From: a virus
Length of the DNA: 62,744 nucleotides
Reading direction: 5' to 3' (one strand)
IMG/VR virus record: IMGVR_UViG_3300030390_001226
Span: 1 to 62,744 of that record
The translations under genes were made by a program, and so were the position numbers. This document shows positions 1 through 62,744 of this stretch, piece after piece (position 1 is the first letter of the stretch; each line of letters starts with the position of its first letter). The notes under the pieces were generated by a model. It was not told the DNA's origin. It was given only the letters and a program-made list of their open reading frames with translations, and made no database searches.

Positions 1-113
1 CAAATGATAACTGTTATAATTGATACACCAAACGACCAAATCTTATTTTTTAAAGATGATGGAAGTGTAGAGTCAAAAACAGGAGCATCTTGGTCAGGTA
101 ACTTTAATAATAC
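1..113. repeat. Terminal direct repeat, copy 1 (contig circularity overlap)
   Basis: Bases 1-113 are identical to bases 62632-62744. The repeat lies inside one reading frame that continues in frame across the join (codons begin at 1 and at 62632). This is what an assembler leaves at the ends of a circular or circularly permuted molecule. A physical short terminal repeat is possible but would have to fall in the middle of a gene. Confidence 0.95.
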
Positions 114-264
114 AGAACCAATTACAATAGGAAATACATCAAGCGTTAGTGCAGGTCAATTCTTTAATGGCTTAGTGAGTGATGCTTTAGTTTACGACAA
201 ACTATTAACATCTGACGAAGTAGAAAACAATTATAAAGCAGGATTATCTGCCCATACAAATTAA
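1..264 (+). CDS. LamG-domain adhesin/fibre protein, C-terminal part (continues from 61093)
   Basis: This is the 3' end of the gene that starts at 61093 and crosses the contig join. Joined, the product is about 600 residues. This part holds the last half of the second LamG (concanavalin A-like jelly-roll) domain: strands around VIIDTPNDQILFFKDDG, then the closing pattern in which a short loop leads to LVYDKLLTSDEVENNY, a hallmark of LamG_3-type domains. It stops at 264, five bases before the next gene. Role inferred: carbohydrate or surface binding on the virion. The frame is certain; the function is from the family only. Confidence 0.85.
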   Translation, partial: QMITVIIDTPNDQILFFKDDGSVESKTGASWSGNFNNTEPITIGNTSSVSAGQFFNGLVSDALVYDKLLTSDEVENNYKAGLSAHTN

Positions 265-269
265 TTACT

Positions 270-629
270 ATGAGAGGAAATGTACACATGTGTCTAAATG
301 ACACAACTTTTAATCAATTAATTCCAAGTGAGTTATTGAGTACTTACGGAATACCTGAGTACGACGAAGAGGGTACTCAAAATGGTGTAACACATCCAAC
401 TTTTAAAGAGCTTGGAGAGTACAATCGTAGAAAATTTGGTCATAATCCTATGGTAGATATAGGTGATAATAAGTTTTATATTATTGAACTCGAAGCTAGT
501 TGGTTAAATGGTGAGTTGAGTTCTTTACTTATACTGGGAGAGGATTTAGCTTATCCACATAACTGTTTAATGACTCGCACAGAAGCTAGTCAATTTTTAC
601 AAGACAATCAAACTGATGATGGGATCTAA
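270..629 (+). CDS. Hypothetical protein, 119 aa
   Basis: Not recognised. It is an acidic soluble protein of 119 residues with no signal peptide or membrane segment; two cysteines are far apart. It starts at ATG 270, five bases after the LamG gene, and overlaps the next gene by 14 bases, so it sits in a translationally coupled run of late genes. ATG 285 is an alternative start. Position between the adhesin and small structural-type proteins suggests a virion-associated or assembly role, which is inference only. Confidence 0.7.
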   Translation: MRGNVHMCLNDTTFNQLIPSELLSTYGIPEYDEEGTQNGVTHPTFKELGEYNRRKFGHNPMVDIGDNKFYIIELEASWLNGELSSLLILGEDLAYPHNCLMTRTEASQFLQDNQTDDGI

Positions 630-801
630 TTGTACTTGCACAGCTGTAAAGCGAAAAAAGAAAAGTAAGAAGGTTAAAACCATGAAGAAGGGAGGGTCTG
701 TAAAAGATTCTTGCTACCACAAGGTAAAGGCTAGTTATAAAGTCTTTCCTAGTGCTTACGCTTCTGGTGCTATAGCTAAGTGTAGAAAGAAAAGAGGGTA
801 A
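616..801 (+). CDS. Small basic cysteine-containing protein (KKGG and SAYASGAIAKCRK motifs)
   Basis: A 61-residue, strongly basic protein. The N-terminus has two close cysteines (NCTCT), followed by a lysine-rich stretch with MKKGG, then C-Y-x-K-V-K-x-x-Y and SAYASGAIAKCRKK. The last pattern recurs in small proteins of many marine phages. The four cysteines could bind metal. It overlaps the gene before it by 14 bases and is followed after 3 bases by another basic protein. DNA-binding inside the head or a minor virion role is plausible but unproven. Confidence 0.75.
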   Translation: MMGSNCTCTAVKRKKKSKKVKTMKKGGSVKDSCYHKVKASYKVFPSAYASGAIAKCRKKRG

Positions 802-804
802 GGT

Positions 805-1338
805 ATGGCTGTTAGGAAAACGAAAGCAGGTTTAAACCTTAAACGTTGGTTTAAAGAAAACTGGAAAACACCTAAGGGTAAGAAAGATTACTCAAAAGGT
901 GAGAATACCTTTCGCCCTACCAAAAGGATTAGTAAAGATACTCCTTCTACTTGGAGTGAGGTTACCCCAGAAGAAAAAGCTAGAGCACAAAAAGAAAAGA
1001 ACGAAAAAGGAAGAGTATCTAGATATAAAAAAGTGAAAGCAGTAAAGAAAGCAAAAAAAGGAATGGGTATAAAGACTAGTATTAAGTCTGGTAACTTTAG
1101 ACCTACTAAATCTGGAGCTGGGATGACTTCTAAAGGCGTTAAGGCTTACAGACGTGCAAATCCTGGTAGTAAACTTAAAACTGCTGTAACTGGTAAAGTA
1201 AAGCCTGGTAGTAAGTCTGCTGGTAGAAGAAAGTCGTACTGTGCTAGATCTTTAGGTCAGTTAAAAGGAAGTAGTCAGAAGACTAAAAATGATCCTGACT
1301 CTAGGATTAGACAAGCAAGGAGAAGATGGAAATGTTAA
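805..1338 (+). CDS. Basic protein with SYCAR...RRRWKC C-terminus
   Basis: 177 residues, about a quarter Lys plus Arg. It contains a KKAKKGMG segment shared with other basic proteins of this genome. The C-terminal third has KSYCARSLGQLKG and ends in ARRRWKC, a paired-cysteine pattern I associate with small proteins in marine phages. No catalytic motif is seen. It is coupled to its neighbours (3-base gap upstream, 13-base overlap downstream). Nucleic-acid binding or packaging in the capsid is a reasonable guess from charge alone. Confidence 0.75.
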   Translation: MAVRKTKAGLNLKRWFKENWKTPKGKKDYSKGENTFRPTKRISKDTPSTWSEVTPEEKARAQKEKNEKGRVSRYKKVKAVKKAKKGMGIKTSIKSGNFRPTKSGAGMTSKGVKAYRRANPGSKLKTAVTGKVKPGSKSAGRRKSYCARSLGQLKGSSQKTKNDPDSRIRQARRRWKC

Positions 1339-2405
1339 GAAAATTAATTTATGTAGGGTTGTTATTAACTGCTACTACAGTACAAGCACAATTAAATTTA
1401 TTTAGGTTTGCTACTTTTTACGCAAGTTATTCTACAACCACCCCTGCAGCAGAGCCTGTAGGATATAGAGTTCAAGGTATTTACGATCCTGGACATCAAG
1501 ATGATTACGTTAACGGTACTATAGTAGAGATGACTCAGTATAGCGAGCCTAACTTAAATATTACTGTTGGTATAAGAAAAATTGCTAGGTTCAACTACCA
1601 AGTAAAGCAAGGTTTGTTTTACGATGGGTCAGAGCATGAAATTAGTGATTACTCTACAGTGTCTAACGCTCCTGGACTGGAGTATTTGTTTCAGTATTCC
1701 TTCGTTAGAAACAGAGGTACTGAAGTAACTCAACAAGAGTATAAGCTAAGGTATATCTCTAATAACTTTACAGCAAAAGCTGCTTACGTTAATGATGGGT
1801 TAATAAACTTAAGGTATACACTAGGAGAAGCTAGATTACGTAAAAGTTTTGGGTCTTTCGATGTTACAGCAGGTGTAGCACATCGTTCTCATCCTGTTTA
1901 CGGTTACTCACCTATAGAAGAGTGGACTAGAACAAACGATAATGAAGATTGGAAAGATTTAGCAAATTCATATTACTACTTTAGCACATCTCAATCTGGA
2001 GAGTGGATACATATTGATGTTGATGCTGGTGAGTCAGAATGGATTTGTGCTGGCGATGATGAGTTTTATAAGTATTACTTTCCTACGGTACTTAACAGGT
2101 ATAATAAAGAACAACTCGACATAATAGGGTTGCAGCAAGAGGTGTCTGCAGTTATAGGATTAGATTATTATTACTATAACAAGAACTGCTGGTTACATAC
2201 CTGGGCTTCTGTATACCCTATACACAAAGGGTTGACTGATTATTCCTTTGTTAGGAATGGAGATCAATCAGAGTGGGATGCAGGATTAATATTCGGTGTA
2301 AATTTTAACAGACATTTTAGTATATTTGTAGAAGGCAGGCATTTAAAGTTTTGGGACAGACCTTCCTACCAGTTAAAGACTGGAATAAATTATTTAATAT
2401 TCTAA
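1326..2405 (+). CDS. Predicted outer-membrane beta-barrel protein with signal peptide
   Basis: 359 residues. The N-terminus is a signal peptide (basic start, hydrophobic run LIYVGLLLTATT, then VQA before Q), with predicted cleavage leaving Gln at the mature end as is usual in Bacteroidota. The rest is rich in aromatic residues with alternating amphipathic strands, and the protein ends in strands finishing GINYLIF. A terminal Phe is the typical beta-signal read by the BAM complex. It overlaps the previous gene by 13 bases, and the next gene follows after one base, at the head of the lysis module. Possible roles are outer-membrane remodelling during lysis or exclusion of other phages. Exported barrel is well supported; purpose is inference. 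Confidence 0.8.
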   Translation: MEMLRKLIYVGLLLTATTVQAQLNLFRFATFYASYSTTTPAAEPVGYRVQGIYDPGHQDDYVNGTIVEMTQYSEPNLNITVGIRKIARFNYQVKQGLFYDGSEHEISDYSTVSNAPGLEYLFQYSFVRNRGTEVTQQEYKLRYISNNFTAKAAYVNDGLINLRYTLGEARLRKSFGSFDVTAGVAHRSHPVYGYSPIEEWTRTNDNEDWKDLANSYYYFSTSQSGEWIHIDVDAGESEWICAGDDEFYKYYFPTVLNRYNKEQLDIIGLQQEVSAVIGLDYYYYNKNCWLHTWASVYPIHKGLTDYSFVRNGDQSEWDAGLIFGVNFNRHFSIFVEGRHLKFWDRPSYQLKTGINYLIF

Positions 2406-2406
2406 C

Positions 2407-2685
2407 ATGGCGACACAGATTAGCGAAAATAGTGAAGTACAAGTAAGCTTAAAAACATTAGGTGGTATAATTGCTTTAATAGGAACATTGATAGGGATGT
2501 GGTTTACGCTACAAGCAGATATAGCAGAAGCTAAAAAACTTCCTTTGCCTACAGACCCAATAATAAGCAGAATAGAGTTTGACATGAAGGATAAGCTTAT
2601 CCGTCAAACTATTATGTCTACACAGGAAGATGTTACTGAGATTAAAGAAGATTTAAAGATGATTAAACAAAAGCTATATGAGTAG
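2407..2685 (+). CDS. Single-pass membrane protein with C-terminal coiled coil (spanin- or holin-accessory-like)
   Basis: 92 residues: a short polar N-terminus, one membrane segment at about residues 18-36 (GGIIALIGTLIGMWFTL), then a polar linker and a charged heptad-rich tail (about residues 58-92). This layout fits small inner-membrane proteins found next to phage endolysins. It begins one base after the beta-barrel gene and overlaps the thioredoxin-like gene by 8 bases. A lysis or envelope-spanning role is inferred from context; no family is claimed. Confidence 0.75.
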   Translation: MATQISENSEVQVSLKTLGGIIALIGTLIGMWFTLQADIAEAKKLPLPTDPIISRIEFDMKDKLIRQTIMSTQEDVTEIKEDLKMIKQKLYE

Positions 2686-3046
2686 GCTTTTACTTTTATT
2701 ACTACTTACTACAAATATTGTAGCTCAAGAGTTTATAACTTCTAGCTCATTTGACTCTAAGACAGCCAAGGGTACGGTGGTAATAGAGTTCTATGCAGAG
2801 TGGAACGATGGTAATAAAGTTAAGTTTTTACCTTCATTGAAAGATTGCAACGCATATAGAGTGGATATAGTAAAGCAATCCAAAATACAAAAAGAATTTA
2901 AAATTACTTCTGTTCCTACAGTTATAGTACTGAATAATGGTGTTGAAGAGTATAGATTTATATCTAACATTATGTTGCAACTAGATGGTAACAAAAAGAA
3001 AGTACAATCAGTCATAGATGACATAACCTTTGAAAAGTTTCAATAA
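2678..3046 (+). CDS. Secreted thioredoxin-fold protein lacking the CXXC active site
   Basis: 122 residues. It has a signal peptide (LLLLLLTTNIVA before Q). The mature part has thioredoxin landmarks in order: strand VVIEFYAEW at about residues 33-41, where the active-site cysteines should follow but NDGNK is found instead, then a central strand and ITSVPTVIVLNNG with the conserved cis-proline. The only cysteine present (DCNAY) is not in the active-site position. It is therefore unlikely to be an oxidoreductase and more likely a binding or scaffold derivative exported to the periplasm. It overlaps its neighbours by 8 bases and 1 base in the lysis module. Confidence 0.8.
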   Translation: MSRLLLLLLLTTNIVAQEFITSSSFDSKTAKGTVVIEFYAEWNDGNKVKFLPSLKDCNAYRVDIVKQSKIQKEFKITSVPTVIVLNNGVEEYRFISNIMLQLDGNKKKVQSVIDDITFEKFQ

Positions 3047-3636
3047 TGAACAAATTAAATTTAAAAAGATTTCAGAACTCAACTGTAGCTATATCTTTTT
3101 TTTGGGTTGCAATGATATTCCTATACATAATAGGTTTTGTATTTTTATCTTTTAACGCTAAAGCTCAAGGATATAAAAGGGTTATAGTGACAGAGTCTAG
3201 CTTAATGGATGGCATGTATTGGTCTATAGGTAACTGTGATTTAGATACCACTTTGTTTAGTGGTAATAATGCAGTTGATGAAATCGTTTATATGCCGAAG
3301 AATTATAAAGTATTAATGAGAGACTTTGATGGTAACGCTTGGGGTGGTTCTGTTATGATTATAGTTAATTACCCTGAACTAGATAGTGCACTTACTTTAG
3401 ATTACTATAACGCAACACAAAACTTAATAGTTCATGATTGCGGTTGTAATGACTCTACTTATTTTGATCAAAACCTACATCCTTATGACTTATCAGTAAG
3501 AGAGATAAGCAATATACTATTTAAGCCTACTATATATTATGATATGCTAGGTAGGGTGGTAACACCAACTAAAGGTATGTATATAGCAAGTGATGGAATA
3601 CTAAGAAAGAAGATATATATAGATGAGATTAAGTAA
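3046..3636 (+). CDS. Exported protein with a type IX-like C-terminal sorting motif
   Basis: 196 residues. A long N-terminus leads to a hydrophobic segment at about residues 15-37 ending NAKA before Q, a signal peptide with predicted Gln at the mature end. The middle has the pattern YKVLMRDFDGNAWGGSVMII, resembling the GDGWNG motif of secreted Flavobacteriia proteins. The end carries YYDMLGRVV, then KGMYI and KKIYI, the usual spacing of Bacteroidota Por/type IX secretion C-terminal tags. It may be passed to the cell surface by the host type IX machinery. Overlaps: 1 base upstream, 14 bases with the endolysin gene. Confidence 0.75.
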   Translation: MNKLNLKRFQNSTVAISFFWVAMIFLYIIGFVFLSFNAKAQGYKRVIVTESSLMDGMYWSIGNCDLDTTLFSGNNAVDEIVYMPKNYKVLMRDFDGNAWGGSVMIIVNYPELDSALTLDYYNATQNLIVHDCGCNDSTYFDQNLHPYDLSVREISNILFKPTIYYDMLGRVVTPTKGMYIASDGILRKKIYIDEIK

Positions 3637-4078
3637 AAACTTTGCGTTGTCTGAGATAACCCACAGCAACACAGCTAAAAGATTAGGTATAGACAATGAG
3701 CCGACTGAAACGCACCTACAGAATATGCAGCATCTTGTGGATGATATTTTACAGCCTCTTCGTGACGGTGTTGGTCCTATCAGGATCAGTAGTGGTTATC
3801 GCAACCCGTCACTCAATCGTGCTATTGGTGGCAGCCGTTCTTCGCAGCACTGCAAAGGTCAGGCATTGGACATCCAGTTTTGGGAGATGGGGCAGATGAA
3901 CAACAAAGTTATCTATGATTTTATTCTAGATTCGAATATGGAATTTGATCAAATGATAAATGAGTTTGACTTTGCTTGGATACATATATCTTTAAAAGAT
4001 AAAGGTAATAGAAAACAAGTACTCGAAGCCTACAAAGATGAGGATGGAGATACTAAATACAAATACGCAAATGTTTAA
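3623..4078 (+). CDS. Peptidase M15-type endolysin (D-Ala-D-Ala / L-Ala-D-Glu carboxy- or endopeptidase)
   Basis: 151 residues, the normal size for the short M15_3 family. Motifs: ISSGYRNPSLNRAIGG, SSQHCKGQALDI (the H-x(3)-G-x-A-x-D zinc pattern, about residues 72-83), and WIHIS near residue 115 with the last zinc-binding His. It cleaves peptidoglycan cross-bridge peptides. There is no signal peptide, so release probably depends on the holin-like gene next door, which overlaps the stop codon. Bases from about 3700 to 3900 are visibly richer in G+C and use different synonymous codons from the flanks, suggesting recent recombination of the catalytic core. Function is confident. Confidence 0.9.
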   Translation: MRLSKNFALSEITHSNTAKRLGIDNEPTETHLQNMQHLVDDILQPLRDGVGPIRISSGYRNPSLNRAIGGSRSSQHCKGQALDIQFWEMGQMNNKVIYDFILDSNMEFDQMINEFDFAWIHISLKDKGNRKQVLEAYKDEDGDTKYKYANV

Positions 4079-4460
4079 AAATATACTTAAAAGTTTAGTA
4101 GGACAAGCCTCTAGTATAATAGACGAGGTTGTTACTACAGACGAAGAACGATTAGTCCTTAAGAATAAATTAGAGCAGTTAGGTAAGGAACATGAGCAGG
4201 AAGTATTCAAACTAGAAGTTGAGGATAGAAAAAGTGCTAGAACAATGTTTACTGATGATAGCGTTATACAAAAGTTGTTAGCTATTATTTTCACTTGCGC
4301 TTATTTTTTTATATCTTATTTTATGTTTAAATATTTTATAACTAACACACTAGATCTTTCTGACTACGAGATAGGATTTATCTCAACAGTCTTTGGAGCT
4401 ATGTCAAGTAAAGTGAACACAATAATTGACTTCTTCTTTGGAGGGTCTTCTAAAAAATAA
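4071..4460 (+). CDS. Holin-like protein (3-TM GTA-holin type)
   Basis: 129 residues if started at ATG 4071, whose ATGTTTAA overlaps the stop of the endolysin gene; an in-frame ATG at 4038 is inside that gene and less likely. A short helix is followed by a charged helical stretch (about residues 10-60), then two clear hydrophobic segments (IIFTCAYFFISYFMF and FISTVFGAMSSKVNTIIDFFF). The organisation resembles the holin family found next to M15 endolysins in phages and gene-transfer agents. It would make inner-membrane lesions that release the endolysin. Confidence 0.8.
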   Translation: MFKNILKSLVGQASSIIDEVVTTDEERLVLKNKLEQLGKEHEQEVFKLEVEDRKSARTMFTDDSVIQKLLAIIFTCAYFFISYFMFKYFITNTLDLSDYEIGFISTVFGAMSSKVNTIIDFFFGGSSKK

Positions 4461-4464
4461 AAAA

Positions 4465-6012
4465 ATGTCTACACTTAAAGGTAAATCATTATCTTCAACA
4501 TATCAGAACTTATTAAAAACAGCTTCTGAAATAAAAAACACTAGTTTAAAGGATGTAGAGACTGGTTCTGGTAATGCTACAGCAATGAAGTTATCTACTG
4601 ATAAGGCTGAGTTTACAAAAGTTGGTATTGGTACTGCAGGATCCACTCCTGACGGTTTACTTCACGTTGTTGGAGTTAGTGCAGGTTCTGTTACGTCAAG
4701 CCTTTCAGCTAACCAACTAACTTTAGAGAACTCAAGCGACTCTGGTTTAACAATACTTTCTGGGGCTTCTTCATCTGGTAATATATTTTTTGGAGATGTT
4801 AATAGCAACTCTTCAGGTCAAATATTTTACGACCATAGTAGTGATTACTTAGGTATATCTACAGGTGGTTCTGAAAAGTTTAGAATTGATAGTAATGGTA
4901 ACTTAAATGTTTCTGGTACTATATCTCAGTCTGATGATCGATTTGAACTTAAAGAAAGTTTTGAAAAAGTTCCAAGCTTACAAACTGCTGTTGTAGATCA
5001 AGATACTAATGCAACTACTGCTGTAACACTAGATGCTAAGTATGGTATTATAACTATGCAGTCTCATGATTTAGCTGCTACAGATACGGTAGAATTTACA
5101 TTTAATAATAATCACATATTTGGATTATCATCTCAAGTTCATGTTCAACTTCATGGATGGGTAACTGACGATGATAATGCTATGGTTAATGTATTGGTTT
5201 ATGATGTAGCAGATGGTAGTTGCAAGATAAGACTAGGTACTAACGGTACTAATGTTACTGCACAAGTGTTTAAGTTGTCTTTTATTGTAGACCCATACAT
5301 CACCCCTAATCAAAACTTTGTTTTAAGTGGTGTTAATTCAGGAGGTTCTCAAGTATCTGGAAACACTGGTAGGAGTTTTACTTTTGCTGGTATTAAATTA
5401 ATTACTGGAACTACTAATGATGATAGGTCAGTAATAAGTCCTAGAAGAGGAAATACAGAGCTTAATGCAGGTATTAATTCTTCAGCTTTTGCTTCAGTAT
5501 TGTTTGGTACTGAAAATAAAACAGAGTATTCTGCAGCAATATCAACTTCTGGTAGTATAGCTGATTCTTCTTTTTGGTCTGGATTAAAGCTTACTGAAAC
5601 AGGTGTATACGCTACAGATGCTAATCAAGCTTATTTTTTATACTCTGCAGCTGATGATCAAGGAGCGTTAACTACAAATGGTAATTTACATTTTGTTTAC
5701 AGTATAGCTAACGTAGATTACGTTACTAACCTTGGTATAGTTGTAGAAGAAAATACAGTTTACAGAATTAAAATAGTATTTGACGAAAATAGACAAATAT
5801 CTATATCGGTTAACAATATAAAGTACGGTTTAACAACTACACCTACCAGCACAACTGCAGGTGGGTTAACTCAGTCTGTAGCTACAACTAAATCTTTAGC
5901 TATGACAAACGATATAGACCTACTTCCCTTTACAGGTATTCAAACACTTACAACGTCAAGTAGGGGAATGCAGATTGGATATATTAAATTATCAAGAGAT
6001 TTATACGAGTAA
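4465..6012 (+). CDS. Tail fibre-like structural protein
   Basis: 515 residues from ATG 4465, chosen over the in-frame ATG 4426, which lies inside the holin gene. Near residues 45-60 is KVGIGTAGSTPDGLLHVVG, the 'GIGT...LHV' element typical of trimeric fibre shafts, followed by GGSEKFRIDSNGNLNVSGT, another shaft repeat. The remainder is Ser/Thr/Asn/Gly-rich with beta-strand periodicity. The same shaft signature occurs in the opposite-strand fibre at 57432-59114. Role: virion fibre or side appendage. Start of the long late gene run into the packaging genes. Confidence 0.8.
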   Translation: MSTLKGKSLSSTYQNLLKTASEIKNTSLKDVETGSGNATAMKLSTDKAEFTKVGIGTAGSTPDGLLHVVGVSAGSVTSSLSANQLTLENSSDSGLTILSGASSSGNIFFGDVNSNSSGQIFYDHSSDYLGISTGGSEKFRIDSNGNLNVSGTISQSDDRFELKESFEKVPSLQTAVVDQDTNATTAVTLDAKYGIITMQSHDLAATDTVEFTFNNNHIFGLSSQVHVQLHGWVTDDDNAMVNVLVYDVADGSCKIRLGTNGTNVTAQVFKLSFIVDPYITPNQNFVLSGVNSGGSQVSGNTGRSFTFAGIKLITGTTNDDRSVISPRRGNTELNAGINSSAFASVLFGTENKTEYSAAISTSGSIADSSFWSGLKLTETGVYATDANQAYFLYSAADDQGALTTNGNLHFVYSIANVDYVTNLGIVVEENTVYRIKIVFDENRQISISVNNIKYGLTTTPTSTTAGGLTQSVATTKSLAMTNDIDLLPFTGIQTLTTSSRGMQIGYIKLSRDLYE

Positions 6013-6030
6013 AAACTAAATTAAATTAAA

Positions 6031-6306
6031 ATGGATTCAATTAACCCTATTATTAGAAAGATTACAATAGGGGACTTAAAGCAAGGATTGACTTACCAGG
6101 TAGGTCAAAGAATGTTAGGAGGTTCCTTAAAAATTACAGCCATCATACAAGACGAGGCAGCTTGGTATAAGCACCAACAAGTAGTGTATGATGTGTACAT
6201 AAAAAAAGAAGAAGAGGAATTTTCTAGACCTTGGAAAAGGTTTTTCTCTCAGCCAACAGCTATAGAATACAACACAGATGTCCTAGATGACTACGAAGTA
6301 AAGTAA
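6031..6306 (+). CDS. Hypothetical protein, 91 aa
   Basis: Not recognised. 91 residues, mixed alpha/beta by composition, with LTYQVGQRMLGGSLKITAII followed by a charged KKEEEEF stretch. No signal peptide or membrane segment. It lies between the fibre gene and the GroES-like gene in the late transcription unit, with short A-rich gaps (18 and 16 bases). It could be a virion or assembly protein. Confidence 0.7.
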   Translation: MDSINPIIRKITIGDLKQGLTYQVGQRMLGGSLKITAIIQDEAAWYKHQQVVYDVYIKKEEEEFSRPWKRFFSQPTAIEYNTDVLDDYEVK

Positions 6307-6322
6307 AATTAAAAAACAAAAG

Positions 6323-6892
6323 ATGAAGCCAATTAAAGATCTCTACTGGATAGAAGTAGAAAAAGAAACAGAAGACACTATAATGCTTAATGGAGAAGAA
6401 TTGTATAGAGATACCTCTTACGATCCTATGAAGTTAGCTAGGCAGTATGGTACTATATATAAAACACCAATACAGGATACTAAAGATGTGGGTATACAGG
6501 AAGGGGATAAAGTTTGGTTTCACCACTTTATTGCAACACCAGTAAACCATGTTAAGCACGCAGACAGGGAAAATATATACCAAGCTTTCGCAGAGCAGAT
6601 ATACCTTATTAAAAGAGGTGAGGAGTATATACCAATAGGTGTCTGGAACTTTATGGAGCAAGAGATGCTTGACCCAAAAGAAACAAGTTCAGGTATTATT
6701 GTAGAGTCTCAAAGCAAAGAGAACGAGCTTCATGGTAAGGCAGTCTTTATAAATGACTGGATGAAGGATCAAGGAGTTGAAGAAGGAGATAGAGTGATGT
6801 GGAGCGAGAACTCTGAGTACGATATGGATATAGATGGTGTTAAGCTTCTTAGGATGCGTAATTTTGATGTATTAGCTGTATATGGAGACTAG
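6323..6892 (+). CDS. Tandem (two-domain) GroES-like co-chaperonin
   Basis: 189 residues, about twice the length of GroES (about 95). The C-terminal half has the full GroES layout: a mobile-loop-like SSGIIVES (about residues 120-127, comparable to the GGIVL GroEL-binding loop), HGKAVFIN, GVEEGDRVMW, and the closing KLLRMRNFDVLAVYGD, matching the 'L-I-x-E-x-D-I-L-A-V' end. The N-terminal half repeats it more loosely: LYWIEVEKE, YGTIYK, GIQEGDKVWFHH and IYLIKRGEEYIPIG. Comparable double GroES proteins are known as chloroplast Cpn20, and T4 uses a single-domain gp31 to fold its capsid protein. It likely adapts host GroEL for phage capsid folding; the capsid gene is about 6 kb downstream. Confidence 0.85.
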   Translation: MKPIKDLYWIEVEKETEDTIMLNGEELYRDTSYDPMKLARQYGTIYKTPIQDTKDVGIQEGDKVWFHHFIATPVNHVKHADRENIYQAFAEQIYLIKRGEEYIPIGVWNFMEQEMLDPKETSSGIIVESQSKENELHGKAVFINDWMKDQGVEEGDRVMWSENSEYDMDIDGVKLLRMRNFDVLAVYGD

Positions 6893-7169
6893 CGGTAAGA
6901 ATTATGCTTTAGACACCTTAGAGAGGCTTATAGAGGCTAGTAAGGGAGCTATAGATCTTTTAATAGAGGAGATTAGTAAACCATTACTAGAGGAAGATGA
7001 CGCAAAAAGAAGGCAAGCTATAAAAGCAAAGAGAGAATGTTTTGAAGATTGTCAAGAAATACTACTAGGTATTAAAAATCTAGAAGATAGAATTAAGGAC
7101 GGTTCTTCATTAATAGAAGATAAGAAAGATTTTAAAGGTTCTTTTGCAGAGAAGTATGCAAGAAAATAA
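6882..7169 (+). CDS. Small helical protein before terminase (possible small terminase subunit)
   Basis: 95 residues, strongly helical with heptad-like Leu/Ile spacing (LERLIEASKGAIDLLIEEI) and many charged residues. It overlaps the co-chaperonin gene by 11 bases and the terminase start by 14. Size and position immediately upstream of the large terminase would suit a small terminase subunit, but no DNA-binding motif is evident, so this is a positional guess. Confidence 0.65.
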   Translation: METSGKNYALDTLERLIEASKGAIDLLIEEISKPLLEEDDAKRRQAIKAKRECFEDCQEILLGIKNLEDRIKDGSSLIEDKKDFKGSFAEKYARK

Positions 7170-9234
7170 CACGATATATTTAAGCGAAGAAAGTCATGGC
7201 GAGGTAATGAAGTTTGACAATTTAAAAATTGTCTTACCTAAAAAGCCCAGGTATAAGAAAGATATACTTTACCATAACTTACCCAAAGCAAAGCAGAAGT
7301 GGACTAGAATACCTCCACCAAAAGCTTTAACAAGGGCGAATGCTTCTGACTTTGTAGATTACATAGAGGAAGAGTTTAGACGTAGAATGGAAGGGTTATG
7401 GTTTTATAACAACGGAGTTCCTACGTATATCACTGGGTCACATTATATGTTCATCCAGTGGAGTAAGATTGATGTAGGGTATCCTGATTACAGAGATGCT
7501 AACAGAACGTTCTTTATTTTTTGGGAAGCGTGTAAATTAGATAAAAACTCTTATGGGATGTGTTTCCTTAAGAATAGACGTTCTGGTTTTTCATACATGG
7601 CTAGTAGTGAGACAGTTAATTTATCTACTATGACTTACGAAAGTAGGTTTGGTATATTATCAAAAACTGGGGCAGATGCTAAGACTATGTTTACTGATAA
7701 GGTGGTTCGTATATATCGTAACTACCCTTTCTTTTTTCAACCTATACAAGATGGTTCTAGTAATCCTCGTGTAGAGCTTGCGTTTAGAGAGCCTGCTAAA
7801 AAGATAACAAAGAATCAGAAGCACATAGAGGACTCTGAAGCTTTAAATTCTAGTATTGACTGGAAGAACACTGGTGATAACAGTTACGATGGGGAGAAGT
7901 TAAAACTTCTTGTTCATGACGAGGCTGCTAAGTGGATTGGTCAAAACTCTATAAAGAAGAACTGGGGTGTTACTCAGACTTGTTTATTGTTAGGTAGAAA
8001 AATTGTAGGTAAGTGTATGATGGGGTCTACTGCTAACAAGTTGCAGGATGGTGGCTCAGAGTATAAGGATATATTCTACGACTCTAACTCTGGAGACAAA
8101 GATTTAAACGGTAGAACTAAAAGCGGTTTATATCAGTTATTCATACCAGCTCAGGATAACCTTGAAGGTTTTATAGATGAGTATGGTTATAGTATAGTTG
8201 AAACTCCCGACAAGCCAGTAATGGGTGTTGACGAGATGATGATTGATGTAGGTGCTAAGGATTATATACAGAATAGAAGAGACGCATTAAAGAATGACAC
8301 TGTAGCTTTATCGGAATTTAAGAGACAATTTCCGTTTACTATAGAAGAAGCCTTTAGAAATGACACTCAAAGTTGTATCTTTGACGTTGAAAGAATCTAT
8401 CAACAAATGGATTACAACGAGGTTAATAGTATTACAACTACAAGAGGAGAGTTTATATGGAAAGGTGGAGTAAGAGATGCTGAAGTTATTTGGGTTCCTC
8501 ACGCAAAAGGAAAGTGGGATATTAGTTGGGTTCCAGAGACTCAAGATCAGAACGTTATTGGGAGTAGATTCAATAAGAAGTTCCCAGGAAGATCGGATAG
8601 CTTGGTGGCAGGCTGTGACCCTTATGATCATGACACCACTACTGATGGTAGGAGATCTGATGCTGCTGCTCATGTTTTTCACAAATTTAGTATGTCAAGC
8701 GATGCGTCTATGCAGTTTGTGTGCGAGTATATTAATAGACCTCCTAAGTCGGAGATTTTTTACGAGGACATGATTAAAATGTGTGTATTCTATGGTTGTC
8801 AAATATTAGTTGAGAATAACAAGGTAGGTATATTAAAGTACTTTGAGAACAGAGGTTACTACGAGTACTTAATGGATAGACCAGAAATGACTCATACTGA
8901 GTGGAGTAGAGGAAAGCAAAAGACAAAGGGTATACCTGGATCTGGAGCTGCTGTAATAAATGCGCAAGCAGAAGCTATAGCTACTTATATATATGACCAC
9001 GTGGGTATGAATACTGCAACAGGAGAAATGGGTAGGTGTTATTTTAACGTCTTACTTGATGACTGGAGTAGATTCGAGATAGATAATAGAACAAAATACG
9101 ATGCTAGTATTTCTTCATCATTAGCTTTACTAGCTTCTCAGAAATATATTAAACCAAAAAAGGAATTAAAAGTTTCATCTCCCTTAGTGAAGAGATACAC
9201 TAATAAAGGGATGTCTAGTAAAAAAATAAGATAG
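7156..9234 (+). CDS. terL: Terminase large subunit (packaging ATPase-nuclease)
   Basis: 692 residues from ATG 7156; a TTG at 7144 is in frame but the ATG is preferred. The ATPase domain has a divergent P-loop KNRRSGFS (about residues 139-146), of the RRxGxS type seen in Bacteroidota phage terminases, and a Walker B LKLLVHDEAAKW with D255-E256. The nuclease domain has GCDPYDHD (D488), ILVENN, and a C-terminal acidic residue in TKYDASISS. It cuts and pumps DNA into the prohead through the portal, whose gene follows after two bases. Identification is firm. Confidence 0.93.
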   Translation: MQENNTIYLSEESHGEVMKFDNLKIVLPKKPRYKKDILYHNLPKAKQKWTRIPPPKALTRANASDFVDYIEEEFRRRMEGLWFYNNGVPTYITGSHYMFIQWSKIDVGYPDYRDANRTFFIFWEACKLDKNSYGMCFLKNRRSGFSYMASSETVNLSTMTYESRFGILSKTGADAKTMFTDKVVRIYRNYPFFFQPIQDGSSNPRVELAFREPAKKITKNQKHIEDSEALNSSIDWKNTGDNSYDGEKLKLLVHDEAAKWIGQNSIKKNWGVTQTCLLLGRKIVGKCMMGSTANKLQDGGSEYKDIFYDSNSGDKDLNGRTKSGLYQLFIPAQDNLEGFIDEYGYSIVETPDKPVMGVDEMMIDVGAKDYIQNRRDALKNDTVALSEFKRQFPFTIEEAFRNDTQSCIFDVERIYQQMDYNEVNSITTTRGEFIWKGGVRDAEVIWVPHAKGKWDISWVPETQDQNVIGSRFNKKFPGRSDSLVAGCDPYDHDTTTDGRRSDAAAHVFHKFSMSSDASMQFVCEYINRPPKSEIFYEDMIKMCVFYGCQILVENNKVGILKYFENRGYYEYLMDRPEMTHTEWSRGKQKTKGIPGSGAAVINAQAEAIATYIYDHVGMNTATGEMGRCYFNVLLDDWSRFEIDNRTKYDASISSSLALLASQKYIKPKKELKVSSPLVKRYTNKGMSSKKIR

Positions 9235-9236
9235 CT

Positions 9237-11627
9237 ATGCTTAACAAGAAACAAGAGTCAAACGGTTACCCTTCTCCTTTATCTTCAAACGAAGAAAAGG
9301 CATCATTAAGTTATGGGTTGCAGTACTTTAAAACTATGTATTACGAGTGGCACAACAACAGTGATATATACTTTAGAGATAAGAAACTAAGGTACTCTAG
9401 GAACAGGAGCTACGCTGAGGGAAATCAAGACGTTGGAAAGTACAAGGATTTGTTAGATGTTGGGGGAGATACTTCTTACTTAAATATTGACTGGACCCCT
9501 GTATCTGTTATACCTAAATTTGTTGACGTTATCGTTAACGGTATGGTTAATCAAGAGTACGACATAAAGGCTGAGTCTATAGATCCTGTTGCTGCAAACA
9601 AAAGGTTAGAGAAAAAGAAAAAGATGTATGGCGAGATGCTTACTAAAAGCTTTTTAACTAATCTTGAAGATGAGACTGGTATACCATTAACCCCTGATGG
9701 GTTTGTTGCTGATAGCTCTGAAGAAATTGAAATGTTTATGGCTCTTAACTATAAGCAGAATGTAGAGATTGCTTTGGAGAAGGCTATAGAGTACACGTTA
9801 GATATAAACGATTACTCTGAAGTAAAAAGATACATGATTCGTGATCTTGTTGTGCTAGGTTTATGTGCAGCTAAAACTGACCTATCACCTGTAAGTGGTC
9901 TTAGTATTCGCTACGTAGACCCTTCTAACCTTATAACATCTTTCTCTGCTTCTTCTGACTTTAAAAACATCAAGCATGCTGGAGAGGTTTACTCTATGAC
10001 TATAGCTGATTTAAAGCAGCAAGCAGGTAATGAGTTTAGTGAGGAGGATTATATTAAGATAGCTAATGAGTATGTAGGTAAGAATAATAACCCTATGTAC
10101 TTTAACACTTCAGCTAACTACGAGAATGGTGATAATACTTACGAGTATGATAAGTTTAGTATAAACATATTAGATGCTGAGTTTATTACGAGTCACGAAC
10201 TTAAATACGAAAAGAAAGATAATAAAAGTGGTGGTTACTCTGTAAATAAGAAGCCATCTAACTATAAGCAACCTAAAAACTCTAAGACTAATAGAAAAGC
10301 TATTGGGTCTACAGTTAAGGTTGTATATACAGGTAAATACATTGTAGGTTCTGATTACGTATTTAGTTACGGTTTAATGAAGGACATGCCTAGAAAGAAG
10401 TCTAACTTATCTGAGACTAGGTTGTCGTACATTGTGTACCAACCTAATTTATACAAAATGAAGAGTCGTTCTTTAGTTGATAGAATGGTTCCATTTGCTG
10501 ACCAAATACAATTAGCTCACCTTAAGATACAACACGTACTTGCCAAGGCTAGACCTAAGGGTGCTGCTTTTGAGATAGGTTCTTTAGAGAATGTATCTAA
10601 GGGAGATGGCGGTACATTTACCCCAATGGAGCTTCAAGAGATTTACGATCAAACTGGTAACATCTATTACAGACGTATAGACGATGAGGGTCAAATGACT
10701 GGATCAATGCCTATACAAGAGTTAGAGAATGGTATTGGTAGAGATTTCGGTACTCTTATAGGAGTATACAATCACAACATGCAGATGATTCGTGACGTAA
10801 CAGGTGTTAACGAGGCTCGTGACGCATCTAAACCATCAAGCGAGGCTTTGGTTGGGGTTCAGAAGTTATCGCTTCTAGCATCTAATAACGCTACTAGAGA
10901 TATTAATGATGCTTACCTAAATGTAACTAAGAGAGTGTCTCAAAGTATTACTGTTCGTATGCAGGACCTAATAAACTTCAAGAACCTTCATAGTATGTAT
11001 GCTAATGTTATTGGAGAGACTTCTATGGAATCTATAGACATGATGAATAAGCTTTCTATTCACGAATTTGGTATTACTCTAGAGGTAGCACCTAACGAGG
11101 AAGAGAAGCAAATTATGGAGCAAAACATTCAGGTTTCTTTATCTCAAAAAGAGTTAAGACTTGAGGATGCTATAATGATACGTTCTGTTAAAAATACTAA
11201 GATGGCTAATCAGATGCTTATCTTAAGAAGAAAGAAATACCAAGAAGAGCAACAGTCTCAAGCACAACAGGCTTCAGAGCAGAACGCTCAACTACAGCAA
11301 CAGTCTGCAGAACAAGCGGCACAACTTAAGCAGCAAAGCTTACAGTCAGAGATGCAAATAGAACAAGCTCGTGTACAAGCTAAGAGTCAAGCTGATATGC
11401 AGTTAAAACAATTAGACTATCAACTTAAGGAGCAGTTTGAGCAGGCTCAACACCAAAGAAGATTAAGAGAGATAGAGCTTGGTAACTTAGGTAAAGAGGG
11501 TGCAGCTTCATTACAAGGTGGAGTACGTAAAGAGGTTCAGCAACAGTCTGCTATAAACCAATCTCAGATGATAGAACAAAGAGAAGGTAAAAGAGGACCT
11601 TTAGGTTCTGAAGATAAAGCAGAGTAA
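9237..11627 (+). CDS. Portal protein
   Basis: 796 residues. It follows the terminase by two bases and precedes the probable scaffold and capsid genes, the classical position. Features: early YAEGNQDVGKY, DWTPVSVIPKFVDVIVNGM (about residues 90-115), typical of portal clip/wing regions, a middle with RMVPFADQIQLAHLKIQHVLAKA, VTGVNEARDAS, and a long Gln-rich coiled-coil C-terminus (about residues 660-760, EEQQSQAQQASEQNAQLQQQ). The Gln/Ala-rich tail is like the barrel helix of podovirus portals. It forms the dodecameric DNA channel. Confident. Confidence 0.9.
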   Translation: MLNKKQESNGYPSPLSSNEEKASLSYGLQYFKTMYYEWHNNSDIYFRDKKLRYSRNRSYAEGNQDVGKYKDLLDVGGDTSYLNIDWTPVSVIPKFVDVIVNGMVNQEYDIKAESIDPVAANKRLEKKKKMYGEMLTKSFLTNLEDETGIPLTPDGFVADSSEEIEMFMALNYKQNVEIALEKAIEYTLDINDYSEVKRYMIRDLVVLGLCAAKTDLSPVSGLSIRYVDPSNLITSFSASSDFKNIKHAGEVYSMTIADLKQQAGNEFSEEDYIKIANEYVGKNNNPMYFNTSANYENGDNTYEYDKFSINILDAEFITSHELKYEKKDNKSGGYSVNKKPSNYKQPKNSKTNRKAIGSTVKVVYTGKYIVGSDYVFSYGLMKDMPRKKSNLSETRLSYIVYQPNLYKMKSRSLVDRMVPFADQIQLAHLKIQHVLAKARPKGAAFEIGSLENVSKGDGGTFTPMELQEIYDQTGNIYYRRIDDEGQMTGSMPIQELENGIGRDFGTLIGVYNHNMQMIRDVTGVNEARDASKPSSEALVGVQKLSLLASNNATRDINDAYLNVTKRVSQSITVRMQDLINFKNLHSMYANVIGETSMESIDMMNKLSIHEFGITLEVAPNEEEKQIMEQNIQVSLSQKELRLEDAIMIRSVKNTKMANQMLILRRKKYQEEQQSQAQQASEQNAQLQQQSAEQAAQLKQQSLQSEMQIEQARVQAKSQADMQLKQLDYQLKEQFEQAQHQRRLREIELGNLGKEGAASLQGGVRKEVQQQSAINQSQMIEQREGKRGPLGSEDKAE

Positions 11628-11631
11628 ATAA

Positions 11632-11662
11632 TTTGACTTTACAATAAAAAAGTTTATATTTG
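11632..11662 (+). promoter_or_regulatory. Bacteroidota-type promoter for the scaffold/capsid unit
   Basis: TTTG at 11632-11635, a 19-base spacer, then TATATTTG at 11655-11662, an exact match to the TAnnTTTG consensus. It lies in the 62-base gap after the portal gene and 27 bases before the scaffold start, so it would give extra transcription of the scaffold and capsid genes. Confidence 0.8.
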
Positions 11663-11689
11663 CGAAAATAAGTAATTAAATTTAAGACA

Positions 11690-12766
11690 ATGGATATACG
11701 TGACGAGTTAGTAAAACAGTTTGGAGGAGAGGTTGTTCAACCTCAAACTCAGGGAAATATTGTTGATTTAACTGGCGATGAAAACCAGCCAGCTGAATTA
11801 GAGCAATCTGTAACAGAGGAGAGATCTGATATTATAGACTTGACAGGTGAGAGTTCTTTAAATAATGGGGAGACCAACTTTGATGAGGATCAAACTTATC
11901 AACAAGAAGAGGGTGAAGAAATCAGTGATGATCAAGTTGTCTTAAACTACCTTAGCGAGAAGCTTGGGCGAGACATAGAATCATTTGATGATTTTGACAA
12001 CACTAGTGGAGAAGCAGAAAGCAATAACTTTGCAAGCGAGCAGCTACAAGTTATTAATGATTATGTAAGAGACACTGGTCGTTCAGTTCAAGATTACCTA
12101 AACACTCAAACTGTTGATTTATCTAACGTGTCTGATGACGCTGTAATAAAGGAGTATCTACAACTAGAGAATCCAACTTTAACTGAAGCTGAGTTAAGTG
12201 ATTACATTGCAGCAACATACAAAACAGATGCTGAGGAGTATAGTGCGAGAGACACCAACGCTGGTAAGGTTCAGCTTACTAAAGACGCTAGAGCTGCTAG
12301 AGATTACTTTAATCAGATAAAAGAGGATTACGCTATGCCAACTGAGGCTGGAGATCCTGGAGTATCTGATGCTGACAGAGGAGAATGGTTATCAGAAATG
12401 GAGGGAGAGGTTAATGACCTTGAAGGTTTATCTTTCTCTATGAATGACCAAGGTGAAGAGTTTACTTACAATCTAGATGACGAAGCTCGTCAGGAGATTA
12501 TGGGTTACAACTCAGATCTAGAAAACTTCTTTGATAAGTATGTAAACGAAAGCGGTGACTGGAACTTTGACGCTCTTAATACAGATATGTACATCATGAA
12601 TAACATCGACAAGATTGTTAGAGGTGTAGCTAATCAGTACAGAAGCAAGGGGACAGAGAACGTAATTAATGAGATTAAGAACCCATCGTTTGCCCAAGAT
12701 AAGCAAGCAGCACCTCAGAAACAAGAGTCAACTCTCGACATGTTAAGAAGACAAATACTTGGTTAA
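11690..12766 (+). CDS. Probable head scaffolding protein
   Basis: 358 residues, very acidic, low in hydrophobics and mostly helical. The N-terminus carries two copies of an I-V/I-DLTG element (about residues 24-29 and 48-53) within Glu/Gln-rich disordered sequence. The C-terminus is basic-to-mixed (APQKQESTLDMLRRQILG). Acidic, helical proteins between portal and major capsid genes are typically scaffolds that are removed during maturation. It has its own promoter upstream. No sequence family recognised; assignment rests on composition and position. Confidence 0.75.
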   Translation: MDIRDELVKQFGGEVVQPQTQGNIVDLTGDENQPAELEQSVTEERSDIIDLTGESSLNNGETNFDEDQTYQQEEGEEISDDQVVLNYLSEKLGRDIESFDDFDNTSGEAESNNFASEQLQVINDYVRDTGRSVQDYLNTQTVDLSNVSDDAVIKEYLQLENPTLTEAELSDYIAATYKTDAEEYSARDTNAGKVQLTKDARAARDYFNQIKEDYAMPTEAGDPGVSDADRGEWLSEMEGEVNDLEGLSFSMNDQGEEFTYNLDDEARQEIMGYNSDLENFFDKYVNESGDWNFDALNTDMYIMNNIDKIVRGVANQYRSKGTENVINEIKNPSFAQDKQAAPQKQESTLDMLRRQILG

Positions 12767-12802
12767 AACAAAAATTAATTTTCATTTTAAAAATATAAAA
12801 AA

Positions 12803-14221
12803 ATGGCAACAGTAAGTTTAGCTTCAGGTATGGTGGCAACACCATCAAATGTAGCAGTTGCAACTACATCTAACTATGTAGGTACTTCAACGTTAATTAA
12901 CGCTGATGGTACAGATGGTATTCCGTTACATAAACGTGATGTAGATGAGCAACTAATTAAGAGATACGGTGATCAAGGTATCACTGGATTGATGGAACTT
13001 TTAGGTTCTAAAAAAGAAACAACAGCTCAAACTTTTGAGCACTATGAGGAAACTCTTCTTCATAATCACTTCACAGGTGCTATCTCTAGTAACGATTTAA
13101 CAATCGCTAATGCTTTTGATGATACTGGGGACGCTGCAGGTAACACAGCAGTTCGTGATGGTGACCTTTTATTGGGTAACACAGGAGTTATGTACTACGT
13201 GGCTGGTAAAGCTGATGGTTCTGCTTCTACTCAACCAGAAGATAACTTTCAATTAAAATTAGTATCTAATGGTAATTTAGCTGGATCTCCTGCTGATACA
13301 TCATTTGCTATCGTAGGTAACGCTTACGCAGAAAGAACTGGTCAACCAGTTGGTATCACACCTCGTGTAGATCAATATCAAAACAAATGTCAGATTATTA
13401 AAGAATCTTTCACTGTTTCTGGTTCTGAAGCAACTAACGCAGTTTACGTAAAGGTTAACTCTCCTGAGATGGGTACTGGTTACTTATGGTACTTACAAGG
13501 TGAGGCTGATACTTACCAACGTTTTCAAGATTACGCTGAATTAGCAATGATTATTGGTCAATCTGCTGTAGGACTAGAAGATGGTGCTACTGATGGTGCT
13601 GGAGCTGCAGTTGTAACAACTGAAGGTCTTTTACCATTTATTGAAAACAAAGGTCAAACTATGGATCTTGGTTCTTCAGCAATTACCATGGCTGACTTTG
13701 ATGCTGCTGTTAAGTCTTTAGACAAGTACAGAGGTTCAAAAGAAATGGCTCTTTACGCTGGTATCAACTTATCTTTAGATATTGATGACTTATTAGCTTC
13801 TCAAGGTGCTTACGCAGCAGGTGGTGCTAACTACGGTACTTTCGCTAACAACAAAGATATGGCGTTGAACTTAGGCTTTAACTCGTTCTCTCGTGGTGGT
13901 TATACTTTCCACAAGAAAACTTACGACCTATTTAACAGACCTGACTTGTTAGGTGGTGATGGCTTTAAATACAATGGTTTCGGTATGTGTATTCCTATGG
14001 ATTCACAAAAAGATGCTAAGTCTGGTGAGAAAATTCCTTCGTTACGTATGCGATACAAAGCAGCTAACGGATACTCTCGTGAGATGGAGCACTGGTTAAC
14101 TGGATCTGCAGTTCTACAAAACAAAACTAACGAAACAGATGAGTTACGATGTAACTACAGAACTGAGCGTGGTTTTGAAGGATTTGCTCCTAACCGTTTC
14201 TTATTGTTCAAGAAATCATAA
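12803..14221 (+). CDS. Major capsid protein
   Basis: 472 residues. The segment IKRYGDQGITGLMELLGSKKETTAQTFEHYEE (quoted only to give its position, residues about 50-82, key features: Tyr-Gly-x-Gln, Leu-Leu-Gly, Phe-x-His-Tyr-Glu) resembles the start of HK97-fold capsid proteins of Bacteroidota phages. The C-terminus ends ERGFEGFAPNRFLLFKKS. Codon choice is noticeably more uniform than in neighbours (for example many GGT, GCT, AAC, TAC), as expected of a highly expressed protein. The gene lies after the scaffold, with an A-rich leader. Confident by position, length and composition. Confidence 0.88.
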   Translation: MATVSLASGMVATPSNVAVATTSNYVGTSTLINADGTDGIPLHKRDVDEQLIKRYGDQGITGLMELLGSKKETTAQTFEHYEETLLHNHFTGAISSNDLTIANAFDDTGDAAGNTAVRDGDLLLGNTGVMYYVAGKADGSASTQPEDNFQLKLVSNGNLAGSPADTSFAIVGNAYAERTGQPVGITPRVDQYQNKCQIIKESFTVSGSEATNAVYVKVNSPEMGTGYLWYLQGEADTYQRFQDYAELAMIIGQSAVGLEDGATDGAGAAVVTTEGLLPFIENKGQTMDLGSSAITMADFDAAVKSLDKYRGSKEMALYAGINLSLDIDDLLASQGAYAAGGANYGTFANNKDMALNLGFNSFSRGGYTFHKKTYDLFNRPDLLGGDGFKYNGFGMCIPMDSQKDAKSGEKIPSLRMRYKAANGYSREMEHWLTGSAVLQNKTNETDELRCNYRTERGFEGFAPNRFLLFKKS

Positions 14222-14249
14222 TTATTAATATATAAAAAAACATAAGAAA

Positions 14250-14609
14250 ATGGAGAATTATTTATATTTCGCAAGTGCTGCTGCTGATGGAACAGCCTCT
14301 ACTGAAGAAGTAGCTTGCTTTCCTGCTGGTCAACTATCTCACTTTGAGATGGCAACAACGACATCAATGAGAGTTTACTTTGAGTCTAGTCAAGAAAATG
14401 ACGATGACTCAGGTATAGATGCAGCTCATGTTGTACTTACTATTACTATTGGTAAGCACAAAGAAGCTATACAGGATATTGTTGAAGCTATTAATAGACC
14501 AAGTGGAGGTAACTTTGGTTTTGTTAACATAGCAGACAGTGAACAATCAGTATTTTGCAGTGAGCATGTTACAGCTTGTGCATCTATGTCAGTAATTGAT
14601 GCTAGCTAA
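14250..14609 (+). CDS. Small virion protein after capsid (hypothetical)
   Basis: 119 residues, rich in Ala, Ser and Thr with beta-strand alternation (MRVYFESSQE, HVVLTITIG) and three cysteines. Not recognised by family. It lies 28 bases after the capsid gene, with the same A-rich leader, and a terminator follows. A head-decoration protein is a reasonable hypothesis from size, position and likely high expression. Confidence 0.7.
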   Translation: MENYLYFASAAADGTASTEEVACFPAGQLSHFEMATTTSMRVYFESSQENDDDSGIDAAHVVLTITIGKHKEAIQDIVEAINRPSGGNFGFVNIADSEQSVFCSEHVTACASMSVIDAS

Positions 14610-14638
14610 TAACTAGAGATAGTTAATTATATATTACT

Positions 14639-14664
14639 GGAGGGGGCTTTGTACCCCTCCTTTT
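14639..14664 (+). terminator. Rho-independent terminator
   Basis: GGAGGGG at 14639-14645 pairs with CCCCTCC at 14654-14660 around an 8-base loop, followed by TTTT. It closes the scaffold-capsid-decoration unit and probably partly attenuates reading into downstream genes. Confidence 0.85.
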
Positions 14665-14697
14665 ATAACTTCAAGTTAATTTTAGAAAATAATTATT

Positions 14698-15576
14698 ATG
14701 TCACCAACAAAAAGAAAGGCTGTAACGCCTCCAAGTACTACTAAGGTCGTAGCTCAAGCTCCCATAGTAGAAAAGAAATTCACCCCTCAGTTTACTAACA
14801 AGAAACAAGAGTACAAGCCATCTGTTTATCATTTAGTTTCTAAATCTAGAAATCCAAAAACTAGAATGCCTCAGTATCCTATTGTATCTTTATTAAAGGC
14901 TGAGGATATTATATTTGACCCTGAAACAGGGGAGAATAGAAAAATTAGATACGTTCCTGGAGAAGCTTCTATATTTGCAGATGATCATCCAGAAACAGCT
15001 AAGATGAGAGATCCTATTGCTTTTAACAATGGTTTTCTTTTTGTAGATCACACAAACCCTACCCTTAAAAAATATTTAGATACTTGTAACGCTAACGGTA
15101 GTAATCCTCACAGAATAAAATCTAAAAATATTTTATTTAACGTAAAGGATGAAGAGAAGAATGCACAAGATAGAATAGCTCAAGTGGCTGATGTTATGGA
15201 TGCTGTACAAAGTGCCCTTAAAATGCCTTTAAATGAGCTTGTAGGGTATGCTAAGGTATTAGGTGTCAACACTAACAAGAGTGTAGATGAGATTCGTTGG
15301 GACATGAAGGTTCAAGCAGAAAAGAATCCTACAGCTTTCTTAGCAGGAATGAATGACCCTCGTACAGAGATGAAGCAGTTACTACTTATGGCTCAAGAGT
15401 CAAGCATTATATCTATGAAGAAATCAGCTGTAACTTGGGTATCCTCAGGTAATACAATATGTGTCCCTGCAATTGGAGTTAAGCCTATCGAGAGAATGGT
15501 AGACTTCTGTTCTGAAGGCGAGGGAGAGCAGATATACGCAGAGATAGAGCGTAGACTGCAAGCGATTAATGGATAA
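14698..15576 (+). CDS. Hypothetical structural-region protein, 292 aa
   Basis: 292 residues. The N-terminus is basic, Pro/Thr/Lys-rich and probably disordered (residues 1-45), followed by a globular domain with RIRYVPGEASIFADDH-like sequence and a helical C-terminal half (LKMPLNELVGYAKVLGVNTN, MKQLLLMAQESS, residues about 170-230). No enzyme motif seen. It lies between two strong terminators, so it is transcribed as a near-separate unit in the head region. A head-associated role is inferred from location only. Confidence 0.7.
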   Translation: MSPTKRKAVTPPSTTKVVAQAPIVEKKFTPQFTNKKQEYKPSVYHLVSKSRNPKTRMPQYPIVSLLKAEDIIFDPETGENRKIRYVPGEASIFADDHPETAKMRDPIAFNNGFLFVDHTNPTLKKYLDTCNANGSNPHRIKSKNILFNVKDEEKNAQDRIAQVADVMDAVQSALKMPLNELVGYAKVLGVNTNKSVDEIRWDMKVQAEKNPTAFLAGMNDPRTEMKQLLLMAQESSIISMKKSAVTWVSSGNTICVPAIGVKPIERMVDFCSEGEGEQIYAEIERRLQAING

Positions 15577-15600
15577 TGATTTAATGTAATATATTAAAGA

Positions 15601-15628
15601 GGGAGGCTTAGGCTTCCCTTTTTTTTTG
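15601..15628 (+). terminator. Rho-independent terminator
   Basis: GGGAGGC at 15601-15607 pairs with GCTTCCC at 15612-15618 (one G-T pair) around a TTAG loop, followed by a run of T. The distal part of the T run overlaps the upstream element of the next promoter. Confidence 0.88.
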
Positions 15629-15654
15629 TTATAAAGAATTATTTCGTACTTTTG
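15626..15654 (+). promoter_or_regulatory. Bacteroidota-type promoter for the connector/tail unit
   Basis: TTG at 15626-15628, an 18-base spacer, then TACTTTTG at 15647-15654, an exact TAnnTTTG match. It lies directly behind the terminator and 22 bases before ATG 15676, so it would start a unit carrying connectors, nozzle and internal virion genes. Confidence 0.8.
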
Positions 15655-15675
15655 CTAGGAATAAATTACAGAATA

Positions 15676-16410
15676 ATGACAATTGATGAAATATACAAAC
15701 TAGTACAAGTCTTTGCAAACAAAGAGCAAAGAGGCTTTATAACGCCAGGTGATTTTAATTTACTAGCAAAACAAGCTGATCTAGAACTATACAATAAAAG
15801 ACTATCCACTATTATGGAGAAGTCTCAACCTAAGAAATCAGCAGGGTATTACGCAGAAAGTTTAACTCCTGAGTTAGCAGAGCAAGATATTGCTGCCTTC
15901 CTTAAGACTGAAGTTGTATCAACTACTGCTAATAGTTTGGTGGCTCACGTTGGTACTTCAAACTCTTTACTTACAGATTACATTGTTTCAATATCTACAG
16001 CAGACGCTGAGACTCAATCAATAACTACTAACGTACCAGTAGAGATAGTAAATAATAGAAATATAAATCAAATACTTAGGAGTAGTTTGGCAAAGCCTTC
16101 AGCTTCTTACCCTGTTGCTTTAATTGGTAACAACAACACTTCTAATAATAAAAAGTTAATTAACGTATTCCCAGACACTATTAAATCTGTAACTGTAGCT
16201 CATTACGTACATAATTACTCTCCAAAATGGAATTACGTAACTATAGCAGGTAAGCCTGTTTACGATAACGCTAATTCAACTCAGTTTAGATCATCTAATA
16301 GAACTCATGGAGAGTTAGTGGTTAAGATATTAGAATACTTAGGCGTTAGTATTAGAGAGGCAGATGTAGTGCAGTACGCACAGGCAAACGAATTAAAAGC
16401 AGATAGTTAA
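15676..16410 (+). CDS. Head-tail connector/ring-type structural protein
   Basis: 244 residues from ATG 15676. An in-frame TTG at 15652 falls inside the -7 box and is rejected. The N-terminus MTIDEIYKLVQVFANKEQRG followed by ITPGDFN is a pattern I associate with structural ring proteins of Bacteroidota phages, including crAss-like ones. The centre is beta-rich with few motifs. It is 2 bases from the tail-tube-like gene. Role inferred from motif and synteny: part of the neck between portal and nozzle. Confidence 0.75.
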   Translation: MTIDEIYKLVQVFANKEQRGFITPGDFNLLAKQADLELYNKRLSTIMEKSQPKKSAGYYAESLTPELAEQDIAAFLKTEVVSTTANSLVAHVGTSNSLLTDYIVSISTADAETQSITTNVPVEIVNNRNINQILRSSLAKPSASYPVALIGNNNTSNNKKLINVFPDTIKSVTVAHYVHNYSPKWNYVTIAGKPVYDNANSTQFRSSNRTHGELVVKILEYLGVSIREADVVQYAQANELKADS

Positions 16411-16412
16411 TT

Positions 16413-17138
16413 ATGGCAGCAGATTACACAAACATAGACGAGGTGATTAACGACTTTCAGCTGATGATGGACGACACTTCTTACGATAAAGAGGCTCAGA
16501 TATACCAATTAAGATTACTTGCCTTACAAGGGCTTAGAGAGCTTTCTTTTGATACTGGTCAAGAGATTAAAACAACTACATTAACTGTAAATAGTTCTCT
16601 TCAAGTTACTTTACCAACTGACTACTTAAAATTAATTAAGATTGGGTACAGAGGTGACGATAATGAGATTCACTCTTTAGGGGTAAACAATAAACTAGCT
16701 TTAGACAACTCTGTTGCTGCTGTAGTTAATGATGACTTTTATGACGAGAACAACCCCTACTACCACCTAGACTTAGGTAAAAAGTTTGGTATAGGTGGAG
16801 GTAAGAATGCTTTAGGGTATTATAGGCTTAATAGAAATGATGGTACTATTAATTTCTCTTCTGAGTTATTAAATAAAACTTTAGTTTTAGAGTATATATC
16901 TGATGGTGCAGAAGAAACTAATCCTAAGGTTCATAAGTTTTGTGAAGAGGCTTTACGTTCTTACATATACTACAGGTATATATTAAGAAAGCGTGGAATC
17001 CCTGCTAACGAGAAGCAATCAGCAAAAAGAACCTTCTACAATGAGAAGAGACTAGCTAGGGCTAGAATGATGAGCTTCAATAAAGAGGAAGCGTTACAGA
17101 CCTCAAGAAAAGCATTTAAGCAATCACCTAAGTTATAA
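16413..17138 (+). CDS. Tail tubular protein A-like head-tail adaptor (T7 gp11 type)
   Basis: 241 residues. Helical N-terminus (YTNIDEVINDFQLMMDD), then LTVNSSLQVTLPTDYLKLIKIGY (residues about 55-77; key features: L-P-x-D-Y-L-K followed by a strand), LGYYRLNRNDGTINFS, LVLEYISDG, and a basic helical C-terminus. This succession is that of gp11/gp4-type adaptors in podoviruses, which sit below the portal. The gene is directly followed by the nozzle-like giant, matching the gp11-gp12 order of T7. Confidence 0.8.
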   Translation: MAADYTNIDEVINDFQLMMDDTSYDKEAQIYQLRLLALQGLRELSFDTGQEIKTTTLTVNSSLQVTLPTDYLKLIKIGYRGDDNEIHSLGVNNKLALDNSVAAVVNDDFYDENNPYYHLDLGKKFGIGGGKNALGYYRLNRNDGTINFSSELLNKTLVLEYISDGAEETNPKVHKFCEEALRSYIYYRYILRKRGIPANEKQSAKRTFYNEKRLARARMMSFNKEEALQTSRKAFKQSPKL

Positions 17139-17144
17139 TAAGCA

Positions 17145-20100
17145 ATGGCACAAGATAAGAGAGTATTTACAGGTGGGATGGATAAGGATTCTGATCCTCG
17201 CCTAGTTAAGGGTGGTGACTATAGAGACGCTTTAAATATAAGAAACACATCTTCATCTGATGGTACGTCAGGATCTGTTGAGAACATGGAGGGTAACACG
17301 CTTGTTCATTATGGTTTTATTGATGAAGCAGACGAAATAACTGAAGTAACCCCAGTAGGTAATGGAGACTTTGAAATTATTGAAGTAGAACCTAGTCAAA
17401 CATTCTACCAACAACAAATAATTTTTTGTTGTAGAGAGATAGACCATGAATTTTATAATCACACTCTTTATTATTATAATACTAACACTAATGGATTTGC
17501 AGGAATACCTCCTAGTAATATCTATTGGGTTGGAACTCAATATCAAACAAATACAGCGAATCAATTATACAACTTATATGGTCCAGGTGGACCTCTTTCT
17601 GTCTTAAATGTTATAGATACAATTACTGGTAATGTTATTGAAATTCAAGCAGAGATTGATTTTGATAGTAATTCTCAACTTCAACCTGGTTATGACTCTC
17701 CTTTTACAGTAACATATACGTCAACCCAAGCTAACGCAGAATTCTTGCTTCAAGTTTATGGGGGGGTTAATGATGATGATTTAGCTATTAATATAAGTGA
17801 TTTTGATATATCCGACACAGAGCCTCTTGGACCTGGCATTAGCGTTACTTATCAAAAAAGTTTTGTAACTGTACCTAGTTACGATAGCAACGTAGATAAT
17901 GAAAACAACTCTTTTGGTTTAAATGGTGGTTCTAACAGTCAAGGTTCTGAGTATGAGTTCCAAGTTACTGGTCCAGAGCCTAAAGACCCAAGTAAAGAGG
18001 CTGCCGATGTGGGTATTTATAGTTACGATCAAGTAGGAGAGGGTGATTCTGAAGATGATTATATTGTAAGTCCTTTTATAGATTTAACTGATGTTTCTGC
18101 AGGGACAGGTTCTGGTGGGGATTATGAGTTTGGCTCAGGTACTAGCCTTTCAAATTCGCTATTAAATATATTAGAAACGGATAAGTATGGTAATGTTTTA
18201 ATTAGTGGTGGTTCAGGAACAACAACAACAGTTGGGTTAGTAACAGCTGATTTTGTTAATGATACAGTGCTTAAAGGTCATAATAGTGGCACACCAAGAA
18301 ACAACCCTTCTGAGGCATCTTACTCTCAAATAGAATATTACTATAACAATACTGAGGTTACAGAGGGTGATGGTTTTACCATATCCCAAGGTACTCTAAC
18401 GTTTAGTGGGGAAGAAGTTTTATCCTCTAATTATTATGTGTTAAAATCTAATATATTAGGTAATAAAAATTATTTATTATCATTTACAGTTTCTGGACTT
18501 ACTTTAGGTAAAAGTTTTACAATAACATCTGGTAATACAACTATAGGAAAGGTAAGTACTAATGGTATTCAATTACTTTATTTTGAGGCTACTGGGAACT
18601 CCTCAGTTATTTATTTACAAATTAGCTCTGATTTTTCAACATCAGAATCATTTACTATATCTAACTTAAGGTTATTTTTAGAGAAGATACCAGTAACTAA
18701 GTTATCTATTAACTTTAAGTCTTTAGGTTCTGCTCAATTTAAGTTAGCTCTTGCTACTAGTGCTGAACAATTAAAAATAGACCTTGTTGCTGGTAGGGTT
18801 AATTCTCAATTTAACGAGTGGTATCCTGGTGTTGGTTTATCTTTAATAAATAAATCTATAGGGTCAGATAACATTAGTGCTTTGGGTAATACTATTACTG
18901 AATTGAAAGAACAATTAATTGAGGCTAATGCTTCAATAGCTAGTCTTTATACTTCTATAGCAAACACTAACACAGCTCACGCTGAGGAGTTAGAAACACT
19001 TCAAACTGCTTTAAGCATAGCAGGAGTCAGTTTAGCGGAGGTTCAAAGCGAACTAACTGCTGCACAAGCTGCACAAACTGTTATAGACAATGAATTAATT
19101 GCCTTATACGATCAGTACGAAATATTATCTAGTGCTGTAAGTAATTTAGACCCAGAGGGAGGATCATCTTTATTAGATCAAGTTAGTACTATATCAGGAT
19201 TATCATTAGGGTTAGAAGCTGTAAACAATGCTTTAGCTTCTGTATCTACTTCTCATCTTACAAACGCAGAATTGGCGGCAGAGATTGATAAGCTTCAAGA
19301 TGATTACGATGATTTAATTATTGTGAACGATGGACTTTTAGCAGATTTAAATGATGCAGCCATTAGGATTGATGAGTTGGAGGGGAGTCTAACTACTATT
19401 AATTCAACTCTAGCAACCCAAAGTAATACTATTAATGAACTACAAGCTGAGTTACAAGCAGCAATTGACAATGAAGATAATGGAGATACACCTTTTGATC
19501 AAGATGATTTAAATCTTCTTACAGTTACTCACAACGATGAAATTAATGATATTAGAGAGGAATACAATGGAGCCATAACTTTATTAAATGCTACAATAGC
19601 TGGTCTGGAATCAGAGCTAGAAATTGCTGATGATGATATTACGCAGGCTGATATAACTACTTTAGAGGCTGAAGTAGATCGTATTCAGGCTGCACTTGAT
19701 CTTATTGAGGAGCAAGAAGCTGCAGACCCTACCGTATTGGATGTAGAACATTATATAAACGATACTAAATTTGAGGATGAAAGCGAGTGGTTACTAGGTA
19801 ACGATTGGAGTTTTGACACTAATGGTGCAACTTTTAGAGGTAATGGCGAAGGCTCAGCAAGTGATAAGAGGTTACAGAAATCTGTTACTTTAGATGCAGG
19901 TAATTATATTGTTAGCCTCAATGCTTCTATTGGATCTAATCTTGATTCTTTTTATGTTGCTACCATTGCTAGCTCAGGTTTCTATTTTACAAACCATGAA
20001 ACCATAACAACTAGCGGAAGGAGTGTGTTTAGAATTACAATTACTAATACTAAATCTAAATTTTGGATAATTCCTAGTTATATTAATTCTAACTTTTCTA

Positions 20101-23100
20101 TATCTGACATTTCTGTAGCTAAGGTTTCAGGCAGTTCTAGCATTAATATAGATACTATAGCTTATTTACTTGACTTCACAAACCAACTAGAAACTAGTAA
20201 TTCAGACTTAATAGAATCAAATTCATTAGCTATAGACCTTATAGATAGTAATCACCAAGTTGAGGTAGATGATTTAAATAGTCAGATAAGCGGTTTTGCT
20301 GATAATTTAAGTTCTATTCTTTCATCATTAGAAGGATTAGGTTCAAGTATTGATCTGGCGATAACAGACTTATCTCTTACTAGTAGTGTTACTCAAGCGG
20401 ACATAGATCAATTAATATCTGAATTTGATTTTACTAATACAACCATAAATGAACAAGTAGGGTTTTTATTAAATCTTATTAGTTTATTAAATAATCAGAT
20501 CAATGATTTACAGCTAAATGAAGGTATAGATAACAGCCTTAGTGATAATTGGATGTTTACCTTTAGTGGTGGTTCACCAATCACAACAGACGCTGTTCCT
20601 ACTATTTTCAGTACGGATTTAGTTATAAAAAATTCTGATACTAGTTTTTCTCCAGTATATGTAGCTAGTCTAGAAGTATACAGTCCTGCATCTTCATATT
20701 ATTATTTTGCAAATGATGATTACCCAAATGCTGGAGAAAGACATTTGTTGTTTAGTTTTTTACAAGGATTAAACATTTTAGCAGGTAGAGCTGATTATAC
20801 TATTGATCTTAAAGATGAAACAGGTGAAGTAATTACTTTTCCTGCTTCTTTTATAATACCATTTAGTAATGCTTCTGGTGATATAATAAATATAAAAGCT
20901 ACTGTATACAATTATAGTCTTGATTTTTTAGATGATAATGGTACTTTAAATAACCAAGGAGACATTCCCTTATACAAAGACTCTGTTTATTTAACTAGGC
21001 AAGATGTAACCGATGGAATACAGGTTGAATTTGAAGCTTTAAATGGGTCTACTGGTTGGGAGTTTTACACAAAAATTAATGAAGTAGAAACAAGATTAAC
21101 AAATGATAGCAAGATTCAGCTAGCTTTAGATAGTAATTTGAGTTACAGTTGGAATACAAATTACCCTACTACTTCTGGGTATGATGCTCCTAATGGTATA
21201 GATTTTAGAATGTATTTTGAGCAAAAACAAGCTTCAGAAGTATCACCCCTTGGTAGAAATCTTAAAGGGTCTGTAGAGAACTTCGTGTCTCGTGCTGCAG
21301 AACCAAGCTATTCTATGCTTGACCTTGCTGCGAGTGAAAACTTCATATACCCTTCAGGGTCTTCTGATATTATATTAAATAAGTCATCAGATGTAAAGGC
21401 TAACTTGTCTGGGAATATTATTGGAGCTAAGAAGTACATTAAGAACGTTCTACTTGGAACTACAAAGGTGTCTCCAAACTTAAGTGATGACTATAAGTGT
21501 ATAGGTACTTATGAAGATAAACCTACAAGCTCTATCTATTATTTTGTACACAACAACTCTAACGATAGGTTTGACTGTATTCTAGAGTATAACCTTATAG
21601 ATGATCAAGTTAGGACTGTATATCAAGACGGTAGAACAAGTAGTAAAGGTGAGGGCGAAACACTAAATATATTAAACTTTAGTAAAGACCATGCTATTAC
21701 AGGCGTTAATAAGGTGGATGATATACTTTACTGGACCGACAACCTTAATAGACCTAGAAAGATAAATGTTAGACTAGCTAAGAAAAATGAGTCTAATATA
21801 GTTAGCTCATCTAATAGGTTTGAAGATATTTACTTTAACACTTATAATAGCTCTGCTTTCTTAACCTATAAAGATCAGATGTTTGATGTTGGTGATGATA
21901 TATACACTCACGTAAATTATTCTGGTATTAGTTCTTTTAACGGTTACGCTGAAGTTACAGGTATTGTTAGGAAAATGCCTCAAGAATTAACGTTTGATGT
22001 TGATGGCACAACAACGGTTACCACTAGCTTTGCTTTATTGAACTCTCAGTTATCTGAAGGTGAGTTTATAGGAATTATGGATAGCACTGGATTTCCTACT
22101 TATTACCAAGTAGAGAGTATAAGTGGAACTACTATAACAACAGTTGAACCTGTTGGGTTTACGTTATCTAGCGCATCTCCTTTGCAGTTAAATGATCTTA
22201 GCATAGGGGCTGTTTTAACTAACTGTCCTTTCCTTCAGAGTTACGATTTACTTCCTGGGATTATGCTTTTAGCTAACCCTTCAGATGCTTATTCTCCATT
22301 AATTACTTATGGTACTTATGAGGATAAGATGCGTTACTTAGACGTTGTTAAGCACCAACCATATAAACGACCTAGCGTATTTCCTACAATAGATCCTGGT
22401 TACGCTAAAAACAACATACTAGATAATCTATTTCAATTTAAGTACAGGTATATACACCACGACAACGAGAACACCTCTTACAGTGGTATATCCAACATAG
22501 AGATAGATCCTGAGTTTGCTAGAAATACTCCGTTAAAGTTTACTGAGTATGCGTTAACAGCAAACAATATAGAGGTAGAGTACTTTGATAGCATATCTGA
22601 TGTTACTAAACTAGAGATTGTAGCTAGGAAGGGTAATAATGGGGAGTTTGTTCTTGTAGATACTGTTGAGAATAACTTTATAAAGTACTTAAAGGTATTA
22701 AAGAACGAACATATATCTACAGTACCAACTCAGGATGTTTCATTTTTTCTTTTTGAAATAAATAAATCATTCATTAATTTTAGAAATAATGGGGTTTATC
22801 CTTTTGTAGACAAAGGTGATTCTGACAAGTTATTTGATGCTGTACCTAAGTTGGCTAAGGCTCAAACTATTATATCAGACAACAGGTTAACCTATGGTAA
22901 TATCTTAGAGGGTTACGACAACACTCCTTTAGTTGTGAGTAGTAGTTTTAATGCTGATGGTCCTATAGTTGAAACTAACGAGTATAATTTTCCTGTTTAT
23001 GCTTTATCTACAGGTGCAAACCAAATAACTACGATAGACGTAGATGATAATGCTGCTGCAAACTCAGTTTTAGGTCAGGAATTAACTGGTAGCTCAGAAC

Positions 23101-26100
23101 CTAATATATGGGAACCAGGTGCAAATAAAAACTGTAAGGTTCATTTTTACATTGACCTTGAAGGTATGAATCTTAATCAAGAAAATTCTCAAACTCTTTC
23201 TATTGATTTAAGCTTTCACGTAGCAAGAAGATCTTTTACTGGTAAAGCAAAAAAGAGGGCTGGTAGATTTGCAATGAACGTAGACATAACGGGGTTGAGT
23301 ACAATTAACCAAGTTAGAGCTAAAATTATTGCTCAGTTTAACCAAGACAATTGGGAGGGTGGAACAAAAATGCAAACTGGAGATCCTGGTACCGCACATA
23401 TATGGGACTGCGTTAAAAACGAAGGAGGGGAGGCTGATGTGCAATGTACGTTGTCTGGTGCTTATATGATAAACGTCTATTGGAAGCAAAAGAAAAACTC
23501 TACTGATTCTAATAGTGGTGCACCTACTTCTTGGGGTGATTGGTCTAGAGTAATACAAAACGTAAAAGTTAAACTACTTAGTGGTGCACCAGGAGTTAAC
23601 TCGTTTAAAACGGGTGCGTTCCATGACTTTGGTATATCATACTTTGATGAGACCAATAGGTGTTCTTTTGTTAATGTTGCACCTGATTATGGTAATGAAG
23701 TTCCACTTCAAGATAAATTTAACGATGAAGTTTTAAACGTTAACTTAAACGGTACTAGGGCTTATAACGCATTACCTACAGAAGATGGTGGGCTAGGTTT
23801 AGGTCAGCCATCAAGTGTTAAGTTTTCTATATATAACAAGCCACCACTATGGGCTACGAGCTATCAGTTTGTTTACGCAGGTAACACCTCTGTAGATGAG
23901 TTTATGCAAGTTTCAGTGCCGTTGGTTATCCCTGGTTCTGGAAGTGGAGACACTCAAATGTATTTAAGCCTTCAGTCTTTAAAGGGACATAAGTCTAGTT
24001 ATACTGAGGCTACAGCTTCCTTAATTGACTTTGAGGTTGCAGATGGGGATAGAATTAGGTTTATTAGTTGTAATGTTGATGGCTCAAGAAGACGTTTTAC
24101 TAATTACTTAGACTTTGAGATTACAGGCTTTGATTTTTATCAAGAAGGAGCTGCTGATGTTAACGGGAACCCTATTACTATTGCTCCTGGTCAAGAAGGT
24201 TTTTACATCTCCATAGCAAACCCAGGAAGTGTACAAGTAGGATTGGAAGGTGCTTCTGACGTAAGTATAGACCACTCAGGTTTTTCTTTGGACGGTAGTG
24301 GTTATGACTTGCTAGTAGCAGAGCTTTATAGACCTAAGAAGACTCAAACACCTGAAAACTTGGTGTACTATGAGATTGGTGATAGGTATGAGATAGGTAA
24401 TCATGGTACTGGTCAAAGATACCATAATGGTGATATACCTCAGATACCTGACTATTTTACGGATAAAGATGTAAGTACAGAGGTTTCTTTAACGCCTGCT
24501 ATAATTTCTATAACTACTGGTGATGTATACATAAAGCCTAGGGTTATGTTTACTCAACAAGATGGTGCTGCGTTTGAAAGCTTTGCCTGTGAAGATTACT
24601 ACCTAAATGATTTCCATAACACAAATCACTACGACAAGGGTAGAGTTAATGTTATTAATAATAACGCTGCAGAGAGAAGGTTAGACGCTTCTGTTTATTA
24701 CTCTGAGACTTATGTTAGTACTGGAGCTATAAATGGACTGTCTTCGTTTAATCTAGCCCACACACCTTACTTTGATTATAACAAAGAGTTTGGGTCTATA
24801 CAATCGTTAAAAAATAGCGACAATGACCTAATGATATTCCACGAGAGTAAAGTAGGTAAAGTACTTGTTAAGGAGGATGTATTAAGAACTGCGTCAGGAG
24901 ATGGTTTAGTTTCTTTATCTAACAACATAATATCTAATTACGCTACCTTGTATGCTGGTCAGTTTGGGTGTGGTCTTAATCCTGAGTCTATTGTTAGACA
25001 TGGTAAGAAGTTCTACTTTGCTGATATAAAAAGAGGGTCTATACTTAGACTATCTACTGATGGCTTAACAGTTATCTCTGATTATGGTATGAAAGACTAC
25101 TTTAGAGATATTGGCGAGCTTTACATTAAGTACAACCCTGATAACATACAAACATTTGAGGATAGTAATTTTAATAAACTTGCTGCACCTTACTTAGTAA
25201 TAGGTGGTTACGACCCTAAGTATGATGAGTATGTTATAACAATACCTAGCATTGAGGTTGGTCGTAGAAACTACTCTACTGGTAATACTGATACGGTTAA
25301 AAATTGGAGCGATGGAATAGCTACTTGGGATAACTCAACATCTTTGGTTAATTTAAAAGTTGATGACACTGTATTTAACGCTGTAACCTTAGGGTTTAGT
25401 GAGGGAACTAATAGGTGGACTTCGTTCTACTCGTTTGTACCTGATTTTTACTCTAAGATAAACAAGCAATTTGTTAGCTTTAAAGAGGGTAGAACTTACA
25501 GACATAATGATTCTGATATATACTCTAGATCTCAATCTAAGTTTAACAAGTTTTATGGTAACGACAACTTATCTTATATAGACTTTATTTTTAACGCAGA
25601 CCCTTCTAGTATAAAAACTTATAACGCTATTTCTTTGGAGAGTGACACTAAGTTTATAACAGGAATGTTTACAAATATGGGTCAATATTATGGTAACTAC
25701 GATGATGTTATTACTACAAGTATAGCCTTTAAGAAGGTTGATGGGACCATAAACAATTACCAAGGAGTGGATAGTAATTATATATCTGGTAATAACACTG
25801 AGTTTTATGATAGTGTTTCTCCTGGTGATTTAGTTCGAGTTTTTGGTTACGAAAAGAGAGACGCTATAGTTAAGGATTTTATAGTAACTAAGATAGTATC
25901 AAATGAGCTTATCACTGTTAACGAACCTTTAAATCTTGATATAACTAATAGCTACATGCTAGTTATAGATTACAAGAGCAAGGAGAGTATTCAATACTCT
26001 AACATTCCTTTTGCAAGTTCAGGGGTAGATTCTTTAAATGATAACACTAATTTTGGTGACGGTTCTGAGATAATAGGTGTTGGTACTCCAGATTATGGGT

Positions 26101-26657
26101 TTGTCCTTCCAAACAATACTGGTGTATGTGGTGGTAAATTTAATGATGCGTCTATACCTTTAAGCCAAGTGCTACCTATTCAAATGATTTCTGGTGCTGA
26201 GTATGTGATTCATAGTTTAAATAGCGATACGACATTTGATGTTAGTGATGTAGACCCATCATTATCTTCTGCAGATACCGTTGTAGGTAAAGTGTTTACT
26301 TGTAAATACCCCTCTACAAATAGTAACGTATCTTTACTTAGCACAAATCACAAGTTGTATATTAAATTTGAAAACAATGAAACTTATTTTTTAGGTTACA
26401 TAAATACTTATGGTAATCCAGACTCTAATGGTATTATTACTGTTTTTTTTGTAAAGAATACTGGTTATACAAACACCACTAACCTAACTAAAGGTTTCTT
26501 ATTTATCGTTAAGAATGGTAACGTAGAGGGTGAGGGAATGAAAGGTAGTTACATGAGGACTATATTAGCTACGAATAATAATCAATCTAAAAAGAAATTT
26601 AATCTTTACTCTGCAAATGCAGACGTAGATAAGAGTGAGTTAAGTGGGACTAAATAA
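17145..26657 (+). CDS. Giant nozzle-like tail protein with large adhesive insertion, 3170 aa
   Basis: Far longer than usual nozzle proteins (T7 gp12 about 794 residues). The N-terminus FTGGMDKDSDPRLVKGGDY followed by RDALNIRN is the start signature of podovirus tail tube B/stabilisation proteins. The matching core resumes near residue 1370 (GTYEDKPTSSIYYFV, ILEYNLIDD, ILYWTDNLNRPRKINV at about 1527). Between them lies an insertion of about 1300 residues: beta-rich modules, a heptad-rich coiled coil (about 583-865), a jelly-roll-like binding module (about 866-995), a second coiled coil (about 1005-1125), and more beta modules. The C-terminal 1500 residues are beta-rich. It likely forms the tail tip and carries its own receptor-binding projections. 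Nozzle assignment is good; insertion function is inferred. Confidence 0.8.
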   Translation: MAQDKRVFTGGMDKDSDPRLVKGGDYRDALNIRNTSSSDGTSGSVENMEGNTLVHYGFIDEADEITEVTPVGNGDFEIIEVEPSQTFYQQQIIFCCREIDHEFYNHTLYYYNTNTNGFAGIPPSNIYWVGTQYQTNTANQLYNLYGPGGPLSVLNVIDTITGNVIEIQAEIDFDSNSQLQPGYDSPFTVTYTSTQANAEFLLQVYGGVNDDDLAINISDFDISDTEPLGPGISVTYQKSFVTVPSYDSNVDNENNSFGLNGGSNSQGSEYEFQVTGPEPKDPSKEAADVGIYSYDQVGEGDSEDDYIVSPFIDLTDVSAGTGSGGDYEFGSGTSLSNSLLNILETDKYGNVLISGGSGTTTTVGLVTADFVNDTVLKGHNSGTPRNNPSEASYSQIEYYYNNTEVTEGDGFTISQGTLTFSGEEVLSSNYYVLKSNILGNKNYLLSFTVSGLTLGKSFTITSGNTTIGKVSTNGIQLLYFEATGNSSVIYLQISSDFSTSESFTISNLRLFLEKIPVTKLSINFKSLGSAQFKLALATSAEQLKIDLVAGRVNSQFNEWYPGVGLSLINKSIGSDNISALGNTITELKEQLIEANASIASLYTSIANTNTAHAEELETLQTALSIAGVSLAEVQSELTAAQAAQTVIDNELIALYDQYEILSSAVSNLDPEGGSSLLDQVSTISGLSLGLEAVNNALASVSTSHLTNAELAAEIDKLQDDYDDLIIVNDGLLADLNDAAIRIDELEGSLTTINSTLATQSNTINELQAELQAAIDNEDNGDTPFDQDDLNLLTVTHNDEINDIREEYNGAITLLNATIAGLESELEIADDDITQADITTLEAEVDRIQAALDLIEEQEAADPTVLDVEHYINDTKFEDESEWLLGNDWSFDTNGATFRGNGEGSASDKRLQKSVTLDAGNYIVSLNASIGSNLDSFYVATIASSGFYFTNHETITTSGRSVFRITITNTKSKFWIIPSYINSNFSISDISVAKVSGSSSINIDTIAYLLDFTNQLETSNSDLIESNSLAIDLIDSNHQVEVDDLNSQISGFADNLSSILSSLEGLGSSIDLAITDLSLTSSVTQADIDQLISEFDFTNTTINEQVGFLLNLISLLNNQINDLQLNEGIDNSLSDNWMFTFSGGSPITTDAVPTIFSTDLVIKNSDTSFSPVYVASLEVYSPASSYYYFANDDYPNAGERHLLFSFLQGLNILAGRADYTIDLKDETGEVITFPASFIIPFSNASGDIINIKATVYNYSLDFLDDNGTLNNQGDIPLYKDSVYLTRQDVTDGIQVEFEALNGSTGWEFYTKINEVETRLTNDSKIQLALDSNLSYSWNTNYPTTSGYDAPNGIDFRMYFEQKQASEVSPLGRNLKGSVENFVSRAAEPSYSMLDLAASENFIYPSGSSDIILNKSSDVKANLSGNIIGAKKYIKNVLLGTTKVSPNLSDDYKCIGTYEDKPTSSIYYFVHNNSNDRFDCILEYNLIDDQVRTVYQDGRTSSKGEGETLNILNFSKDHAITGVNKVDDILYWTDNLNRPRKINVRLAKKNESNIVSSSNRFEDIYFNTYNSSAFLTYKDQMFDVGDDIYTHVNYSGISSFNGYAEVTGIVRKMPQELTFDVDGTTTVTTSFALLNSQLSEGEFIGIMDSTGFPTYYQVESISGTTITTVEPVGFTLSSASPLQLNDLSIGAVLTNCPFLQSYDLLPGIMLLANPSDAYSPLITYGTYEDKMRYLDVVKHQPYKRPSVFPTIDPGYAKNNILDNLFQFKYRYIHHDNENTSYSGISNIEIDPEFARNTPLKFTEYALTANNIEVEYFDSISDVTKLEIVARKGNNGEFVLVDTVENNFIKYLKVLKNEHISTVPTQDVSFFLFEINKSFINFRNNGVYPFVDKGDSDKLFDAVPKLAKAQTIISDNRLTYGNILEGYDNTPLVVSSSFNADGPIVETNEYNFPVYALSTGANQITTIDVDDNAAANSVLGQELTGSSEPNIWEPGANKNCKVHFYIDLEGMNLNQENSQTLSIDLSFHVARRSFTGKAKKRAGRFAMNVDITGLSTINQVRAKIIAQFNQDNWEGGTKMQTGDPGTAHIWDCVKNEGGEADVQCTLSGAYMINVYWKQKKNSTDSNSGAPTSWGDWSRVIQNVKVKLLSGAPGVNSFKTGAFHDFGISYFDETNRCSFVNVAPDYGNEVPLQDKFNDEVLNVNLNGTRAYNALPTEDGGLGLGQPSSVKFSIYNKPPLWATSYQFVYAGNTSVDEFMQVSVPLVIPGSGSGDTQMYLSLQSLKGHKSSYTEATASLIDFEVADGDRIRFISCNVDGSRRRFTNYLDFEITGFDFYQEGAADVNGNPITIAPGQEGFYISIANPGSVQVGLEGASDVSIDHSGFSLDGSGYDLLVAELYRPKKTQTPENLVYYEIGDRYEIGNHGTGQRYHNGDIPQIPDYFTDKDVSTEVSLTPAIISITTGDVYIKPRVMFTQQDGAAFESFACEDYYLNDFHNTNHYDKGRVNVINNNAAERRLDASVYYSETYVSTGAINGLSSFNLAHTPYFDYNKEFGSIQSLKNSDNDLMIFHESKVGKVLVKEDVLRTASGDGLVSLSNNIISNYATLYAGQFGCGLNPESIVRHGKKFYFADIKRGSILRLSTDGLTVISDYGMKDYFRDIGELYIKYNPDNIQTFEDSNFNKLAAPYLVIGGYDPKYDEYVITIPSIEVGRRNYSTGNTDTVKNWSDGIATWDNSTSLVNLKVDDTVFNAVTLGFSEGTNRWTSFYSFVPDFYSKINKQFVSFKEGRTYRHNDSDIYSRSQSKFNKFYGNDNLSYIDFIFNADPSSIKTYNAISLESDTKFITGMFTNMGQYYGNYDDVITTSIAFKKVDGTINNYQGVDSNYISGNNTEFYDSVSPGDLVRVFGYEKRDAIVKDFIVTKIVSNELITVNEPLNLDITNSYMLVIDYKSKESIQYSNIPFASSGVDSLNDNTNFGDGSEIIGVGTPDYGFVLPNNTGVCGGKFNDASIPLSQVLPIQMISGAEYVIHSLNSDTTFDVSDVDPSLSSADTVVGKVFTCKYPSTNSNVSLLSTNHKLYIKFENNETYFLGYINTYGNPDSNGIITVFFVKNTGYTNTTNLTKGFLFIVKNGNVEGEGMKGSYMRTILATNNNQSKKKFNLYSANADVDKSELSGTK

Positions 26658-26672
26658 TAGAAAAATAATTAG

Positions 26673-26680
26673 TATATTTG
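26673..26680 (+). promoter_or_regulatory. Possible promoter -7 element
   Basis: TATATTTG matches TAnnTTTG, 15 bases before the start of the first internal virion gene. No clear TTG lies at the usual upstream spacing, so this may be weak or fortuitous. Confidence 0.45.
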
Positions 26681-26695
26681 TAAAAATAAAAAATC

Positions 26696-27607
26696 ATGGC
26701 ACGTAAGATAAAAGCTAAAGTATCATATAGTAAAAATAAAAAAGTTCCTAAGGCTTTTGTTGGAGCAGCTTTACAGGCAGGTCTTGGAGCTGCTAAGATG
26801 ATTACTGGTGGTATTCAGAAAAAGAGAGCAAAGAAGGCTATGGCTAACTTTGATAAGGGTAGACTAGAAGATCAGGTTAGTTCAGCTACTATGAAGACTG
26901 CAGATCAACCTATGGATCAAAATTACATAGAACAGATGCAGGGTCAGCAAGCTGCTGATAGAGCTTCTGCAATGGGTGCTTTATCCAAAGATCCTAGAAA
27001 TGCTTTAGCTGGGGTGCAAGCCTTAGAATCTTCTGCTGCAAAGCAACGTACAGATCTTATGGGTATGCAACAAGACGCTAAGACTAAAGCTATGGATAAC
27101 TTAGGTAAAGCACAAGATAGAGTTAAGGCAAATAGTATGGCTGTTGCAGGTTCTGAACTTGAAGGTATTAAGGGTGAAATGTCAGCAGGTCAACAAAACA
27201 TGTTTGGTGGAGCTGAGGATATTGCTAGTAGTGCTGCATCTATATTTAAGAAGGGTGGATCTATTGAAGCTGAAGAAGGTGGAGTAACTCCTGGAGAGTT
27301 TAGTCACAAAGACAACCCTATTGACATGGTTCAAGACGGTGAGAAAATTGGTGAGGCTACAGGTGGAGAGCTTATACTACCTCCTGATGACGTTGAGGCT
27401 GTAAGGTCTGCGTTAGACGAGGGAGACAAGGATGCTGCATTTAAATTAATGGAGGACCTTGTAGCTAAGTATGATAAGAACGTTATAGAATCAGAAGAGG
27501 CAGAGGGTGAAGAACCTCAACAAGAACCTGCCCCAATGATGAAGCATGGTGGCTACCTAGAGAAGGTTAAAGCTCGTATGGGTGCTTACATGAAATCTAA
27601 ATACTAA
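26696..27607 (+). CDS. Internal virion protein (T7 gp14-position), KKGGS and TGGE motifs
   Basis: 303 residues. N-terminus basic, then an Ala/Gly-rich hydrophobic stretch (AFVGAALQAGLGAAKMITGG, about 20-39) that could insert in a membrane, a helical Gln/Ala-rich middle, IFKKGGSI, and a C-terminal domain with GGVTPGEFSHKDNPIDMV then GEKIGEATGGELILPP. The last pattern recurs in internal proteins of Bacteroidota phages. Position between nozzle and two larger proteins matches T7 gp14, the first ejected core protein. The ejection role is inferred from synteny and membrane-like segment. Confidence 0.75.
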   Translation: MARKIKAKVSYSKNKKVPKAFVGAALQAGLGAAKMITGGIQKKRAKKAMANFDKGRLEDQVSSATMKTADQPMDQNYIEQMQGQQAADRASAMGALSKDPRNALAGVQALESSAAKQRTDLMGMQQDAKTKAMDNLGKAQDRVKANSMAVAGSELEGIKGEMSAGQQNMFGGAEDIASSAASIFKKGGSIEAEEGGVTPGEFSHKDNPIDMVQDGEKIGEATGGELILPPDDVEAVRSALDEGDKDAAFKLMEDLVAKYDKNVIESEEAEGEEPQQEPAPMMKHGGYLEKVKARMGAYMKSKY

Positions 27608-27610
27608 GAC

Positions 27611-29113
27611 ATGGCTGGAGAAGGTTTATTTTTTACAGGGCAAGTACTTACGAACAATCGTGATCTTTTGGAGGAAGAGGCTACTCGCCAACAACTAGAT
27701 ATGCAAAGAGAGGAGCTTGAGCTTAAGAAGCAAGCTGCTGCAGACAAGAGAAAAGAGGCTAGGAAGAAGAATGAAGTTGATCCTAATTCTTACTCTTTAG
27801 ATGAGATGGATCCATTTTTGCAGGAACAATTTCAAGGTGAAGTGTCTGATTATCAAGGTTTTGTTATTGAAAACTCTCTAAACTTTGATGATAATATTGA
27901 ACTTAAAAATCAAAAATTAAAAAACGAAGGAAATCTTAATATTTCAGGGGGTAGATATAGATCTATCTCAACTGATTTGACTTCATACCAAAACCTTATT
28001 AAAAATGGTAAAGGCGATAAATTAGCTTTAGCAGAGGACGGTAGTTATCTTTATGATTATAACTATAAAAAAATTCAGGAAGAGGTTAACAAACGAAAAG
28101 CAAATCCTGATGAGGGAATGACTTTTGATGAAGCTATGGAGGCTTACCCTATAGACGCTGACACTGTAATGAAGAGGACTGAGTGGGTTGACCCAACTAT
28201 CGCTTTGTTTGCTACTGATAATGCTAATAGAAAAGGAACTTATGATAATGAAGATGACGGTTATAAGTATAAAACTATTTCAAATAGTCAAAAAAATATA
28301 ACTCAAACAGCTATAAAAAACAAGCTAACGGTTAACTCTCAAGGGTTTCATAACGACCCCAATTACAAAAGAATTTACGATACCAAATTACTTACTATAG
28401 AGGGTAATGAGATGACCGCTAAAGAGGCTTTCTTTTTAGAGGCTTATGTTGACCCTGAGACAGGAGAAAGAGCTGAGATAACTGACGCTACTAATCTATT
28501 AGATATACTAGATTCAGAAAGTGACAACTTTAACAAAGATGCTTCTAACGCTTACGCTGAGTATTTAGCTAAGAAAATATCTGACCAGGGCTATAAAGAC
28601 ATGACTGATGAAAGGGATGGTAAGATTCAAGGTGAGACTAGTGCTCAGAAGAAAGCTAGAGAAGCTGAGGAAGATCAGATGGAGTATAATGTAGATACAG
28701 CGAAAATTATCTCTTCTTCTAAACCAGGGGATGAGGCAAATACTGGTTACCAAACCTATTATGGTCATCCTAAATTAGCTAAAGACCTTACTAAGGGTAT
28801 TAAATCAGATTCTCCTTTGTCAGCTATATTAAACCCTAGTTCTGACCAAGCTATAGCATTTAAGAAAATGGCTCAAGCTAGTATGAAGGATGCTACAACT
28901 ATGGAGTTTGATGTAATAAGCATTACTTTGGATTCAAATGGTTTACCTGTAGCTTTAATTCAAATTCCAAATAATCCAAACTCTAAAGCTTTTATACCTT
29001 ACTCTAGATTGTCTTCAAAAACAATTGAAATGTTAGGTGATGACGTGAAGAATATAGTTAACTACAAGCAACCAGAAGTAAAATTTGATCCTAACTCACA
29101 TTCAAACACTTAA
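27611..29113 (+). CDS. Internal virion/ejection protein (T7 gp15-position), 500 aa
   Basis: 500 residues. Starts MAGEGLFFTGQVLTNN, then a strongly charged coiled coil (about residues 17-60), and continues as a mainly helical, acidic protein without enzyme motifs. It is 3 bases after the first internal protein and 3 bases before the 3525-residue giant. By analogy to T7 (gp14, gp15, gp16), it would be the middle component of a trans-envelope DNA ejection tube. No sequence similarity to T7 gp15 is claimed. Confidence 0.7.
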   Translation: MAGEGLFFTGQVLTNNRDLLEEEATRQQLDMQREELELKKQAAADKRKEARKKNEVDPNSYSLDEMDPFLQEQFQGEVSDYQGFVIENSLNFDDNIELKNQKLKNEGNLNISGGRYRSISTDLTSYQNLIKNGKGDKLALAEDGSYLYDYNYKKIQEEVNKRKANPDEGMTFDEAMEAYPIDADTVMKRTEWVDPTIALFATDNANRKGTYDNEDDGYKYKTISNSQKNITQTAIKNKLTVNSQGFHNDPNYKRIYDTKLLTIEGNEMTAKEAFFLEAYVDPETGERAEITDATNLLDILDSESDNFNKDASNAYAEYLAKKISDQGYKDMTDERDGKIQGETSAQKKAREAEEDQMEYNVDTAKIISSSKPGDEANTGYQTYYGHPKLAKDLTKGIKSDSPLSAILNPSSDQAIAFKKMAQASMKDATTMEFDVISITLDSNGLPVALIQIPNNPNSKAFIPYSRLSSKTIEMLGDDVKNIVNYKQPEVKFDPNSHSNT

Positions 29114-29116
29114 AAG

Positions 29117-32100
29117 ATGAACGAAGAATATTTAAAAGGACTTCACGATTATTTAAAAATAAACGCTGATTACGATACTTGGGTTTCTGACATTGTTGGT
29201 AATGAAAGTTACCTTAACGAGTTACATGGTCACTTAGGTATTAAGGCTGACTATGAAACATGGAAGTCTGATGTTTTTACTGGAACTCAACAAGAGGAAG
29301 TAAAAAAAAAAGACCTTTCAACGGATGCTACTTTACCTACAGAGGGTGGAGAATCGGTTTCTGGAGGGAGTGATCTTCTTGACACGTCTATTCAAGACAG
29401 AGAGGCTCAAGGTCACCAAACAGACATATCTTTATTTACTGATGGCTCCGACAAGGATGCTGTAGCTGCTGCTGCAGAGCAAGAGAGAACAGTATTTTAT
29501 GAGGAGCAAGGTTTAGACTTCAAGAAGATTAACGAACTCAAGAAGAGAAGAGAAGAGTTAGAAGAGGAGAAGAAAGCTTATCAAGAAGACGTACTAAATA
29601 CTAAGTTTGAATTAAATGGAGGTATTAAAAGGGATGATAAATTTTTTGTACCTAAAGACAAAGGCTTCTTTGAATCTCAAAAAACTATCGAAGAGGGTGG
29701 GTATGATGAGGTAACTAAAGATAAAGCTTTAGAGTTTGCTACTGGTGCTACAGCCGTTAATGTGGCTATGACTATTGGAGATTATGTACTTCCTGGTGGT
29801 GGTAGTGAAGGTGGTAGAAGTGAGAGATCTATACTTGACGATATAGGTAGTGTAGAAGAAGAACTAAACGAATCAAGACCACAAGTTATTAAAGCTGAAG
29901 AGGCTTACAATACACAAATCACAAACTCATTTTTAGAACAAGGTTACAGAGGTGATAGGCTAACCCAGTTAATGGAGAACGCTGACATCAAGCAGGAGTA
30001 TGTTGAGTCTAAATTAATTACAATAAACGGACAGGAGAGTACTGGTGTGACTGTAGAGGAGGGAATCTACGATGACGAGTTTATTAGTGGGTTACAAGAT
30101 GGCTCAATCAAGGTTGAGATACACCCATCTATAAAAGATACTGATTACGGTAGATACTTAGAGAACGCTATAGCAGTACAGTCTAACGCTGGAGGAGCGT
30201 TTGGTGACATAAAAGATGCTCTTATGTCTGGTGGCTATGGGACTGTCGCTGGTACTCTTGAGGTTCTTGAGATAGGAGAAGGTGTAGACTCAAGTCTTGA
30301 GTACTCAGATAAAGGTGGTGTTTTAGCTAGAGAACTTAAAGACGTTCAAGATCAGTACACTGATATGCAAAGAATGTATCAGTACCCTGGGTTTATGCAG
30401 TCTATGAGGGCTGGTGAATACGCAGATGCTGGTTTTCAATTAGGTAGAGGTATAGCAGGGTCTACAGTTCAAATAGCTATATCAGCTATAGGTACAAGGC
30501 TTGGGATACCTCAGCCATATTTAATGGGGTTTATAGCTGTTTCTGCTGCAGGTCAAAAATCATTAAGTCTTAAAGAGCAAAGAAGAGAGGGTAATTTAGA
30601 TATTTCTAACTTCTACTTAGCTGCAAACGCTTTATTTTCTGGGGCTGCTGAGGCTGTATGGGAAATACCTACATTTCAGATTATCAAGGGTATTCAAGGT
30701 ATAACTAAGGGAGCTGGTAAGGCTGCCGTTAGAGAGGTAACAGAGAGGGCTGTTGATGGTTTGCTTAAGGATTTACTTAAAGAAGGTGGATCTGAGGCTG
30801 GTACTACAGTTACAGAGATGATAGTGGATCACGTTACTGGAGCAGGAACCCCTGAAAGTTTTGACGAGATAGTAAACGAAGTTGGTAACGCATTTGTTAC
30901 TGGCGTAGGTATGGCTGGTGGTATGAGAGCTGTTGGTGGAAGTGCTGCTGTTACTGCCTCTGTTATAAATAAACTTACAGGTGTGGACTTAACCAATCGT
31001 ATAGTTGCCACAGTAAGAAATGTAAACGAGGATGGTTCTCTTGGTGATAAACAAGAGCTAACTCAAGCTGAGTATAGAAAGTGGAGAAAAGATCCTAAGA
31101 ACTTAAAGGCTCAATTAGAGGGTGGTGTAAACGTAGAGGTTTTTAATAAAGATATAGAAGGAGACTTACAGGATTTAGTTGACTCAGCATCTGAGGATGT
31201 TGTAGACGCTAACGAGAGTGTTGATGTAGTTGGTCGAGAGGTTAACTCAGAGATTAACGAGCTTGGTAATGATCTTAAAGATAAGGACTCTGCACCTTCT
31301 GAAGGTAGGGTATCTAAGATAGCTCAGTTATTAAATAAGATGGGTTCTCTTATAGATGGCTCTAGTTCTAATAGGGGTGTTGATTTAAAGGCTTTAAAGG
31401 CTAACTTTAATGCTATTATGAATAAGGCTGGTTTTTCTGTAAACGATAACGTTACAAATCAAAACACTGATAACGCAAACATAGAGAGTACAGAGAATAT
31501 TACAGAGATACAAAGCAAAGAACAAGCTAATGCAATAGAGAAAGCTTTAGATGAAGGTGGAGACTTATCTGTAGTACTATCTCAAGATGGTGTTGGTGTA
31601 TCTAAGAGTGGTGAGAGCGTTTCTAAGAACAATATAAAGCTTGGTAAGTTTAAGAGTAAGGCTGCAGCTAAAAAGGCGTTAGATGCGTTTAATAAGAAGA
31701 ATTCTAAAGCTGAACAAAAGCAAAAAAGACACGTTGAGGTTCAGAAGAAGAACAATAAAGAGTTCAAGGCTGCCGATAAGGGTAAGATGGATGACGTATC
31801 TCAAGAAGATCTTGATGGAGACTTTAATGTAATGTCTGCTGAACTTGATGGACTTGATGCTGCAACTAACGATAAGAGAACGGATAACCTAGAGAAGGTT
31901 CTTAAAAATAAAGGTTTAAAATACAAGAAGGTTACCACTATAGAGAATGGTGTTAGTAAGACTTCGTTTATGGTTGAGGGTGTTGAGTCTAACGAGGCAT
32001 TAAGTATAGCCTCAGGATTTGGTCAGAAATCTATAACGTCTAGTAAGGATGGGGTGCTTCATTCAGATGGTACAGTAGAGGCTTTAGATGGTAACACTTA

Positions 32101-35100
32101 CGATGGTCCAGACGCTAGAGACGGTGCTAGGGTTATTGTTATAAAACAAAACGGCAAGAAGAAAGCTATACGACTTGGTACTGGGAAAAAGTCTTTTGCT
32201 AAGAAGTTCAATAGTAACAACATAGCTGATATAGCTAAGTTTGTAGAGTACCTACCTGATAATCAAAAGAAAATTCTTGGTCACGTACTAAACTTCTTTT
32301 CTAAGATTCAAGGGTTAAATATTGGTATCGTTAAGAATACCTACGCAATGAAGCAACAACTAGAGGCTGATGGTTACAACCCAGCTCAGATAGATGCCTA
32401 CGCAAAAAATAGAGCTATATATAGAGGTAGTGATGGTACTATGTATCTGAACCTTGAGGTGATGAATATGAACACTCCATTCCACGAGATCATACACCCA
32501 CTTGTTAACTTTATTAAAAAGACGGATTCTGAAACAAGAAATAAAGCTATTGAAGAAATAGAAAAATCTCAAGCTTACAAAGACGCTGATACTGAAGGTA
32601 AGAAGCAGATGATTGACGCTATACCTGAAGGAGTATACTCTAAGATAGAGGATATGGTTTCTAAGTCAGAGCCTGGAATGATTGGTTCTCCATTTAGAAA
32701 ACGATGGATAGACTCTAACGGTAGAAGACAGAGTGGTAGTTACCTTGACTGGGTTAAAGGTCAAGAGGCTTACGAGGACTTATCTAGACAAGATCAGGTA
32801 GAGGAGGCGTTTGCTGAGATGATGGGTGACGCTGCTGCTAATCAGTTTCAAAAAGATAACTCTAAGCTTAAGCAGATATACGATGCGATAAGAGAGATGT
32901 TATCTGTATTTAATATAAACATACCTGCGGATAAGAACTTAGCTTCATTAGATCTATCTGATTTACAGAATATAGGGGACCTAAGAAGTGGTATTGGTTC
33001 TGCCTTAGCTAAGGGTACTTCCTTGAATGTTGGTGGGGTTGACTTCTCTGTTAGTAAACCTAAGAACTCAGAGGTTGTAGATAAATCGATTAAAGCACAA
33101 GTTAATAGCCAAGAGCAGGGTCACGACCTTGGTGTGACTGAGGTTACAAGTTTTGAAGGAGTTGAAACTCAAGATATTAAAGCTCAACCAAGTGACTACA
33201 ATCCAAACTTTGATGATAGCAAAGTTAAGAGAGGTAGTATTAGTGAGTTTAATGGTCAGAAGGCTATGCTTATGTGTATAGACAGGTCTGTATCTGGAAC
33301 TGTAAATTCTCCATCTGGAGTGGTTAAAGAGTTTAATGGTGGTATGTACTTCTCTTACCAAGAGGGTAATGGGGTATGGGCATTCGCAGGAAAAGCTTCT
33401 GCATCTAAGGTTATTAATCAAGCTAAAAATAGTAACGGATTAATATTTCTTACCCTTATGGCTCCACAATCTATAGATGGAACTGTAGAGATGTTTGACT
33501 ATGTTATGGATGAGATTGATAACGCAGTTAAAAAAGGATTAGTTAAGAAGGATGTAGCTTTAGATTTTTTAAATAAAAAATTAAAACTAGGTAAGGTTCA
33601 AGATAAGTTAAGCAAAGAAGGTATATCTAAGGATAATGTTAAGTCAATTTCAGAGTTTAGAAAACTTATATTATCCCTTGAAGGAGCTTTCGATGTTAGA
33701 AAGGATTTAACTTCTAAAATGATTAAGGGTAAAGATCTGTCTAAGTGGGGTATACCTACAAGGGAAGAGATGTACTCTTTTGTTAACCAAGGAGAGATAA
33801 AAGACTTGACTGGTAACCCTGTTGTAGCTGCTATAAGAATTGATACTGAGACTGGATATATAGACTCAAGAGATAATGATAACGTAAAAGATCACCCTAC
33901 TTACCCATATCAAATTAAGGGAGAACCTTTAATGGTGTTTGATCAGGCTGTTGATGCTAGTGAGCTTTGGGGAGACCTAAACCTTGCAGATAAGTATTTA
34001 ATTGATCCTAAGACAGGTATACCTTTCAGTGAGGGTACAACTACAGCTAGAAGAAATGCTGCTGTAATGATGGCAACACCTGTTGTAGATATTAAAGCTC
34101 AAGCCCCTCAAGTTGAAGAGGTGCAGTGGCAAGAATCTAAGATAGGTAGAGGTGACTTAGCTATCACTAATAGAAGTGAAGAGGTTAGAGAGGCTGCACA
34201 GGATTATTTTGATAGAAAGATAACTCAACAGGAACATTTAGATATTGTTCAAGAGAACAGTCCTATCAAGCCTATAACACAGTTTATGAATCCTGCGAGC
34301 CTAGAGGATATTGAAACTGCTATAGGATCAAAGGTTGAAGGTAAGCTAGACGTTTCTATACCAGAGGGAACTAAGGTTGGTGTACGACTAGACATTTCTG
34401 CTTACACAAATAAGAATATATGGGCTATTACTGTACACGAAGATGGTAGAGGTAAGGCTATGTCTTACACAAACGTTGCGAGAATAAACAATGTTGAGTT
34501 TATATCTAGCCCTAAAGTTGCATTAAACATTGCTAGAGGAAAGTCATCAAAAGCTACCATTGCTAGAATGCTAGGTGAGTGGAGTCCTATTGAGGGAGCT
34601 GATGCTAAAGCTAGAGGTGAGAGTGCTAAACAAATTATAGTTGAGGTAATGAATGACCCTTCGTGGTCACAGATTGGTATGAACCCATTTAGACACTCAT
34701 ACTTCTACGATAGGTTAGATGGTATGCCAGTTGTTAATGCAGAGCAGGTTGTTCAGATTGGTGGGTTAGTTTACGCTAAGAATGCTGAGAAGACTACTCC
34801 TTTTGATGAAAGGTTTGAAGATAAGAGAACTGGTTTAAAATTCCAAGCCCCTGATAACGATGGGTTTACAGGTGGTAGAAGCCAGTACGCAAGATTTAAC
34901 GTTACACCTAATACAGACAGACCTAACGCATTGATTGAGGACTTATCTGAGGATAGAGTATCTGAGATAGCGATGAAGGGTAACTGGTCTATAATAACAG
35001 GTACGGTTGAGGCTGAAGGTAAATACAATAACGAAGCTAACGTATCTAATAATGCTAAACTGTACAAAGAATTAGTCGAGGAGTTTGGTGCTGAAAACAT

Positions 35101-38100
35101 AGAGGTAGTTCAGGGTGTCTATATGAAAAAGGATCAAGGACCTAGTTTATTTGTTACTGGTATAACAGAGCATAGAGCTATGCAGATAGGGAAAAGCTAC
35201 TCTCAGGAGGGTGTCTTAACTAGAAGGGGTAATATATTTACTGATGGTTCTGGTATGAACCCTGCATCTGAGACTGTATTTGTTGGAGATAACGCTTTAA
35301 ATAAAGATGGTAACTCAACCACAACAAGTGGTGTTACATTCTCTCTAGACGTAAACTGGAAGAGTAAAGTACCTTTAGCTACAGGCATTAAAGCTCCAAC
35401 TGATAAGGTTGGTCCACTTAGGTTTCAAGCCCCTCAAGAGGAGTCTTTAAGTGATTTTCAAAAAATATTTGCTTTAGATTTAAACTTGCTAACTGAAGAT
35501 TTAAAAGAGTTAGATGATAATTTTATTATTGACTATAACGCTACTAATTTTGGATTAAACCCTAGAAATCGTAGAGTCGTATTATTTGATATAGAACAAG
35601 TTAATTTAAGTGCTTCAAAAGCATTTTCTGAGATTAAAGATAGTTACCCTGAATTAAACAAGGAGAAACCATTGATTGATGATCCTTATTCAAGCGAAAA
35701 TTATAGCTTAATTTCTAAGGGAGTAGGAAGCCAAGGGGATGTATTTTTAGATAATAGAGATAATTCAATTCTTAAATTAACTAAAAGTCCTTACGAGGTT
35801 ATTGGCTCATTAAAAGTGATGTCAGCTCAAAAATCTAAAGCTAAATTTAAAATTAATTTTCCTGAGATTTATTCAATACAAAAAATTAACTCTGAAAATA
35901 ATTTTTATGCAATAAAAAGAGAAAATGTAGAACCATTTAATGAGGAGAAATTAAGTGAGGTAAAGGATGTTTTTAGTGTAATTAAAAATTATTACCCTAA
36001 TTATGGTGAAGGAATAGAGTTTGGAGAACTTCTAGCTAAAGAAGATGTTTACCTTCCTATAATGGAGAGTATTAGATTTCAGGCTGGTAACGGTGTTACT
36101 GAAGATCAGTTAACAGTACTAAAGTCTACATACTCAGATATAGAGAAGAAATACCCTAACATAAATGTAGATGAGGGTATGATTAAATTATATCACTACT
36201 CTGATGAGAGGCTTAATACTGTAGACCCTAGGATAGCATCACGTCAAACTTACTCTAATCAAGAGTATAGAACGTGGGGTAGATCAAGAGTCTTCTTCTA
36301 CACAGATGCTGACATGAAAGAGGGAGTAGTTGGTGGATCTGTAATGAATGAAACCTTACTGCCTATAGACAGGGTATACCCTCTAACTGAGGACCCTTTA
36401 AACCTTGAAGAGGTTGTAAAGAATAACTTAGACGCTAAAAGAAATAGTGGAGATAAAACTCAAAGTACTATAACTCTTAACACTAAGTCAATGGATAGTA
36501 GTGTATTGGCTATATCTAAACTTAAGTCTTTACTTAAGGATATGGGACTATCTGATGTTGTAGACTTTGGGGATGTTACAGAGAACTTTACGTATAATAA
36601 AGATGATAGTGGTAAGTACCAGAGAGCTGGAATTAAAGACTTAAGCTTTACAGTTAATTACCCTATAGATTCTGACAACATAACATCTGTTATAAAAGAT
36701 ACATTCGACAAGGCTTCATTTGAGAAAGTGGACCCAGCTACACTACCATTCAACTACTTTGAAGAGATGGCTAACGTCGCAGAAGGACTTGGTTTTCAAG
36801 GGTTTATATACGACCACGTAGGTGGTAAGACAGTATCTTCATGGAAACCAGTTAGTGTTGTTGGTGATAGATTTCAAGCTGCTTCACAGGAAGATACAGA
36901 CGTATACGTGTCTGGTCTTGGTGCTATAATGTGGGATCTAGCTAAACCAATTATTGATGCTGACTATGAGCTTGGAGGTTGGATGAGTAATATAGGCGAT
37001 TCAGACAAGAGATATATGAAAAAAGACTCTGAAGGTTTAATGGTTTCAACTGTTCGTGCTACAGAGTTATTTGGTAGACCTAAAGGCTTACATACCAATC
37101 AAGAAATAAAAGAAATGATTATAGCTGGTAGAGCTCAACTTAACCACCAGTTATATGTAGCTAATAAAAATCAAAAGAACCTTAAGAAGGTTGTTGAGGC
37201 AGAGGAGAAGAGAATAAAGTCTGAGGATTCGTATAAAAATGCTACCCCAGAACAGCAAGAAGCTATGCTAGAGCACTTGACTCCTGAAGCGTTAAACAAT
37301 ACAATGAGTAGTATTGACGCAATACAATTACTTCCTGAACAGTCTAAGCTTAGAGAAGCTATGACTACGGTTAGAAATCATATAGATGTCTTAAGTATGA
37401 CTATGTATGAGGAGGGATTAGTTAGTGGACCAATGCGGTACACAATTGAGGGGAACCTTGGTTATTACCTGACTAGATCTTATAATCACTTTGAAGACTC
37501 TAATTGGAAACAAAAAGATCAAGAGGTTATAAGAAGAGCTGAGGTGTTTGTAATGAATCAGCTTATGGCAGAGTCTAAGAATATGAGTCTAGAAGAGGCT
37601 CAGGTTGTTGCTCAACAAATGGTAAATCAAATTGTAAATAAAAAAGATGATTCTCCTGGCATGAAATTCATTCATAACTCAGGTGTTTCGGGGTCTTTAA
37701 AGATACAGAATTCTATATTTGAAAGAAGAAAGGTAGTCCCAGAGGAAATAAGAGAGCTTCTTGGAGAAAGAACGGATCCACTAACCAACTATGTCAACAC
37801 AATATCTAAGTTATCTAGAACCCTTATATCTAATCAGATGTATGAAGACATGATAGATTTTGGTATGGGTAAGTTTATAGCGGATCCTAACCCTAATAAA
37901 CCTACAGTTTCTAGCATACCAGGTATAGAAAATAAGTTAGAAGGTAAAAAGTGGGGTCCTCTAGATGGTAAGTTCGTGGATAACGAAATGCTTGACGTAT
38001 TAAGCTATTATAACGATTCAGACGGAGAGATGGGTCTTGCTACCAAGGCTTGGATGACGTTTGTGTATGCGACTAAGAAATCTGCTACAGTTTATAACCC

Positions 38101-39694
38101 AGCAACACACGCAGTAAACCTATTTGGTAACTCTTACTTCTCTTTAATGAATGGGCACACAAGTCCAGCTAAATTCTTCGAGTCATTTAGGGTTGCTGCA
38201 GGTCAGATAACTAACTTAAATGGGAAAGAAAGACAAGCGTTTTACGAGGAGTTAATCTCACTAGGTGTTGTTGATTCTTCAGCGTCACTCGCAGAGGTTG
38301 TACAGATAGGTGAAGACTTAATTAAAGGAGTTGACATGAATAAAATCATGGATAAGCTTGGGGATAGAATGGCTGGTAAATCTGCTAAATTCCTTCTTGC
38401 TGCAGCAGGTAAAGCTGACAAGGTAGCCACTAAATCCTACCAAGCTGAGGATGATTTGTTTAAGATCTTTGGATATATGTCTGAGAAAGCTAAGTACATG
38501 GAGGCTGGTCTTAGTGAGAAAGAATCTAAAGCTATAGCTGTTAGAAATACTGCTAATATATACCCTAACTACAGTAGAATACCTGCTATTGTTAGGTATA
38601 TTGGTAGAAATAACTTTGTAGGTACATTCGTATCATTTACTTCAGAGTCTATAAGATGCACTAAGAATGCCTTAAAACTATCCCTTGATGAGATAGGGGA
38701 TCCAAACCCTAAGATTAAGAAAATGGGAGCTAAAAGATTAGCCTCTTCATTGCTTACTCTTAAGTTTGCTGAAAGTTTAGCATCAACGGGTATATCAATG
38801 TTTTTCGGTGCGTTTGGAGATGACGAAGAGGAGTTTCATAAAGAGCTATTTGGTCTAAGACACTTACTTGCCCCATGGGATAAAGATGGTAAGATAGCCC
38901 CAATAGATAAAGGCTTCTTTGAAAGAGGTATGGATGGATTTACAGAGGAGAATAGTGGTCACGCCTTTGTTGAGTACATGAATACATCTAGACTTTCAGG
39001 TGGTGGGTTCGTAAAGGATTTATTGAGAATAGCATTTACTGACATGAATAGCCCAGATTATAAGGGTACTATGGGTAGAATACTGTATAAGTTTTACAGT
39101 GCCTTCCTTAGTGAGGATATGGCTCTTGGAGTTGTAAAGGATATTATAGAAAATAAGGGTAATAAGTATTATAACCCAACCGATCATTTTCTTGAAATTA
39201 GCTGGGACGTACTTAATAACGGATTATTTGCTAAACTTGGACCAGGAGTGTTTAAATCTATTAGTAGAATAGAGGAGTCAATGCAGGAGGATAGTGATAA
39301 AATAACTTCTAACGAAATTAGAGCTATGATTGGTTTAAGAACAACTACATTAGACGTGAACAAATCTTTATTCTTTAAGTCTAGAGAGATAATTAAAGAT
39401 ATGAGAGATCGTTCTGAGTCTTTAGAGTTTGATCTTAGACAGAAAGACATGACCCTTGCGCATACCCTTAACCCTAGTCACGAGATGTTTGATAAGAAAA
39501 TGTCTAAATACTTTAATGGTCTTGTTAGTGCTGTGCAAACAGCCAGAAGACTTGGTGTTAATATAAGTGGTACTAAAGATAACTGTATCGACATGCTTAA
39601 GAAGGCTAACGTGCCTCAAGAGGTTATAGATAGAGTTATACGTGCTGCATTAAACGGAGAGGGAAGTGAGACGCTTCGTATAGGAGATAAATAA
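29117..39694 (+). CDS. Giant polyvalent/ejected virion protein, 3525 aa, with zincin, ART-like and other effector domains
   Basis: In order: two short repeats with LH-x-Y/H-L-x-I-x-A-D-Y-x-T-W (about 8-53); charged helices; a Gly/Ala-rich hydrophobic region (about 430-620) that could form a membrane channel; helical linkers; a zincin motif HEIIH at 1123-1127 with a possible distal ligand in EEAFAE (1229-1234); then modules separated by a recurring [K/R][A/F]QA motif (starts near 1325, 1354, 1659, 1907, 2101, 2319, 2584). The modules include one with VGVRLDISAY, a DUF3293-like one (about 1907-2060), a kinase-like one (2139-2230), and an ADP-ribosyltransferase-like one (LYHYS at 2358-2362 to about 2580). 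The last 900 residues are a helical domain with NPATHAVNLFGN. Matches the 'polyvalent protein' class injected with phage DNA. Confidence 0.8.
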   Translation: MNEEYLKGLHDYLKINADYDTWVSDIVGNESYLNELHGHLGIKADYETWKSDVFTGTQQEEVKKKDLSTDATLPTEGGESVSGGSDLLDTSIQDREAQGHQTDISLFTDGSDKDAVAAAAEQERTVFYEEQGLDFKKINELKKRREELEEEKKAYQEDVLNTKFELNGGIKRDDKFFVPKDKGFFESQKTIEEGGYDEVTKDKALEFATGATAVNVAMTIGDYVLPGGGSEGGRSERSILDDIGSVEEELNESRPQVIKAEEAYNTQITNSFLEQGYRGDRLTQLMENADIKQEYVESKLITINGQESTGVTVEEGIYDDEFISGLQDGSIKVEIHPSIKDTDYGRYLENAIAVQSNAGGAFGDIKDALMSGGYGTVAGTLEVLEIGEGVDSSLEYSDKGGVLARELKDVQDQYTDMQRMYQYPGFMQSMRAGEYADAGFQLGRGIAGSTVQIAISAIGTRLGIPQPYLMGFIAVSAAGQKSLSLKEQRREGNLDISNFYLAANALFSGAAEAVWEIPTFQIIKGIQGITKGAGKAAVREVTERAVDGLLKDLLKEGGSEAGTTVTEMIVDHVTGAGTPESFDEIVNEVGNAFVTGVGMAGGMRAVGGSAAVTASVINKLTGVDLTNRIVATVRNVNEDGSLGDKQELTQAEYRKWRKDPKNLKAQLEGGVNVEVFNKDIEGDLQDLVDSASEDVVDANESVDVVGREVNSEINELGNDLKDKDSAPSEGRVSKIAQLLNKMGSLIDGSSSNRGVDLKALKANFNAIMNKAGFSVNDNVTNQNTDNANIESTENITEIQSKEQANAIEKALDEGGDLSVVLSQDGVGVSKSGESVSKNNIKLGKFKSKAAAKKALDAFNKKNSKAEQKQKRHVEVQKKNNKEFKAADKGKMDDVSQEDLDGDFNVMSAELDGLDAATNDKRTDNLEKVLKNKGLKYKKVTTIENGVSKTSFMVEGVESNEALSIASGFGQKSITSSKDGVLHSDGTVEALDGNTYDGPDARDGARVIVIKQNGKKKAIRLGTGKKSFAKKFNSNNIADIAKFVEYLPDNQKKILGHVLNFFSKIQGLNIGIVKNTYAMKQQLEADGYNPAQIDAYAKNRAIYRGSDGTMYLNLEVMNMNTPFHEIIHPLVNFIKKTDSETRNKAIEEIEKSQAYKDADTEGKKQMIDAIPEGVYSKIEDMVSKSEPGMIGSPFRKRWIDSNGRRQSGSYLDWVKGQEAYEDLSRQDQVEEAFAEMMGDAAANQFQKDNSKLKQIYDAIREMLSVFNINIPADKNLASLDLSDLQNIGDLRSGIGSALAKGTSLNVGGVDFSVSKPKNSEVVDKSIKAQVNSQEQGHDLGVTEVTSFEGVETQDIKAQPSDYNPNFDDSKVKRGSISEFNGQKAMLMCIDRSVSGTVNSPSGVVKEFNGGMYFSYQEGNGVWAFAGKASASKVINQAKNSNGLIFLTLMAPQSIDGTVEMFDYVMDEIDNAVKKGLVKKDVALDFLNKKLKLGKVQDKLSKEGISKDNVKSISEFRKLILSLEGAFDVRKDLTSKMIKGKDLSKWGIPTREEMYSFVNQGEIKDLTGNPVVAAIRIDTETGYIDSRDNDNVKDHPTYPYQIKGEPLMVFDQAVDASELWGDLNLADKYLIDPKTGIPFSEGTTTARRNAAVMMATPVVDIKAQAPQVEEVQWQESKIGRGDLAITNRSEEVREAAQDYFDRKITQQEHLDIVQENSPIKPITQFMNPASLEDIETAIGSKVEGKLDVSIPEGTKVGVRLDISAYTNKNIWAITVHEDGRGKAMSYTNVARINNVEFISSPKVALNIARGKSSKATIARMLGEWSPIEGADAKARGESAKQIIVEVMNDPSWSQIGMNPFRHSYFYDRLDGMPVVNAEQVVQIGGLVYAKNAEKTTPFDERFEDKRTGLKFQAPDNDGFTGGRSQYARFNVTPNTDRPNALIEDLSEDRVSEIAMKGNWSIITGTVEAEGKYNNEANVSNNAKLYKELVEEFGAENIEVVQGVYMKKDQGPSLFVTGITEHRAMQIGKSYSQEGVLTRRGNIFTDGSGMNPASETVFVGDNALNKDGNSTTTSGVTFSLDVNWKSKVPLATGIKAPTDKVGPLRFQAPQEESLSDFQKIFALDLNLLTEDLKELDDNFIIDYNATNFGLNPRNRRVVLFDIEQVNLSASKAFSEIKDSYPELNKEKPLIDDPYSSENYSLISKGVGSQGDVFLDNRDNSILKLTKSPYEVIGSLKVMSAQKSKAKFKINFPEIYSIQKINSENNFYAIKRENVEPFNEEKLSEVKDVFSVIKNYYPNYGEGIEFGELLAKEDVYLPIMESIRFQAGNGVTEDQLTVLKSTYSDIEKKYPNINVDEGMIKLYHYSDERLNTVDPRIASRQTYSNQEYRTWGRSRVFFYTDADMKEGVVGGSVMNETLLPIDRVYPLTEDPLNLEEVVKNNLDAKRNSGDKTQSTITLNTKSMDSSVLAISKLKSLLKDMGLSDVVDFGDVTENFTYNKDDSGKYQRAGIKDLSFTVNYPIDSDNITSVIKDTFDKASFEKVDPATLPFNYFEEMANVAEGLGFQGFIYDHVGGKTVSSWKPVSVVGDRFQAASQEDTDVYVSGLGAIMWDLAKPIIDADYELGGWMSNIGDSDKRYMKKDSEGLMVSTVRATELFGRPKGLHTNQEIKEMIIAGRAQLNHQLYVANKNQKNLKKVVEAEEKRIKSEDSYKNATPEQQEAMLEHLTPEALNNTMSSIDAIQLLPEQSKLREAMTTVRNHIDVLSMTMYEEGLVSGPMRYTIEGNLGYYLTRSYNHFEDSNWKQKDQEVIRRAEVFVMNQLMAESKNMSLEEAQVVAQQMVNQIVNKKDDSPGMKFIHNSGVSGSLKIQNSIFERRKVVPEEIRELLGERTDPLTNYVNTISKLSRTLISNQMYEDMIDFGMGKFIADPNPNKPTVSSIPGIENKLEGKKWGPLDGKFVDNEMLDVLSYYNDSDGEMGLATKAWMTFVYATKKSATVYNPATHAVNLFGNSYFSLMNGHTSPAKFFESFRVAAGQITNLNGKERQAFYEELISLGVVDSSASLAEVVQIGEDLIKGVDMNKIMDKLGDRMAGKSAKFLLAAAGKADKVATKSYQAEDDLFKIFGYMSEKAKYMEAGLSEKESKAIAVRNTANIYPNYSRIPAIVRYIGRNNFVGTFVSFTSESIRCTKNALKLSLDEIGDPNPKIKKMGAKRLASSLLTLKFAESLASTGISMFFGAFGDDEEEFHKELFGLRHLLAPWDKDGKIAPIDKGFFERGMDGFTEENSGHAFVEYMNTSRLSGGGFVKDLLRIAFTDMNSPDYKGTMGRILYKFYSAFLSEDMALGVVKDIIENKGNKYYNPTDHFLEISWDVLNNGLFAKLGPGVFKSISRIEESMQEDSDKITSNEIRAMIGLRTTTLDVNKSLFFKSREIIKDMRDRSESLEFDLRQKDMTLAHTLNPSHEMFDKKMSKYFNGLVSAVQTARRLGVNISGTKDNCIDMLKKANVPQEVIDRVIRAALNGEGSETLRIGDK

Positions 39695-39777
39695 ATAAAA
39701 ACCCTAGTATTATAAAATTAATACGTATATTTATATCGCTTTGAAATTCATAGTTTTAAGCGTTTTGGTTGATTTGT

Positions 39778-39804
39778 GGGAGGGGTGGTTCCCTCCCTTT
39801 TTTT
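39778..39804 (+). terminator. Rho-independent terminator ending the virion gene unit
   Basis: GGGAGGG at 39778-39784 pairs perfectly with CCCTCCC at 39791-39797 around a 6-base loop, followed by seven T. It lies 84 bases after the giant polyvalent gene. The gap 39695-39777 is AT-rich with no other feature seen. Confidence 0.9.
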
Positions 39805-39813
39805 ATATAAAAT

Positions 39814-39945
39814 ATGGAGATAGGAATACAATTAATTCAGGGAATATTGTTTGGTCTTAGAACTTTTGAGGCAAACGAAGATATACCATACAACGAAGTC
39901 CAGCTATTTGCTGGACCTATATGCGTATATATTATATGGAATTAA
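39814..39945 (+). CDS. Small conserved-looking protein, 43 aa
   Basis: ATG 39814 to TAA 39945 codes 43 residues: an N-terminal amphipathic helix (IQLIQGILFGLRTF), an acidic centre, and a hydrophobic end (QLFAGPICVYIIWN). Short proteins with this plan (glycine-arginine turn, acidic middle, aromatic hydrophobic end) occur in many phages, possibly membrane-associated. Its stop codon overlaps the stop of the convergent minus-strand gene by two bases. It lies behind the terminator, so expression would rely on read-through or an unseen promoter. Confidence 0.55.
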   Translation: MEIGIQLIQGILFGLRTFEANEDIPYNEVQLFAGPICVYIIWN

Positions 39946-40178
39946 GAATCTATTCCATAAGGACATATAAAATTAAAATAATTTTCGTCTAAATCTTTTA
40001 TCTCAAGGGCTAATTCTTGCCACTTACTTTCACCTGCTTCTCTAGTCTTAAGATCCAATGGAGTTCCTGTCCCCATGTTAGACCATATAATAGAGTTTTC
40101 ATTTAATAGCTTATCTACTTTTGACTTAACAGACTTGTTAGTGTAGTAGGGACTTGTACCATCTTTTCTTTGCTTCAT
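39942..40178 (-). CDS. Hypothetical protein, 78 aa
   Basis: 78 residues, last gene of the minus-strand early operon, 4 bases after PhoH. Basic N-terminal half (MKQRKDGTSPYYTNKSVKSK) and an acidic C-terminus with ICPYGIDS. Not recognised; no motif or membrane segment. Confidence 0.65.
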   Translation of the reverse strand: MKQRKDGTSPYYTNKSVKSKVDKLLNENSIIWSNMGTGTPLDLKTREAGESKWQELALEIKDLDENYFNFICPYGIDS

Positions 40179-40182
40179 AGCT

Positions 40183-40839
40183 TTAGTATCCAGTTAATAA
40201 TTTAAGTACGTCATCAATAGCCTTATGTCTGTGGTTATCTTCTAGAATTACCTTGTATACATGTTTGCTATCTTTTATCTTATGTACATCATCTATAGCT
40301 GAGTTAAGTGGTGAACCTAAGTCTATCTGTTGGTTATCCCCACAGAATATCATTACAGAGCTTTTACCTAACCTACCTAAAGCCATTCTTAATTGTGGCT
40401 TAGTTAAGTTTTGAAACTCATCTATAATAACTACAGCGTTATCAAATGTCCTACCTCTAAAATGAGCAAGAGAAACTAACTCAACCTCCTCATTTTCTAC
40501 CATCTTCTGAATCTTATCAGGCTTATTATAAACCTTACGCATATTCGACATGATTGGTACAAGCCAAGGCTCTAACTTTTCCTTCTCGTCTCCAGGAAGA
40601 AATCCATTATCCTCTGTAGCTATAGTAGGTCTTGTAATGATAATCTTATTGTATTGTCTCTTAAAGAACATGTCCAAAGCTATCTGAACAGCTAGAAGCG
40701 TTTTACCAGATCCAGCCTTACCGACAATAAAGTTGAAGGCGTGATTTAGTATTTGCTCCTTAGCTATCTTTTGTTCTTCAGATAGGGTTATGTTAAACTT
40801 AACATTCCCTTTAGGTGGTTGCTTTTTCTTGTTATCCAT
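40183..40839 (-). CDS. phoH: PhoH-like ATPase
   Basis: 218 residues from ATG 40839, which begins one base after the stop of the upstream small gene; a longer form to 40872 overlaps that gene and is less likely. Walker A GKAGSGKT at residues 40-47, ITRPTIATEDNGFLPGD (the PhoH 'RP' and 'LPGD' motifs), Walker B VVIIDEFQN, and a sensor region MIFCGDNQQID. This is the core of the SF1-like PhoH family, common in marine phages; its biochemical role in infection is unsettled, with RNA metabolism usually suggested. Highly confident on family. Confidence 0.93.
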   Translation of the reverse strand: MDNKKKQPPKGNVKFNITLSEEQKIAKEQILNHAFNFIVGKAGSGKTLLAVQIALDMFFKRQYNKIIITRPTIATEDNGFLPGDEKEKLEPWLVPIMSNMRKVYNKPDKIQKMVENEEVELVSLAHFRGRTFDNAVVIIDEFQNLTKPQLRMALGRLGKSSVMIFCGDNQQIDLGSPLNSAIDDVHKIKDSKHVYKVILEDNHRHKAIDDVLKLLTGY

Positions 40840-40840
40840 A

Positions 40841-40999
40841 CTACGAACCACAAGCTTCACAATCCTCGTCATCTATGTTGCAAGCCTCAGGCTGATCTTT
40901 TTCTTCTAGATCTACTATCCAAGAATCTAAAGTATCTTGTCTTGATTCGTCTGCTCTTCTTGCTGAGTCTTTAATGAAATCGTCATCGAATTTGTTCAT
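40841..40999 (-). CDS. Acidic small protein, 52 aa
   Basis: 52 residues read from ATG 40999, which overlaps the stop of the upstream nuclease gene as ATGA; its own TAG is followed after one base by the PhoH ATG. About a third Asp plus Glu, ending with three cysteines (EACNIDDEDCEACGS). The tight coupling on both sides supports it as a real gene. Function unknown; the cysteines could bind metal. Confidence 0.75.
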   Translation of the reverse strand: MNKFDDDFIKDSARRADESRQDTLDSWIVDLEEKDQPEACNIDDEDCEACGS

Positions 41000-41466
41000 G
41001 TTTTTTGTTTTTTAAAGGTTCCCCTGCTTAGTATGGATTCTATTGTTGCGTTAACTTCTTTTTGATTCGATGGGATGTATACGTCTAATTTTTGATCACT
41101 ATCATGTAGATACTTCAAAAACAATTTGAATCTCATACTAAACACTGGGGTTCTTAAACCTTTGGTTTCTATTATGAATCCAGCATCTAAGTTTATAAAG
41201 TCAGGTGTATAAGATATGTTCCTTACGTTACCAGTCATTTCCTTAAATACCTTTTTTCCTTTAGTAGTTCCCTTATCCATAAGGAGACCCTCGAACTTGA
41301 ATTTTTCTACAAGCTCGAAGGTCTTGCCCTCATACTCATGGGGGATTTCAGCTTTATTTAAGGCTCTATAGCAATACAACTCTAAGCCTGAGGCGAATGT
41401 AATTCCATCCTCAGTATGTTTCTTAGCGTTAGTTATCTGCTTACCTTTTCTTCTTTTGTATCGCAT
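40996..41466 (-). CDS. PD-(D/E)XK nuclease, predicted Holliday-junction/endonuclease type (DUF1064-like)
   Basis: 156 residues. Active-site pattern in order: FASGLELYCYRAL (Glu in the first helix), YTPDFI (Asp), and GFIIETKG (E-x-K). This is the arrangement of small phage DUF1064 and T7 endonuclease I-like resolvases, which cut branched DNA before packaging. A basic N-terminus (MRYKRRKGKQ) fits DNA binding. It is encoded between a basic protein and the acidic small gene in the early operon. Nuclease fold is well supported; substrate is inference. Confidence 0.82.
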   Translation of the reverse strand: MRYKRRKGKQITNAKKHTEDGITFASGLELYCYRALNKAEIPHEYEGKTFELVEKFKFEGLLMDKGTTKGKKVFKEMTGNVRNISYTPDFINLDAGFIIETKGLRTPVFSMRFKLFLKYLHDSDQKLDVYIPSNQKEVNATIESILSRGTFKKQKT

Positions 41467-41486
41467 GATGGGAATTTACGAAATAA

Positions 41487-41759
41487 TTATTTCCTCCCTC
41501 TATTTCTAGCACGATTATTTTTCTGTGACTCTAAGACTGTACCTCCATCTTTAGTGTGAGATACATCTTTACCATCACCCTTCTTACCTTTCTTTCTATT
41601 GATAGCGTTAAGTCCTGCCCTGTATAGTTTCCTAGATAGACTAGCTCCATACTTAGCGTTGTACTTATCTTTTTTATCCTTAGCCTTAGGGTTGTTCTGG
41701 TAGTACTTAGCACTTTTGCTATCCCCTACCTTAGTTCCTGCTAACTTATTTCTAGCCAT
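41487..41759 (-). CDS. Small highly basic protein, 90 aa
   Basis: 90 residues with more than a third Lys plus Arg (SKAKYYQNNP-type segment, then KKDKYNAKYGASLSRKLYRAGLNA). Not recognised. Its composition resembles DNA-binding or ribosome-associated small proteins. ATG 41759 is followed upstream by two TTGCAA hexamers at 41761-41766 and 41779-41784 that may be part of its leader or promoter. Confidence 0.7.
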   Translation of the reverse strand: MARNKLAGTKVGDSKSAKYYQNNPKAKDKKDKYNAKYGASLSRKLYRAGLNAINRKKGKKGDGKDVSHTKDGGTVLESQKNNRARNRGRK

Positions 41760-41798
41760 GTTGCAATTATTTTATAAGTTGCAAGATACAAATTATTA

Positions 41799-42242
41799 TT
41801 AGAACTTAATTATAGTTAGTAGGTCTAGGTCTATGTAAAACAGAAGCTCTCTATCCCATATAGATCCTGGTCGGGGGTTCTTCATTCCTCCCCACTCAAC
41901 TGTAGCCTTAGTTATCTCGTGCATCCATATATAACCAATACCATCATTAAACCTCCAAGCTATACATAAAGGTAGATCTTTTTGTAAGGATTCTTTTTGG
42001 CAATGCTGTATCTTTCTAACAGAAGTTCTGACTCTTTTTATATCAGACATATTTAAGGACATAGTTTTTATCTCGCAAAGAGATACAATATCCATAGTTT
42101 TGTTGTTGATTATCTCAGCGTCTACTGGAGCATACCTACCTAACTGATTAAAGGTTAGGTCCTTACCTTCAAGGAGTATACGAAGAGTTTCCTCTTCCCT
42201 AACTCTATCAGATTCTTTCTCAAACTTAGGTTCTTTCTTCAT
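41799..42242 (-). CDS. Predicted PD-(D/E)XK-fold protein, 147 aa
   Basis: 147 residues. RYAPVDAEIIN followed by DIVSLCEIKTMSLN gives the D ... E-x-K spacing of restriction-like nucleases (VDAEI with Asp, then EIK). The rest is mixed alpha/beta (IGYIWMHEITKA, LLFYIDLDLLTI). It may be a repair or resolving nuclease or an inactive derivative. It overlaps the upstream Nmad1-like gene by 17 bases. Fold assignment moderate, activity not shown. Confidence 0.65.
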   Translation of the reverse strand: MKKEPKFEKESDRVREEETLRILLEGKDLTFNQLGRYAPVDAEIINNKTMDIVSLCEIKTMSLNMSDIKRVRTSVRKIQHCQKESLQKDLPLCIAWRFNDGIGYIWMHEITKATVEWGGMKNPRPGSIWDRELLFYIDLDLLTIIKF

Positions 42243-42537
42243 TTGATTTTTCTTTTACGTTATTATCAAACCCCCACTCAATGTTAGCATCCATGTCCTC
42301 CTTCATTATCTGAAGAAGTATTAGGTATCCAGTAAGGTCAAGTAAGTCGTTATCGCTTTGATATACTGTATTATTCTTAAGCCTGTTAAGTTTGTCGTTT
42401 ATCCTAGCTTGTATAGCGTATATAGGTTCAACATCAAACAGAACACCTCTCTCGAATACTGCATTGCCATAAGCCTCGTTTTTCTCTACTAAAAGATCTC
42501 TGATCTCATTGCATTTTTTTTTAATTTTCTCTTGCAT
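42226..42537 (-). CDS. Nucleotide modification-associated domain 1 (Nmad1/DUF1599)-like protein
   Basis: 103 residues. The pattern KNEAYGNAVFERG ... IQARINDKLNRLKN ... DNDLLDLTGYLILLQIM matches the Nmad1/DUF1599 family (KNxDYGN, I-x-x-R-x-x-D-K-x-x-R, DxxxDLxGY), a MazG-related fold found in phages and linked to modified nucleotides. The acidic residues in these helices would bind Mg and a nucleotide. It overlaps both neighbours (17 bases each side). No base-modifying enzyme was recognised in the genome, so the role here is open. Confidence 0.8.
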   Translation of the reverse strand: MQEKIKKKCNEIRDLLVEKNEAYGNAVFERGVLFDVEPIYAIQARINDKLNRLKNNTVYQSDNDLLDLTGYLILLQIMKEDMDANIEWGFDNNVKEKSNEERT

Positions 42538-42733
42538 CTCTTTTCTTTAATTGTTTATATTCTTCTTTCTTTTTGCAAGCACAACTTCGCTTACAGATAT
42601 TCTGTACTTCATCCTCAGGAATCTCTGTAAAACCTTTAAGGTTATACCTTTCTTGATTGATATTCGGAGCATTCTTGAAATTATCCCAACCATCTTTAAT
42701 TAGTTTTATGATTAATGAAATATGTTGTATCAT
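42521..42733 (-). CDS. Hypothetical protein with Cys cluster, 70 aa
   Basis: 70 residues. Amphipathic N-terminal helix, FTEIPEDEVQ, then NICKRSCACKKKEEYKQLKKR with three cysteines in five residues. A metal site or disulphide is possible. Overlaps the genes on both sides (17 and 4 bases). Not recognised. Confidence 0.65.
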   Translation of the reverse strand: MIQHISLIIKLIKDGWDNFKNAPNINQERYNLKGFTEIPEDEVQNICKRSCACKKKEEYKQLKKRDAREN

Positions 42734-42927
42734 CTTTTACCTCTTACTCTACCTCCTGGGCGTTTAATGATACCACCTAAGCCACCACCTTCTTCTTTAA
42801 TCGATTCCATAAACTCATCACAACATACAGCTTCTGGACAAACTACTTCACCATTCACTATCTTCATCGTGTGTTTCTGTATCTCTTTTATAGTGGAGTT
42901 ACACTTGTTGCATTTAAACTTTGCCAT
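42730..42927 (-). CDS. Small zinc-ribbon-like protein
   Basis: 65 residues. FKCNKCN (C-x-x-C) near the N-terminus and VVCPEAVCCDEFM in the middle supply four or five metal ligands, followed by a Gly/Arg-rich tail (GGLGGIIKRPGGRVRGKR). The plan is a zinc ribbon with a basic tail, probably for nucleic-acid or RNA polymerase binding. Stop overlaps the next gene start. Confidence 0.75.
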   Translation of the reverse strand: MAKFKCNKCNSTIKEIQKHTMKIVNGEVVCPEAVCCDEFMESIKEEGGGLGGIIKRPGGRVRGKR

Positions 42928-42933
42928 AATTTT

Positions 42934-43017
42934 TTATTTATCTCGATTAATAAATGGTTCTACTACTAAAATAATGCACAATATAGTTACGATTAAAATT
43001 ATTACGTTCTGTATCAT
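42934..43017 (-). CDS. Very small membrane peptide, 27 aa
   Basis: ATG 43017 overlaps the stop of the upstream gene as ATGA. The product is one hydrophobic helix (NVIILIVTILCIILVV) with a short charged tail. Six bases separate its stop from the start of the zinc-ribbon gene. Packing and composition support a real gene; the role is unknown. Confidence 0.55.
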   Translation of the reverse strand: MIQNVIILIVTILCIILVVEPFINRDK

Positions 43018-43262
43018 AGTGTTTCTTTTTCTTTGTTAATTTCTGCATCGATTATTACATCCCCCCAAGCGTATGCCTCTGAAGGAGTTTTAAATTGCTT
43101 AGAGTATTGCGTACTCCAGTTTCCTGTCTTAACACCTCTCTTATATAGTCCACAGATCCAACCGCTATCTTTTTCTGCCAATGGGCTTACTTGAATCCAC
43201 CAACCTATCTCTAGGTAAAAATTAATGTTCTCCATTACTCTTGTTTTAGTTATTGCCTCCAT
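43014..43262 (-). CDS. Hypothetical protein, 82 aa
   Basis: 82 residues, aromatic-rich centre (FYLEIGWWIQVSPL, GWICGLYKRG, YAWGDVII). It overlaps the upstream gene by 13 bases; the true start could also be ATG 43235 (MENINFYLEIG), which lies outside the overlap. Not recognised; soluble, probably a small alpha/beta protein. Confidence 0.65.
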   Translation of the reverse strand: MEAITKTRVMENINFYLEIGWWIQVSPLAEKDSGWICGLYKRGVKTGNWSTQYSKQFKTPSEAYAWGDVIIDAEINKEKETL

Positions 43263-43603
43263 TCGTTCTTAGGTAATCTCTTAAACTTTGTAGTTATTCC
43301 AAAGTAAGTTACATCGCATTGAGCAACCTCTTGCCAGAACTTAGATTTAGTCATGTCCCACCATTGATTATGTAATCTGTCTTTAGATGGTATAGAAAAT
43401 AGTTTCTTTTCAGCTTCTTTAATTTCTTTCCAATCTGCTTCTGCTAGTAAGCGTTTCTTTTCTTTTGCTCCGTACCTATCTCTCTCATAAGTATACACCT
43501 TTGTTCTGTCTTCAGATGTAAACCCAAAGTGCAACTCAAACATAGTCTTACCATCTTTTAAGGTTTTAAATACGGTTTCCTTAGGATCTAGTGGGTGTGT
43601 CAT
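43250..43603 (-). CDS. Hypothetical protein, 117 aa
   Basis: 117 residues, Lys- and Trp-rich, with FELHFGFTSEDRTKVYTYERDRYGAKEKK split between strand-like and helical segments. No catalytic motif. It is the first gene after a 206-base untranslated stretch that may be its leader. Confidence 0.65.
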   Translation of the reverse strand: MTHPLDPKETVFKTLKDGKTMFELHFGFTSEDRTKVYTYERDRYGAKEKKRLLAEADWKEIKEAEKKLFSIPSKDRLHNQWWDMTKSKFWQEVAQCDVTYFGITTKFKRLPKNEWRQ

Positions 43604-43809
43604 AAGTATATGCTTTACTTTAAGTTAGGTAATCCAGTAAGGTGCAGATCCCCTACACCTTACCTTCAAAACAAATTGAGAACCTGACCTCTCATCGCCT
43701 AAGTATTAGCATTACCTAGGACTTTTTATGCAGCACTCAAGTAGCTTACTCACTTAAAAAGAATTGCAACCGACTTGTTACATTTTAATAGGTAGATCGT
43801 ACCTAATCT
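43604..43809 (-). ncRNA. Structured intergenic segment, possible leader or small RNA
   Basis: 206 bases without a convincing gene. A perfect 8-bp hairpin (GTAAGGTG at 43637-43644 with CACCTTAC at 43656-43663, 11-base loop) is the clearest structure. Base composition is higher in G+C than in usual spacers, and a TGGATTACCT element (minus strand, near 43625-43636) is shared with the 54.2-kb noncoding region. It may be an RNA leader of the gene at 43250-43603 or a separate RNA. No tRNA shape found. Confidence 0.4.
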
Positions 43810-44076
43810 TTAAACTTGTTTATCAACGTTTTCACGAATCATATACACCATATCAGTAATAGAATCATTAAGATCCTCTATTACTTTTTGATTATCTTTT
43901 AACCACGTAGAGTCGATTTGTTTCTCGTAGTTGCTTACGTAGTTTTGTAGTAGGTTGAATTTCTTTTTTACTAAACCACTATGCAACCCTTTCATGTTGT
44001 GAAGTTGTTCGCTAAATGACTTGTAAGTACCTAGTAATAATAATAGGTCTATCTGTTGTTCTTTATTTAAATCCAT
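43810..44076 (-). CDS. Hypothetical helical protein, 88 aa
   Basis: 88 residues, almost all helical with heptad-like spacing (LNKEQQIDLLLLLGTYKSFSE; residues 3-23), charged, no cysteine. Probably a small coiled-coil protein. Ends at 43810 next to the structured spacer. Unknown role. Confidence 0.65.
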   Translation of the reverse strand: MDLNKEQQIDLLLLLGTYKSFSEQLHNMKGLHSGLVKKKFNLLQNYVSNYEKQIDSTWLKDNQKVIEDLNDSITDMVYMIRENVDKQV

Positions 44077-44079
44077 ATC

Positions 44080-44343
44080 TTAGTAAACATCGTGTGACAT
44101 ACATAAAAACTTATGAACCACAACATCTGTTATTTTAATTTCTATACCTAGTTTAGCGTTATGAATATAACTTAAGGAATTGCAAAACCTTTCGTTTTTT
44201 TCTAACTTTAATGGTTCTATTTCTGTAACGCAGGTTGTGTGTTTGTCTTCGTTCCACTTCTTAGAAACCACCTCAATTCCTTTCTGCATTCTAAATGATC
44301 TCCACTTATAATGTACTGTGACATAGTGTATCTTTTTCCTCAT
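44080..44343 (-). CDS. Hypothetical protein, 87 aa
   Basis: 87 residues, basic N-terminus (MRKKIHYVTVHYKWRSF), a few scattered cysteines and a C-terminal strand-rich segment (IEIKITDVVVHKFLCMSH). It overlaps the DnaA-domain gene by 38 bases in another frame. Not recognised. Confidence 0.6.
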   Translation of the reverse strand: MRKKIHYVTVHYKWRSFRMQKGIEVVSKKWNEDKHTTCVTEIEPLKLEKNERFCNSLSYIHNAKLGIEIKITDVVVHKFLCMSHDVY

Positions 44344-44851
44344 TGCTTAACTTTTCTTTAAGATTATGTACCTCATTCTTTAAACTTGAATTGATAACCT
44401 TTAGTGATGAAATGTCTCTCATTAATTTTTCCACCAACAACTCTCTCTCTTCTGTTAAAGAATTGTAATCAAATTTAACTTCGTTATAACTTCTTTTATA
44501 GTTATCAACCATCATGTTTAATTTTCTAATCAACTTTAAGTAGTTCTTATCATGAGATAAACAACCATCGTTAAGCTTCTGATAGTGAATTATAGTAGAG
44601 TAATGCTTACCTATAATCTTACCTATTAATACAACGGGAAAATTAAAATGCTTCCTAATGATATTTGATATAGCTGCGTTAGCTTCTACTAAATCTCTCT
44701 TTCTACTTCCTATGATTGAATGTAGTATATCTTTTTCTTTGTAAGTAAATTCAAACAAAGCTTTTATTATCTGCAGATCATCATCTTTAATATTTAATGA
44801 GTCAAGATGTTTAGTTGCTTTATTTAGTGCTAATTTTGTACCTTCTTTCAT
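44306..44851 (-). CDS. Stand-alone DnaA domain IV (DNA-binding) protein with coiled-coil tail
   Basis: 181 residues. Residues 49-93 carry the DnaA C-terminal signature: SRKRDLVEANAA, a helix, then IGKIIGKHYSTIIHYQKL, equivalent to the IGxxFGxRDHSTV motif that reads the DnaA box; HST is YST here. There is no Walker motif, so the AAA+ part of DnaA is absent. After the domain, a charged coiled coil (about residues 115-170) could support oligomerisation. It lies just downstream of DnaB and the helicase-loader-like gene. It may mark the phage origin, recruit host DnaA, or compete with it. Domain call is strong. Confidence 0.82.
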   Translation of the reverse strand: MKEGTKLALNKATKHLDSLNIKDDDLQIIKALFEFTYKEKDILHSIIGSRKRDLVEANAAISNIIRKHFNFPVVLIGKIIGKHYSTIIHYQKLNDGCLSHDKNYLKLIRKLNMMVDNYKRSYNEVKFDYNSLTEERELLVEKLMRDISSLKVINSSLKNEVHNLKEKLSNEEKDTLCHSTL

Positions 44852-44856
44852 GTCTT

Positions 44857-44943
44857 TTATTTTAAAATTTCGTAAATGATTTGTCTTGCAAATAAAAATA
44901 AAAAGTATAAACCACTAAGGGTTAATAATATTTCTGAAATCAT
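44857..44943 (-). CDS. Very small membrane peptide, 28 aa
   Basis: ATG 44943 lies three bases after the helicase stop; the stop is five bases before the DnaA-domain gene. It is a single hydrophobic helix (ILLTLSGLYFLFLFA) with a basic end. Placement in a tight operon supports it; the short length keeps confidence moderate. Confidence 0.5.
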   Translation of the reverse strand: MISEILLTLSGLYFLFLFARQIIYEILK

Positions 44944-44946
44944 ACC

Positions 44947-46281
44947 TTAGAATGCTTGTGATGTTTCTACTCCTTGAACTGCTGAATAGTCGTTACCATA
45001 ATCTGCAGGGTCACTAAACCTAGTGTACTCCTTCTCAAATTTAAGGGGTAACACTCCAGTACCTATATTTCTACCTTTGGCAAAGATTAGGTCTACTAAA
45101 CCCTCTGTATTGTTTCCGTTATCATCCTGCATAATACCATAGTATTCTGGTCTATACACAAGCATAACAATATCTGATGCCTGCTCTATCTCTCCACTCT
45201 CTCTAAGATCAGATAGCATAGGTCTATTACCTCCACCCCTCTTCTCTACACTTCTACTAAGCTGAGATAATGCTACGATTGTTATGTTTAATTCCTTAGC
45301 TATATTCTTAAGTTCACGAGCAACCATAGCTACCTCCTGCTCTCTTGAGTGACCACTACCCTTTACTAATTGAAGGTAATCAACTAAGACAAACTTAACA
45401 CTCTTAGTTATAACGTACTGACGTATCTTATTCAGCAGGTATCTAAGTGAGGAATCCTTACACTCATCAACGTATAGTTCAGTTCTTTCTAGCTTACCTA
45501 TAGCAGTATCTACCCTAGCCAACTCATCGTTCTGTAGCGTACCCTTCATTATGTATCTGTTATTAACAGAACTTTCTAATGATACTAACCTCTGTAATAG
45601 TTGTGTCTCCCCCATCTCGTAAGAGAATACTGCTGATGGTATACCTGCCTTAGAGCAGTTGTAACAAAAGGCTAAACCTAAAGATGTCTTACCCATAGAG
45701 GATGCACCACCTATTACTATAAAGTCAGTCTCTTGCCAACCTCCAGTAAATTTATCTATTGATTGAAACCCAGTAGGCACACCAACCATTTCATCTGAGG
45801 ACATTCTTCTTTGTATGTCATCGTGTAGTACCTTTAGTTGTTTCTTTATGTCGGGAATATCGCTACCCCTAACCTCTGATATAGGCTTAAGTTCTGTCTC
45901 TACATAGTCTAGTACCTCAAACAAGTCATCATTCCTATTCAGCTTATTATTAGTTACCTCTATTAACTTTTTTAATCTGATCTTCTTCTCTTCTTGAGAT
46001 AAGAAAAGAATCATATGTTCTGTGTTGTAATGGCTAAAATCTAAAGAGTAACACTCAGCTAACCTATAAGGTGCTAGAGAGTCTTTAACTAGCTTAGTAA
46101 GTATAATTAAGTCTACCTTTTCCCCTAAGTCTAACCTATTTGATACTACCTTGTAAATCTTTCTATTAAGAGGGTCAGTAAACATTCCCTCAGACATAAG
46201 GCTGTGATTATTATAATACTCTTTTGGTATAGACATTATACGACCAAGCAACCTCATTTCCATGTCTTTATTATCTGTCAT
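44947..46281 (-). CDS. dnaB: Replicative DNA helicase, DnaB family
   Basis: 444 residues, close to bacterial DnaB. N-terminal domain with MEMRLLGRIMS and YRLAECYSLDF-type helices (about 1-100), linker helix, then the RecA-like motor: Walker A GGASSMGKTS (191-200), catalytic YEMGE (E222), Walker B FVLVDYLQLV (D301), and the Q/S-loop ALSQLSRSVEKR with DLRESGEIEQ near 340-370. It unwinds the fork as a hexamer. It overlaps the helicase-loader-like gene by 11 bases. No DNA polymerase is seen nearby, so this helicase probably feeds the host replisome. Confidence 0.95.
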   Translation of the reverse strand: MTDNKDMEMRLLGRIMSIPKEYYNNHSLMSEGMFTDPLNRKIYKVVSNRLDLGEKVDLIILTKLVKDSLAPYRLAECYSLDFSHYNTEHMILFLSQEEKKIRLKKLIEVTNNKLNRNDDLFEVLDYVETELKPISEVRGSDIPDIKKQLKVLHDDIQRRMSSDEMVGVPTGFQSIDKFTGGWQETDFIVIGGASSMGKTSLGLAFCYNCSKAGIPSAVFSYEMGETQLLQRLVSLESSVNNRYIMKGTLQNDELARVDTAIGKLERTELYVDECKDSSLRYLLNKIRQYVITKSVKFVLVDYLQLVKGSGHSREQEVAMVARELKNIAKELNITIVALSQLSRSVEKRGGGNRPMLSDLRESGEIEQASDIVMLVYRPEYYGIMQDDNGNNTEGLVDLIFAKGRNIGTGVLPLKFEKEYTRFSDPADYGNDYSAVQGVETSQAF

Positions 46282-46774
46282 CAGTAACGTATTTTGGTTG
46301 TGTGTATCGGTTTAACTCTTTCTTATCATCACTAGATAATAATACTTCACTCTCCCATCCCTTTGAGTTTATCCAAGTTCTAGGGTTCTTTCTGTACTTC
46401 TTATCTGGAGTAGACTCTATGTAAGACTTAACACCCTTAATAGCTTTACCCATCTCCTCCAATGTAAGCCTCATAAAGGATATTCTAGCGTTCTTCTCGT
46501 CTATCCTCTTGTCGTACATAGACCAGAACATATCGAATCCCTTAGACCTTCTCTGATCTTCTTCCTTAGGACTTGTTTCGTTTAAGAACCTAGCGTCTGT
46601 TACCTTAAGATAGTGATTTATATTATTGAATGTAGTTTGTGACTCAAACTCATTATTGTATAGAGACTTATACACTTTTTCTTTAGAGTGGAATACTATA
46701 TACCTACCATCCATCTCTATAAAGTCAACGTTATCCGTATTGATTATGTCGTTATCTGATACTCTTAATCTCAT
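46271..46774 (-). CDS. Helicase loader/replication-organiser-like protein
   Basis: 167 residues in two parts. Residues about 80-150 have FDMFWSMYDKRIDEKNARISF, then a helix and NPRTWINSKGWES, matching the 'FxxFWxxY...K..A....PxTWL...W' domain at the C-terminus of phage replisome organisers. The N-terminal about 70 residues (VDFIEMDGRYIVFHSKEKVYKSL, residues 16-38) faintly recall a LytTR DNA-binding fold. Overlap with dnaB and this domain point to loading of DnaB. The first residues follow a leader with AACCAAACCAAA. Function is moderately sure. Confidence 0.75.
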   Translation of the reverse strand: MRLRVSDNDIINTDNVDFIEMDGRYIVFHSKEKVYKSLYNNEFESQTTFNNINHYLKVTDARFLNETSPKEEDQRRSKGFDMFWSMYDKRIDEKNARISFMRLTLEEMGKAIKGVKSYIESTPDKKYRKNPRTWINSKGWESEVLLSSDDKKELNRYTQPKYVTDDR

Positions 46775-46793
46775 AGCTTTGGTTTGGTTTGGT

Positions 46794-46824
46794 AAAAAAA
46801 ATAGGGGAGGTGGTTTGCCTCCCC
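46794..46824 (-). terminator. Rho-independent terminator (minus strand)
   Basis: On the minus strand GGGGAGG (46824-46818) pairs with CCTCCCC (46810-46804) around a 7-base loop and is followed by TAT and a T run (46803-46794). It separates the recombination unit (ERF to SSB-like) from the replication unit, so the latter must rely on read-through or another promoter. Confidence 0.88.
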
Positions 46825-46838
46825 ATATAATCTATATA

Positions 46839-47111
46839 CTAGAACGGTAAATCATCGCTCTTTGCTGGTGCAGTAGAACCCTTTGGTTCTGGCTTAAAGG
46901 TATCAACCTCTACGTAGTGAGTCTTTCCGTACTCATCCTCTTCACGCTTCTTTACAACCTTTAACTTGATGTATTTATCTCCGTTGTAGTCGAACATAAA
47001 GTCACTAGCTTCTTTACCTAACTTGGTAAGGTTTAATGAAAAGTTAACCATTCCACCATCGAACTTCTCAGTTCCGTTTCCAATGTAAATTTTTTCTGTC
47101 TTGTTACTCAT
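46839..47111 (-). CDS. SSB-like protein with DDLPF acidic tip
   Basis: 90 residues. Beta-strand alternation throughout (IYIGNGTEKF, MVNFSLNLTKL, YIKLKVVKKREEDEYGKTHYVEV; residues roughly 8-70) and an acidic tail ending SDDLPF. Bacterial SSB ends in D-D-D-I-P-F, which recruits partner proteins, so the ending is diagnostic. The fold segment is shorter than E. coli SSB (178). It lies beside ERF and an exonuclease, matching single-strand annealing sets. Probably binds single-stranded DNA and docks replication/recombination partners. Confidence 0.7.
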   Translation of the reverse strand: MSNKTEKIYIGNGTEKFDGGMVNFSLNLTKLGKEASDFMFDYNGDKYIKLKVVKKREEDEYGKTHYVEVDTFKPEPKGSTAPAKSDDLPF

Positions 47112-47116
47112 AGCTT

Positions 47117-47314
47117 TTAGCTTTTAATAAAATAATTAATAAGTGCCTCTCTTTCTGTTATATCTAAATACTTTACGATCTTTTTGAAGTGTTTTATTTT
47201 AAACTCTTCGGGAGTGTCTAAGTATTTAAATAGGGTAGGTCGGCTTAACCCCATTCTTTCTGATAGAAACTGAACAGTTATCCCTTTTCTAAACAATTCA
47301 TCTCTTAATGTCAT
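47117..47314 (-). CDS. Small HTH DNA-binding protein
   Basis: 65 residues, close to a bare helix-turn-helix: ITVQFLSERMGLSRPTLFKYL (residues 12-32; recognition helix around RPTLFKYL), then two helices. It resembles XRE/Cro-type regulators without extra domains. It is in the operon of the ERF promoter and starts 4 bases inside the end of the exonuclease gene. It is a candidate for the factor that reads the 15-bp palindromic operators upstream of the early promoters; this link is inference. Confidence 0.75.
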   Translation of the reverse strand: MTLRDELFRKGITVQFLSERMGLSRPTLFKYLDTPEEFKIKHFKKIVKYLDITEREALINYFIKS

Positions 47315-48078
47315 AGCGTGTCTGTTATTAAATGCTCCTCTACAACAGCCTCATTATCTATAAAGAATCTTCTATAGGTATCGAGTAGGTACTTATACTC
47401 ATCTCTACCCCTATCCATAAACTCTTTACCTGCATAAAATATAGACACGTTGTAGGGCATTGTTTTCTCTTGTGTTATGAAGATGAACTCGTCACATCCA
47501 AAACCATCTGAGTAAAATGCTGCCTGCCTATCGTAGCCATACTTTCTACATGAGCCTGAGAAACCATATAGACTCCCATCTCCAGTAGTCTTGAGGTCTA
47601 TAAGCGTTTTACCATTACGGTAATCTGCTTTACCCTTGCAGAACACACCAGTATCATCGTCTTGCCAAGCGTTAGCTATCTCTCTTTCGCCCTCTGCTAC
47701 CAGCAAATCCTTAACCTCTTTATGTGAGAACAACACATCCTGCATACGCATTATCTGGTCGTACTCTTTGGTTAATATGATAGTGGGTGCTTTAGAGTTC
47801 TCTGACTTAAACTCTTTGTATCCTTTAGTAGTCCTTGTAGCTGAGTCGAATACCTTAACCTTATCGTTAAACTCATTAGGTTCTAGCATTGCTACATGGT
47901 AAGCCCTCCCAAAGATCATTGGAAAGGTCTCCGTTCTTAAATGAGGGTTATCCCTCATAAGTTTGTAGGTACGTACATCCTTCTTTATCAACCCCAACTG
48001 CGAGTTCGTAACAAACTCGTAGTCGGAGTAATAGAAAGAGTCATCCTCTATCTTCTTTATAAAACTATCTAAACTCAC
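47311..48078 (-). CDS. PD-(D/E)XK exonuclease, RecE/Cas4-like (DUF3799-like)
   Basis: 255 residues from a GTG start: TAGTG overlaps the stop of the ERF gene. Motifs: GRAYHVAMLEP with H61, VFCKGKADY (D152), LIDLKTTGD with D161-x-K163, and YDRQAAFY (182-189, the Q/Y motif). This order is that of RecE/lambda-exonuclease-related and Cas4-like 5'-3' nucleases found next to phage annealing proteins. It would resect ends for ERF. Family call is strong; polarity is inferred. Confidence 0.85.
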   Translation of the reverse strand: MSLDSFIKKIEDDSFYYSDYEFVTNSQLGLIKKDVRTYKLMRDNPHLRTETFPMIFGRAYHVAMLEPNEFNDKVKVFDSATRTTKGYKEFKSENSKAPTIILTKEYDQIMRMQDVLFSHKEVKDLLVAEGEREIANAWQDDDTGVFCKGKADYRNGKTLIDLKTTGDGSLYGFSGSCRKYGYDRQAAFYSDGFGCDEFIFITQEKTMPYNVSIFYAGKEFMDRGRDEYKYLLDTYRRFFIDNEAVVEEHLITDTL

Positions 48079-48647
48079 TAAGCTAGTGTGTTAGCAACTT
48101 TTATAAATTTCCCTAGATTTTCTTCTTGAGATTTAGTAAGAGAATAACCACTCATTTTCTGCTGAACAACTGCACCTTTACCATCTTCTATAGCCTTAAC
48201 CATAGCTTTGTATTGGTCTGATGATAGCTTAGGTTTAGCACCTGCAACCTTCTTAACTATGGGTGCGTTACCTTTAACTGCTCCATTACCATCGTCATCT
48301 CCAGTAACTACACCAACAAATGATGCTAAAGCGTATCTTCTGGCGTAGGATATAGCTGAACCAACACCATGAGCATCTTCCTTAGATGGAATATACATGG
48401 TAGAGGATAGGTACTCGCCACTTGAATGTGATAGTATTGTTGTTAGCCCACCGACATCTGTAGGCATTTGAATAATTGATAGCTCATTTTCGGACAATAA
48501 TGCACGAACAGAATCCCATACTGAACCTAAGTCAGCATAGTTTGATTTGAAAAAAGGATTCTTTGAGTTTTCTTTAGCAGGTCGTAATTGAGCCTGTACT
48601 TTTGATAGGGCAAGGGTTAGATTCCCAATGCTTTCTGACTTTTCCAT
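48078..48647 (-). CDS. erf: ERF-family single-strand annealing recombinase
   Basis: 189 residues. ALSKVQAQLRPAKENSKNPFF followed by KSNYADLGSVWDSVR, LSIIQMPTDVGG, and SAISYARRYALASFVGVVTGDDDGNGA: the full set of ERF landmarks (helical start, 'YADL', 'YARRYAL', 'DDDGN'). It anneals complementary single strands during recombination-dependent replication, with the neighbouring exonuclease and SSB-like protein. It is the first gene behind an operator-promoter at 48680-48733; its leader carries AACCAAAACT. Highly confident. Confidence 0.92.
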   Translation of the reverse strand: MEKSESIGNLTLALSKVQAQLRPAKENSKNPFFKSNYADLGSVWDSVRALLSENELSIIQMPTDVGGLTTILSHSSGEYLSSTMYIPSKEDAHGVGSAISYARRYALASFVGVVTGDDDGNGAVKGNAPIVKKVAGAKPKLSSDQYKAMVKAIEDGKGAVVQQKMSGYSLTKSQEENLGKFIKVANTLA

Positions 48648-48679
48648 AGTTTTGGTTTGATTAAATTAACTTTCTGTTG

Positions 48680-48733
48680 CAAATATAGTGAACTTTTTTT
48701 ACTCCTGAAACGTTTTTAGTAAAAATATTTAAC
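48680..48733 (-). promoter_or_regulatory. Early promoter with duplicated 15-bp operator, upstream of ERF
   Basis: Minus-strand TATATTTG (48687-48680) matches TAnnTTTG. Abutting it upstream is GTGAACTTTTTTTAC (plus 48688-48702), and a second copy, GTAAAAATATTTAAC, is at 48719-48733, exactly 31 bases away. The same 15-bp palindrome lies at the other early promoters. The distal copy overlaps the stop of the gene at 48729-49097. The usual TTG at -33 is weak here (TTTC). Confidence 0.75.
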
Positions 48734-49097
48734 TAAATCCTATAATTTCGTAATTTAAATTAGCAGGAAATATGTCTTTTATGATGTTCTGTACTGACAT
48801 TAAATGTTCTTGTGCTTGAAGTTCATCTTCGGTATTGTAGAACGAAATGATAGTGATGCCATCAAATTTTGGAGAGAGTATACACTCATTTAAATCTAGG
48901 TACTTATCCTTACAAGAACCTAGTATTATAATGTTTTCTGTCTCGTGAAAATAATTGTACTTAATTTTATGCTTGTTAAATGTTTTTATCAACATTTTAA
49001 TGTAAGGGTGCTTAATGGGTGTTATCCTCTTGTCTAACTTTACTTTTATACCCACGCCTCTTAGCATTGATTCTATTGCGTTCGTCTCGTATTCCAT
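48729..49097 (-). CDS. Hypothetical protein, 122 aa
   Basis: 122 residues, mixed alpha/beta with strands IIILGSCKDKYLDLNE and ITIISFYNTE. It overlaps the previous gene by 86 bases in another frame; a start at ATG 49067 (MLRGVGIKVK) would shorten that overlap. Last gene of the operon that begins near 50313. Not recognised. Confidence 0.65.
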   Translation of the reverse strand: MEYETNAIESMLRGVGIKVKLDKRITPIKHPYIKMLIKTFNKHKIKYNYFHETENIIILGSCKDKYLDLNECILSPKFDGITIISFYNTEDELQAQEHLMSVQNIIKDIFPANLNYEIIGFS

Positions 49098-49395
49098 TTA
49101 TCTTGCGTATAAAACTAGTTAGTGTACAGTTGCTCTCCAGTAAGTAATTTAAATGCTTCAACTCGAGTTTTTCTACTGAGTTCAAAAGGTAACGTATTTT
49201 AAGTTTACATTTGTAGGGTGTCATCTTAAATTGTTTGCTACCAGACATTTTCTTGGATAAATCATTCATACTTTCAATTATAGGTACTACGTACTTACTT
49301 CTTATCTTTGAGTATTTAACGTATGATTGGCAGGGGTCTTGCTCCCCATCCATCCATATCTGGTCTACATCAATTGTCTTTACTTGATTCTGCAT
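49012..49395 (-). CDS. Hypothetical basic protein, 127 aa
   Basis: 127 residues from ATG 49395; an upstream ATG at 49449 is possible but lies deeper inside the coiled-coil gene. Basic, with a helical centre (LNSVEKLELKHLNYLLES) and a basic end (IRDERNRINAKRRGYKSK). The size and charge suggest nucleic-acid binding. Overlaps genes on both sides. Confidence 0.65.
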   Translation of the reverse strand: MQNQVKTIDVDQIWMDGEQDPCQSYVKYSKIRSKYVVPIIESMNDLSKKMSGSKQFKMTPYKCKLKIRYLLNSVEKLELKHLNYLLESNCTLTSFIRKINGIRDERNRINAKRRGYKSKVRQEDNTH

Positions 49396-49537
49396 CTTTA
49401 ATTTGTTTAAGTTCTTCTTCGGCTGTTTCTGATTCGTTCTGTAGAGCATCTATACACTCCATCAATTCCTTTACCCTATTCTCTAGGGCTTGTATCCTTA
49501 AGAGGTTATACTCTTCTTGTTGCTCGTCTCTACTCAT
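49370..49537 (-). CDS. Small coiled-coil protein, 55 aa
   Basis: Read from ATG 49537 behind the leader AACTAGAAATTATG, shared by many genes here. 55 residues forming one charged coiled coil (LRIQALENRVKELMECIDAL, then EEELKQ). Reads in the same frame for its full length and is preceded closely by the next gene's stop. Unknown role. Confidence 0.7.
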   Translation of the reverse strand: MSRDEQQEEYNLLRIQALENRVKELMECIDALQNESETAEEELKQIKDAESSKDN

Positions 49538-49542
49538 AATTT

Positions 49543-49728
49543 CTAGTTGGTTATTTCGTCTATTGCTTTAATTAAATTGATTCTTAAGAGTTTCCACGCT
49601 CCATCGCAATCAAAGTCTAGACCCTCGTTTTCTCTTGCTAGGTTTATTAGCATATGAATTTCTTTTGTTATCTCCATAACTTCTAATGATAGTGTAGCTG
49701 AGTATGATTCTAATTGATCTAATGTCAT
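49543..49728 (-). CDS. Small helical protein, 61 aa
   Basis: 61 residues from ATG 49728, chosen because the leader AACCAAAACAACTAAGACT lies right before it; an ATG at 49797 would overlap the upstream gene. Helical, with LEVMEITKEIHMLINLA and a Cys-containing DFDCDGAWKLLR stretch also resembling another early gene at 52842-53024 (FDCDTNSQAIAWLRSL). Role unknown. Confidence 0.65.
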   Translation of the reverse strand: MTLDQLESYSATLSLEVMEITKEIHMLINLARENEGLDFDCDGAWKLLRINLIKAIDEITN

Positions 49729-49732
49729 AGTC

Positions 49733-49900
49733 TTAGTTGTTTTGGTTTTTAGGTTTAACGTCTTTAGTCTTAAGGATAGTGAATTGATGTTCCTCATCCT
49801 CTAATCTTCTGTCGTGTTTAATCTTAGGTAGTAAATCCTCGTTAAAGGTGTTTAGGTAGTCCTCACCCATCTGGATGAATAATTCTTTTAAGTTATTCAT
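49733..49900 (-). CDS. Hypothetical protein, 55 aa
   Basis: 55 residues from ATG 49900, acidic N-terminal helix (LKELFIQMGEDYLNTF) and a basic C-terminus. It overlaps the upstream gene's end by 8 bases; the stop is 4 bases before the next start. Conserved spacing supports a real gene. Not recognised. Confidence 0.65.
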   Translation of the reverse strand: MNNLKELFIQMGEDYLNTFNEDLLPKIKHDRRLEDEEHQFTILKTKDVKPKNQNN

Positions 49901-50114
49901 AGTACTGCTCATTTTGGTTAATAATGGTTTGCTCTAACTCATCTATAGCATCTGTGCTTAGGTAGTCATATATAAAGTCTGTAATGTCCACTGCGTTCAT
50001 AGATGTCTTGCAGTGGTACATTAAGGATTCTAATTCGAAGTGTTCTCTTGATACGTGAGCGTGTGCTACTACCTCGTAGGTCTCACTCTCTTTGATTGTC
50101 TGTGTGATATTCAT
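49893..50114 (-). CDS. Hypothetical acidic protein, 73 aa
   Basis: 73 residues, acidic, helical C-terminal half (DAIDELEQTIINQNEQYYE). Its leader contains the GGTTTATC tandem repeat and AAACCAAAACACT. Not recognised. Confidence 0.65.
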   Translation of the reverse strand: MNITQTIKESETYEVVAHAHVSREHFELESLMYHCKTSMNAVDITDFIYDYLSTDAIDELEQTIINQNEQYYE

Positions 50115-50122
50115 AGTGTTTT

Positions 50123-50152
50123 GGTTTATCGGTTTATCGGTTTATCGGTTTA
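50123..50152. repeat. Tandem repeat of GGTTTATC (3.75 units)
   Basis: Three exact 8-base units plus GGTTTA. It overlaps the 3' end of the gene at 50134-50313 and forms part of the leader of the next gene. The repeat extends the AAACC motif found in other early leaders, so it may alter expression by slippage. Confidence 0.85.
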
Positions 50153-50313
50153 AGGGTGTATATATACCCTTTGCAAACCGATGGAATCCTTCCTTTAGCA
50201 AATTGTTGCATCATCTGTAGGTTAGCCTTGAATAGCTTGATGCATCTGTCTATTTGTTTATCTGTTCCGTTCTGTCCGTTGTACTGGCAGATTTGTTTAG
50301 CTAGGTCTCTCAT
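50134..50313 (-). CDS. Small protein, 59 aa, first gene behind an early promoter
   Basis: Read from ATG 50313. 59 residues, basic, with helical GTDKQIDRCIKLFKANLQMM and a C-terminus (TLKPINR) coded by the GGTTTATC tandem repeat, so repeat changes would alter the protein end. Leader AAACCAAACCAAAACACT precedes the start, with the promoter at 50338-50369. Not recognised. Confidence 0.75.
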   Translation of the reverse strand: MRDLAKQICQYNGQNGTDKQIDRCIKLFKANLQMMQQFAKGRIPSVCKGYIYTLKPINR

Positions 50314-50337
50314 AGTGTTTTGGTTTGGTTTAGACTA

Positions 50338-50369
50338 CAAACATAGTAAACTTATTTTACTTTACCAAA
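50338..50369 (-). promoter_or_regulatory. Early promoter with 15-bp operator
   Basis: Minus-strand TATGTTTG (50345-50338) is an exact TAnnTTTG; TTTGG is at 50369-50365, giving a 20-base spacer from TTG. Between them, abutting the -7 box, is the perfect palindrome GTAAACTTATTTTAC (50346-50360; arms GTAAA/TTTAC). A second copy 31 bases upstream is not present here, unlike at the other two promoters. Confidence 0.85.
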
Positions 50370-50622
50370 TAAATTTACATCTATATAAAAATAACACTTG
50401 ATTATGTCATTTATTTCGTGTAACTTCGTAAAATATAATATTAAGTATAACAAATACCCTTACCTCCCTTTAAAAAATCTTAAAAGAATCAGTCCAAGTG
50501 AGGTTCAGTTAAGCCAATGGAGCATTATAAGGGCTTGGCGCAACGTAAGCGAGCTTCTTGTTACCCAACCAATCACTTGTACCCTTTTATGTATTAAGCC
50601 CATATTATGTTCTGTAAGTTCA
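50370..50622. other. Spacer with no recognised gene (253 bases)
   Basis: The first half is very AT-rich. The second half (about 50510-50570) is richer in G+C, with GGGCTTGGCGCAACG and AGCGAGCTTCTTG. A plus-strand reading frame runs through 50398-50730, but it is antisense to a better-supported gene and has no usual leader. A small RNA or a decayed gene is possible. I see nothing firm. Confidence 0.4.
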
Positions 50623-50826
50623 TTAATAAAACAAGGACATACAAGTCTTGTAAGCCTCAGGGTTCTTATCTACCCTCTTAAACGTACTCGCAATAGGATT
50701 CAAGGTATTGCTATCCTTGTATTCTTTTAATGCTTTAGTAATAGCACCACGCTTAGTCTTAGCGTATACGGTGTTCCATCCTCCACCCTCGAAGTTGAAC
50801 ATAAATTCTTTTAATGGTAATTCCAT
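50623..50826 (-). CDS. Hypothetical protein, 67 aa
   Basis: 67 residues. FMFNFEGGGWNTVYAKTKRGAITKALKEY (residues 8-36; aromatic strand, Gly-rich turn, helix) looks like a small alpha/beta domain in which a strand is followed by an 'AKTKRGAI' helix start, as in many phage early proteins. Leader AAACCAAAACACACTATC precedes it. Role unknown. Confidence 0.65.
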   Translation of the reverse strand: MELPLKEFMFNFEGGGWNTVYAKTKRGAITKALKEYKDSNTLNPIASTFKRVDKNPEAYKTCMSLFY

Positions 50827-50845
50827 AATGATAGTGTGTTTTGGT

Positions 50846-51106
50846 TTAACAATATATTTCTGGAGGTATACTCTCTTGTAGTATACGTATCTGCTTAATG
50901 TGTCGCATATATTTTAAGCAGACCTCATACTCTTTTATCAATCCTTCCCAATCTTCATCTTCTTCGTATATGTCCATAGCATCAGACGAACCTTGTGCTT
51001 GACACCACATAGAATCGTTATAGTCATACCCACTATACTCAGTATAGATGTCCCATATTTCGTTGTACATCTCTTGTGCTAATTCTTTTGCTTTTCCTTT
51101 ATTCAT
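50846..51106 (-). CDS. Hypothetical acidic protein, 86 aa
   Basis: 86 residues, very acidic and Tyr-rich (IWDIYTEYSGYDYNDSMW, IYEEDEDWEGLIKEYE). Composition recalls phage DNA-mimic or host-inhibitor proteins, but no family is recognised. Leader with AACAAAAAACACT. Confidence 0.65.
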   Translation of the reverse strand: MNKGKAKELAQEMYNEIWDIYTEYSGYDYNDSMWCQAQGSSDAMDIYEEDEDWEGLIKEYEVCLKYMRHIKQIRILQESIPPEIYC

Positions 51107-51123
51107 GATGGTAGTGTTTTTTG

Positions 51124-51363
51124 TTAGTAATAGTATAGTTGAAATTGCTCTTTCAAAGCTCTGCCCTCTCTAGTATTGAAACCATAGCTATGTGTGTACA
51201 TACCCTCTATTGGTTCATTCTCTACCATAAAGAGGAATACTTCTTTTGGGGTTGCTTCGTGTCGCTTTGATACTTCCTTACAAGCATACTCCATTTTATC
51301 AATATCGTGTACTACCTTACCATAGTTATCCATAAGGTATTTGTGCATTTGTTTTGCTTTCAT
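51124..51363 (-). CDS. Hypothetical protein, 79 aa
   Basis: 79 residues: helical N-terminus (MHKYLMDNYGKVVHDIDKM), middle ATPKEVFLFMVEN, and an end with GFNTREGRALKEQFQLYYY. Soluble. Not recognised. Confidence 0.65.
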   Translation of the reverse strand: MKAKQMHKYLMDNYGKVVHDIDKMEYACKEVSKRHEATPKEVFLFMVENEPIEGMYTHSYGFNTREGRALKEQFQLYYY

Positions 51364-51365
51364 AG

Positions 51366-51506
51366 TTATTTAATTTTGTATTCATCATAGGTTAAACAAT
51401 AGTGTACACTATTAGGTTGTAGGTCTAATAGGTGTTTACAACAATCCATATAAGAACCTTTGTGTAAGATTTCTTCGTTGTAGTATAGAGTGTATGTTTT
51501 ATCCAT
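51366..51506 (-). CDS. Hypothetical protein, 46 aa
   Basis: Read from ATG 51506; 46 residues, strand-helix-strand pattern (KTYTLYYNEEILHKGSY, then DCCKHLLDLQ, then SVHYCLTYDEY). Its stop is two bases from the start of the next gene. Not recognised. Confidence 0.6.
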   Translation of the reverse strand: MDKTYTLYYNEEILHKGSYMDCCKHLLDLQPNSVHYCLTYDEYKIK

Positions 51507-51523
51507 AGTTTATAAGGGTTAGG

Positions 51524-51682
51524 TTAATTATTGGAAACATAATGTAAGGAATATTCTAGCAAGGTATTGTACCCTGCAAATTCTACTAGTAATTCAGATC
51601 GTATTAATGATAGTGAAATTTCTACCACCTCATCTTGAGGCAGTAGTATTTCCGTATGGTTGGTTAGGTATTGTTGTCGCAT
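51524..51682 (-). CDS. Hypothetical protein, 52 aa
   Basis: Read from ATG 51682; 52 residues, with EILLPQDEVVEISLSLIRSE then helix. Leader resembles others (CTAAGACTATG). The stop is 18 bases before the next start. Not recognised. Confidence 0.55.
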   Translation of the reverse strand: MRQQYLTNHTEILLPQDEVVEISLSLIRSELLVEFAGYNTLLEYSLHYVSNN

Positions 51683-51686
51683 AGTC

Positions 51687-51998
51687 TTAGTCTTCTAATT
51701 CAATTAATTTTCCGTTTACTTCTTTGTATTGTAAGTCATCCTCACATTCCCACTCAGTCCAATAGTAGTAGTCTGCTTTGTAGTAGTCTTCAATTAGCCA
51801 ATCATCCGTTAGCCTACCCTCTGATACATCTTTATCATACTCAAGGTTACCCTTTTTCTCTACCTCTCTAAGATGCTTAATCATATCCTTCTCGTACTTT
51901 ATGTACATTAGTCCATCTTCTATGCAGTATCCCTCATTCATTCCCTCACCAGTAATATCGCATTGTCTGGCGTATAGTATTTCTTCTTGCTTTGTCAT
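51687..51998 (-). CDS. Hypothetical acidic protein, 103 aa
   Basis: 103 residues, rich in Tyr, Glu and Asp (IEDYYKADYYYWTEWECEDD; residues about 68-87). An early N-terminal helix has two cysteines-poor segments. Not recognised; an acidic host-takeover protein is possible. Confidence 0.65.
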   Translation of the reverse strand: MTKQEEILYARQCDITGEGMNEGYCIEDGLMYIKYEKDMIKHLREVEKKGNLEYDKDVSEGRLTDDWLIEDYYKADYYYWTEWECEDDLQYKEVNGKLIELED

Positions 51999-52019
51999 AA
52001 TTTTGTAATTTGATAGTGA

Positions 52020-52370
52020 TTAATTAATTCCCCAACCTTGTCCATAAGTACCACATTCTTCTTGTGGTCTAGCATCCTCTTTTGATACTATCTCCCAAGA
52101 GCATTTACCCTCTACGCTATCTGCAAATGAATACTCCCCATCCTTGTACTCTTCTAGGGTAGTATAAACATAGCTACCATAAGACTCAACTCCATCGCAG
52201 TCTTGAGAGTAGGTGTTTACATATATAGCACCATCCTCTGCAAGTGCTTTGTATACCTTGTGGTGTTGTGTAGATTGGCTTAAGGCTTTAAGTCGAGCCT
52301 TTAACTTAGCAATCTCTAAGTCTTTCTCCTTTAGTACTTCAAGAACGAAATCTTTTTCTTCTGTATTCAT
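52020..52370 (-). CDS. Hypothetical protein with N-terminal coiled coil, 116 aa
   Basis: 116 residues. A coiled coil (about residues 5-32, EKDLEIAKLKARLKAL) precedes a small acidic Tyr-rich domain (YVNTYSQDCDGVESYGSYVY). Leader carries TTAGAAATTATG. Not recognised. Confidence 0.65.
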   Translation of the reverse strand: MNTEEKDFVLEVLKEKDLEIAKLKARLKALSQSTQHHKVYKALAEDGAIYVNTYSQDCDGVESYGSYVYTTLEEYKDGEYSFADSVEGKCSWEIVSKEDARPQEECGTYGQGWGIN

Positions 52371-52382
52371 AATTTCTAAATT

Positions 52383-52616
52383 TTAGTTACATCTATCTAA
52401 GTAGTCATCGTGTATACCCAAGTCAACCTCCTGCTGGTGTTCGCATTCAGTCTCCCATTCTTGCTCTTCTATATATGGTATGGTTTTCTCTAAGACATCG
52501 TTAAATGAATCTAAAGTCCTTCTTAGATATTCGGAATTTATGTAAACTCCGTTAAACTCCTTATTTTCCTTTAACTTTCTAAGTAAAAAGGTTAATTCTT
52601 TTAAGTCATCAATCAT
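52383..52616 (-). CDS. Hypothetical protein, 77 aa
   Basis: 77 residues, helical, acidic, with TLLRKLKE-type N-terminus and ECEHQQEVDLGIHDDYLDRCN at the end (His/Asp/Cys-rich, possible metal site). Leader GCTAGAAATTATG. Not recognised. Confidence 0.65.
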   Translation of the reverse strand: MIDDLKELTFLLRKLKENKEFNGVYINSEYLRRTLDSFNDVLEKTIPYIEEQEWETECEHQQEVDLGIHDDYLDRCN

Positions 52617-52621
52617 AATTT

Positions 52622-52828
52622 CTAGCTTTCCTTGTTAAGTTCTTCCTTTGTCTTGATGGCATGGAGTAGTCTCCAATGCTCATCTTTAGTACCAAATATG
52701 TTGATGTAGTCGATAAGTTCTTGAGACGATGATAGAGAATTAATATCTTCGTTCCATACCTTGTTAAGGTTTAGTGGCATACGTACCATCTTAGATTGTA
52801 GGTAGCCTATTGTAATGTGTTGTCCCAT
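52622..52828 (-). CDS. Hypothetical protein, 68 aa
   Basis: 68 residues, with LQSKMVRMPLNLNKVW then helical SLSSSQELIDYINIFG and LLHAIKTKEEL. Leader ATAGAAATTATG. Not recognised. Confidence 0.65.
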   Translation of the reverse strand: MGQHITIGYLQSKMVRMPLNLNKVWNEDINSLSSSQELIDYINIFGTKDEHWRLLHAIKTKEELNKES

Positions 52829-52841
52829 AATTTCTATGTGT

Positions 52842-53024
52842 TTATCTTAGTTCTTGCCACGATTGATTCATATCCCCATAAATATCTCTTACATCTCTTA
52901 AATCTAAAGACCTTAACCAAGCTATGGCTTGCGAGTTAGTATCGCAATCAAAATCCTTTAACTTAAAGTTCGGTAGATTAATAATTTTTAAAGCTAATAG
53001 ATGCTTGTTTTCAAATACATTCAT
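52842..53024 (-). CDS. Hypothetical protein, 60 aa
   Basis: 60 residues: LLALKIINLPNFKLKDF, then DCDTNSQAIAWLRSLDLRDV. The DFDCD...AW.L motif is like that in the gene at 49543-49728. Leader AACTAGAAATTATG. Not recognised. Confidence 0.65.
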   Translation of the reverse strand: MNVFENKHLLALKIINLPNFKLKDFDCDTNSQAIAWLRSLDLRDVRDIYGDMNQSWQELR

Positions 53025-53033
53025 AATTTCTAG

Positions 53034-53204
53034 TTATTTAGTTAGTGTTTCATTGTAGTAGTCAGCACAAGCCATCGTTAGCTTTAATGCTTTTGAATCT
53101 GTTACATCGTAGACCATCTTAAAGATGGTAGCTACCTGTAATGCACTGCTCATCCCCGATTCAATGCATCTAGCGAATGTAATTCTGTGTTTTGTCGTAA
53201 TCAT
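53034..53204 (-). CDS. Hypothetical protein, 56 aa
   Basis: Read from ATG 53204. 56 residues, helical, with two cysteines and ALQVATIFKMVYDVTDSKAL. Leader AAACCTAAACACTATC. Its stop forms part of the next gene's leader (TAAATAACTAG). Not recognised. Confidence 0.65.
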   Translation of the reverse strand: MITTKHRITFARCIESGMSSALQVATIFKMVYDVTDSKALKLTMACADYYNETLTK

Positions 53205-53221
53205 AATGATAGTGTTTAGGT

Positions 53222-53395
53222 TTATCTTGTTCTGAATAGTAATCTCTCTTGTCTTTTTGAGTAACTATTGTCATTGTAGTTAGCTATCTTTCTCATCTTA
53301 GCTTCTGATAATATTCTACTGAATTGTTCAGCCTTATCATCATTATAATCGTAAGCCTTTTTTCTAAGGTTATGTACTAATCTTTCGTAATTCAT
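53222..53395 (-). CDS. Hypothetical basic helical protein, 57 aa
   Basis: Read from ATG 53395. 57 residues, basic, one long helix (YERLVHNLRKKAYDY, then QFSRILSEAKMRKIA). Leader AACTAGAAAATATG. Not recognised. Confidence 0.65.
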   Translation of the reverse strand: MNYERLVHNLRKKAYDYNDDKAEQFSRILSEAKMRKIANYNDNSYSKRQERLLFRTR

Positions 53396-53408
53396 ATTTT
53401 CTAGTTGT

Positions 53409-53567
53409 TTAGTTTTCCTCTTCTAGGTGTAGTGCTATAAGGACTATGATAGGTAAGTCCATTAAGGTTATTAGAGCCTTAATCTCTATGCTGTCTGATG
53501 TAGTGTATACTATAGCCGTTAATGTTACGGCTAGTATAGTGATAATCGTTAAGATAAATTTATTCAT
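53409..53567 (-). CDS. Small two-helix membrane protein, 52 aa
   Basis: 52 residues from ATG 53567, chosen for its leader AACTAGAAACTATG; a longer frame to 53633 overlaps the upstream gene. Two hydrophobic segments (FILTIITILAVTLTAIVY and LMDLPIIVLIALHL) joined by a short acidic loop. It probably inserts in the inner membrane early in infection. Unknown role. Confidence 0.65.
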   Translation of the reverse strand: MNKFILTIITILAVTLTAIVYTTSDSIEIKALITLMDLPIIVLIALHLEEEN

Positions 53568-53592
53568 AGTTTCTAGTTGTTTAGTTTGACTA

Positions 53593-53754
53593 TTATTCTT
53601 CCTCCCAAAACTCAGCATCTCCATACACTCCAATGCTTTGCATATTACCTAGCATTGTTTCTGTCATAGCTTGTGTTTTTTCATTGGTCATCTCTTCCAC
53701 AGATAATGCTAATGCAGTTGCGATAATCTCTAGTTGTTTCTTGTTGAATCTCAT
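53593..53754 (-). CDS. First gene of the distal early operon, 53 aa
   Basis: Read from ATG 53754. 53 residues, one long helix (KKQLEIIATALALSVEEMTN), Met- and Glu-rich, with an acidic end. Leader AACAACTAAGATTATG, at the end of a long untranslated region from the promoter at 54220-54250. Not recognised. Confidence 0.65.
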   Translation of the reverse strand: MRFNKKQLEIIATALALSVEEMTNEKTQAMTETMLGNMQSIGVYGDAEFWEEE

Positions 53755-54219
53755 AATCTTAGTTGTTTAGGTTAATGTATCCTTCTACTCAGCTTTTATG
53801 CAGACTTGTAACTGCCTTAGGTAGCTTTAAAGGGTTAAGATAAGGTAGGCTCAAGCACCACCTAATTAAGCCACAGCGTGTAGCCCTCATCTTAACATCC
53901 CATCGAATCAATAGGTACTGCCTACCATTGCAGTATTAAAGTCCTTAGAAGGACTGCCTTAATTTCTGTATCCTCTTACTAATTTGGTGTTGGTAAACGT
54001 CCTGTCGATTGAGTAGCTTATCGTATGCTACAGATTGCCAATAGATTCTAATGCCTTATAAGTGAACGAATATCTTAACACTTACCACAAGGTGGATAAC
54101 CTTGTCCCTCTGTTGAGTTTGGGCAATAGAGCCGTACAAAGCCGACTGCTGAATTTTGCGAATACCTCTTCCAATATGTCAATGAACGAGCAGTTAGGTG
54201 GATTACCTCATCTGCCCTG
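53755..54219 (-). promoter_or_regulatory. Long untranslated leader with hairpins (about 465 bases)
   Basis: No gene seen. From the promoter at 54220 it would be transcribed leftward. Hairpins include ACAAGGT/ACCTTGT around GGATA (54087-54105), AGGT/ACCT around GGATT (54196-54208), GTCCT/AGGAC around TAGA (53941-53954) and ACTGC/GCAGT (53917-53934). The first two share a near-identical 13-mer (AGGTWATCCACCT). AAGGCAGT recurs on the minus strand. This could be a regulatory leader, small RNA or part of the origin. Confidence 0.5.
54087..54105. repeat. Perfect inverted repeat with DnaA-box-like core
   Basis: ACAAGGT-GGATA-ACCTTGT, 7-bp perfect arms. On the minus strand it contains TTATCCACC, one base from the TTATCCACA DnaA box. 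A second, shorter copy of the same core is at 54196-54208. Confidence 0.6.
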
Positions 54220-54273
54220 CAAATAACGTAAAAGTTTTTTACTTACCAACTATAAAAAGTAAACTATTTTTAC
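54220..54273 (-). promoter_or_regulatory. Distal early promoter with duplicated 15-bp operator
   Basis: Minus-strand GTTATTTG (54227-54220) is an imperfect TAnnTTTG; TTGG is at 54249-54246, with a 19-base spacer. Abutting the -7 box is GTAAAAGTTTTTTAC (54228-54242; arms GTAAAA/TTTTAC). A second perfect copy, GTAAACTATTTTTAC, is at 54259-54273, exactly 31 bases upstream, the same spacing as at the ERF promoter. Confidence 0.72.
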
Positions 54274-54805
54274 TTTATTTTTAAGATTGTACTGATACCA
54301 AGGGCTTCAGAGGGTAAAAAATGTTGGCTGTATAAGTGTATAGGCTGTGGGTAAGGGATTGATTGGGGGTAATTACTCCACCTCTCTCTACACCTCTTGC
54401 TACCAGAGGGATTGTACGATCTTTCTTTTATGGTGTATTGATACCACAATAGGTACATGATGCATTAGAAGGGCTAATATGTAGCTTTACTGGAGTGGTA
54501 TGTATATACTATTCATTGCATTGCAATTGCCTGCTCAACAATACTATTCATTGCATTGTATTTACCTGCTCAAGATAATATTAGGTACTGCATACAATTA
54601 AATACACATAGATAGTAGGTAGTAGTCGGTGCATAACATAAATAGTAAATCGACATTTGAAATGCACGCATTGGATTTTGGTTTGGGTACACCCTTTGCA
54701 GATTTCGGTTTCGGTATAGGAAACACGCACGCAGATTAAATATATAACCCCCACCCCTTTCACACCTCACAAAAAATTTTTACCTTGCAAAAAAAATAGA
54801 GTAGT
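54274..54805. other. Intergenic region between divergent units (532 bases), origin candidate
   Basis: No convincing gene: short open frames are interrupted and lack the leaders seen elsewhere. It holds the tandem 35-base repeat at 54506-54575, two TGATACCA sites (near 54292 and 54440), T/G-rich tracts, and a C-rich tract near 54745-54760. No clear TAnnTTTG promoter for the plus-strand gene at 54806 was found; TACCTTGC near 54781 is a poor match. Confidence 0.5.
54506..54575. repeat. Iteron-like tandem repeat, two 35-base units
   Basis: Units 54506-54540 and 54541-54575 agree at 31 of 35 positions. Shared parts are ATACTATTCATTGCATTG and CCTGCTCAA. Directly repeated in a noncoding AT-rich region beside the start of the early genes, as iterons are at replication origins. 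Confidence 0.75.
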
Positions 54806-55159
54806 ATGTCTAAAATTAAAAAAGCAAAAAAGGGTTCTTCTTTAGAAAACATTTCTAAGTACGGTGGAAAGAAGGTAGTTTCTGGTGCAGAAAAGCGCAA
54901 CACTATAGGTGGTATGTCTAATTACAGACAGAATAAAATATCTAAACGAAATGACGTTTTAGCTGAAAGGCAAATAGGCAAGGCTAAGGGTTCTGAGAAA
55001 AGAATGTCTAAAAAGTTAGGTCGTGAAATAACTTCAGGTGAGCGTAAAGGTATATTAAGATCCTCTAACTCTTCTAACTCAAGAACTTCAAACGCTTTAA
55101 ATAAGGGTAGTAAGTTTGGGAATATGCTTAGATCTATAAACCCGTTTAAAAGAAGATAA
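54806..55159 (+). CDS. Small basic protein with KKAKKG motif, 117 aa
   Basis: 117 residues, very basic and Ser/Gly-rich. Starts MSKIKKAKKGSSLENISKYGG; later RMSKKLGREITSGERKG. The KKAKKG element is shared with proteins at 805-1338 and 59132-60250. Probably a DNA-binding or virion protein; no known family. Confidence 0.7.
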   Translation: MSKIKKAKKGSSLENISKYGGKKVVSGAEKRNTIGGMSNYRQNKISKRNDVLAERQIGKAKGSEKRMSKKLGREITSGERKGILRSSNSSNSRTSNALNKGSKFGNMLRSINPFKRR

Positions 55160-55164
55160 TAATT

Positions 55165-55467
55165 ATGCCAGATCCAATTAAAAAGAAAAAGAGTTTCGGA
55201 GTTTTAAAGTCTGACTCTAATAAGCTTAAGGATAAATTTACAGGTCCAAGAAACTTAAATAAGAAAAAAGTTGCAGAACTTAATTCTAAGATTGCAAGTT
55301 TAGAAAAGAGCTTTAATACTGAAGAAAGAAGGTATAGAGCAAAAGGTAATGCTGGCTTTAGTGTCGGAATGAAAAGATATAGTAAAGAGGCTACAAAGAT
55401 TAACGAGGAGTTAATAAAGCTCACAGGTAAAGGTTCTTCTTTTTACGAGTCTAAAAGAAAAAAATAA
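55165..55467 (+). CDS. Small basic protein beginning MPDPIK, 100 aa
   Basis: 100 residues. MPDPIKKKK opening is shared with the next gene, and FGVLKSDSNK recurs as VGVLKSDTNK in the 372-residue protein at 59132-60250. Middle is helical (KKVAELNSKIASLEKSF). Likely a structural or packaging protein of the same set. Confidence 0.7.
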   Translation: MPDPIKKKKSFGVLKSDSNKLKDKFTGPRNLNKKKVAELNSKIASLEKSFNTEERRYRAKGNAGFSVGMKRYSKEATKINEELIKLTGKGSSFYESKRKK

Positions 55468-55469
55468 TT

Positions 55470-55760
55470 ATGCCAGACCCAATAAAACGAGGAAGAAAAA
55501 GAAAAGCACGAAAGATCCGTAAGGGTAAAGGTGTTAGAAAAAACGATGACGGAACAGTCTCCACTCACTTAATGGCTACGTACACAGGTGAGGGTGGTAA
55601 GAATTATGTTGCTCCAACTATAGCTCCTAATAAGGACGGAGTATATAAGCCTCAGTCTTTCTCTCAAGCGTTAAAGAAGGGAGAGGTGTTTGAGTTTAAA
55701 AATAAAAAACGTGCTGACAAGTTTGCTAAAGGAAGTTGGAAAAATAAAAACTATAAGTAA
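55470..55760 (+). CDS. Small basic protein beginning MPDPIK, 96 aa
   Basis: 96 residues. Basic N-terminus (RGRKRKARKIRKGKG), then a compact domain: STHLMATYTGEGGKNYVAPT, IAPNKDG, ALKKGEVFEFKNKKRADKFA, GSWK. The second half resembles the 'YVAPTI-PN...A..G..F.F....A..FA.GSWK' domain of phage internal structural proteins. Two bases from the gene before it. Confidence 0.7.
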   Translation: MPDPIKRGRKRKARKIRKGKGVRKNDDGTVSTHLMATYTGEGGKNYVAPTIAPNKDGVYKPQSFSQALKKGEVFEFKNKKRADKFAKGSWKNKNYK

Positions 55761-55766
55761 AGATAT

Positions 55767-55931
55767 ATGTTCGATAACGTTTACGGTGGTTTAGACCCAA
55801 AAGATTTAGAGTCAAAGATAGTAGCTTCAGGTCACTTTGTAGGTGATTCTCATTACGTGGCTGTAATACAGGACATGAAGGGTAATGTTATAGACATAGA
55901 CGTTACGACTGTAGACGAGGAGATCTTTTAG
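55767..55931 (+). CDS. Hypothetical protein, 54 aa
   Basis: 54 residues from ATG 55767 to TAG 55931, acidic, strand-rich (HYVAVIQDMKGNVIDIDVTT). It is 6 bases after the previous gene and 2 bases before the HNH start. Not recognised. Confidence 0.65.
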   Translation: MFDNVYGGLDPKDLESKIVASGHFVGDSHYVAVIQDMKGNVIDIDVTTVDEEIF

Positions 55932-55933
55932 TC

Positions 55934-56323
55934 TTGGATAATAGCAAGAAGATTAAAAAGGATCAGCTTGGTATGGATCCTAGCACAGCCTCTAACAGGT
56001 TAAAGAAACAGTTGATGTACACCTTAGCTGTAAAGTTAGATATGCACTGGTGTTTTCAGTGTGCTGCAAAGATAGAGTCCTCAAAAGACATGAGTATAGA
56101 ACATAAAACCCCTTGGCTTCATTCGGAAGATCCTAAGGGGTTATTTTTTGATATAGATAATATAGCATTCTCTCACAACAGCTGCAATTATAAAGCGTCT
56201 AGAGGTTCATCTCCTAGAGTTCCTTGCCCCTCAACAGCAGCATACAGAAGAGGATGCCGATGTGAAGGTTGCAAGAAGTCTAATAGTGATTATAAAAGAG
56301 AGCTAAGGTCTAGATCCTATTGA
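55934..56323 (+). CDS. HNH endonuclease
   Basis: 129 residues from TTG 55934, two bases after the previous stop; ATG 55973 is an alternative start. Zinc ribbon WCFQC with a later Cys in HNSCN, catalytic IEHKTPW (H of HNH), then LFFDIDNIAFSHNSCNYKAS. The C-terminal PCPSTAAYRRGCRCEGCKKSNSDYKR is a second CxC-x-x-C segment seen in other phage HNH proteins. It may be a homing or packaging nuclease. It overlaps the convergent fibre gene by 7 bases. Confidence 0.85.
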   Translation: MDNSKKIKKDQLGMDPSTASNRLKKQLMYTLAVKLDMHWCFQCAAKIESSKDMSIEHKTPWLHSEDPKGLFFDIDNIAFSHNSCNYKASRGSSPRVPCPSTAAYRRGCRCEGCKKSNSDYKRELRSRSY

Positions 56324-56709
56324 TCAGTACCGAATACCATAAACTCAACTACAGAAGTTGCGTTAGTACCGTAAGCTTTAAGTCCCATATCTGCGTTAGT
56401 AGGTAAGAATGCAAAGTCCCCACCAGCTAATTTTAATATCTCAGGGTTACCAGTTGTTGTTGCGTCATACACGTAGATGAAGTTTGTTGCTGTAGCATCA
56501 GTATTCTTGATGTATACATAAGCAATAGCTGCGTAGTCATCTGCTGTATATATAACAGCTGCACTAGCGTGAACTGCTGTTTGACCTACCTTAGTACGAG
56601 CGACACCTGTTGTGTGTGAAGCTGTTATAGCTTTATTAATTGCTAGGCTTAATGTCTGTGACGTTAAATCAGAGCTAGTAATTGTTAGTTTTGTTGTTAC
56701 TGTTGCCAT
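56317..56709 (-). CDS. Virion decoration-like protein, 130 aa
   Basis: 130 residues, Ala/Thr/Ser-rich, beta-strand alternation. The end AFLPTNADMGLKAYG then SVVEFMVFGTDQ is typical of small beta-sandwich decoration or fibre-cap proteins in marine phages. Last gene of the minus-strand host-range cassette. Family not named. Confidence 0.7.
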   Translation of the reverse strand: MATVTTKLTITSSDLTSQTLSLAINKAITASHTTGVARTKVGQTAVHASAAVIYTADDYAAIAYVYIKNTDATATNFIYVYDATTTGNPEILKLAGGDFAFLPTNADMGLKAYGTNATSVVEFMVFGTDQ

Positions 56710-56752
56710 CTTGTTTTATATTATTTGTGTTTGTAAAGATATGAATTTATTA

Positions 56753-57427
56753 TTATATATCCGCTAAAGTTAATGTAGCTCCGTATATTATTTGATTTGT
56801 TGATGTTGTTGTTATTTTAAGGGCTACATAGTTAGTCTCAGTTGAGTTGTAATTGTTTCTTACATCTATAGTAGCTCCAGAATTCCCACTAGCTAGTGTT
56901 GTTATAGCTCCAGTTGTGTACGTACCACCGAATAAAGATGTTGCAACAGATGCTGAGGAGTAAACCCTGTAGTTAGTTACTTTTTTATTCTTAGGTATAG
57001 ATACATTTGCAAATATCTCTTGAGATGAACTAGCTACTCTAACACCTAACTTATCTCTTATATCATCTTCAATTACGGTACGCTCTAAACTAGCGTCATC
57101 GTTACCCATAAATTGAGTTGGTAGTATTTTTAATGTGTTATCATAAGTACCTGAGTCAGCTCCATCGCTACCATCAGCTCCATCGCTACCGTCAGATCCA
57201 TCTGAACCATTACTCCCATCAGCTCCATTACCAACCTCTGCAGTTAAGTACCTACGAAGTTCTTCTATATCCTCTTGCATTTGTTGCATCTGATATAGCA
57301 TAGCTGCTTCAGGTGGGTATGCTTCTAGATCTGTATGCTTGGCATTGTCAAAACTTGCTTTTAACGCTGCCTTATCAGATCCTGTTCTACTGTGTACTGC
57401 TTCTGATTTCCTCGCTGCTAATGCCAT
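56753..57427 (-). CDS. Collagen-like fibre protein
   Basis: 224 residues: helical N-terminal third, then a short collagen-like run of Gly-x-x triplets (about residues 66-90, GSDGSDGADGSD), then a beta-domain of about 125 residues starting KILPTQFMGND. That domain is paralogous to the C-terminus of the next fibre (KILPSDFIAD): both have IP then K-x-T, SAS-x-A-V/T, GN-x-G and IYGG / VYGG. It is probably a receptor-binding tip on a trimeric stalk. Confidence 0.8.
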   Translation of the reverse strand: MALAARKSEAVHSRTGSDKAALKASFDNAKHTDLEAYPPEAAMLYQMQQMQEDIEELRRYLTAEVGNGADGSNGSDGSDGSDGADGSDGADSGTYDNTLKILPTQFMGNDDASLERTVIEDDIRDKLGVRVASSSQEIFANVSIPKNKKVTNYRVYSSASVATSLFGGTYTTGAITTLASGNSGATIDVRNNYNSTETNYVALKITTTSTNQIIYGATLTLADI

Positions 57428-57431
57428 ATTG

Positions 57432-59114
57432 TTATGCTTTCGCTATTGTCATTACTCCTCCGTAAACTTTTTCTCCTGATGCTTGTGCTATTTCTATCAT
57501 AATGTAATTAGTGGCATCTGCTGTAACATCTGTTATATTTATTTGAGTACCTATATTACCTGTACCTTTACTAGTTACTGTAGCACTATTTACATCAGCC
57601 TCGTATACTGTAACCGCTGAGCTAGCACTACCAAATATATCAATAAGGGTTGCTTTAAACCCTGGAGGTATTTCTACAGAAGCAAACATAGGGTTAGCAC
57701 TGTGACTCTCTAACCATCTATCTGAACTTGTATCATCTATTGCAAGTGGTCTACCTCCATCATCTGCTATAAAATCACTTGGTAATATTTTTATAGTTGT
57801 TATACCAGGTAGTACATTCCCAGAAACTGATAAGTCACCAGTAACATCTAGTTCATAAGCAGGGGCATTTGTTCCTATACCAACTAAACCAGTATCTAAC
57901 ACTGTAACTCTAGCTGTATTTTGTGTTGCTATCTGTACTTTACGAGCAGCACCTGTTCCTGTTGCCCCCACAATAAGGGCATTAGTTATAGCTCCTGTAC
58001 AAGTAGAAGCATCAGGGTATTCGTTGTTACCACCTGAGAACCCTATCTGAGCTGTTACCCCTGCACCATCTTGTTCAAATGCCACGTAAGGATTGTCGGC
58101 TTCATTACTATTATCTGTATCTGCTTTTAGTGTTAACGTAGCGTCACCAGACGTACCTGCTGTAACTATAAGGTTACCGTTAATTGTTTTATTACCTGTT
58201 GTTAAGCTAACTGCAGTAGTTGCTGCTATACCCAAAGCGTCTATGTCAGACTTTGTTTGGTCAGCAGTAGCACTGTCTTCAATACTATCTAATTTATCGT
58301 GGTGTGCAACTGTCATTACACCTGCAATAGAACCAGATGCTTCTGCTATTACAACATTAGTTCCATCTGAAGAAACTATTGTGATTCGATCTGAACCAGT
58401 AGTGTATGTTAAGTTAGTAGAAACGTTTGTAACCTTTGCTGTATTAGCGTCTATCTCTGCTAAAAGTGCGTTAGCTAGTTTACCTTCTGTTACAGCATCA
58501 TCTGCTAATTGATCCGTATCGACAACTCCATTAGCTATAGTTGTGGCTCTATTGATAGAGGTTACGTCACCAGTTAAATTACCTATAGAGGTAACTGTAC
58601 CTGAGCTTCCTGAAACAGTTGTTTGCACAACGTTCTCAATATAATTATCGGTGTGTATAGTTCCAGCACCTGAAGCCGCCCAATCAACATGCTCTGCAGC
58701 TACATAATTAGTAGCAGCATCGTGGTCAACAACAAAGTCTACATCTCCTGTAGCGTCTTGATATGTTACAGCGATACCAGTCTTGGTTCCTCCAGTAGCA
58801 ACTAAAGCACCAGCAATATCTTGAACCTCTTCAGTGGATAGTCCAGTATGTGCACTAAGCTCTACCTCTGCAACTTCGTTACTTTTGTAGTATAGTTTAC
58901 CATCAGCTGTTTTAACGTATACAACTCCTCCATCTTGATCTATAGGTGTCTGAGGTACTGAAGGAGATTCTTTTACTCTGAGGGCGTTAGTCTTAACATC
59001 CCCATAAAAATCGAAAAGGCTACGTCCTAGTAGCCCCTTCTTTATAACCTTCATCACCTTAGCACCATAATCGGTGACAACTTCACCTATGCCTTTAATT
59101 TTCGGTGACTTCAT
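57432..59114 (-). CDS. Tail fibre protein, 560 aa
   Basis: 560 residues. N-terminal helix for attachment, then repetitive Thr/Asp/Ala-rich shaft sequence, GLVGIGTNAPAYELDVTGDL (the common fibre-shaft motif), and a C-terminal domain of about 120 residues paralogous to that in the adjacent collagen-like fibre. The same shaft motif occurs in the plus-strand fibre at 4465-6012. Four bases separate it from the collagen-like gene. Probably the main side or tail fibre. Confidence 0.85.
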   Translation of the reverse strand: MKSPKIKGIGEVVTDYGAKVMKVIKKGLLGRSLFDFYGDVKTNALRVKESPSVPQTPIDQDGGVVYVKTADGKLYYKSNEVAEVELSAHTGLSTEEVQDIAGALVATGGTKTGIAVTYQDATGDVDFVVDHDAATNYVAAEHVDWAASGAGTIHTDNYIENVVQTTVSGSSGTVTSIGNLTGDVTSINRATTIANGVVDTDQLADDAVTEGKLANALLAEIDANTAKVTNVSTNLTYTTGSDRITIVSSDGTNVVIAEASGSIAGVMTVAHHDKLDSIEDSATADQTKSDIDALGIAATTAVSLTTGNKTINGNLIVTAGTSGDATLTLKADTDNSNEADNPYVAFEQDGAGVTAQIGFSGGNNEYPDASTCTGAITNALIVGATGTGAARKVQIATQNTARVTVLDTGLVGIGTNAPAYELDVTGDLSVSGNVLPGITTIKILPSDFIADDGGRPLAIDDTSSDRWLESHSANPMFASVEIPPGFKATLIDIFGSASSAVTVYEADVNSATVTSKGTGNIGTQINITDVTADATNYIMIEIAQASGEKVYGGVMTIAKA

Positions 59115-59131
59115 GTGTTATGTATCTTTTA

Positions 59132-60250
59132 TTATTTTACTGGCTTAGTTGGTTTTGCAGGAATTAGCTTCCCGTCAAACTCACCATTTCTATCAGCTTT
59201 TTTCCAAGCAGCCATATCCTTCTCCCACTTTTTCATATTAGCAGTAAAAGAACTTAAGATCTTCTTGTTAACTCTAACGTTTGGGGTTTTTGTGTTATCC
59301 GATTTAGACGAAATATCAGGGGCGGATGCTTTTGGTGGTTTAACTGGTTTAGTCGGGGGTCCTGGTATTAACTGACCTTTACTAATAGCTTCTTTTTTAG
59401 TAACCCTCCAAGCGTCCATTGCTTTTTCCCACTTAGCCATTGCAGCCTCATAAGGGCTACCTACAGAAGCTCCTTTTTTAGCTTTTTTAACATTTAAGCC
59501 TTTATCTGCATCACCTCTCCAAACAGAATTCTTTCTGTCCCAAGTGTAATTGATACCATTCTTAGTGTAAGGCTTTTTGCCTGGCTCCATCTTAGGACCA
59601 TCCTTGTTAGTATCAGATTTAAGTACACCAACAGACTTAGATTTTACTTTACCACCTTCTTGCATGTACCCCATTTTGTTACGTACACCTTTTGGTAGTT
59701 TAGATAAACCTTTAGCTTTTGATGGTACTGATTTAAGTGCAGCACCTGATTTAGCTTTCTTAACAGCTTTTACTTTAGCACCGTACATAGCTTTTGTTTT
59801 TATTGTTTTGTATCCACTACGATTAGTTATATCGTATTCTCCACCTGGTTTTGCAGTAGCTTCAGATTTAATGTTAGACCTAACTCTTTCGTTAGTAGCA
59901 CCTTGAGCTTTTCTAGACTTAATGTCTTTATTTGCTGCGTCAGCTTTTGACTGCATAGAAGCTTGTCTTTCTGCTGATCTGTTAGATCTTTCTGTAGCCA
60001 TGTCTTTTGATGTTGCTACCGAACTTTCTTTTTTTGCTATGTTATCTGAAGCCTTCTTAGCTGTTACATTTCTTTTTCTAATAACGGCTTTCTCTGCTAT
60101 ACGTTTACGAATACCTTCTTTCATTTCTTTTTTAGAAAGACCAAGCCCTTTAGCCTTTTTTACGTCACCACTTTTTTTAAGAGCTTTATATTCTCTTTTT
60201 ACTTTCTTTTTTAATTGCTTATTGCCCTTAGACCTTCCGAATATTCCCAT
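59132..60250 (-). CDS. Basic structural protein with duplicated C-terminal repeat, 372 aa
   Basis: 372 residues, very basic for about 200 residues (KKAKGLGLSKKEMKEGIRK; AVKKAKSGAALKSV; VKKAKKGASV), then VGVLKSDTNKDGP as in 55165-55467, and an N-x-x-Y-T-W-D-R motif. The end has two 33-residue repeats sharing KWEKxMxAW, a basic stretch, GxLIPxxPTKPVK. Probably a virion-associated DNA-binding or fibre-linking protein. First structural gene after the MarR-like regulator. Confidence 0.75.
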   Translation of the reverse strand: MGIFGRSKGNKQLKKKVKREYKALKKSGDVKKAKGLGLSKKEMKEGIRKRIAEKAVIRKRNVTAKKASDNIAKKESSVATSKDMATERSNRSAERQASMQSKADAANKDIKSRKAQGATNERVRSNIKSEATAKPGGEYDITNRSGYKTIKTKAMYGAKVKAVKKAKSGAALKSVPSKAKGLSKLPKGVRNKMGYMQEGGKVKSKSVGVLKSDTNKDGPKMEPGKKPYTKNGINYTWDRKNSVWRGDADKGLNVKKAKKGASVGSPYEAAMAKWEKAMDAWRVTKKEAISKGQLIPGPPTKPVKPPKASAPDISSKSDNTKTPNVRVNKKILSSFTANMKKWEKDMAAWKKADRNGEFDGKLIPAKPTKPVK

Positions 60251-60259
60251 GACTATTAT

Positions 60260-60583
60260 TTATATTGTTTCCGTCCCTTCAAGGACATTGTAAAATTTAT
60301 TAACCAATCTTTGGCACTTTGCCGTTACTCTATATTTATTGGGTAGATTTGATCCCCATAACCTTCTTTCGAATACAAATATGTAATCCCTCTCAACTAA
60401 CTCAGGAAACTTCCTATCGTTAAAGTTCTTACTAATGTACATATTTTCTCTTATATACCTTTTAGTGAAGGATCCTTTCTCATCATTTATAAAGATAAGG
60501 AATTTTAACTGGTTATCACTAAGGTCGTACTTTCTTTGGAAGAGGTACGTGGTATCGCTAAGATACTTCAGGTAATTCTTCAT
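60260..60583 (-). CDS. MarR-like winged-helix regulator
   Basis: 107 residues. LSDNQLKFLIFINDEKGSF, helical recognition region (KRYIRENMYISKNFNDRKFPELVERDY), a wing with LPNKYRVT, and LVNKFYNVLEG, the standard order of MarR proteins. It would bind as a dimer. It lies first in the fibre cassette behind its own promoter (TATCTTTG on the minus strand), so it may control the fibre or late genes. Confidence 0.8.
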   Translation of the reverse strand: MKNYLKYLSDTTYLFQRKYDLSDNQLKFLIFINDEKGSFTKRYIRENMYISKNFNDRKFPELVERDYIFVFERRLWGSNLPNKYRVTAKCQRLVNKFYNVLEGTETI

Positions 60584-60603
60584 TTGAATAAATTAAATTA
60601 GGT

Positions 60604-60611
60604 CAAAGATA
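60604..60611 (-). promoter_or_regulatory. Minus-strand promoter -7 element for the MarR-like gene
   Basis: Minus-strand TATCTTTG is an exact TAnnTTTG, 21 bases before ATG 60583. No clear TTG at the right spacing, so moderate confidence. Confidence 0.55.
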
Positions 60612-60641
60612 ATAAATTTATGATAATAAAAAAAATATCAC

Positions 60642-60649
60642 TACATTTG
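60642..60649 (+). promoter_or_regulatory. Plus-strand promoter -7 element for the LamG unit
   Basis: TACATTTG, exact TAnnTTTG, 33 bases before ATG 60682. TTATG about 19 bases upstream could serve as a poor -33 element. It faces the minus-strand promoter at 60604-60611, making a divergent control region. Confidence 0.6.
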
Positions 60650-60681
60650 CGTATAAATAAAAACTTTAAAATAAAAATATT

Positions 60682-61089
60682 ATGGCTTTATCAGGAGCAA
60701 AACACGAATTAGCTGGGTTAGGACAATTTGGATCTATCTTTGTAGATACAGCAGGAGTTGTTTCTCCACCAGCTGATTATGTTATTTGTGCTATTACATT
60801 TTTAAGTGACAGTACTTTTCATACTACTAATGGTATGATACCAGAAAATAATAAAGAAGATGAATCAAATTTTATAAAAACAATAACAACTGCTGCTGCT
60901 ACTGACCCTAGTGTAACAGTGACTAACAATAATGGCTCTCATTCTCAAGATGATGGAGTAGAGGGTAGCGGTGGTAATCCTATTACTAGTAGCGACACAT
61001 TTCCTAAAGGTATTACTGTATTTGGTAGGTGGATAGAGTTAAAGCATGCTACAGGTATTTTTATCGCTTACCTAGCACCTAAACACTAA
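60682..61089 (+). CDS. Small virion protein, 135 aa
   Basis: 135 residues. MALSGAKHELAGLGQFGSIF start, Ser/Thr/Asn-rich middle, and the ending FPKGITVFGRWIELKHATG then IFIAYLAPKH. The 'GITxFGRW...GxxIAYL' ending recurs in small structural proteins of marine phages. It starts the LamG unit, three bases before the adhesin. A head or tail decoration role is inferred. Confidence 0.7.
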   Translation: MALSGAKHELAGLGQFGSIFVDTAGVVSPPADYVICAITFLSDSTFHTTNGMIPENNKEDESNFIKTITTAAATDPSVTVTNNNGSHSQDDGVEGSGGNPITSSDTFPKGITVFGRWIELKHATGIFIAYLAPKH

Positions 61090-61092
61090 AAT

Positions 61093-62744
61093 ATGCTAGG
61101 TCTATATAATAATATAGTATCATCGGCATTTGTTCAATCAATTTCTGTGATAACTAGTGGACTTAAAATGTGGCTTAAATTTGAAGCGAGTGAACCATTA
61201 GGTAGGGAAGAAGTGGTTAATGGTGATTTTAGTGATGGGGAGGCAGGTTGGACTTTTGGCGGTGGGTGGAGTGTTAACGCTCAAAATCAAGCCACGACAC
61301 AAGGTGTGTCTAAAACACCAATCTCTCAAGCCGTTTTAGTTAACGGAACGAATAGATTAACATTTAATATTGAATCGGGTGGTGTATCTGTTTACACTAA
61401 CTACCCAGACTTTACTAAAAAAGGAACATTTTTAACAGAGGGATTGCATACCATAGATTTAGAATCTGATGGTGTTGGAAGTAACAATCTTTTATACATC
61501 TATAATAATGTAGCAGGTAATCCTGCTACAATAGACAACATCTCTGTAAAAGAATTAATCCAAATAACGCCTGACTTATCGGGTAATTCAAATGTAGGTG
61601 AGTTGTATACAGGTAAAGCACTTGATTTTGATGGTTCGAATGATTCAATAGATATAGATGGGTTTCAACTTGCAGGATCAGATGCTACTTTTGCGTTTTG
61701 GATAAATCCAACCGAAGCACAAAATACGTACATTTTAGATGTAAACATTAATAGATTTGTTATTGCCTTTAGTGGTTATGAGCTTTCAATTTATTCGGGA
61801 GCGGCGTTTTTTAAGTTTGGTGTAATAGAATATGGCGAATGGAGTAGAGTTGCTATTGTTATAAATGGAACAAGTGCAAGTTGTTACGTTGATGGAGTTC
61901 AGTTAGGTACAACTAAAACAATAACTGCTATCAGTATAGGTTCTGCTGCCACAGCATCGATAGGCTCTATTTTCAATGGTACAAGTACCTATTACGATGG
62001 TAAACTTTCAGACTTTCAAGTATATAATGCAGTTTGGAGTGCAAGTGATATAGCTTATGACTACGAAAACCCAAATCACTTAGTTACAGATAATACTAGC
62101 ACTTCTTTAACTGTTTCAAACTTAAAAGGCTATTGGGCTTTAAGTGAGGGAGCAGGTACAGTAGCTTATGATAGTTCAGGAGAAGGTATAAATGGTACTA
62201 TAAGTGGTGCAACTTATACAGAACACGAAACAAGAATCCCACAGTTAGGAATGGTTGACTACTCAATTAGTACGCCTGTATCTAATGCAATTACTTTAAT
62301 AGCAAACCCAAGCAATCCAAGTCAAGATATTCGAGGGACTTCTGTTAGATTAAGAGAGAAAGCTTTTAATTTAGATGGAAGTGGCTATTCAAGTGCTGAT
62401 AATAGTTCTACTTTGCAATTTGGTACAAATGCTTTTACAATTCAAGCGTGGATAAAACCATTTAGTTTAGCATCAAATAATAGAATCCTTACAAAAGGAG
62501 TTACAGGGAATGGCGAGTTTATGATAAGCGTAGGAGGTGATAATGCATCTCTTAGGGTATATGCAAAAGACTCAAGTGGGAATGCTCTTGACACTTCTAA
62601 TGATTTTAGTTCTTTGACTGCTGATTCTTGGCAAATGATAACTGTTATAATTGATACACCAAACGACCAAATCTTATTTTTTAAAGATGATGGAAGTGTA
62701 GAGTCAAAAACAGGAGCATCTTGGTCAGGTAACTTTAATAATAC
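61093..62744 (+). CDS. LamG-domain adhesin/fibre protein (N-terminal part; continues at 1-264)
   Basis: Starts at ATG 61093 and stays open to the end of the window, then continues in frame at base 1 to the stop at 264; the whole product is about 600 residues. After a short N-terminus is a jelly-roll-like segment (about residues 40-155), then LamG domain 1 (about 165-330; ALDFDGSNDSIDI start, ATFAFWINPTE, DGKLSDFQVYNAVWS end), a linker, and LamG domain 2 (about 425-600; TIQAWIKPFSL). Two concanavalin-like domains in series are typical of glycan-binding fibres. The gene probably mediates host-surface contact. Confidence 0.85.
   Translation, partial: MLGLYNNIVSSAFVQSISVITSGLKMWLKFEASEPLGREEVVNGDFSDGEAGWTFGGGWSVNAQNQATTQGVSKTPISQAVLVNGTNRLTFNIESGGVSVYTNYPDFTKKGTFLTEGLHTIDLESDGVGSNNLLYIYNNVAGNPATIDNISVKELIQITPDLSGNSNVGELYTGKALDFDGSNDSIDIDGFQLAGSDATFAFWINPTEAQNTYILDVNINRFVIAFSGYELSIYSGAAFFKFGVIEYGEWSRVAIVINGTSASCYVDGVQLGTTKTITAISIGSAATASIGSIFNGTSTYYDGKLSDFQVYNAVWSASDIAYDYENPNHLVTDNTSTSLTVSNLKGYWALSEGAGTVAYDSSGEGINGTISGATYTEHETRIPQLGMVDYSISTPVSNAITLIANPSNPSQDIRGTSVRLREKAFNLDGSGYSSADNSSTLQFGTNAFTIQAWIKPFSLASNNRILTKGVTGNGEFMISVGGDNASLRVYAKDSSGNALDTSNDFSSLTADSWQMITVIIDTPNDQILFFKDDGSVESKTGASWSGNFNN
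62632..62744. repeat. Terminal direct repeat, copy 2
   Basis: Second copy of the 113-base end overlap; see the copy at 1-113. Removing one copy gives a circular unit of about 62,631 bp. Confidence 0.95.

What the first reader, a model, noticed from the sequence alone, without database searches (positions are those of the whole stretch)
1326..3636. Block of phage-encoded exported proteins obeying the Bacteroidota Gln rule
Three genes (1326, 2678, 3046) have signal peptides ending VQA|Q, IVA|Q and AKA|Q. Gln directly after the signal-peptidase site, later turned into pyroglutamate, is characteristic of Bacteroidota. A phage coding an outer-membrane barrel, a thioredoxin-like protein and a sorting-tag protein beside the lysis genes points to deliberate remodelling of the envelope, perhaps exclusion of rivals or a spanin substitute.
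Basis: partly seen in the sequence, partly recalled or inferred. Interest (0 to 1): 0.66.

Follow-up and report, generated by a model that had tools for sequence, protein, structure and literature searches.

The report
Phage module exporting proteins to envelope
Marine phages of Bacteroidota carry a swappable set of genes for an outer-membrane barrel, an inner-membrane partner, a thioredoxin-like protein without its active site and usually a protein tagged for the host's own type IX secretion, which most likely lets the phage rebuild the surface of the cell it is infecting.

Summary
The three genes encode signal peptides ending A|Q, and they are the only such ORFs in the window. The +1 Gln is kept across relatives while the signal peptides drift. 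The genes are under purifying selection. The block is not private: a barrel search found 358 encoding IMG/VR stretches.

Corrections and additions. The thioredoxin-like protein has no CXXC in any of 73 distinct relatives (usually WNxxN). The "sorting tag" is real, but no curated model detects it. Larger homologues in the same module carry canonical T9SS type A tails above cut-off, and three carry a short tail, like those of cellular proteins, in the same place. Module alleles diverge to 30-60% identity between phages whose terminases are 86-99% identical.

Best reading: a phage envelope-export module that puts a T9SS cargo and a barrel at the infected cell's surface, most likely to block superinfection or re-adsorption. 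Linkage to lysis genes is common but not universal, so a spanin-like role is the main rival. Export and function are untested.

The parts
1326..2405 (+). BARREL: exported outer-membrane beta-barrel, signal peptide TTVQA|Q, C-terminal Phe
   Evidence: (Q22 invariant; AF2 pLDDT 71.8, pTM 0.60, about 12 long strands; PDB matches listed are outer-membrane barrels, VIA Z up to 15.5; dN/dS 0.06-0.09)
   Evidence: near 40 of 41 distinct barrels; K/R bias 2.1 vs 1.3 towards the N side of the TM in 81 relatives
2678..3046 (+). TRX: exported thioredoxin-fold protein, NIVA|Q, without CXXC (WNDGN)
   Evidence: searches (PF00085 28.7 bits, cut-off 23.5; PDB thioredoxins E 6e-7), (0 of 73 distinct relatives have CXXC)
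3046..3636 (+). TAG: exported protein, NAKA|Q, domain related to the YGDGWNG domain, short C-terminal sorting-type tail
   Evidence: (Q41 and tail D..LGR.V.P..G.Y....G....K invariant)
3536..3633 (+). Short C-terminal tail of TAG (YYDMLGRVVTPTKGMYIASDGILRKKIYIDEIK)
   Evidence: Similar tails end many signal-peptide proteins of a marine Flavobacteriales genome; a short tail replaces the canonical T9SS type A tail in homologous phage cargos
3623..4078 (+). M15-family endolysin, adjacent lysis gene
   Evidence: PHROG_894 1.6e-37; PF08291 2.8e-17
4038..4460 (+). Holin-like gene (start 4038 or the internal ATG near 4071)
   Evidence: PHROG_3427 holin 9.4e-7
805..1338 (+). Left neighbour, DUF5872/DUF6321 basic protein; in L001 and L003 a T9SS cargo gene lies between this gene and BARREL

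Best explanation
The block is an exchangeable phage module that builds an assembly in the host envelope. Shown by sequence: a Sec-exported barrel, a Sec-exported thioredoxin fold lacking CXXC, a one-TM protein encoded between them, and usually a secreted protein with a T9SS-type C-terminal tail, all exported members with Bacteroidota-type Q junctions. Inferred: the barrel folds in the outer membrane with long loops outside; the thioredoxin-like protein is a periplasmic partner or holdase; gene 2407's product anchors the set in the inner membrane; the host T9SS carries the tagged protein to the surface. Inferred purpose: made with the late genes, it alters or masks the surface of the infected cell so that rival phages and the phage's own progeny cannot adsorb to the cell or its debris.
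For: Core trio together around 40 of 41 distinct barrels with flanks of at least 3.5 kb, TRX and g2407 starts 223-585 bp apart, in several backbones (TerL 88-99%, 50%, 34% identical, and gene orders L081, L263, L265, L215). Barrel fold. Loops more variable than strands, 1.78 vs 1.22 bits, permutation p < 0.001. Cargos beside the trio exceed the T9SS type A cut-off (TIGR04183 36-54 bits vs 23; PF18962). A short tail replaces that tail in homologous cargos and ends many cellular proteins in genomes that also have PorV, PorP/SprF and canonical T9SS tails. Alleles fall to 30-60% between phages with 86-99% identical TerL while flanking g6031 stays at a median of 99%, as expected of a specificity or surface function. 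Among 296 Flavobacteriales genomes the barrel matched strongly only on one phage-like contig, so it is not a recently borrowed host gene.
Against: No experiment. The window's TAG tail is not recognised by PF18962 or TIGR04183. Some modules (L010, L100-L102) have no tagged protein nearby. Exclusion proteins are often made early (PMC9586334), whereas this block sits among late genes. Loop variability and allele swapping are also seen in ordinary outer-membrane proteins and modular phage genes. Signal peptides were called by a simple rule; the barrel model is of moderate confidence.
Confidence: 0.5

Rival explanations
1. Outer-membrane stage of lysis (spanin substitute). Gene 2407's product acts like an i-spanin from the inner membrane and works with the barrel and the thioredoxin-like protein to breach the outer membrane after holin and endolysin act.
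For: M15 endolysin and/or holin within 6 kb of 31 of 41 distinct barrels, and in the unrelated phage contig L215 a peptidoglycan-binding, endolysin-like gene follows TRX. No lipobox (o- or u-spanin) ORF in the near-complete window genome. The topology of gene 2407's product resembles an i-spanin. A g2407 paralogue sits beside the endolysin in L070, which has no barrel. Bacteroidetes phages with recognised spanins use only unimolecular ones (PMC12596118).
Against: No lysis gene recognised next to the module in the L081, L263 and L265 backbones. Relatives without the block mostly also lack lipobox candidates, so no mutual exclusion is seen. Lysis does not explain a T9SS-tagged surface protein of up to about 1,000 aa or the strong allele diversity.
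Confidence: 0.27
2. Accessory metabolic or fitness module: a porin-like uptake channel plus a secreted glycan- or calcium-binding protein that feeds or protects the infected cell, with no role in exclusion or lysis.
For: The fold list contains substrate porins (KdgM, NanC, Tsx). The TAG domain model weakly resembles Ca-dependent lectins (Z 6.1, model pLDDT 59).
Against: All outer-membrane barrels resemble each other, and Z 6 on a poor model means little. No enzyme or substrate-binding family found. No temperate or integrase context was looked for.
Confidence: 0.13
3. The exported proteins are virion components or assembly factors that pass through the envelope.
For: The module lies among late or structural genes in most contexts seen, e.g. 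next to capsid-gene homologues in L081 and the L265 type.
Against: Tailed-phage virions assemble in the cytoplasm (general knowledge); cleaved Sec signals and T9SS tails lead away from it.
Confidence: 0.05
4. Chance or mis-called genes.
For: Signal peptides are easy to over-call.
Against: dN/dS 0.04-0.18; invariant junction Gln; conserved operon in about 100 loci.
Confidence: 0.01

Closest known systems
Q-rule exported proteins of Porphyromonas gingivalis prophages (PMC10367356)
   Same: Phage genes with signal peptides obeying the Bacteroidetes Q-rule (PMC5837995), proposed to modify the host outer membrane
   Different: There, five genes of unknown function in prophages, with no module described; here a conserved trio with a barrel, a CXXC-less thioredoxin fold and T9SS cargos in marine phages
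T9SS type A sorting domains in Cryophage (PMC7468147)
   Same: Phage-encoded T9SS cargos
   Different: There, three variable genes (an endoglucanase, a glycoside hydrolase and a PA14 protein), called a unique occurrence by the authors; here the cargo is tied to a dedicated barrel, inner-membrane and thioredoxin-like trio, and a short tail replaces the standard one
T9SS cargo and outer-membrane partner pairs (PorV; PorP/SprF)
   Same: A T9SS cargo gene directly beside an outer-membrane barrel gene (adjacency in host systems recalled from general knowledge)
   Different: The phage barrel gives no profile match to PorP/SprF (hhalign probability 21%, 18 columns) or PorV (2.5%), while PorP against PorV gives 96%
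Phage superinfection-exclusion proteins acting at the outer membrane (T5 Llp, PMC9586334)
   Same: Works like (hypothesis): a phage protein exported to the envelope to block adsorption, including to lysed fragments
   Different: Llp is one small lipoprotein; here a multi-gene set with a barrel and a T9SS cargo, no lipobox in the window, late-gene position
Spanins (Rz/Rz1, unimolecular spanins)
   Same: A small inner-membrane protein encoded beside holin and endolysin
   Different: No lipobox partner; extra barrel, thioredoxin fold and T9SS cargo; not always near lysis genes

Membership tests
Bacteroidetes Q-rule SPI substrates | Signal peptide followed directly by Gln | tested here: met
Bacteroidetes Q-rule SPI substrates | Cleavage and cyclisation to pyroglutamate | not testable with these tools
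   Needs N-terminal proteomics
T9SS type A cargo (window TAG) | Match to PF18962 or TIGR04183 | tested here: not met
T9SS type A cargo (homologous large cargos beside the trio: L001, L003, L215, L265, L270, L275, L278, L281, L286, L287) | Match to TIGR04183 above cut-off plus a signal peptide | tested here: met
   PF18962 for three loci
T9SS-type tail, short form (window TAG) | Shared C-terminal tail on many unrelated secreted proteins of a T9SS-bearing genome | tested here: met
   all 25 hits over 8 bits end 0-3 residues from the C-terminus. Not a curated family
Outer-membrane beta-barrel | Signal peptide, antiparallel barrel with alternating short turns and long loops, C-terminal aromatic | tested here: met
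   (59 of 75 end in Phe); one 28-residue connection on the short-turn side is unusual
PorP/SprF or PorV T9SS barrels | Sequence-profile match | tested here: not met
   no PorP/SprF model among the Pfam hits of any barrel
Thioredoxin oxidoreductase | Thioredoxin fold with cis-Pro | tested here: met
   (sequence match; Pro80 invariant)
Thioredoxin oxidoreductase | CXXC active site | tested here: not met
   0 of 73 distinct relatives
Two-component or unimolecular spanin | Lipobox-bearing outer-membrane lipoprotein | tested here: not met
   No lipobox ORF in the window (simple rule)
Two-component spanin | Inner-membrane protein with periplasmic coiled coil beside the endolysin | tested here: inconclusive
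   Gene 2407 fits by composition; topology not proven
Superinfection exclusion system | Expression blocks phage adsorption or entry | not testable with these tools

The most novel reading that the evidence does not exclude
A widespread, modular phage system that hijacks the host's type IX secretion: a dedicated phage barrel, inner-membrane protein and redox-dead thioredoxin fold receive or anchor a phage-encoded T9SS cargo and display it on the surface of the infected cell, with allelic variants that set exclusion specificity. It would be the first described phage secretion and display machine and would include a short, uncatalogued T9SS tail.
Probability: 0.35. Interest if true: 0.88.

Novelty: new variant of a known kind. 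Interest (0 to 1): 0.7.

Why it matters
Phage tools for altering the Bacteroidota envelope are nearly unknown, although these bacteria dominate algal blooms and the gut. A conserved, swappable module that joins an outer-membrane barrel to a T9SS-tagged protein gives concrete, testable candidates for exclusion or outer-membrane lysis in these phages. The short tail points to a class of T9SS cargos that current family models miss.

Tried and rejected
No DNA match of window 1-20000 in cultured phages, and no protein match of the barrel, gene 2407 or a relative of the tag protein there; TRX gives two weak hits. Profile search of barrel and TAG against PDB sequences: nothing. PHROGs for the barrel: nothing convincing. 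The tail profile built from phage sequences alone is too weak to be significant on the small ORF set; whole-genome search plus C-terminal position was needed. PorV or PorP/SprF identity of the barrel: rejected. Redox role of TRX: rejected. Host origin of the barrel: not supported; 296 Flavobacteriales genomes gave one strong hit, on a phage-like contig, plus one marginal hit. Mutual exclusion with spanins: not seen. Marine virus AG-345-P14 shares only a low-complexity repeat with the large cargo; its stretch L290 has no module gene. PorV or FadL-like folds missing from the VIA list prove nothing. TAG structure: too poor to interpret.

Full report
What is there. The window is a 62.7 kb virus record. 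Its first ORF (4-264) and last ORF (61093-62744) both correspond to parts of one gene in relative L081 (3136-5391, compared by eye for the left end), so it is probably a nearly complete, circularly permuted genome. By terminase it belongs near Elemovirus, Maribacter phage Panino and podovirus ctfjg026 (37-48% identity), i.e. phages of marine or aquatic Bacteroidota. Genes 1326, 2678 and 3046 are real ORFs with signal peptides ending VQA|Q, IVA|Q and AKA|Q. They overlap or abut each other and gene 2407, followed by an M15 endolysin and a holin-like gene.

More than chance. By one rule applied to every ORF of the window, these are the only three with an A/G/S|Q junction. The junction Gln is invariant in the barrel and tag alignments while the signal peptides drift; in the thioredoxin-like proteins it is also kept, apart from the L265-type phages, L288 and one distant clade that aligns with a shift. 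In 79 terminase-bearing relatives without the block (911 kb) the rule (applied there with ATG starts only) finds one convincing candidate and two doubtful ones. dN/dS is 0.04-0.18 for the three genes.

Extent. Single-gene scans found 24 loci for TRX and 4 for TAG. A scan with the barrel alignment found 358 encoding stretches, of which 80 were fetched. Among 41 distinct barrels with enough flank, 40 have g2407 and 40 have TRX nearby, 31 a recognised M15 or holin, and 29 a tag protein or large cargo. The trio occurs in several backbones: the window type, a type with TerL only 50% identical (L094), one at 34% with order g2407-TRX-BARREL on the strand opposite TerL (L263, L267), one beside a capsid-gene homologue (L265, L266, L270, L273), L081, and a phage-like contig in a Flavobacteriales assembly (L215) with tRNA-modification-like genes. 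Among 296 Flavobacteriales genomes, the barrel matched strongly only on that contig, with one marginal hit elsewhere.

Barrel. AlphaFold (21 sequences) gives mean pLDDT 71.8, pTM 0.60 and about 12 long strands. The PDB matches listed by Foldseek and VIA-align are outer-membrane barrels (EstA Z 15.5, KdgM 15.0, NalP 14.6), which fixes the class, not the function. In 75 barrels the predicted outer loops are more variable than the strands (1.78 vs 1.22 bits, p < 0.001), and 59 end in Phe.

Thioredoxin-like protein. It matches Pfam thioredoxin (28.7 bits, cut-off 23.5) and PDB thioredoxins (E 6e-7), and keeps the cis-Pro, but both active-site cysteines are replaced: WNDGN in the window, N..N in most of 73 distinct relatives, CXXC in none. 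It cannot be a thiol oxidoreductase of the usual kind; a scaffold or chaperone role is inferred.

Gene 2407. 92 residues, one TM helix and a helical C-terminus; charge bias suggests N-in/C-out. A diverged paralogue lies beside the endolysin in several phages, including L070, which lacks the barrel.

Tag protein. No curated model hits the window protein. Three independent lines nevertheless support a sorting tag. First, in the same module of other phages a larger S/A/G|Q protein carries a canonical T9SS type A tail above cut-off (TIGR04183 36.4-54.3 bits against 23 in ten cargos; PF18962 36.2-51.7 against 27 in three), and the tag profile matches the N-terminal domain of some of these cargos (best E 2.5e-8; the match also covers signal-peptide sequence). 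Second, cargos L279, L280 and L283 share the preceding YWLND..YAWVI domain with the others but end in a short tail (TDLLGRSV...LFFIYDDGTVDKKI) in place of the canonical one. Third, the tag-tail profile matches 22 places in one marine Flavobacteriales genome (G004). In the fetched regions from G001, G002 and G004 all 25 hits over 8 bits lie at the very C-terminus, mostly of signal-peptide proteins with Gln at +1. That genome also has PorV, PorP/SprF and 47 canonical T9SS tails. G004 was reached through the YGDGWNG domain, not the tail, whereas G001-G003 were partly chosen for their tails. NCBIfam does not recognise the short tail.

Exchange. Phages with TerL 86-99% identical to the window have barrels mostly 30-63% identical, while the neighbouring g6031 has a median of 99%; L001 (TerL 91.5%) has a barrel at 30% and a T9SS cargo instead of the tag protein. 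This looks like an exchangeable specificity module.

Mechanism. Shown by sequence: export signals, fold classes, gene linkage, T9SS tails on relatives, purifying selection, allele exchange. Inferred: location of each product, complex formation, T9SS passage, purpose. I favour surface remodelling against superinfection and unproductive re-adsorption because it uses the barrel, the surface cargo and the allele diversity at once; T5 Llp is a precedent for the logic (PMC9586334). Outer-membrane lysis is the main rival: frequent endolysin linkage, no lipobox gene in the window, an i-spanin-like gene, and a literature report that Bacteroidetes phages with recognised spanins use only unimolecular ones (PMC12596118). 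Against it stand backbones where the module has no recognised lysis gene beside it.

Known precedents. Q-rule exported genes in Porphyromonas prophages (PMC10367356) and T9SS-tagged genes in Cryophage (PMC7468147) show that each ingredient exists in phages. I found no paper in the held library describing the module; this is a limited search.

Limits. Signal peptides and lipoboxes were called by simple rules; locus finding is pattern-based and biased to conserved stretches; only 80 of 358 barrel loci were fetched; no cultured phage with the module was found; no experiment.

Noticed in passing
L001 5812-6114; L087 4141-4443; also L089, L090, L091, L230, L250: A further exported A|Q gene of 100 aa sits between g2407 and TRX in some modules; the L001 copy matches DUF2279/VanZ-like in Pfam.
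   Followed up: partly
window 4-264 and 61093-62744: Both ends of the window appear to fall within one gene (intact in L081 3136-5391), suggesting a circularly permuted near-complete genome.
   Followed up: partly
L193-L212 (genomes G001, G002, G004): Many secreted proteins of small marine Flavobacteriales end in a short tail (DVLGRE..LFYIYDDGTVEKKIILE) not covered by NCBIfam T9SS models: a likely unrecognised T9SS tag subtype.
   Followed up: partly
L070 5431-5757; L107 6154-6480; L216 9847-10173: A g2407 paralogue with the motif FRVKWPRGEMG lies directly before the endolysin, with or without the barrel; a possible lysis protein.
   Followed up: no
L215 (43 kb contig C32 of G120): Phage-like contig in a Flavobacteriales assembly with queuosine-type genes (by eye) and a peptidoglycan-binding, endolysin-like gene right after TRX.
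   Followed up: partly
window 805-1338: Basic protein with DUF5872 and DUF6321; the module or its cargo is inserted right after it in the window clade.
   Followed up: no
window 17145-26657 and 29117-39694: Two very large ORFs (3170 and 3525 aa) in the structural region.
   Followed up: no
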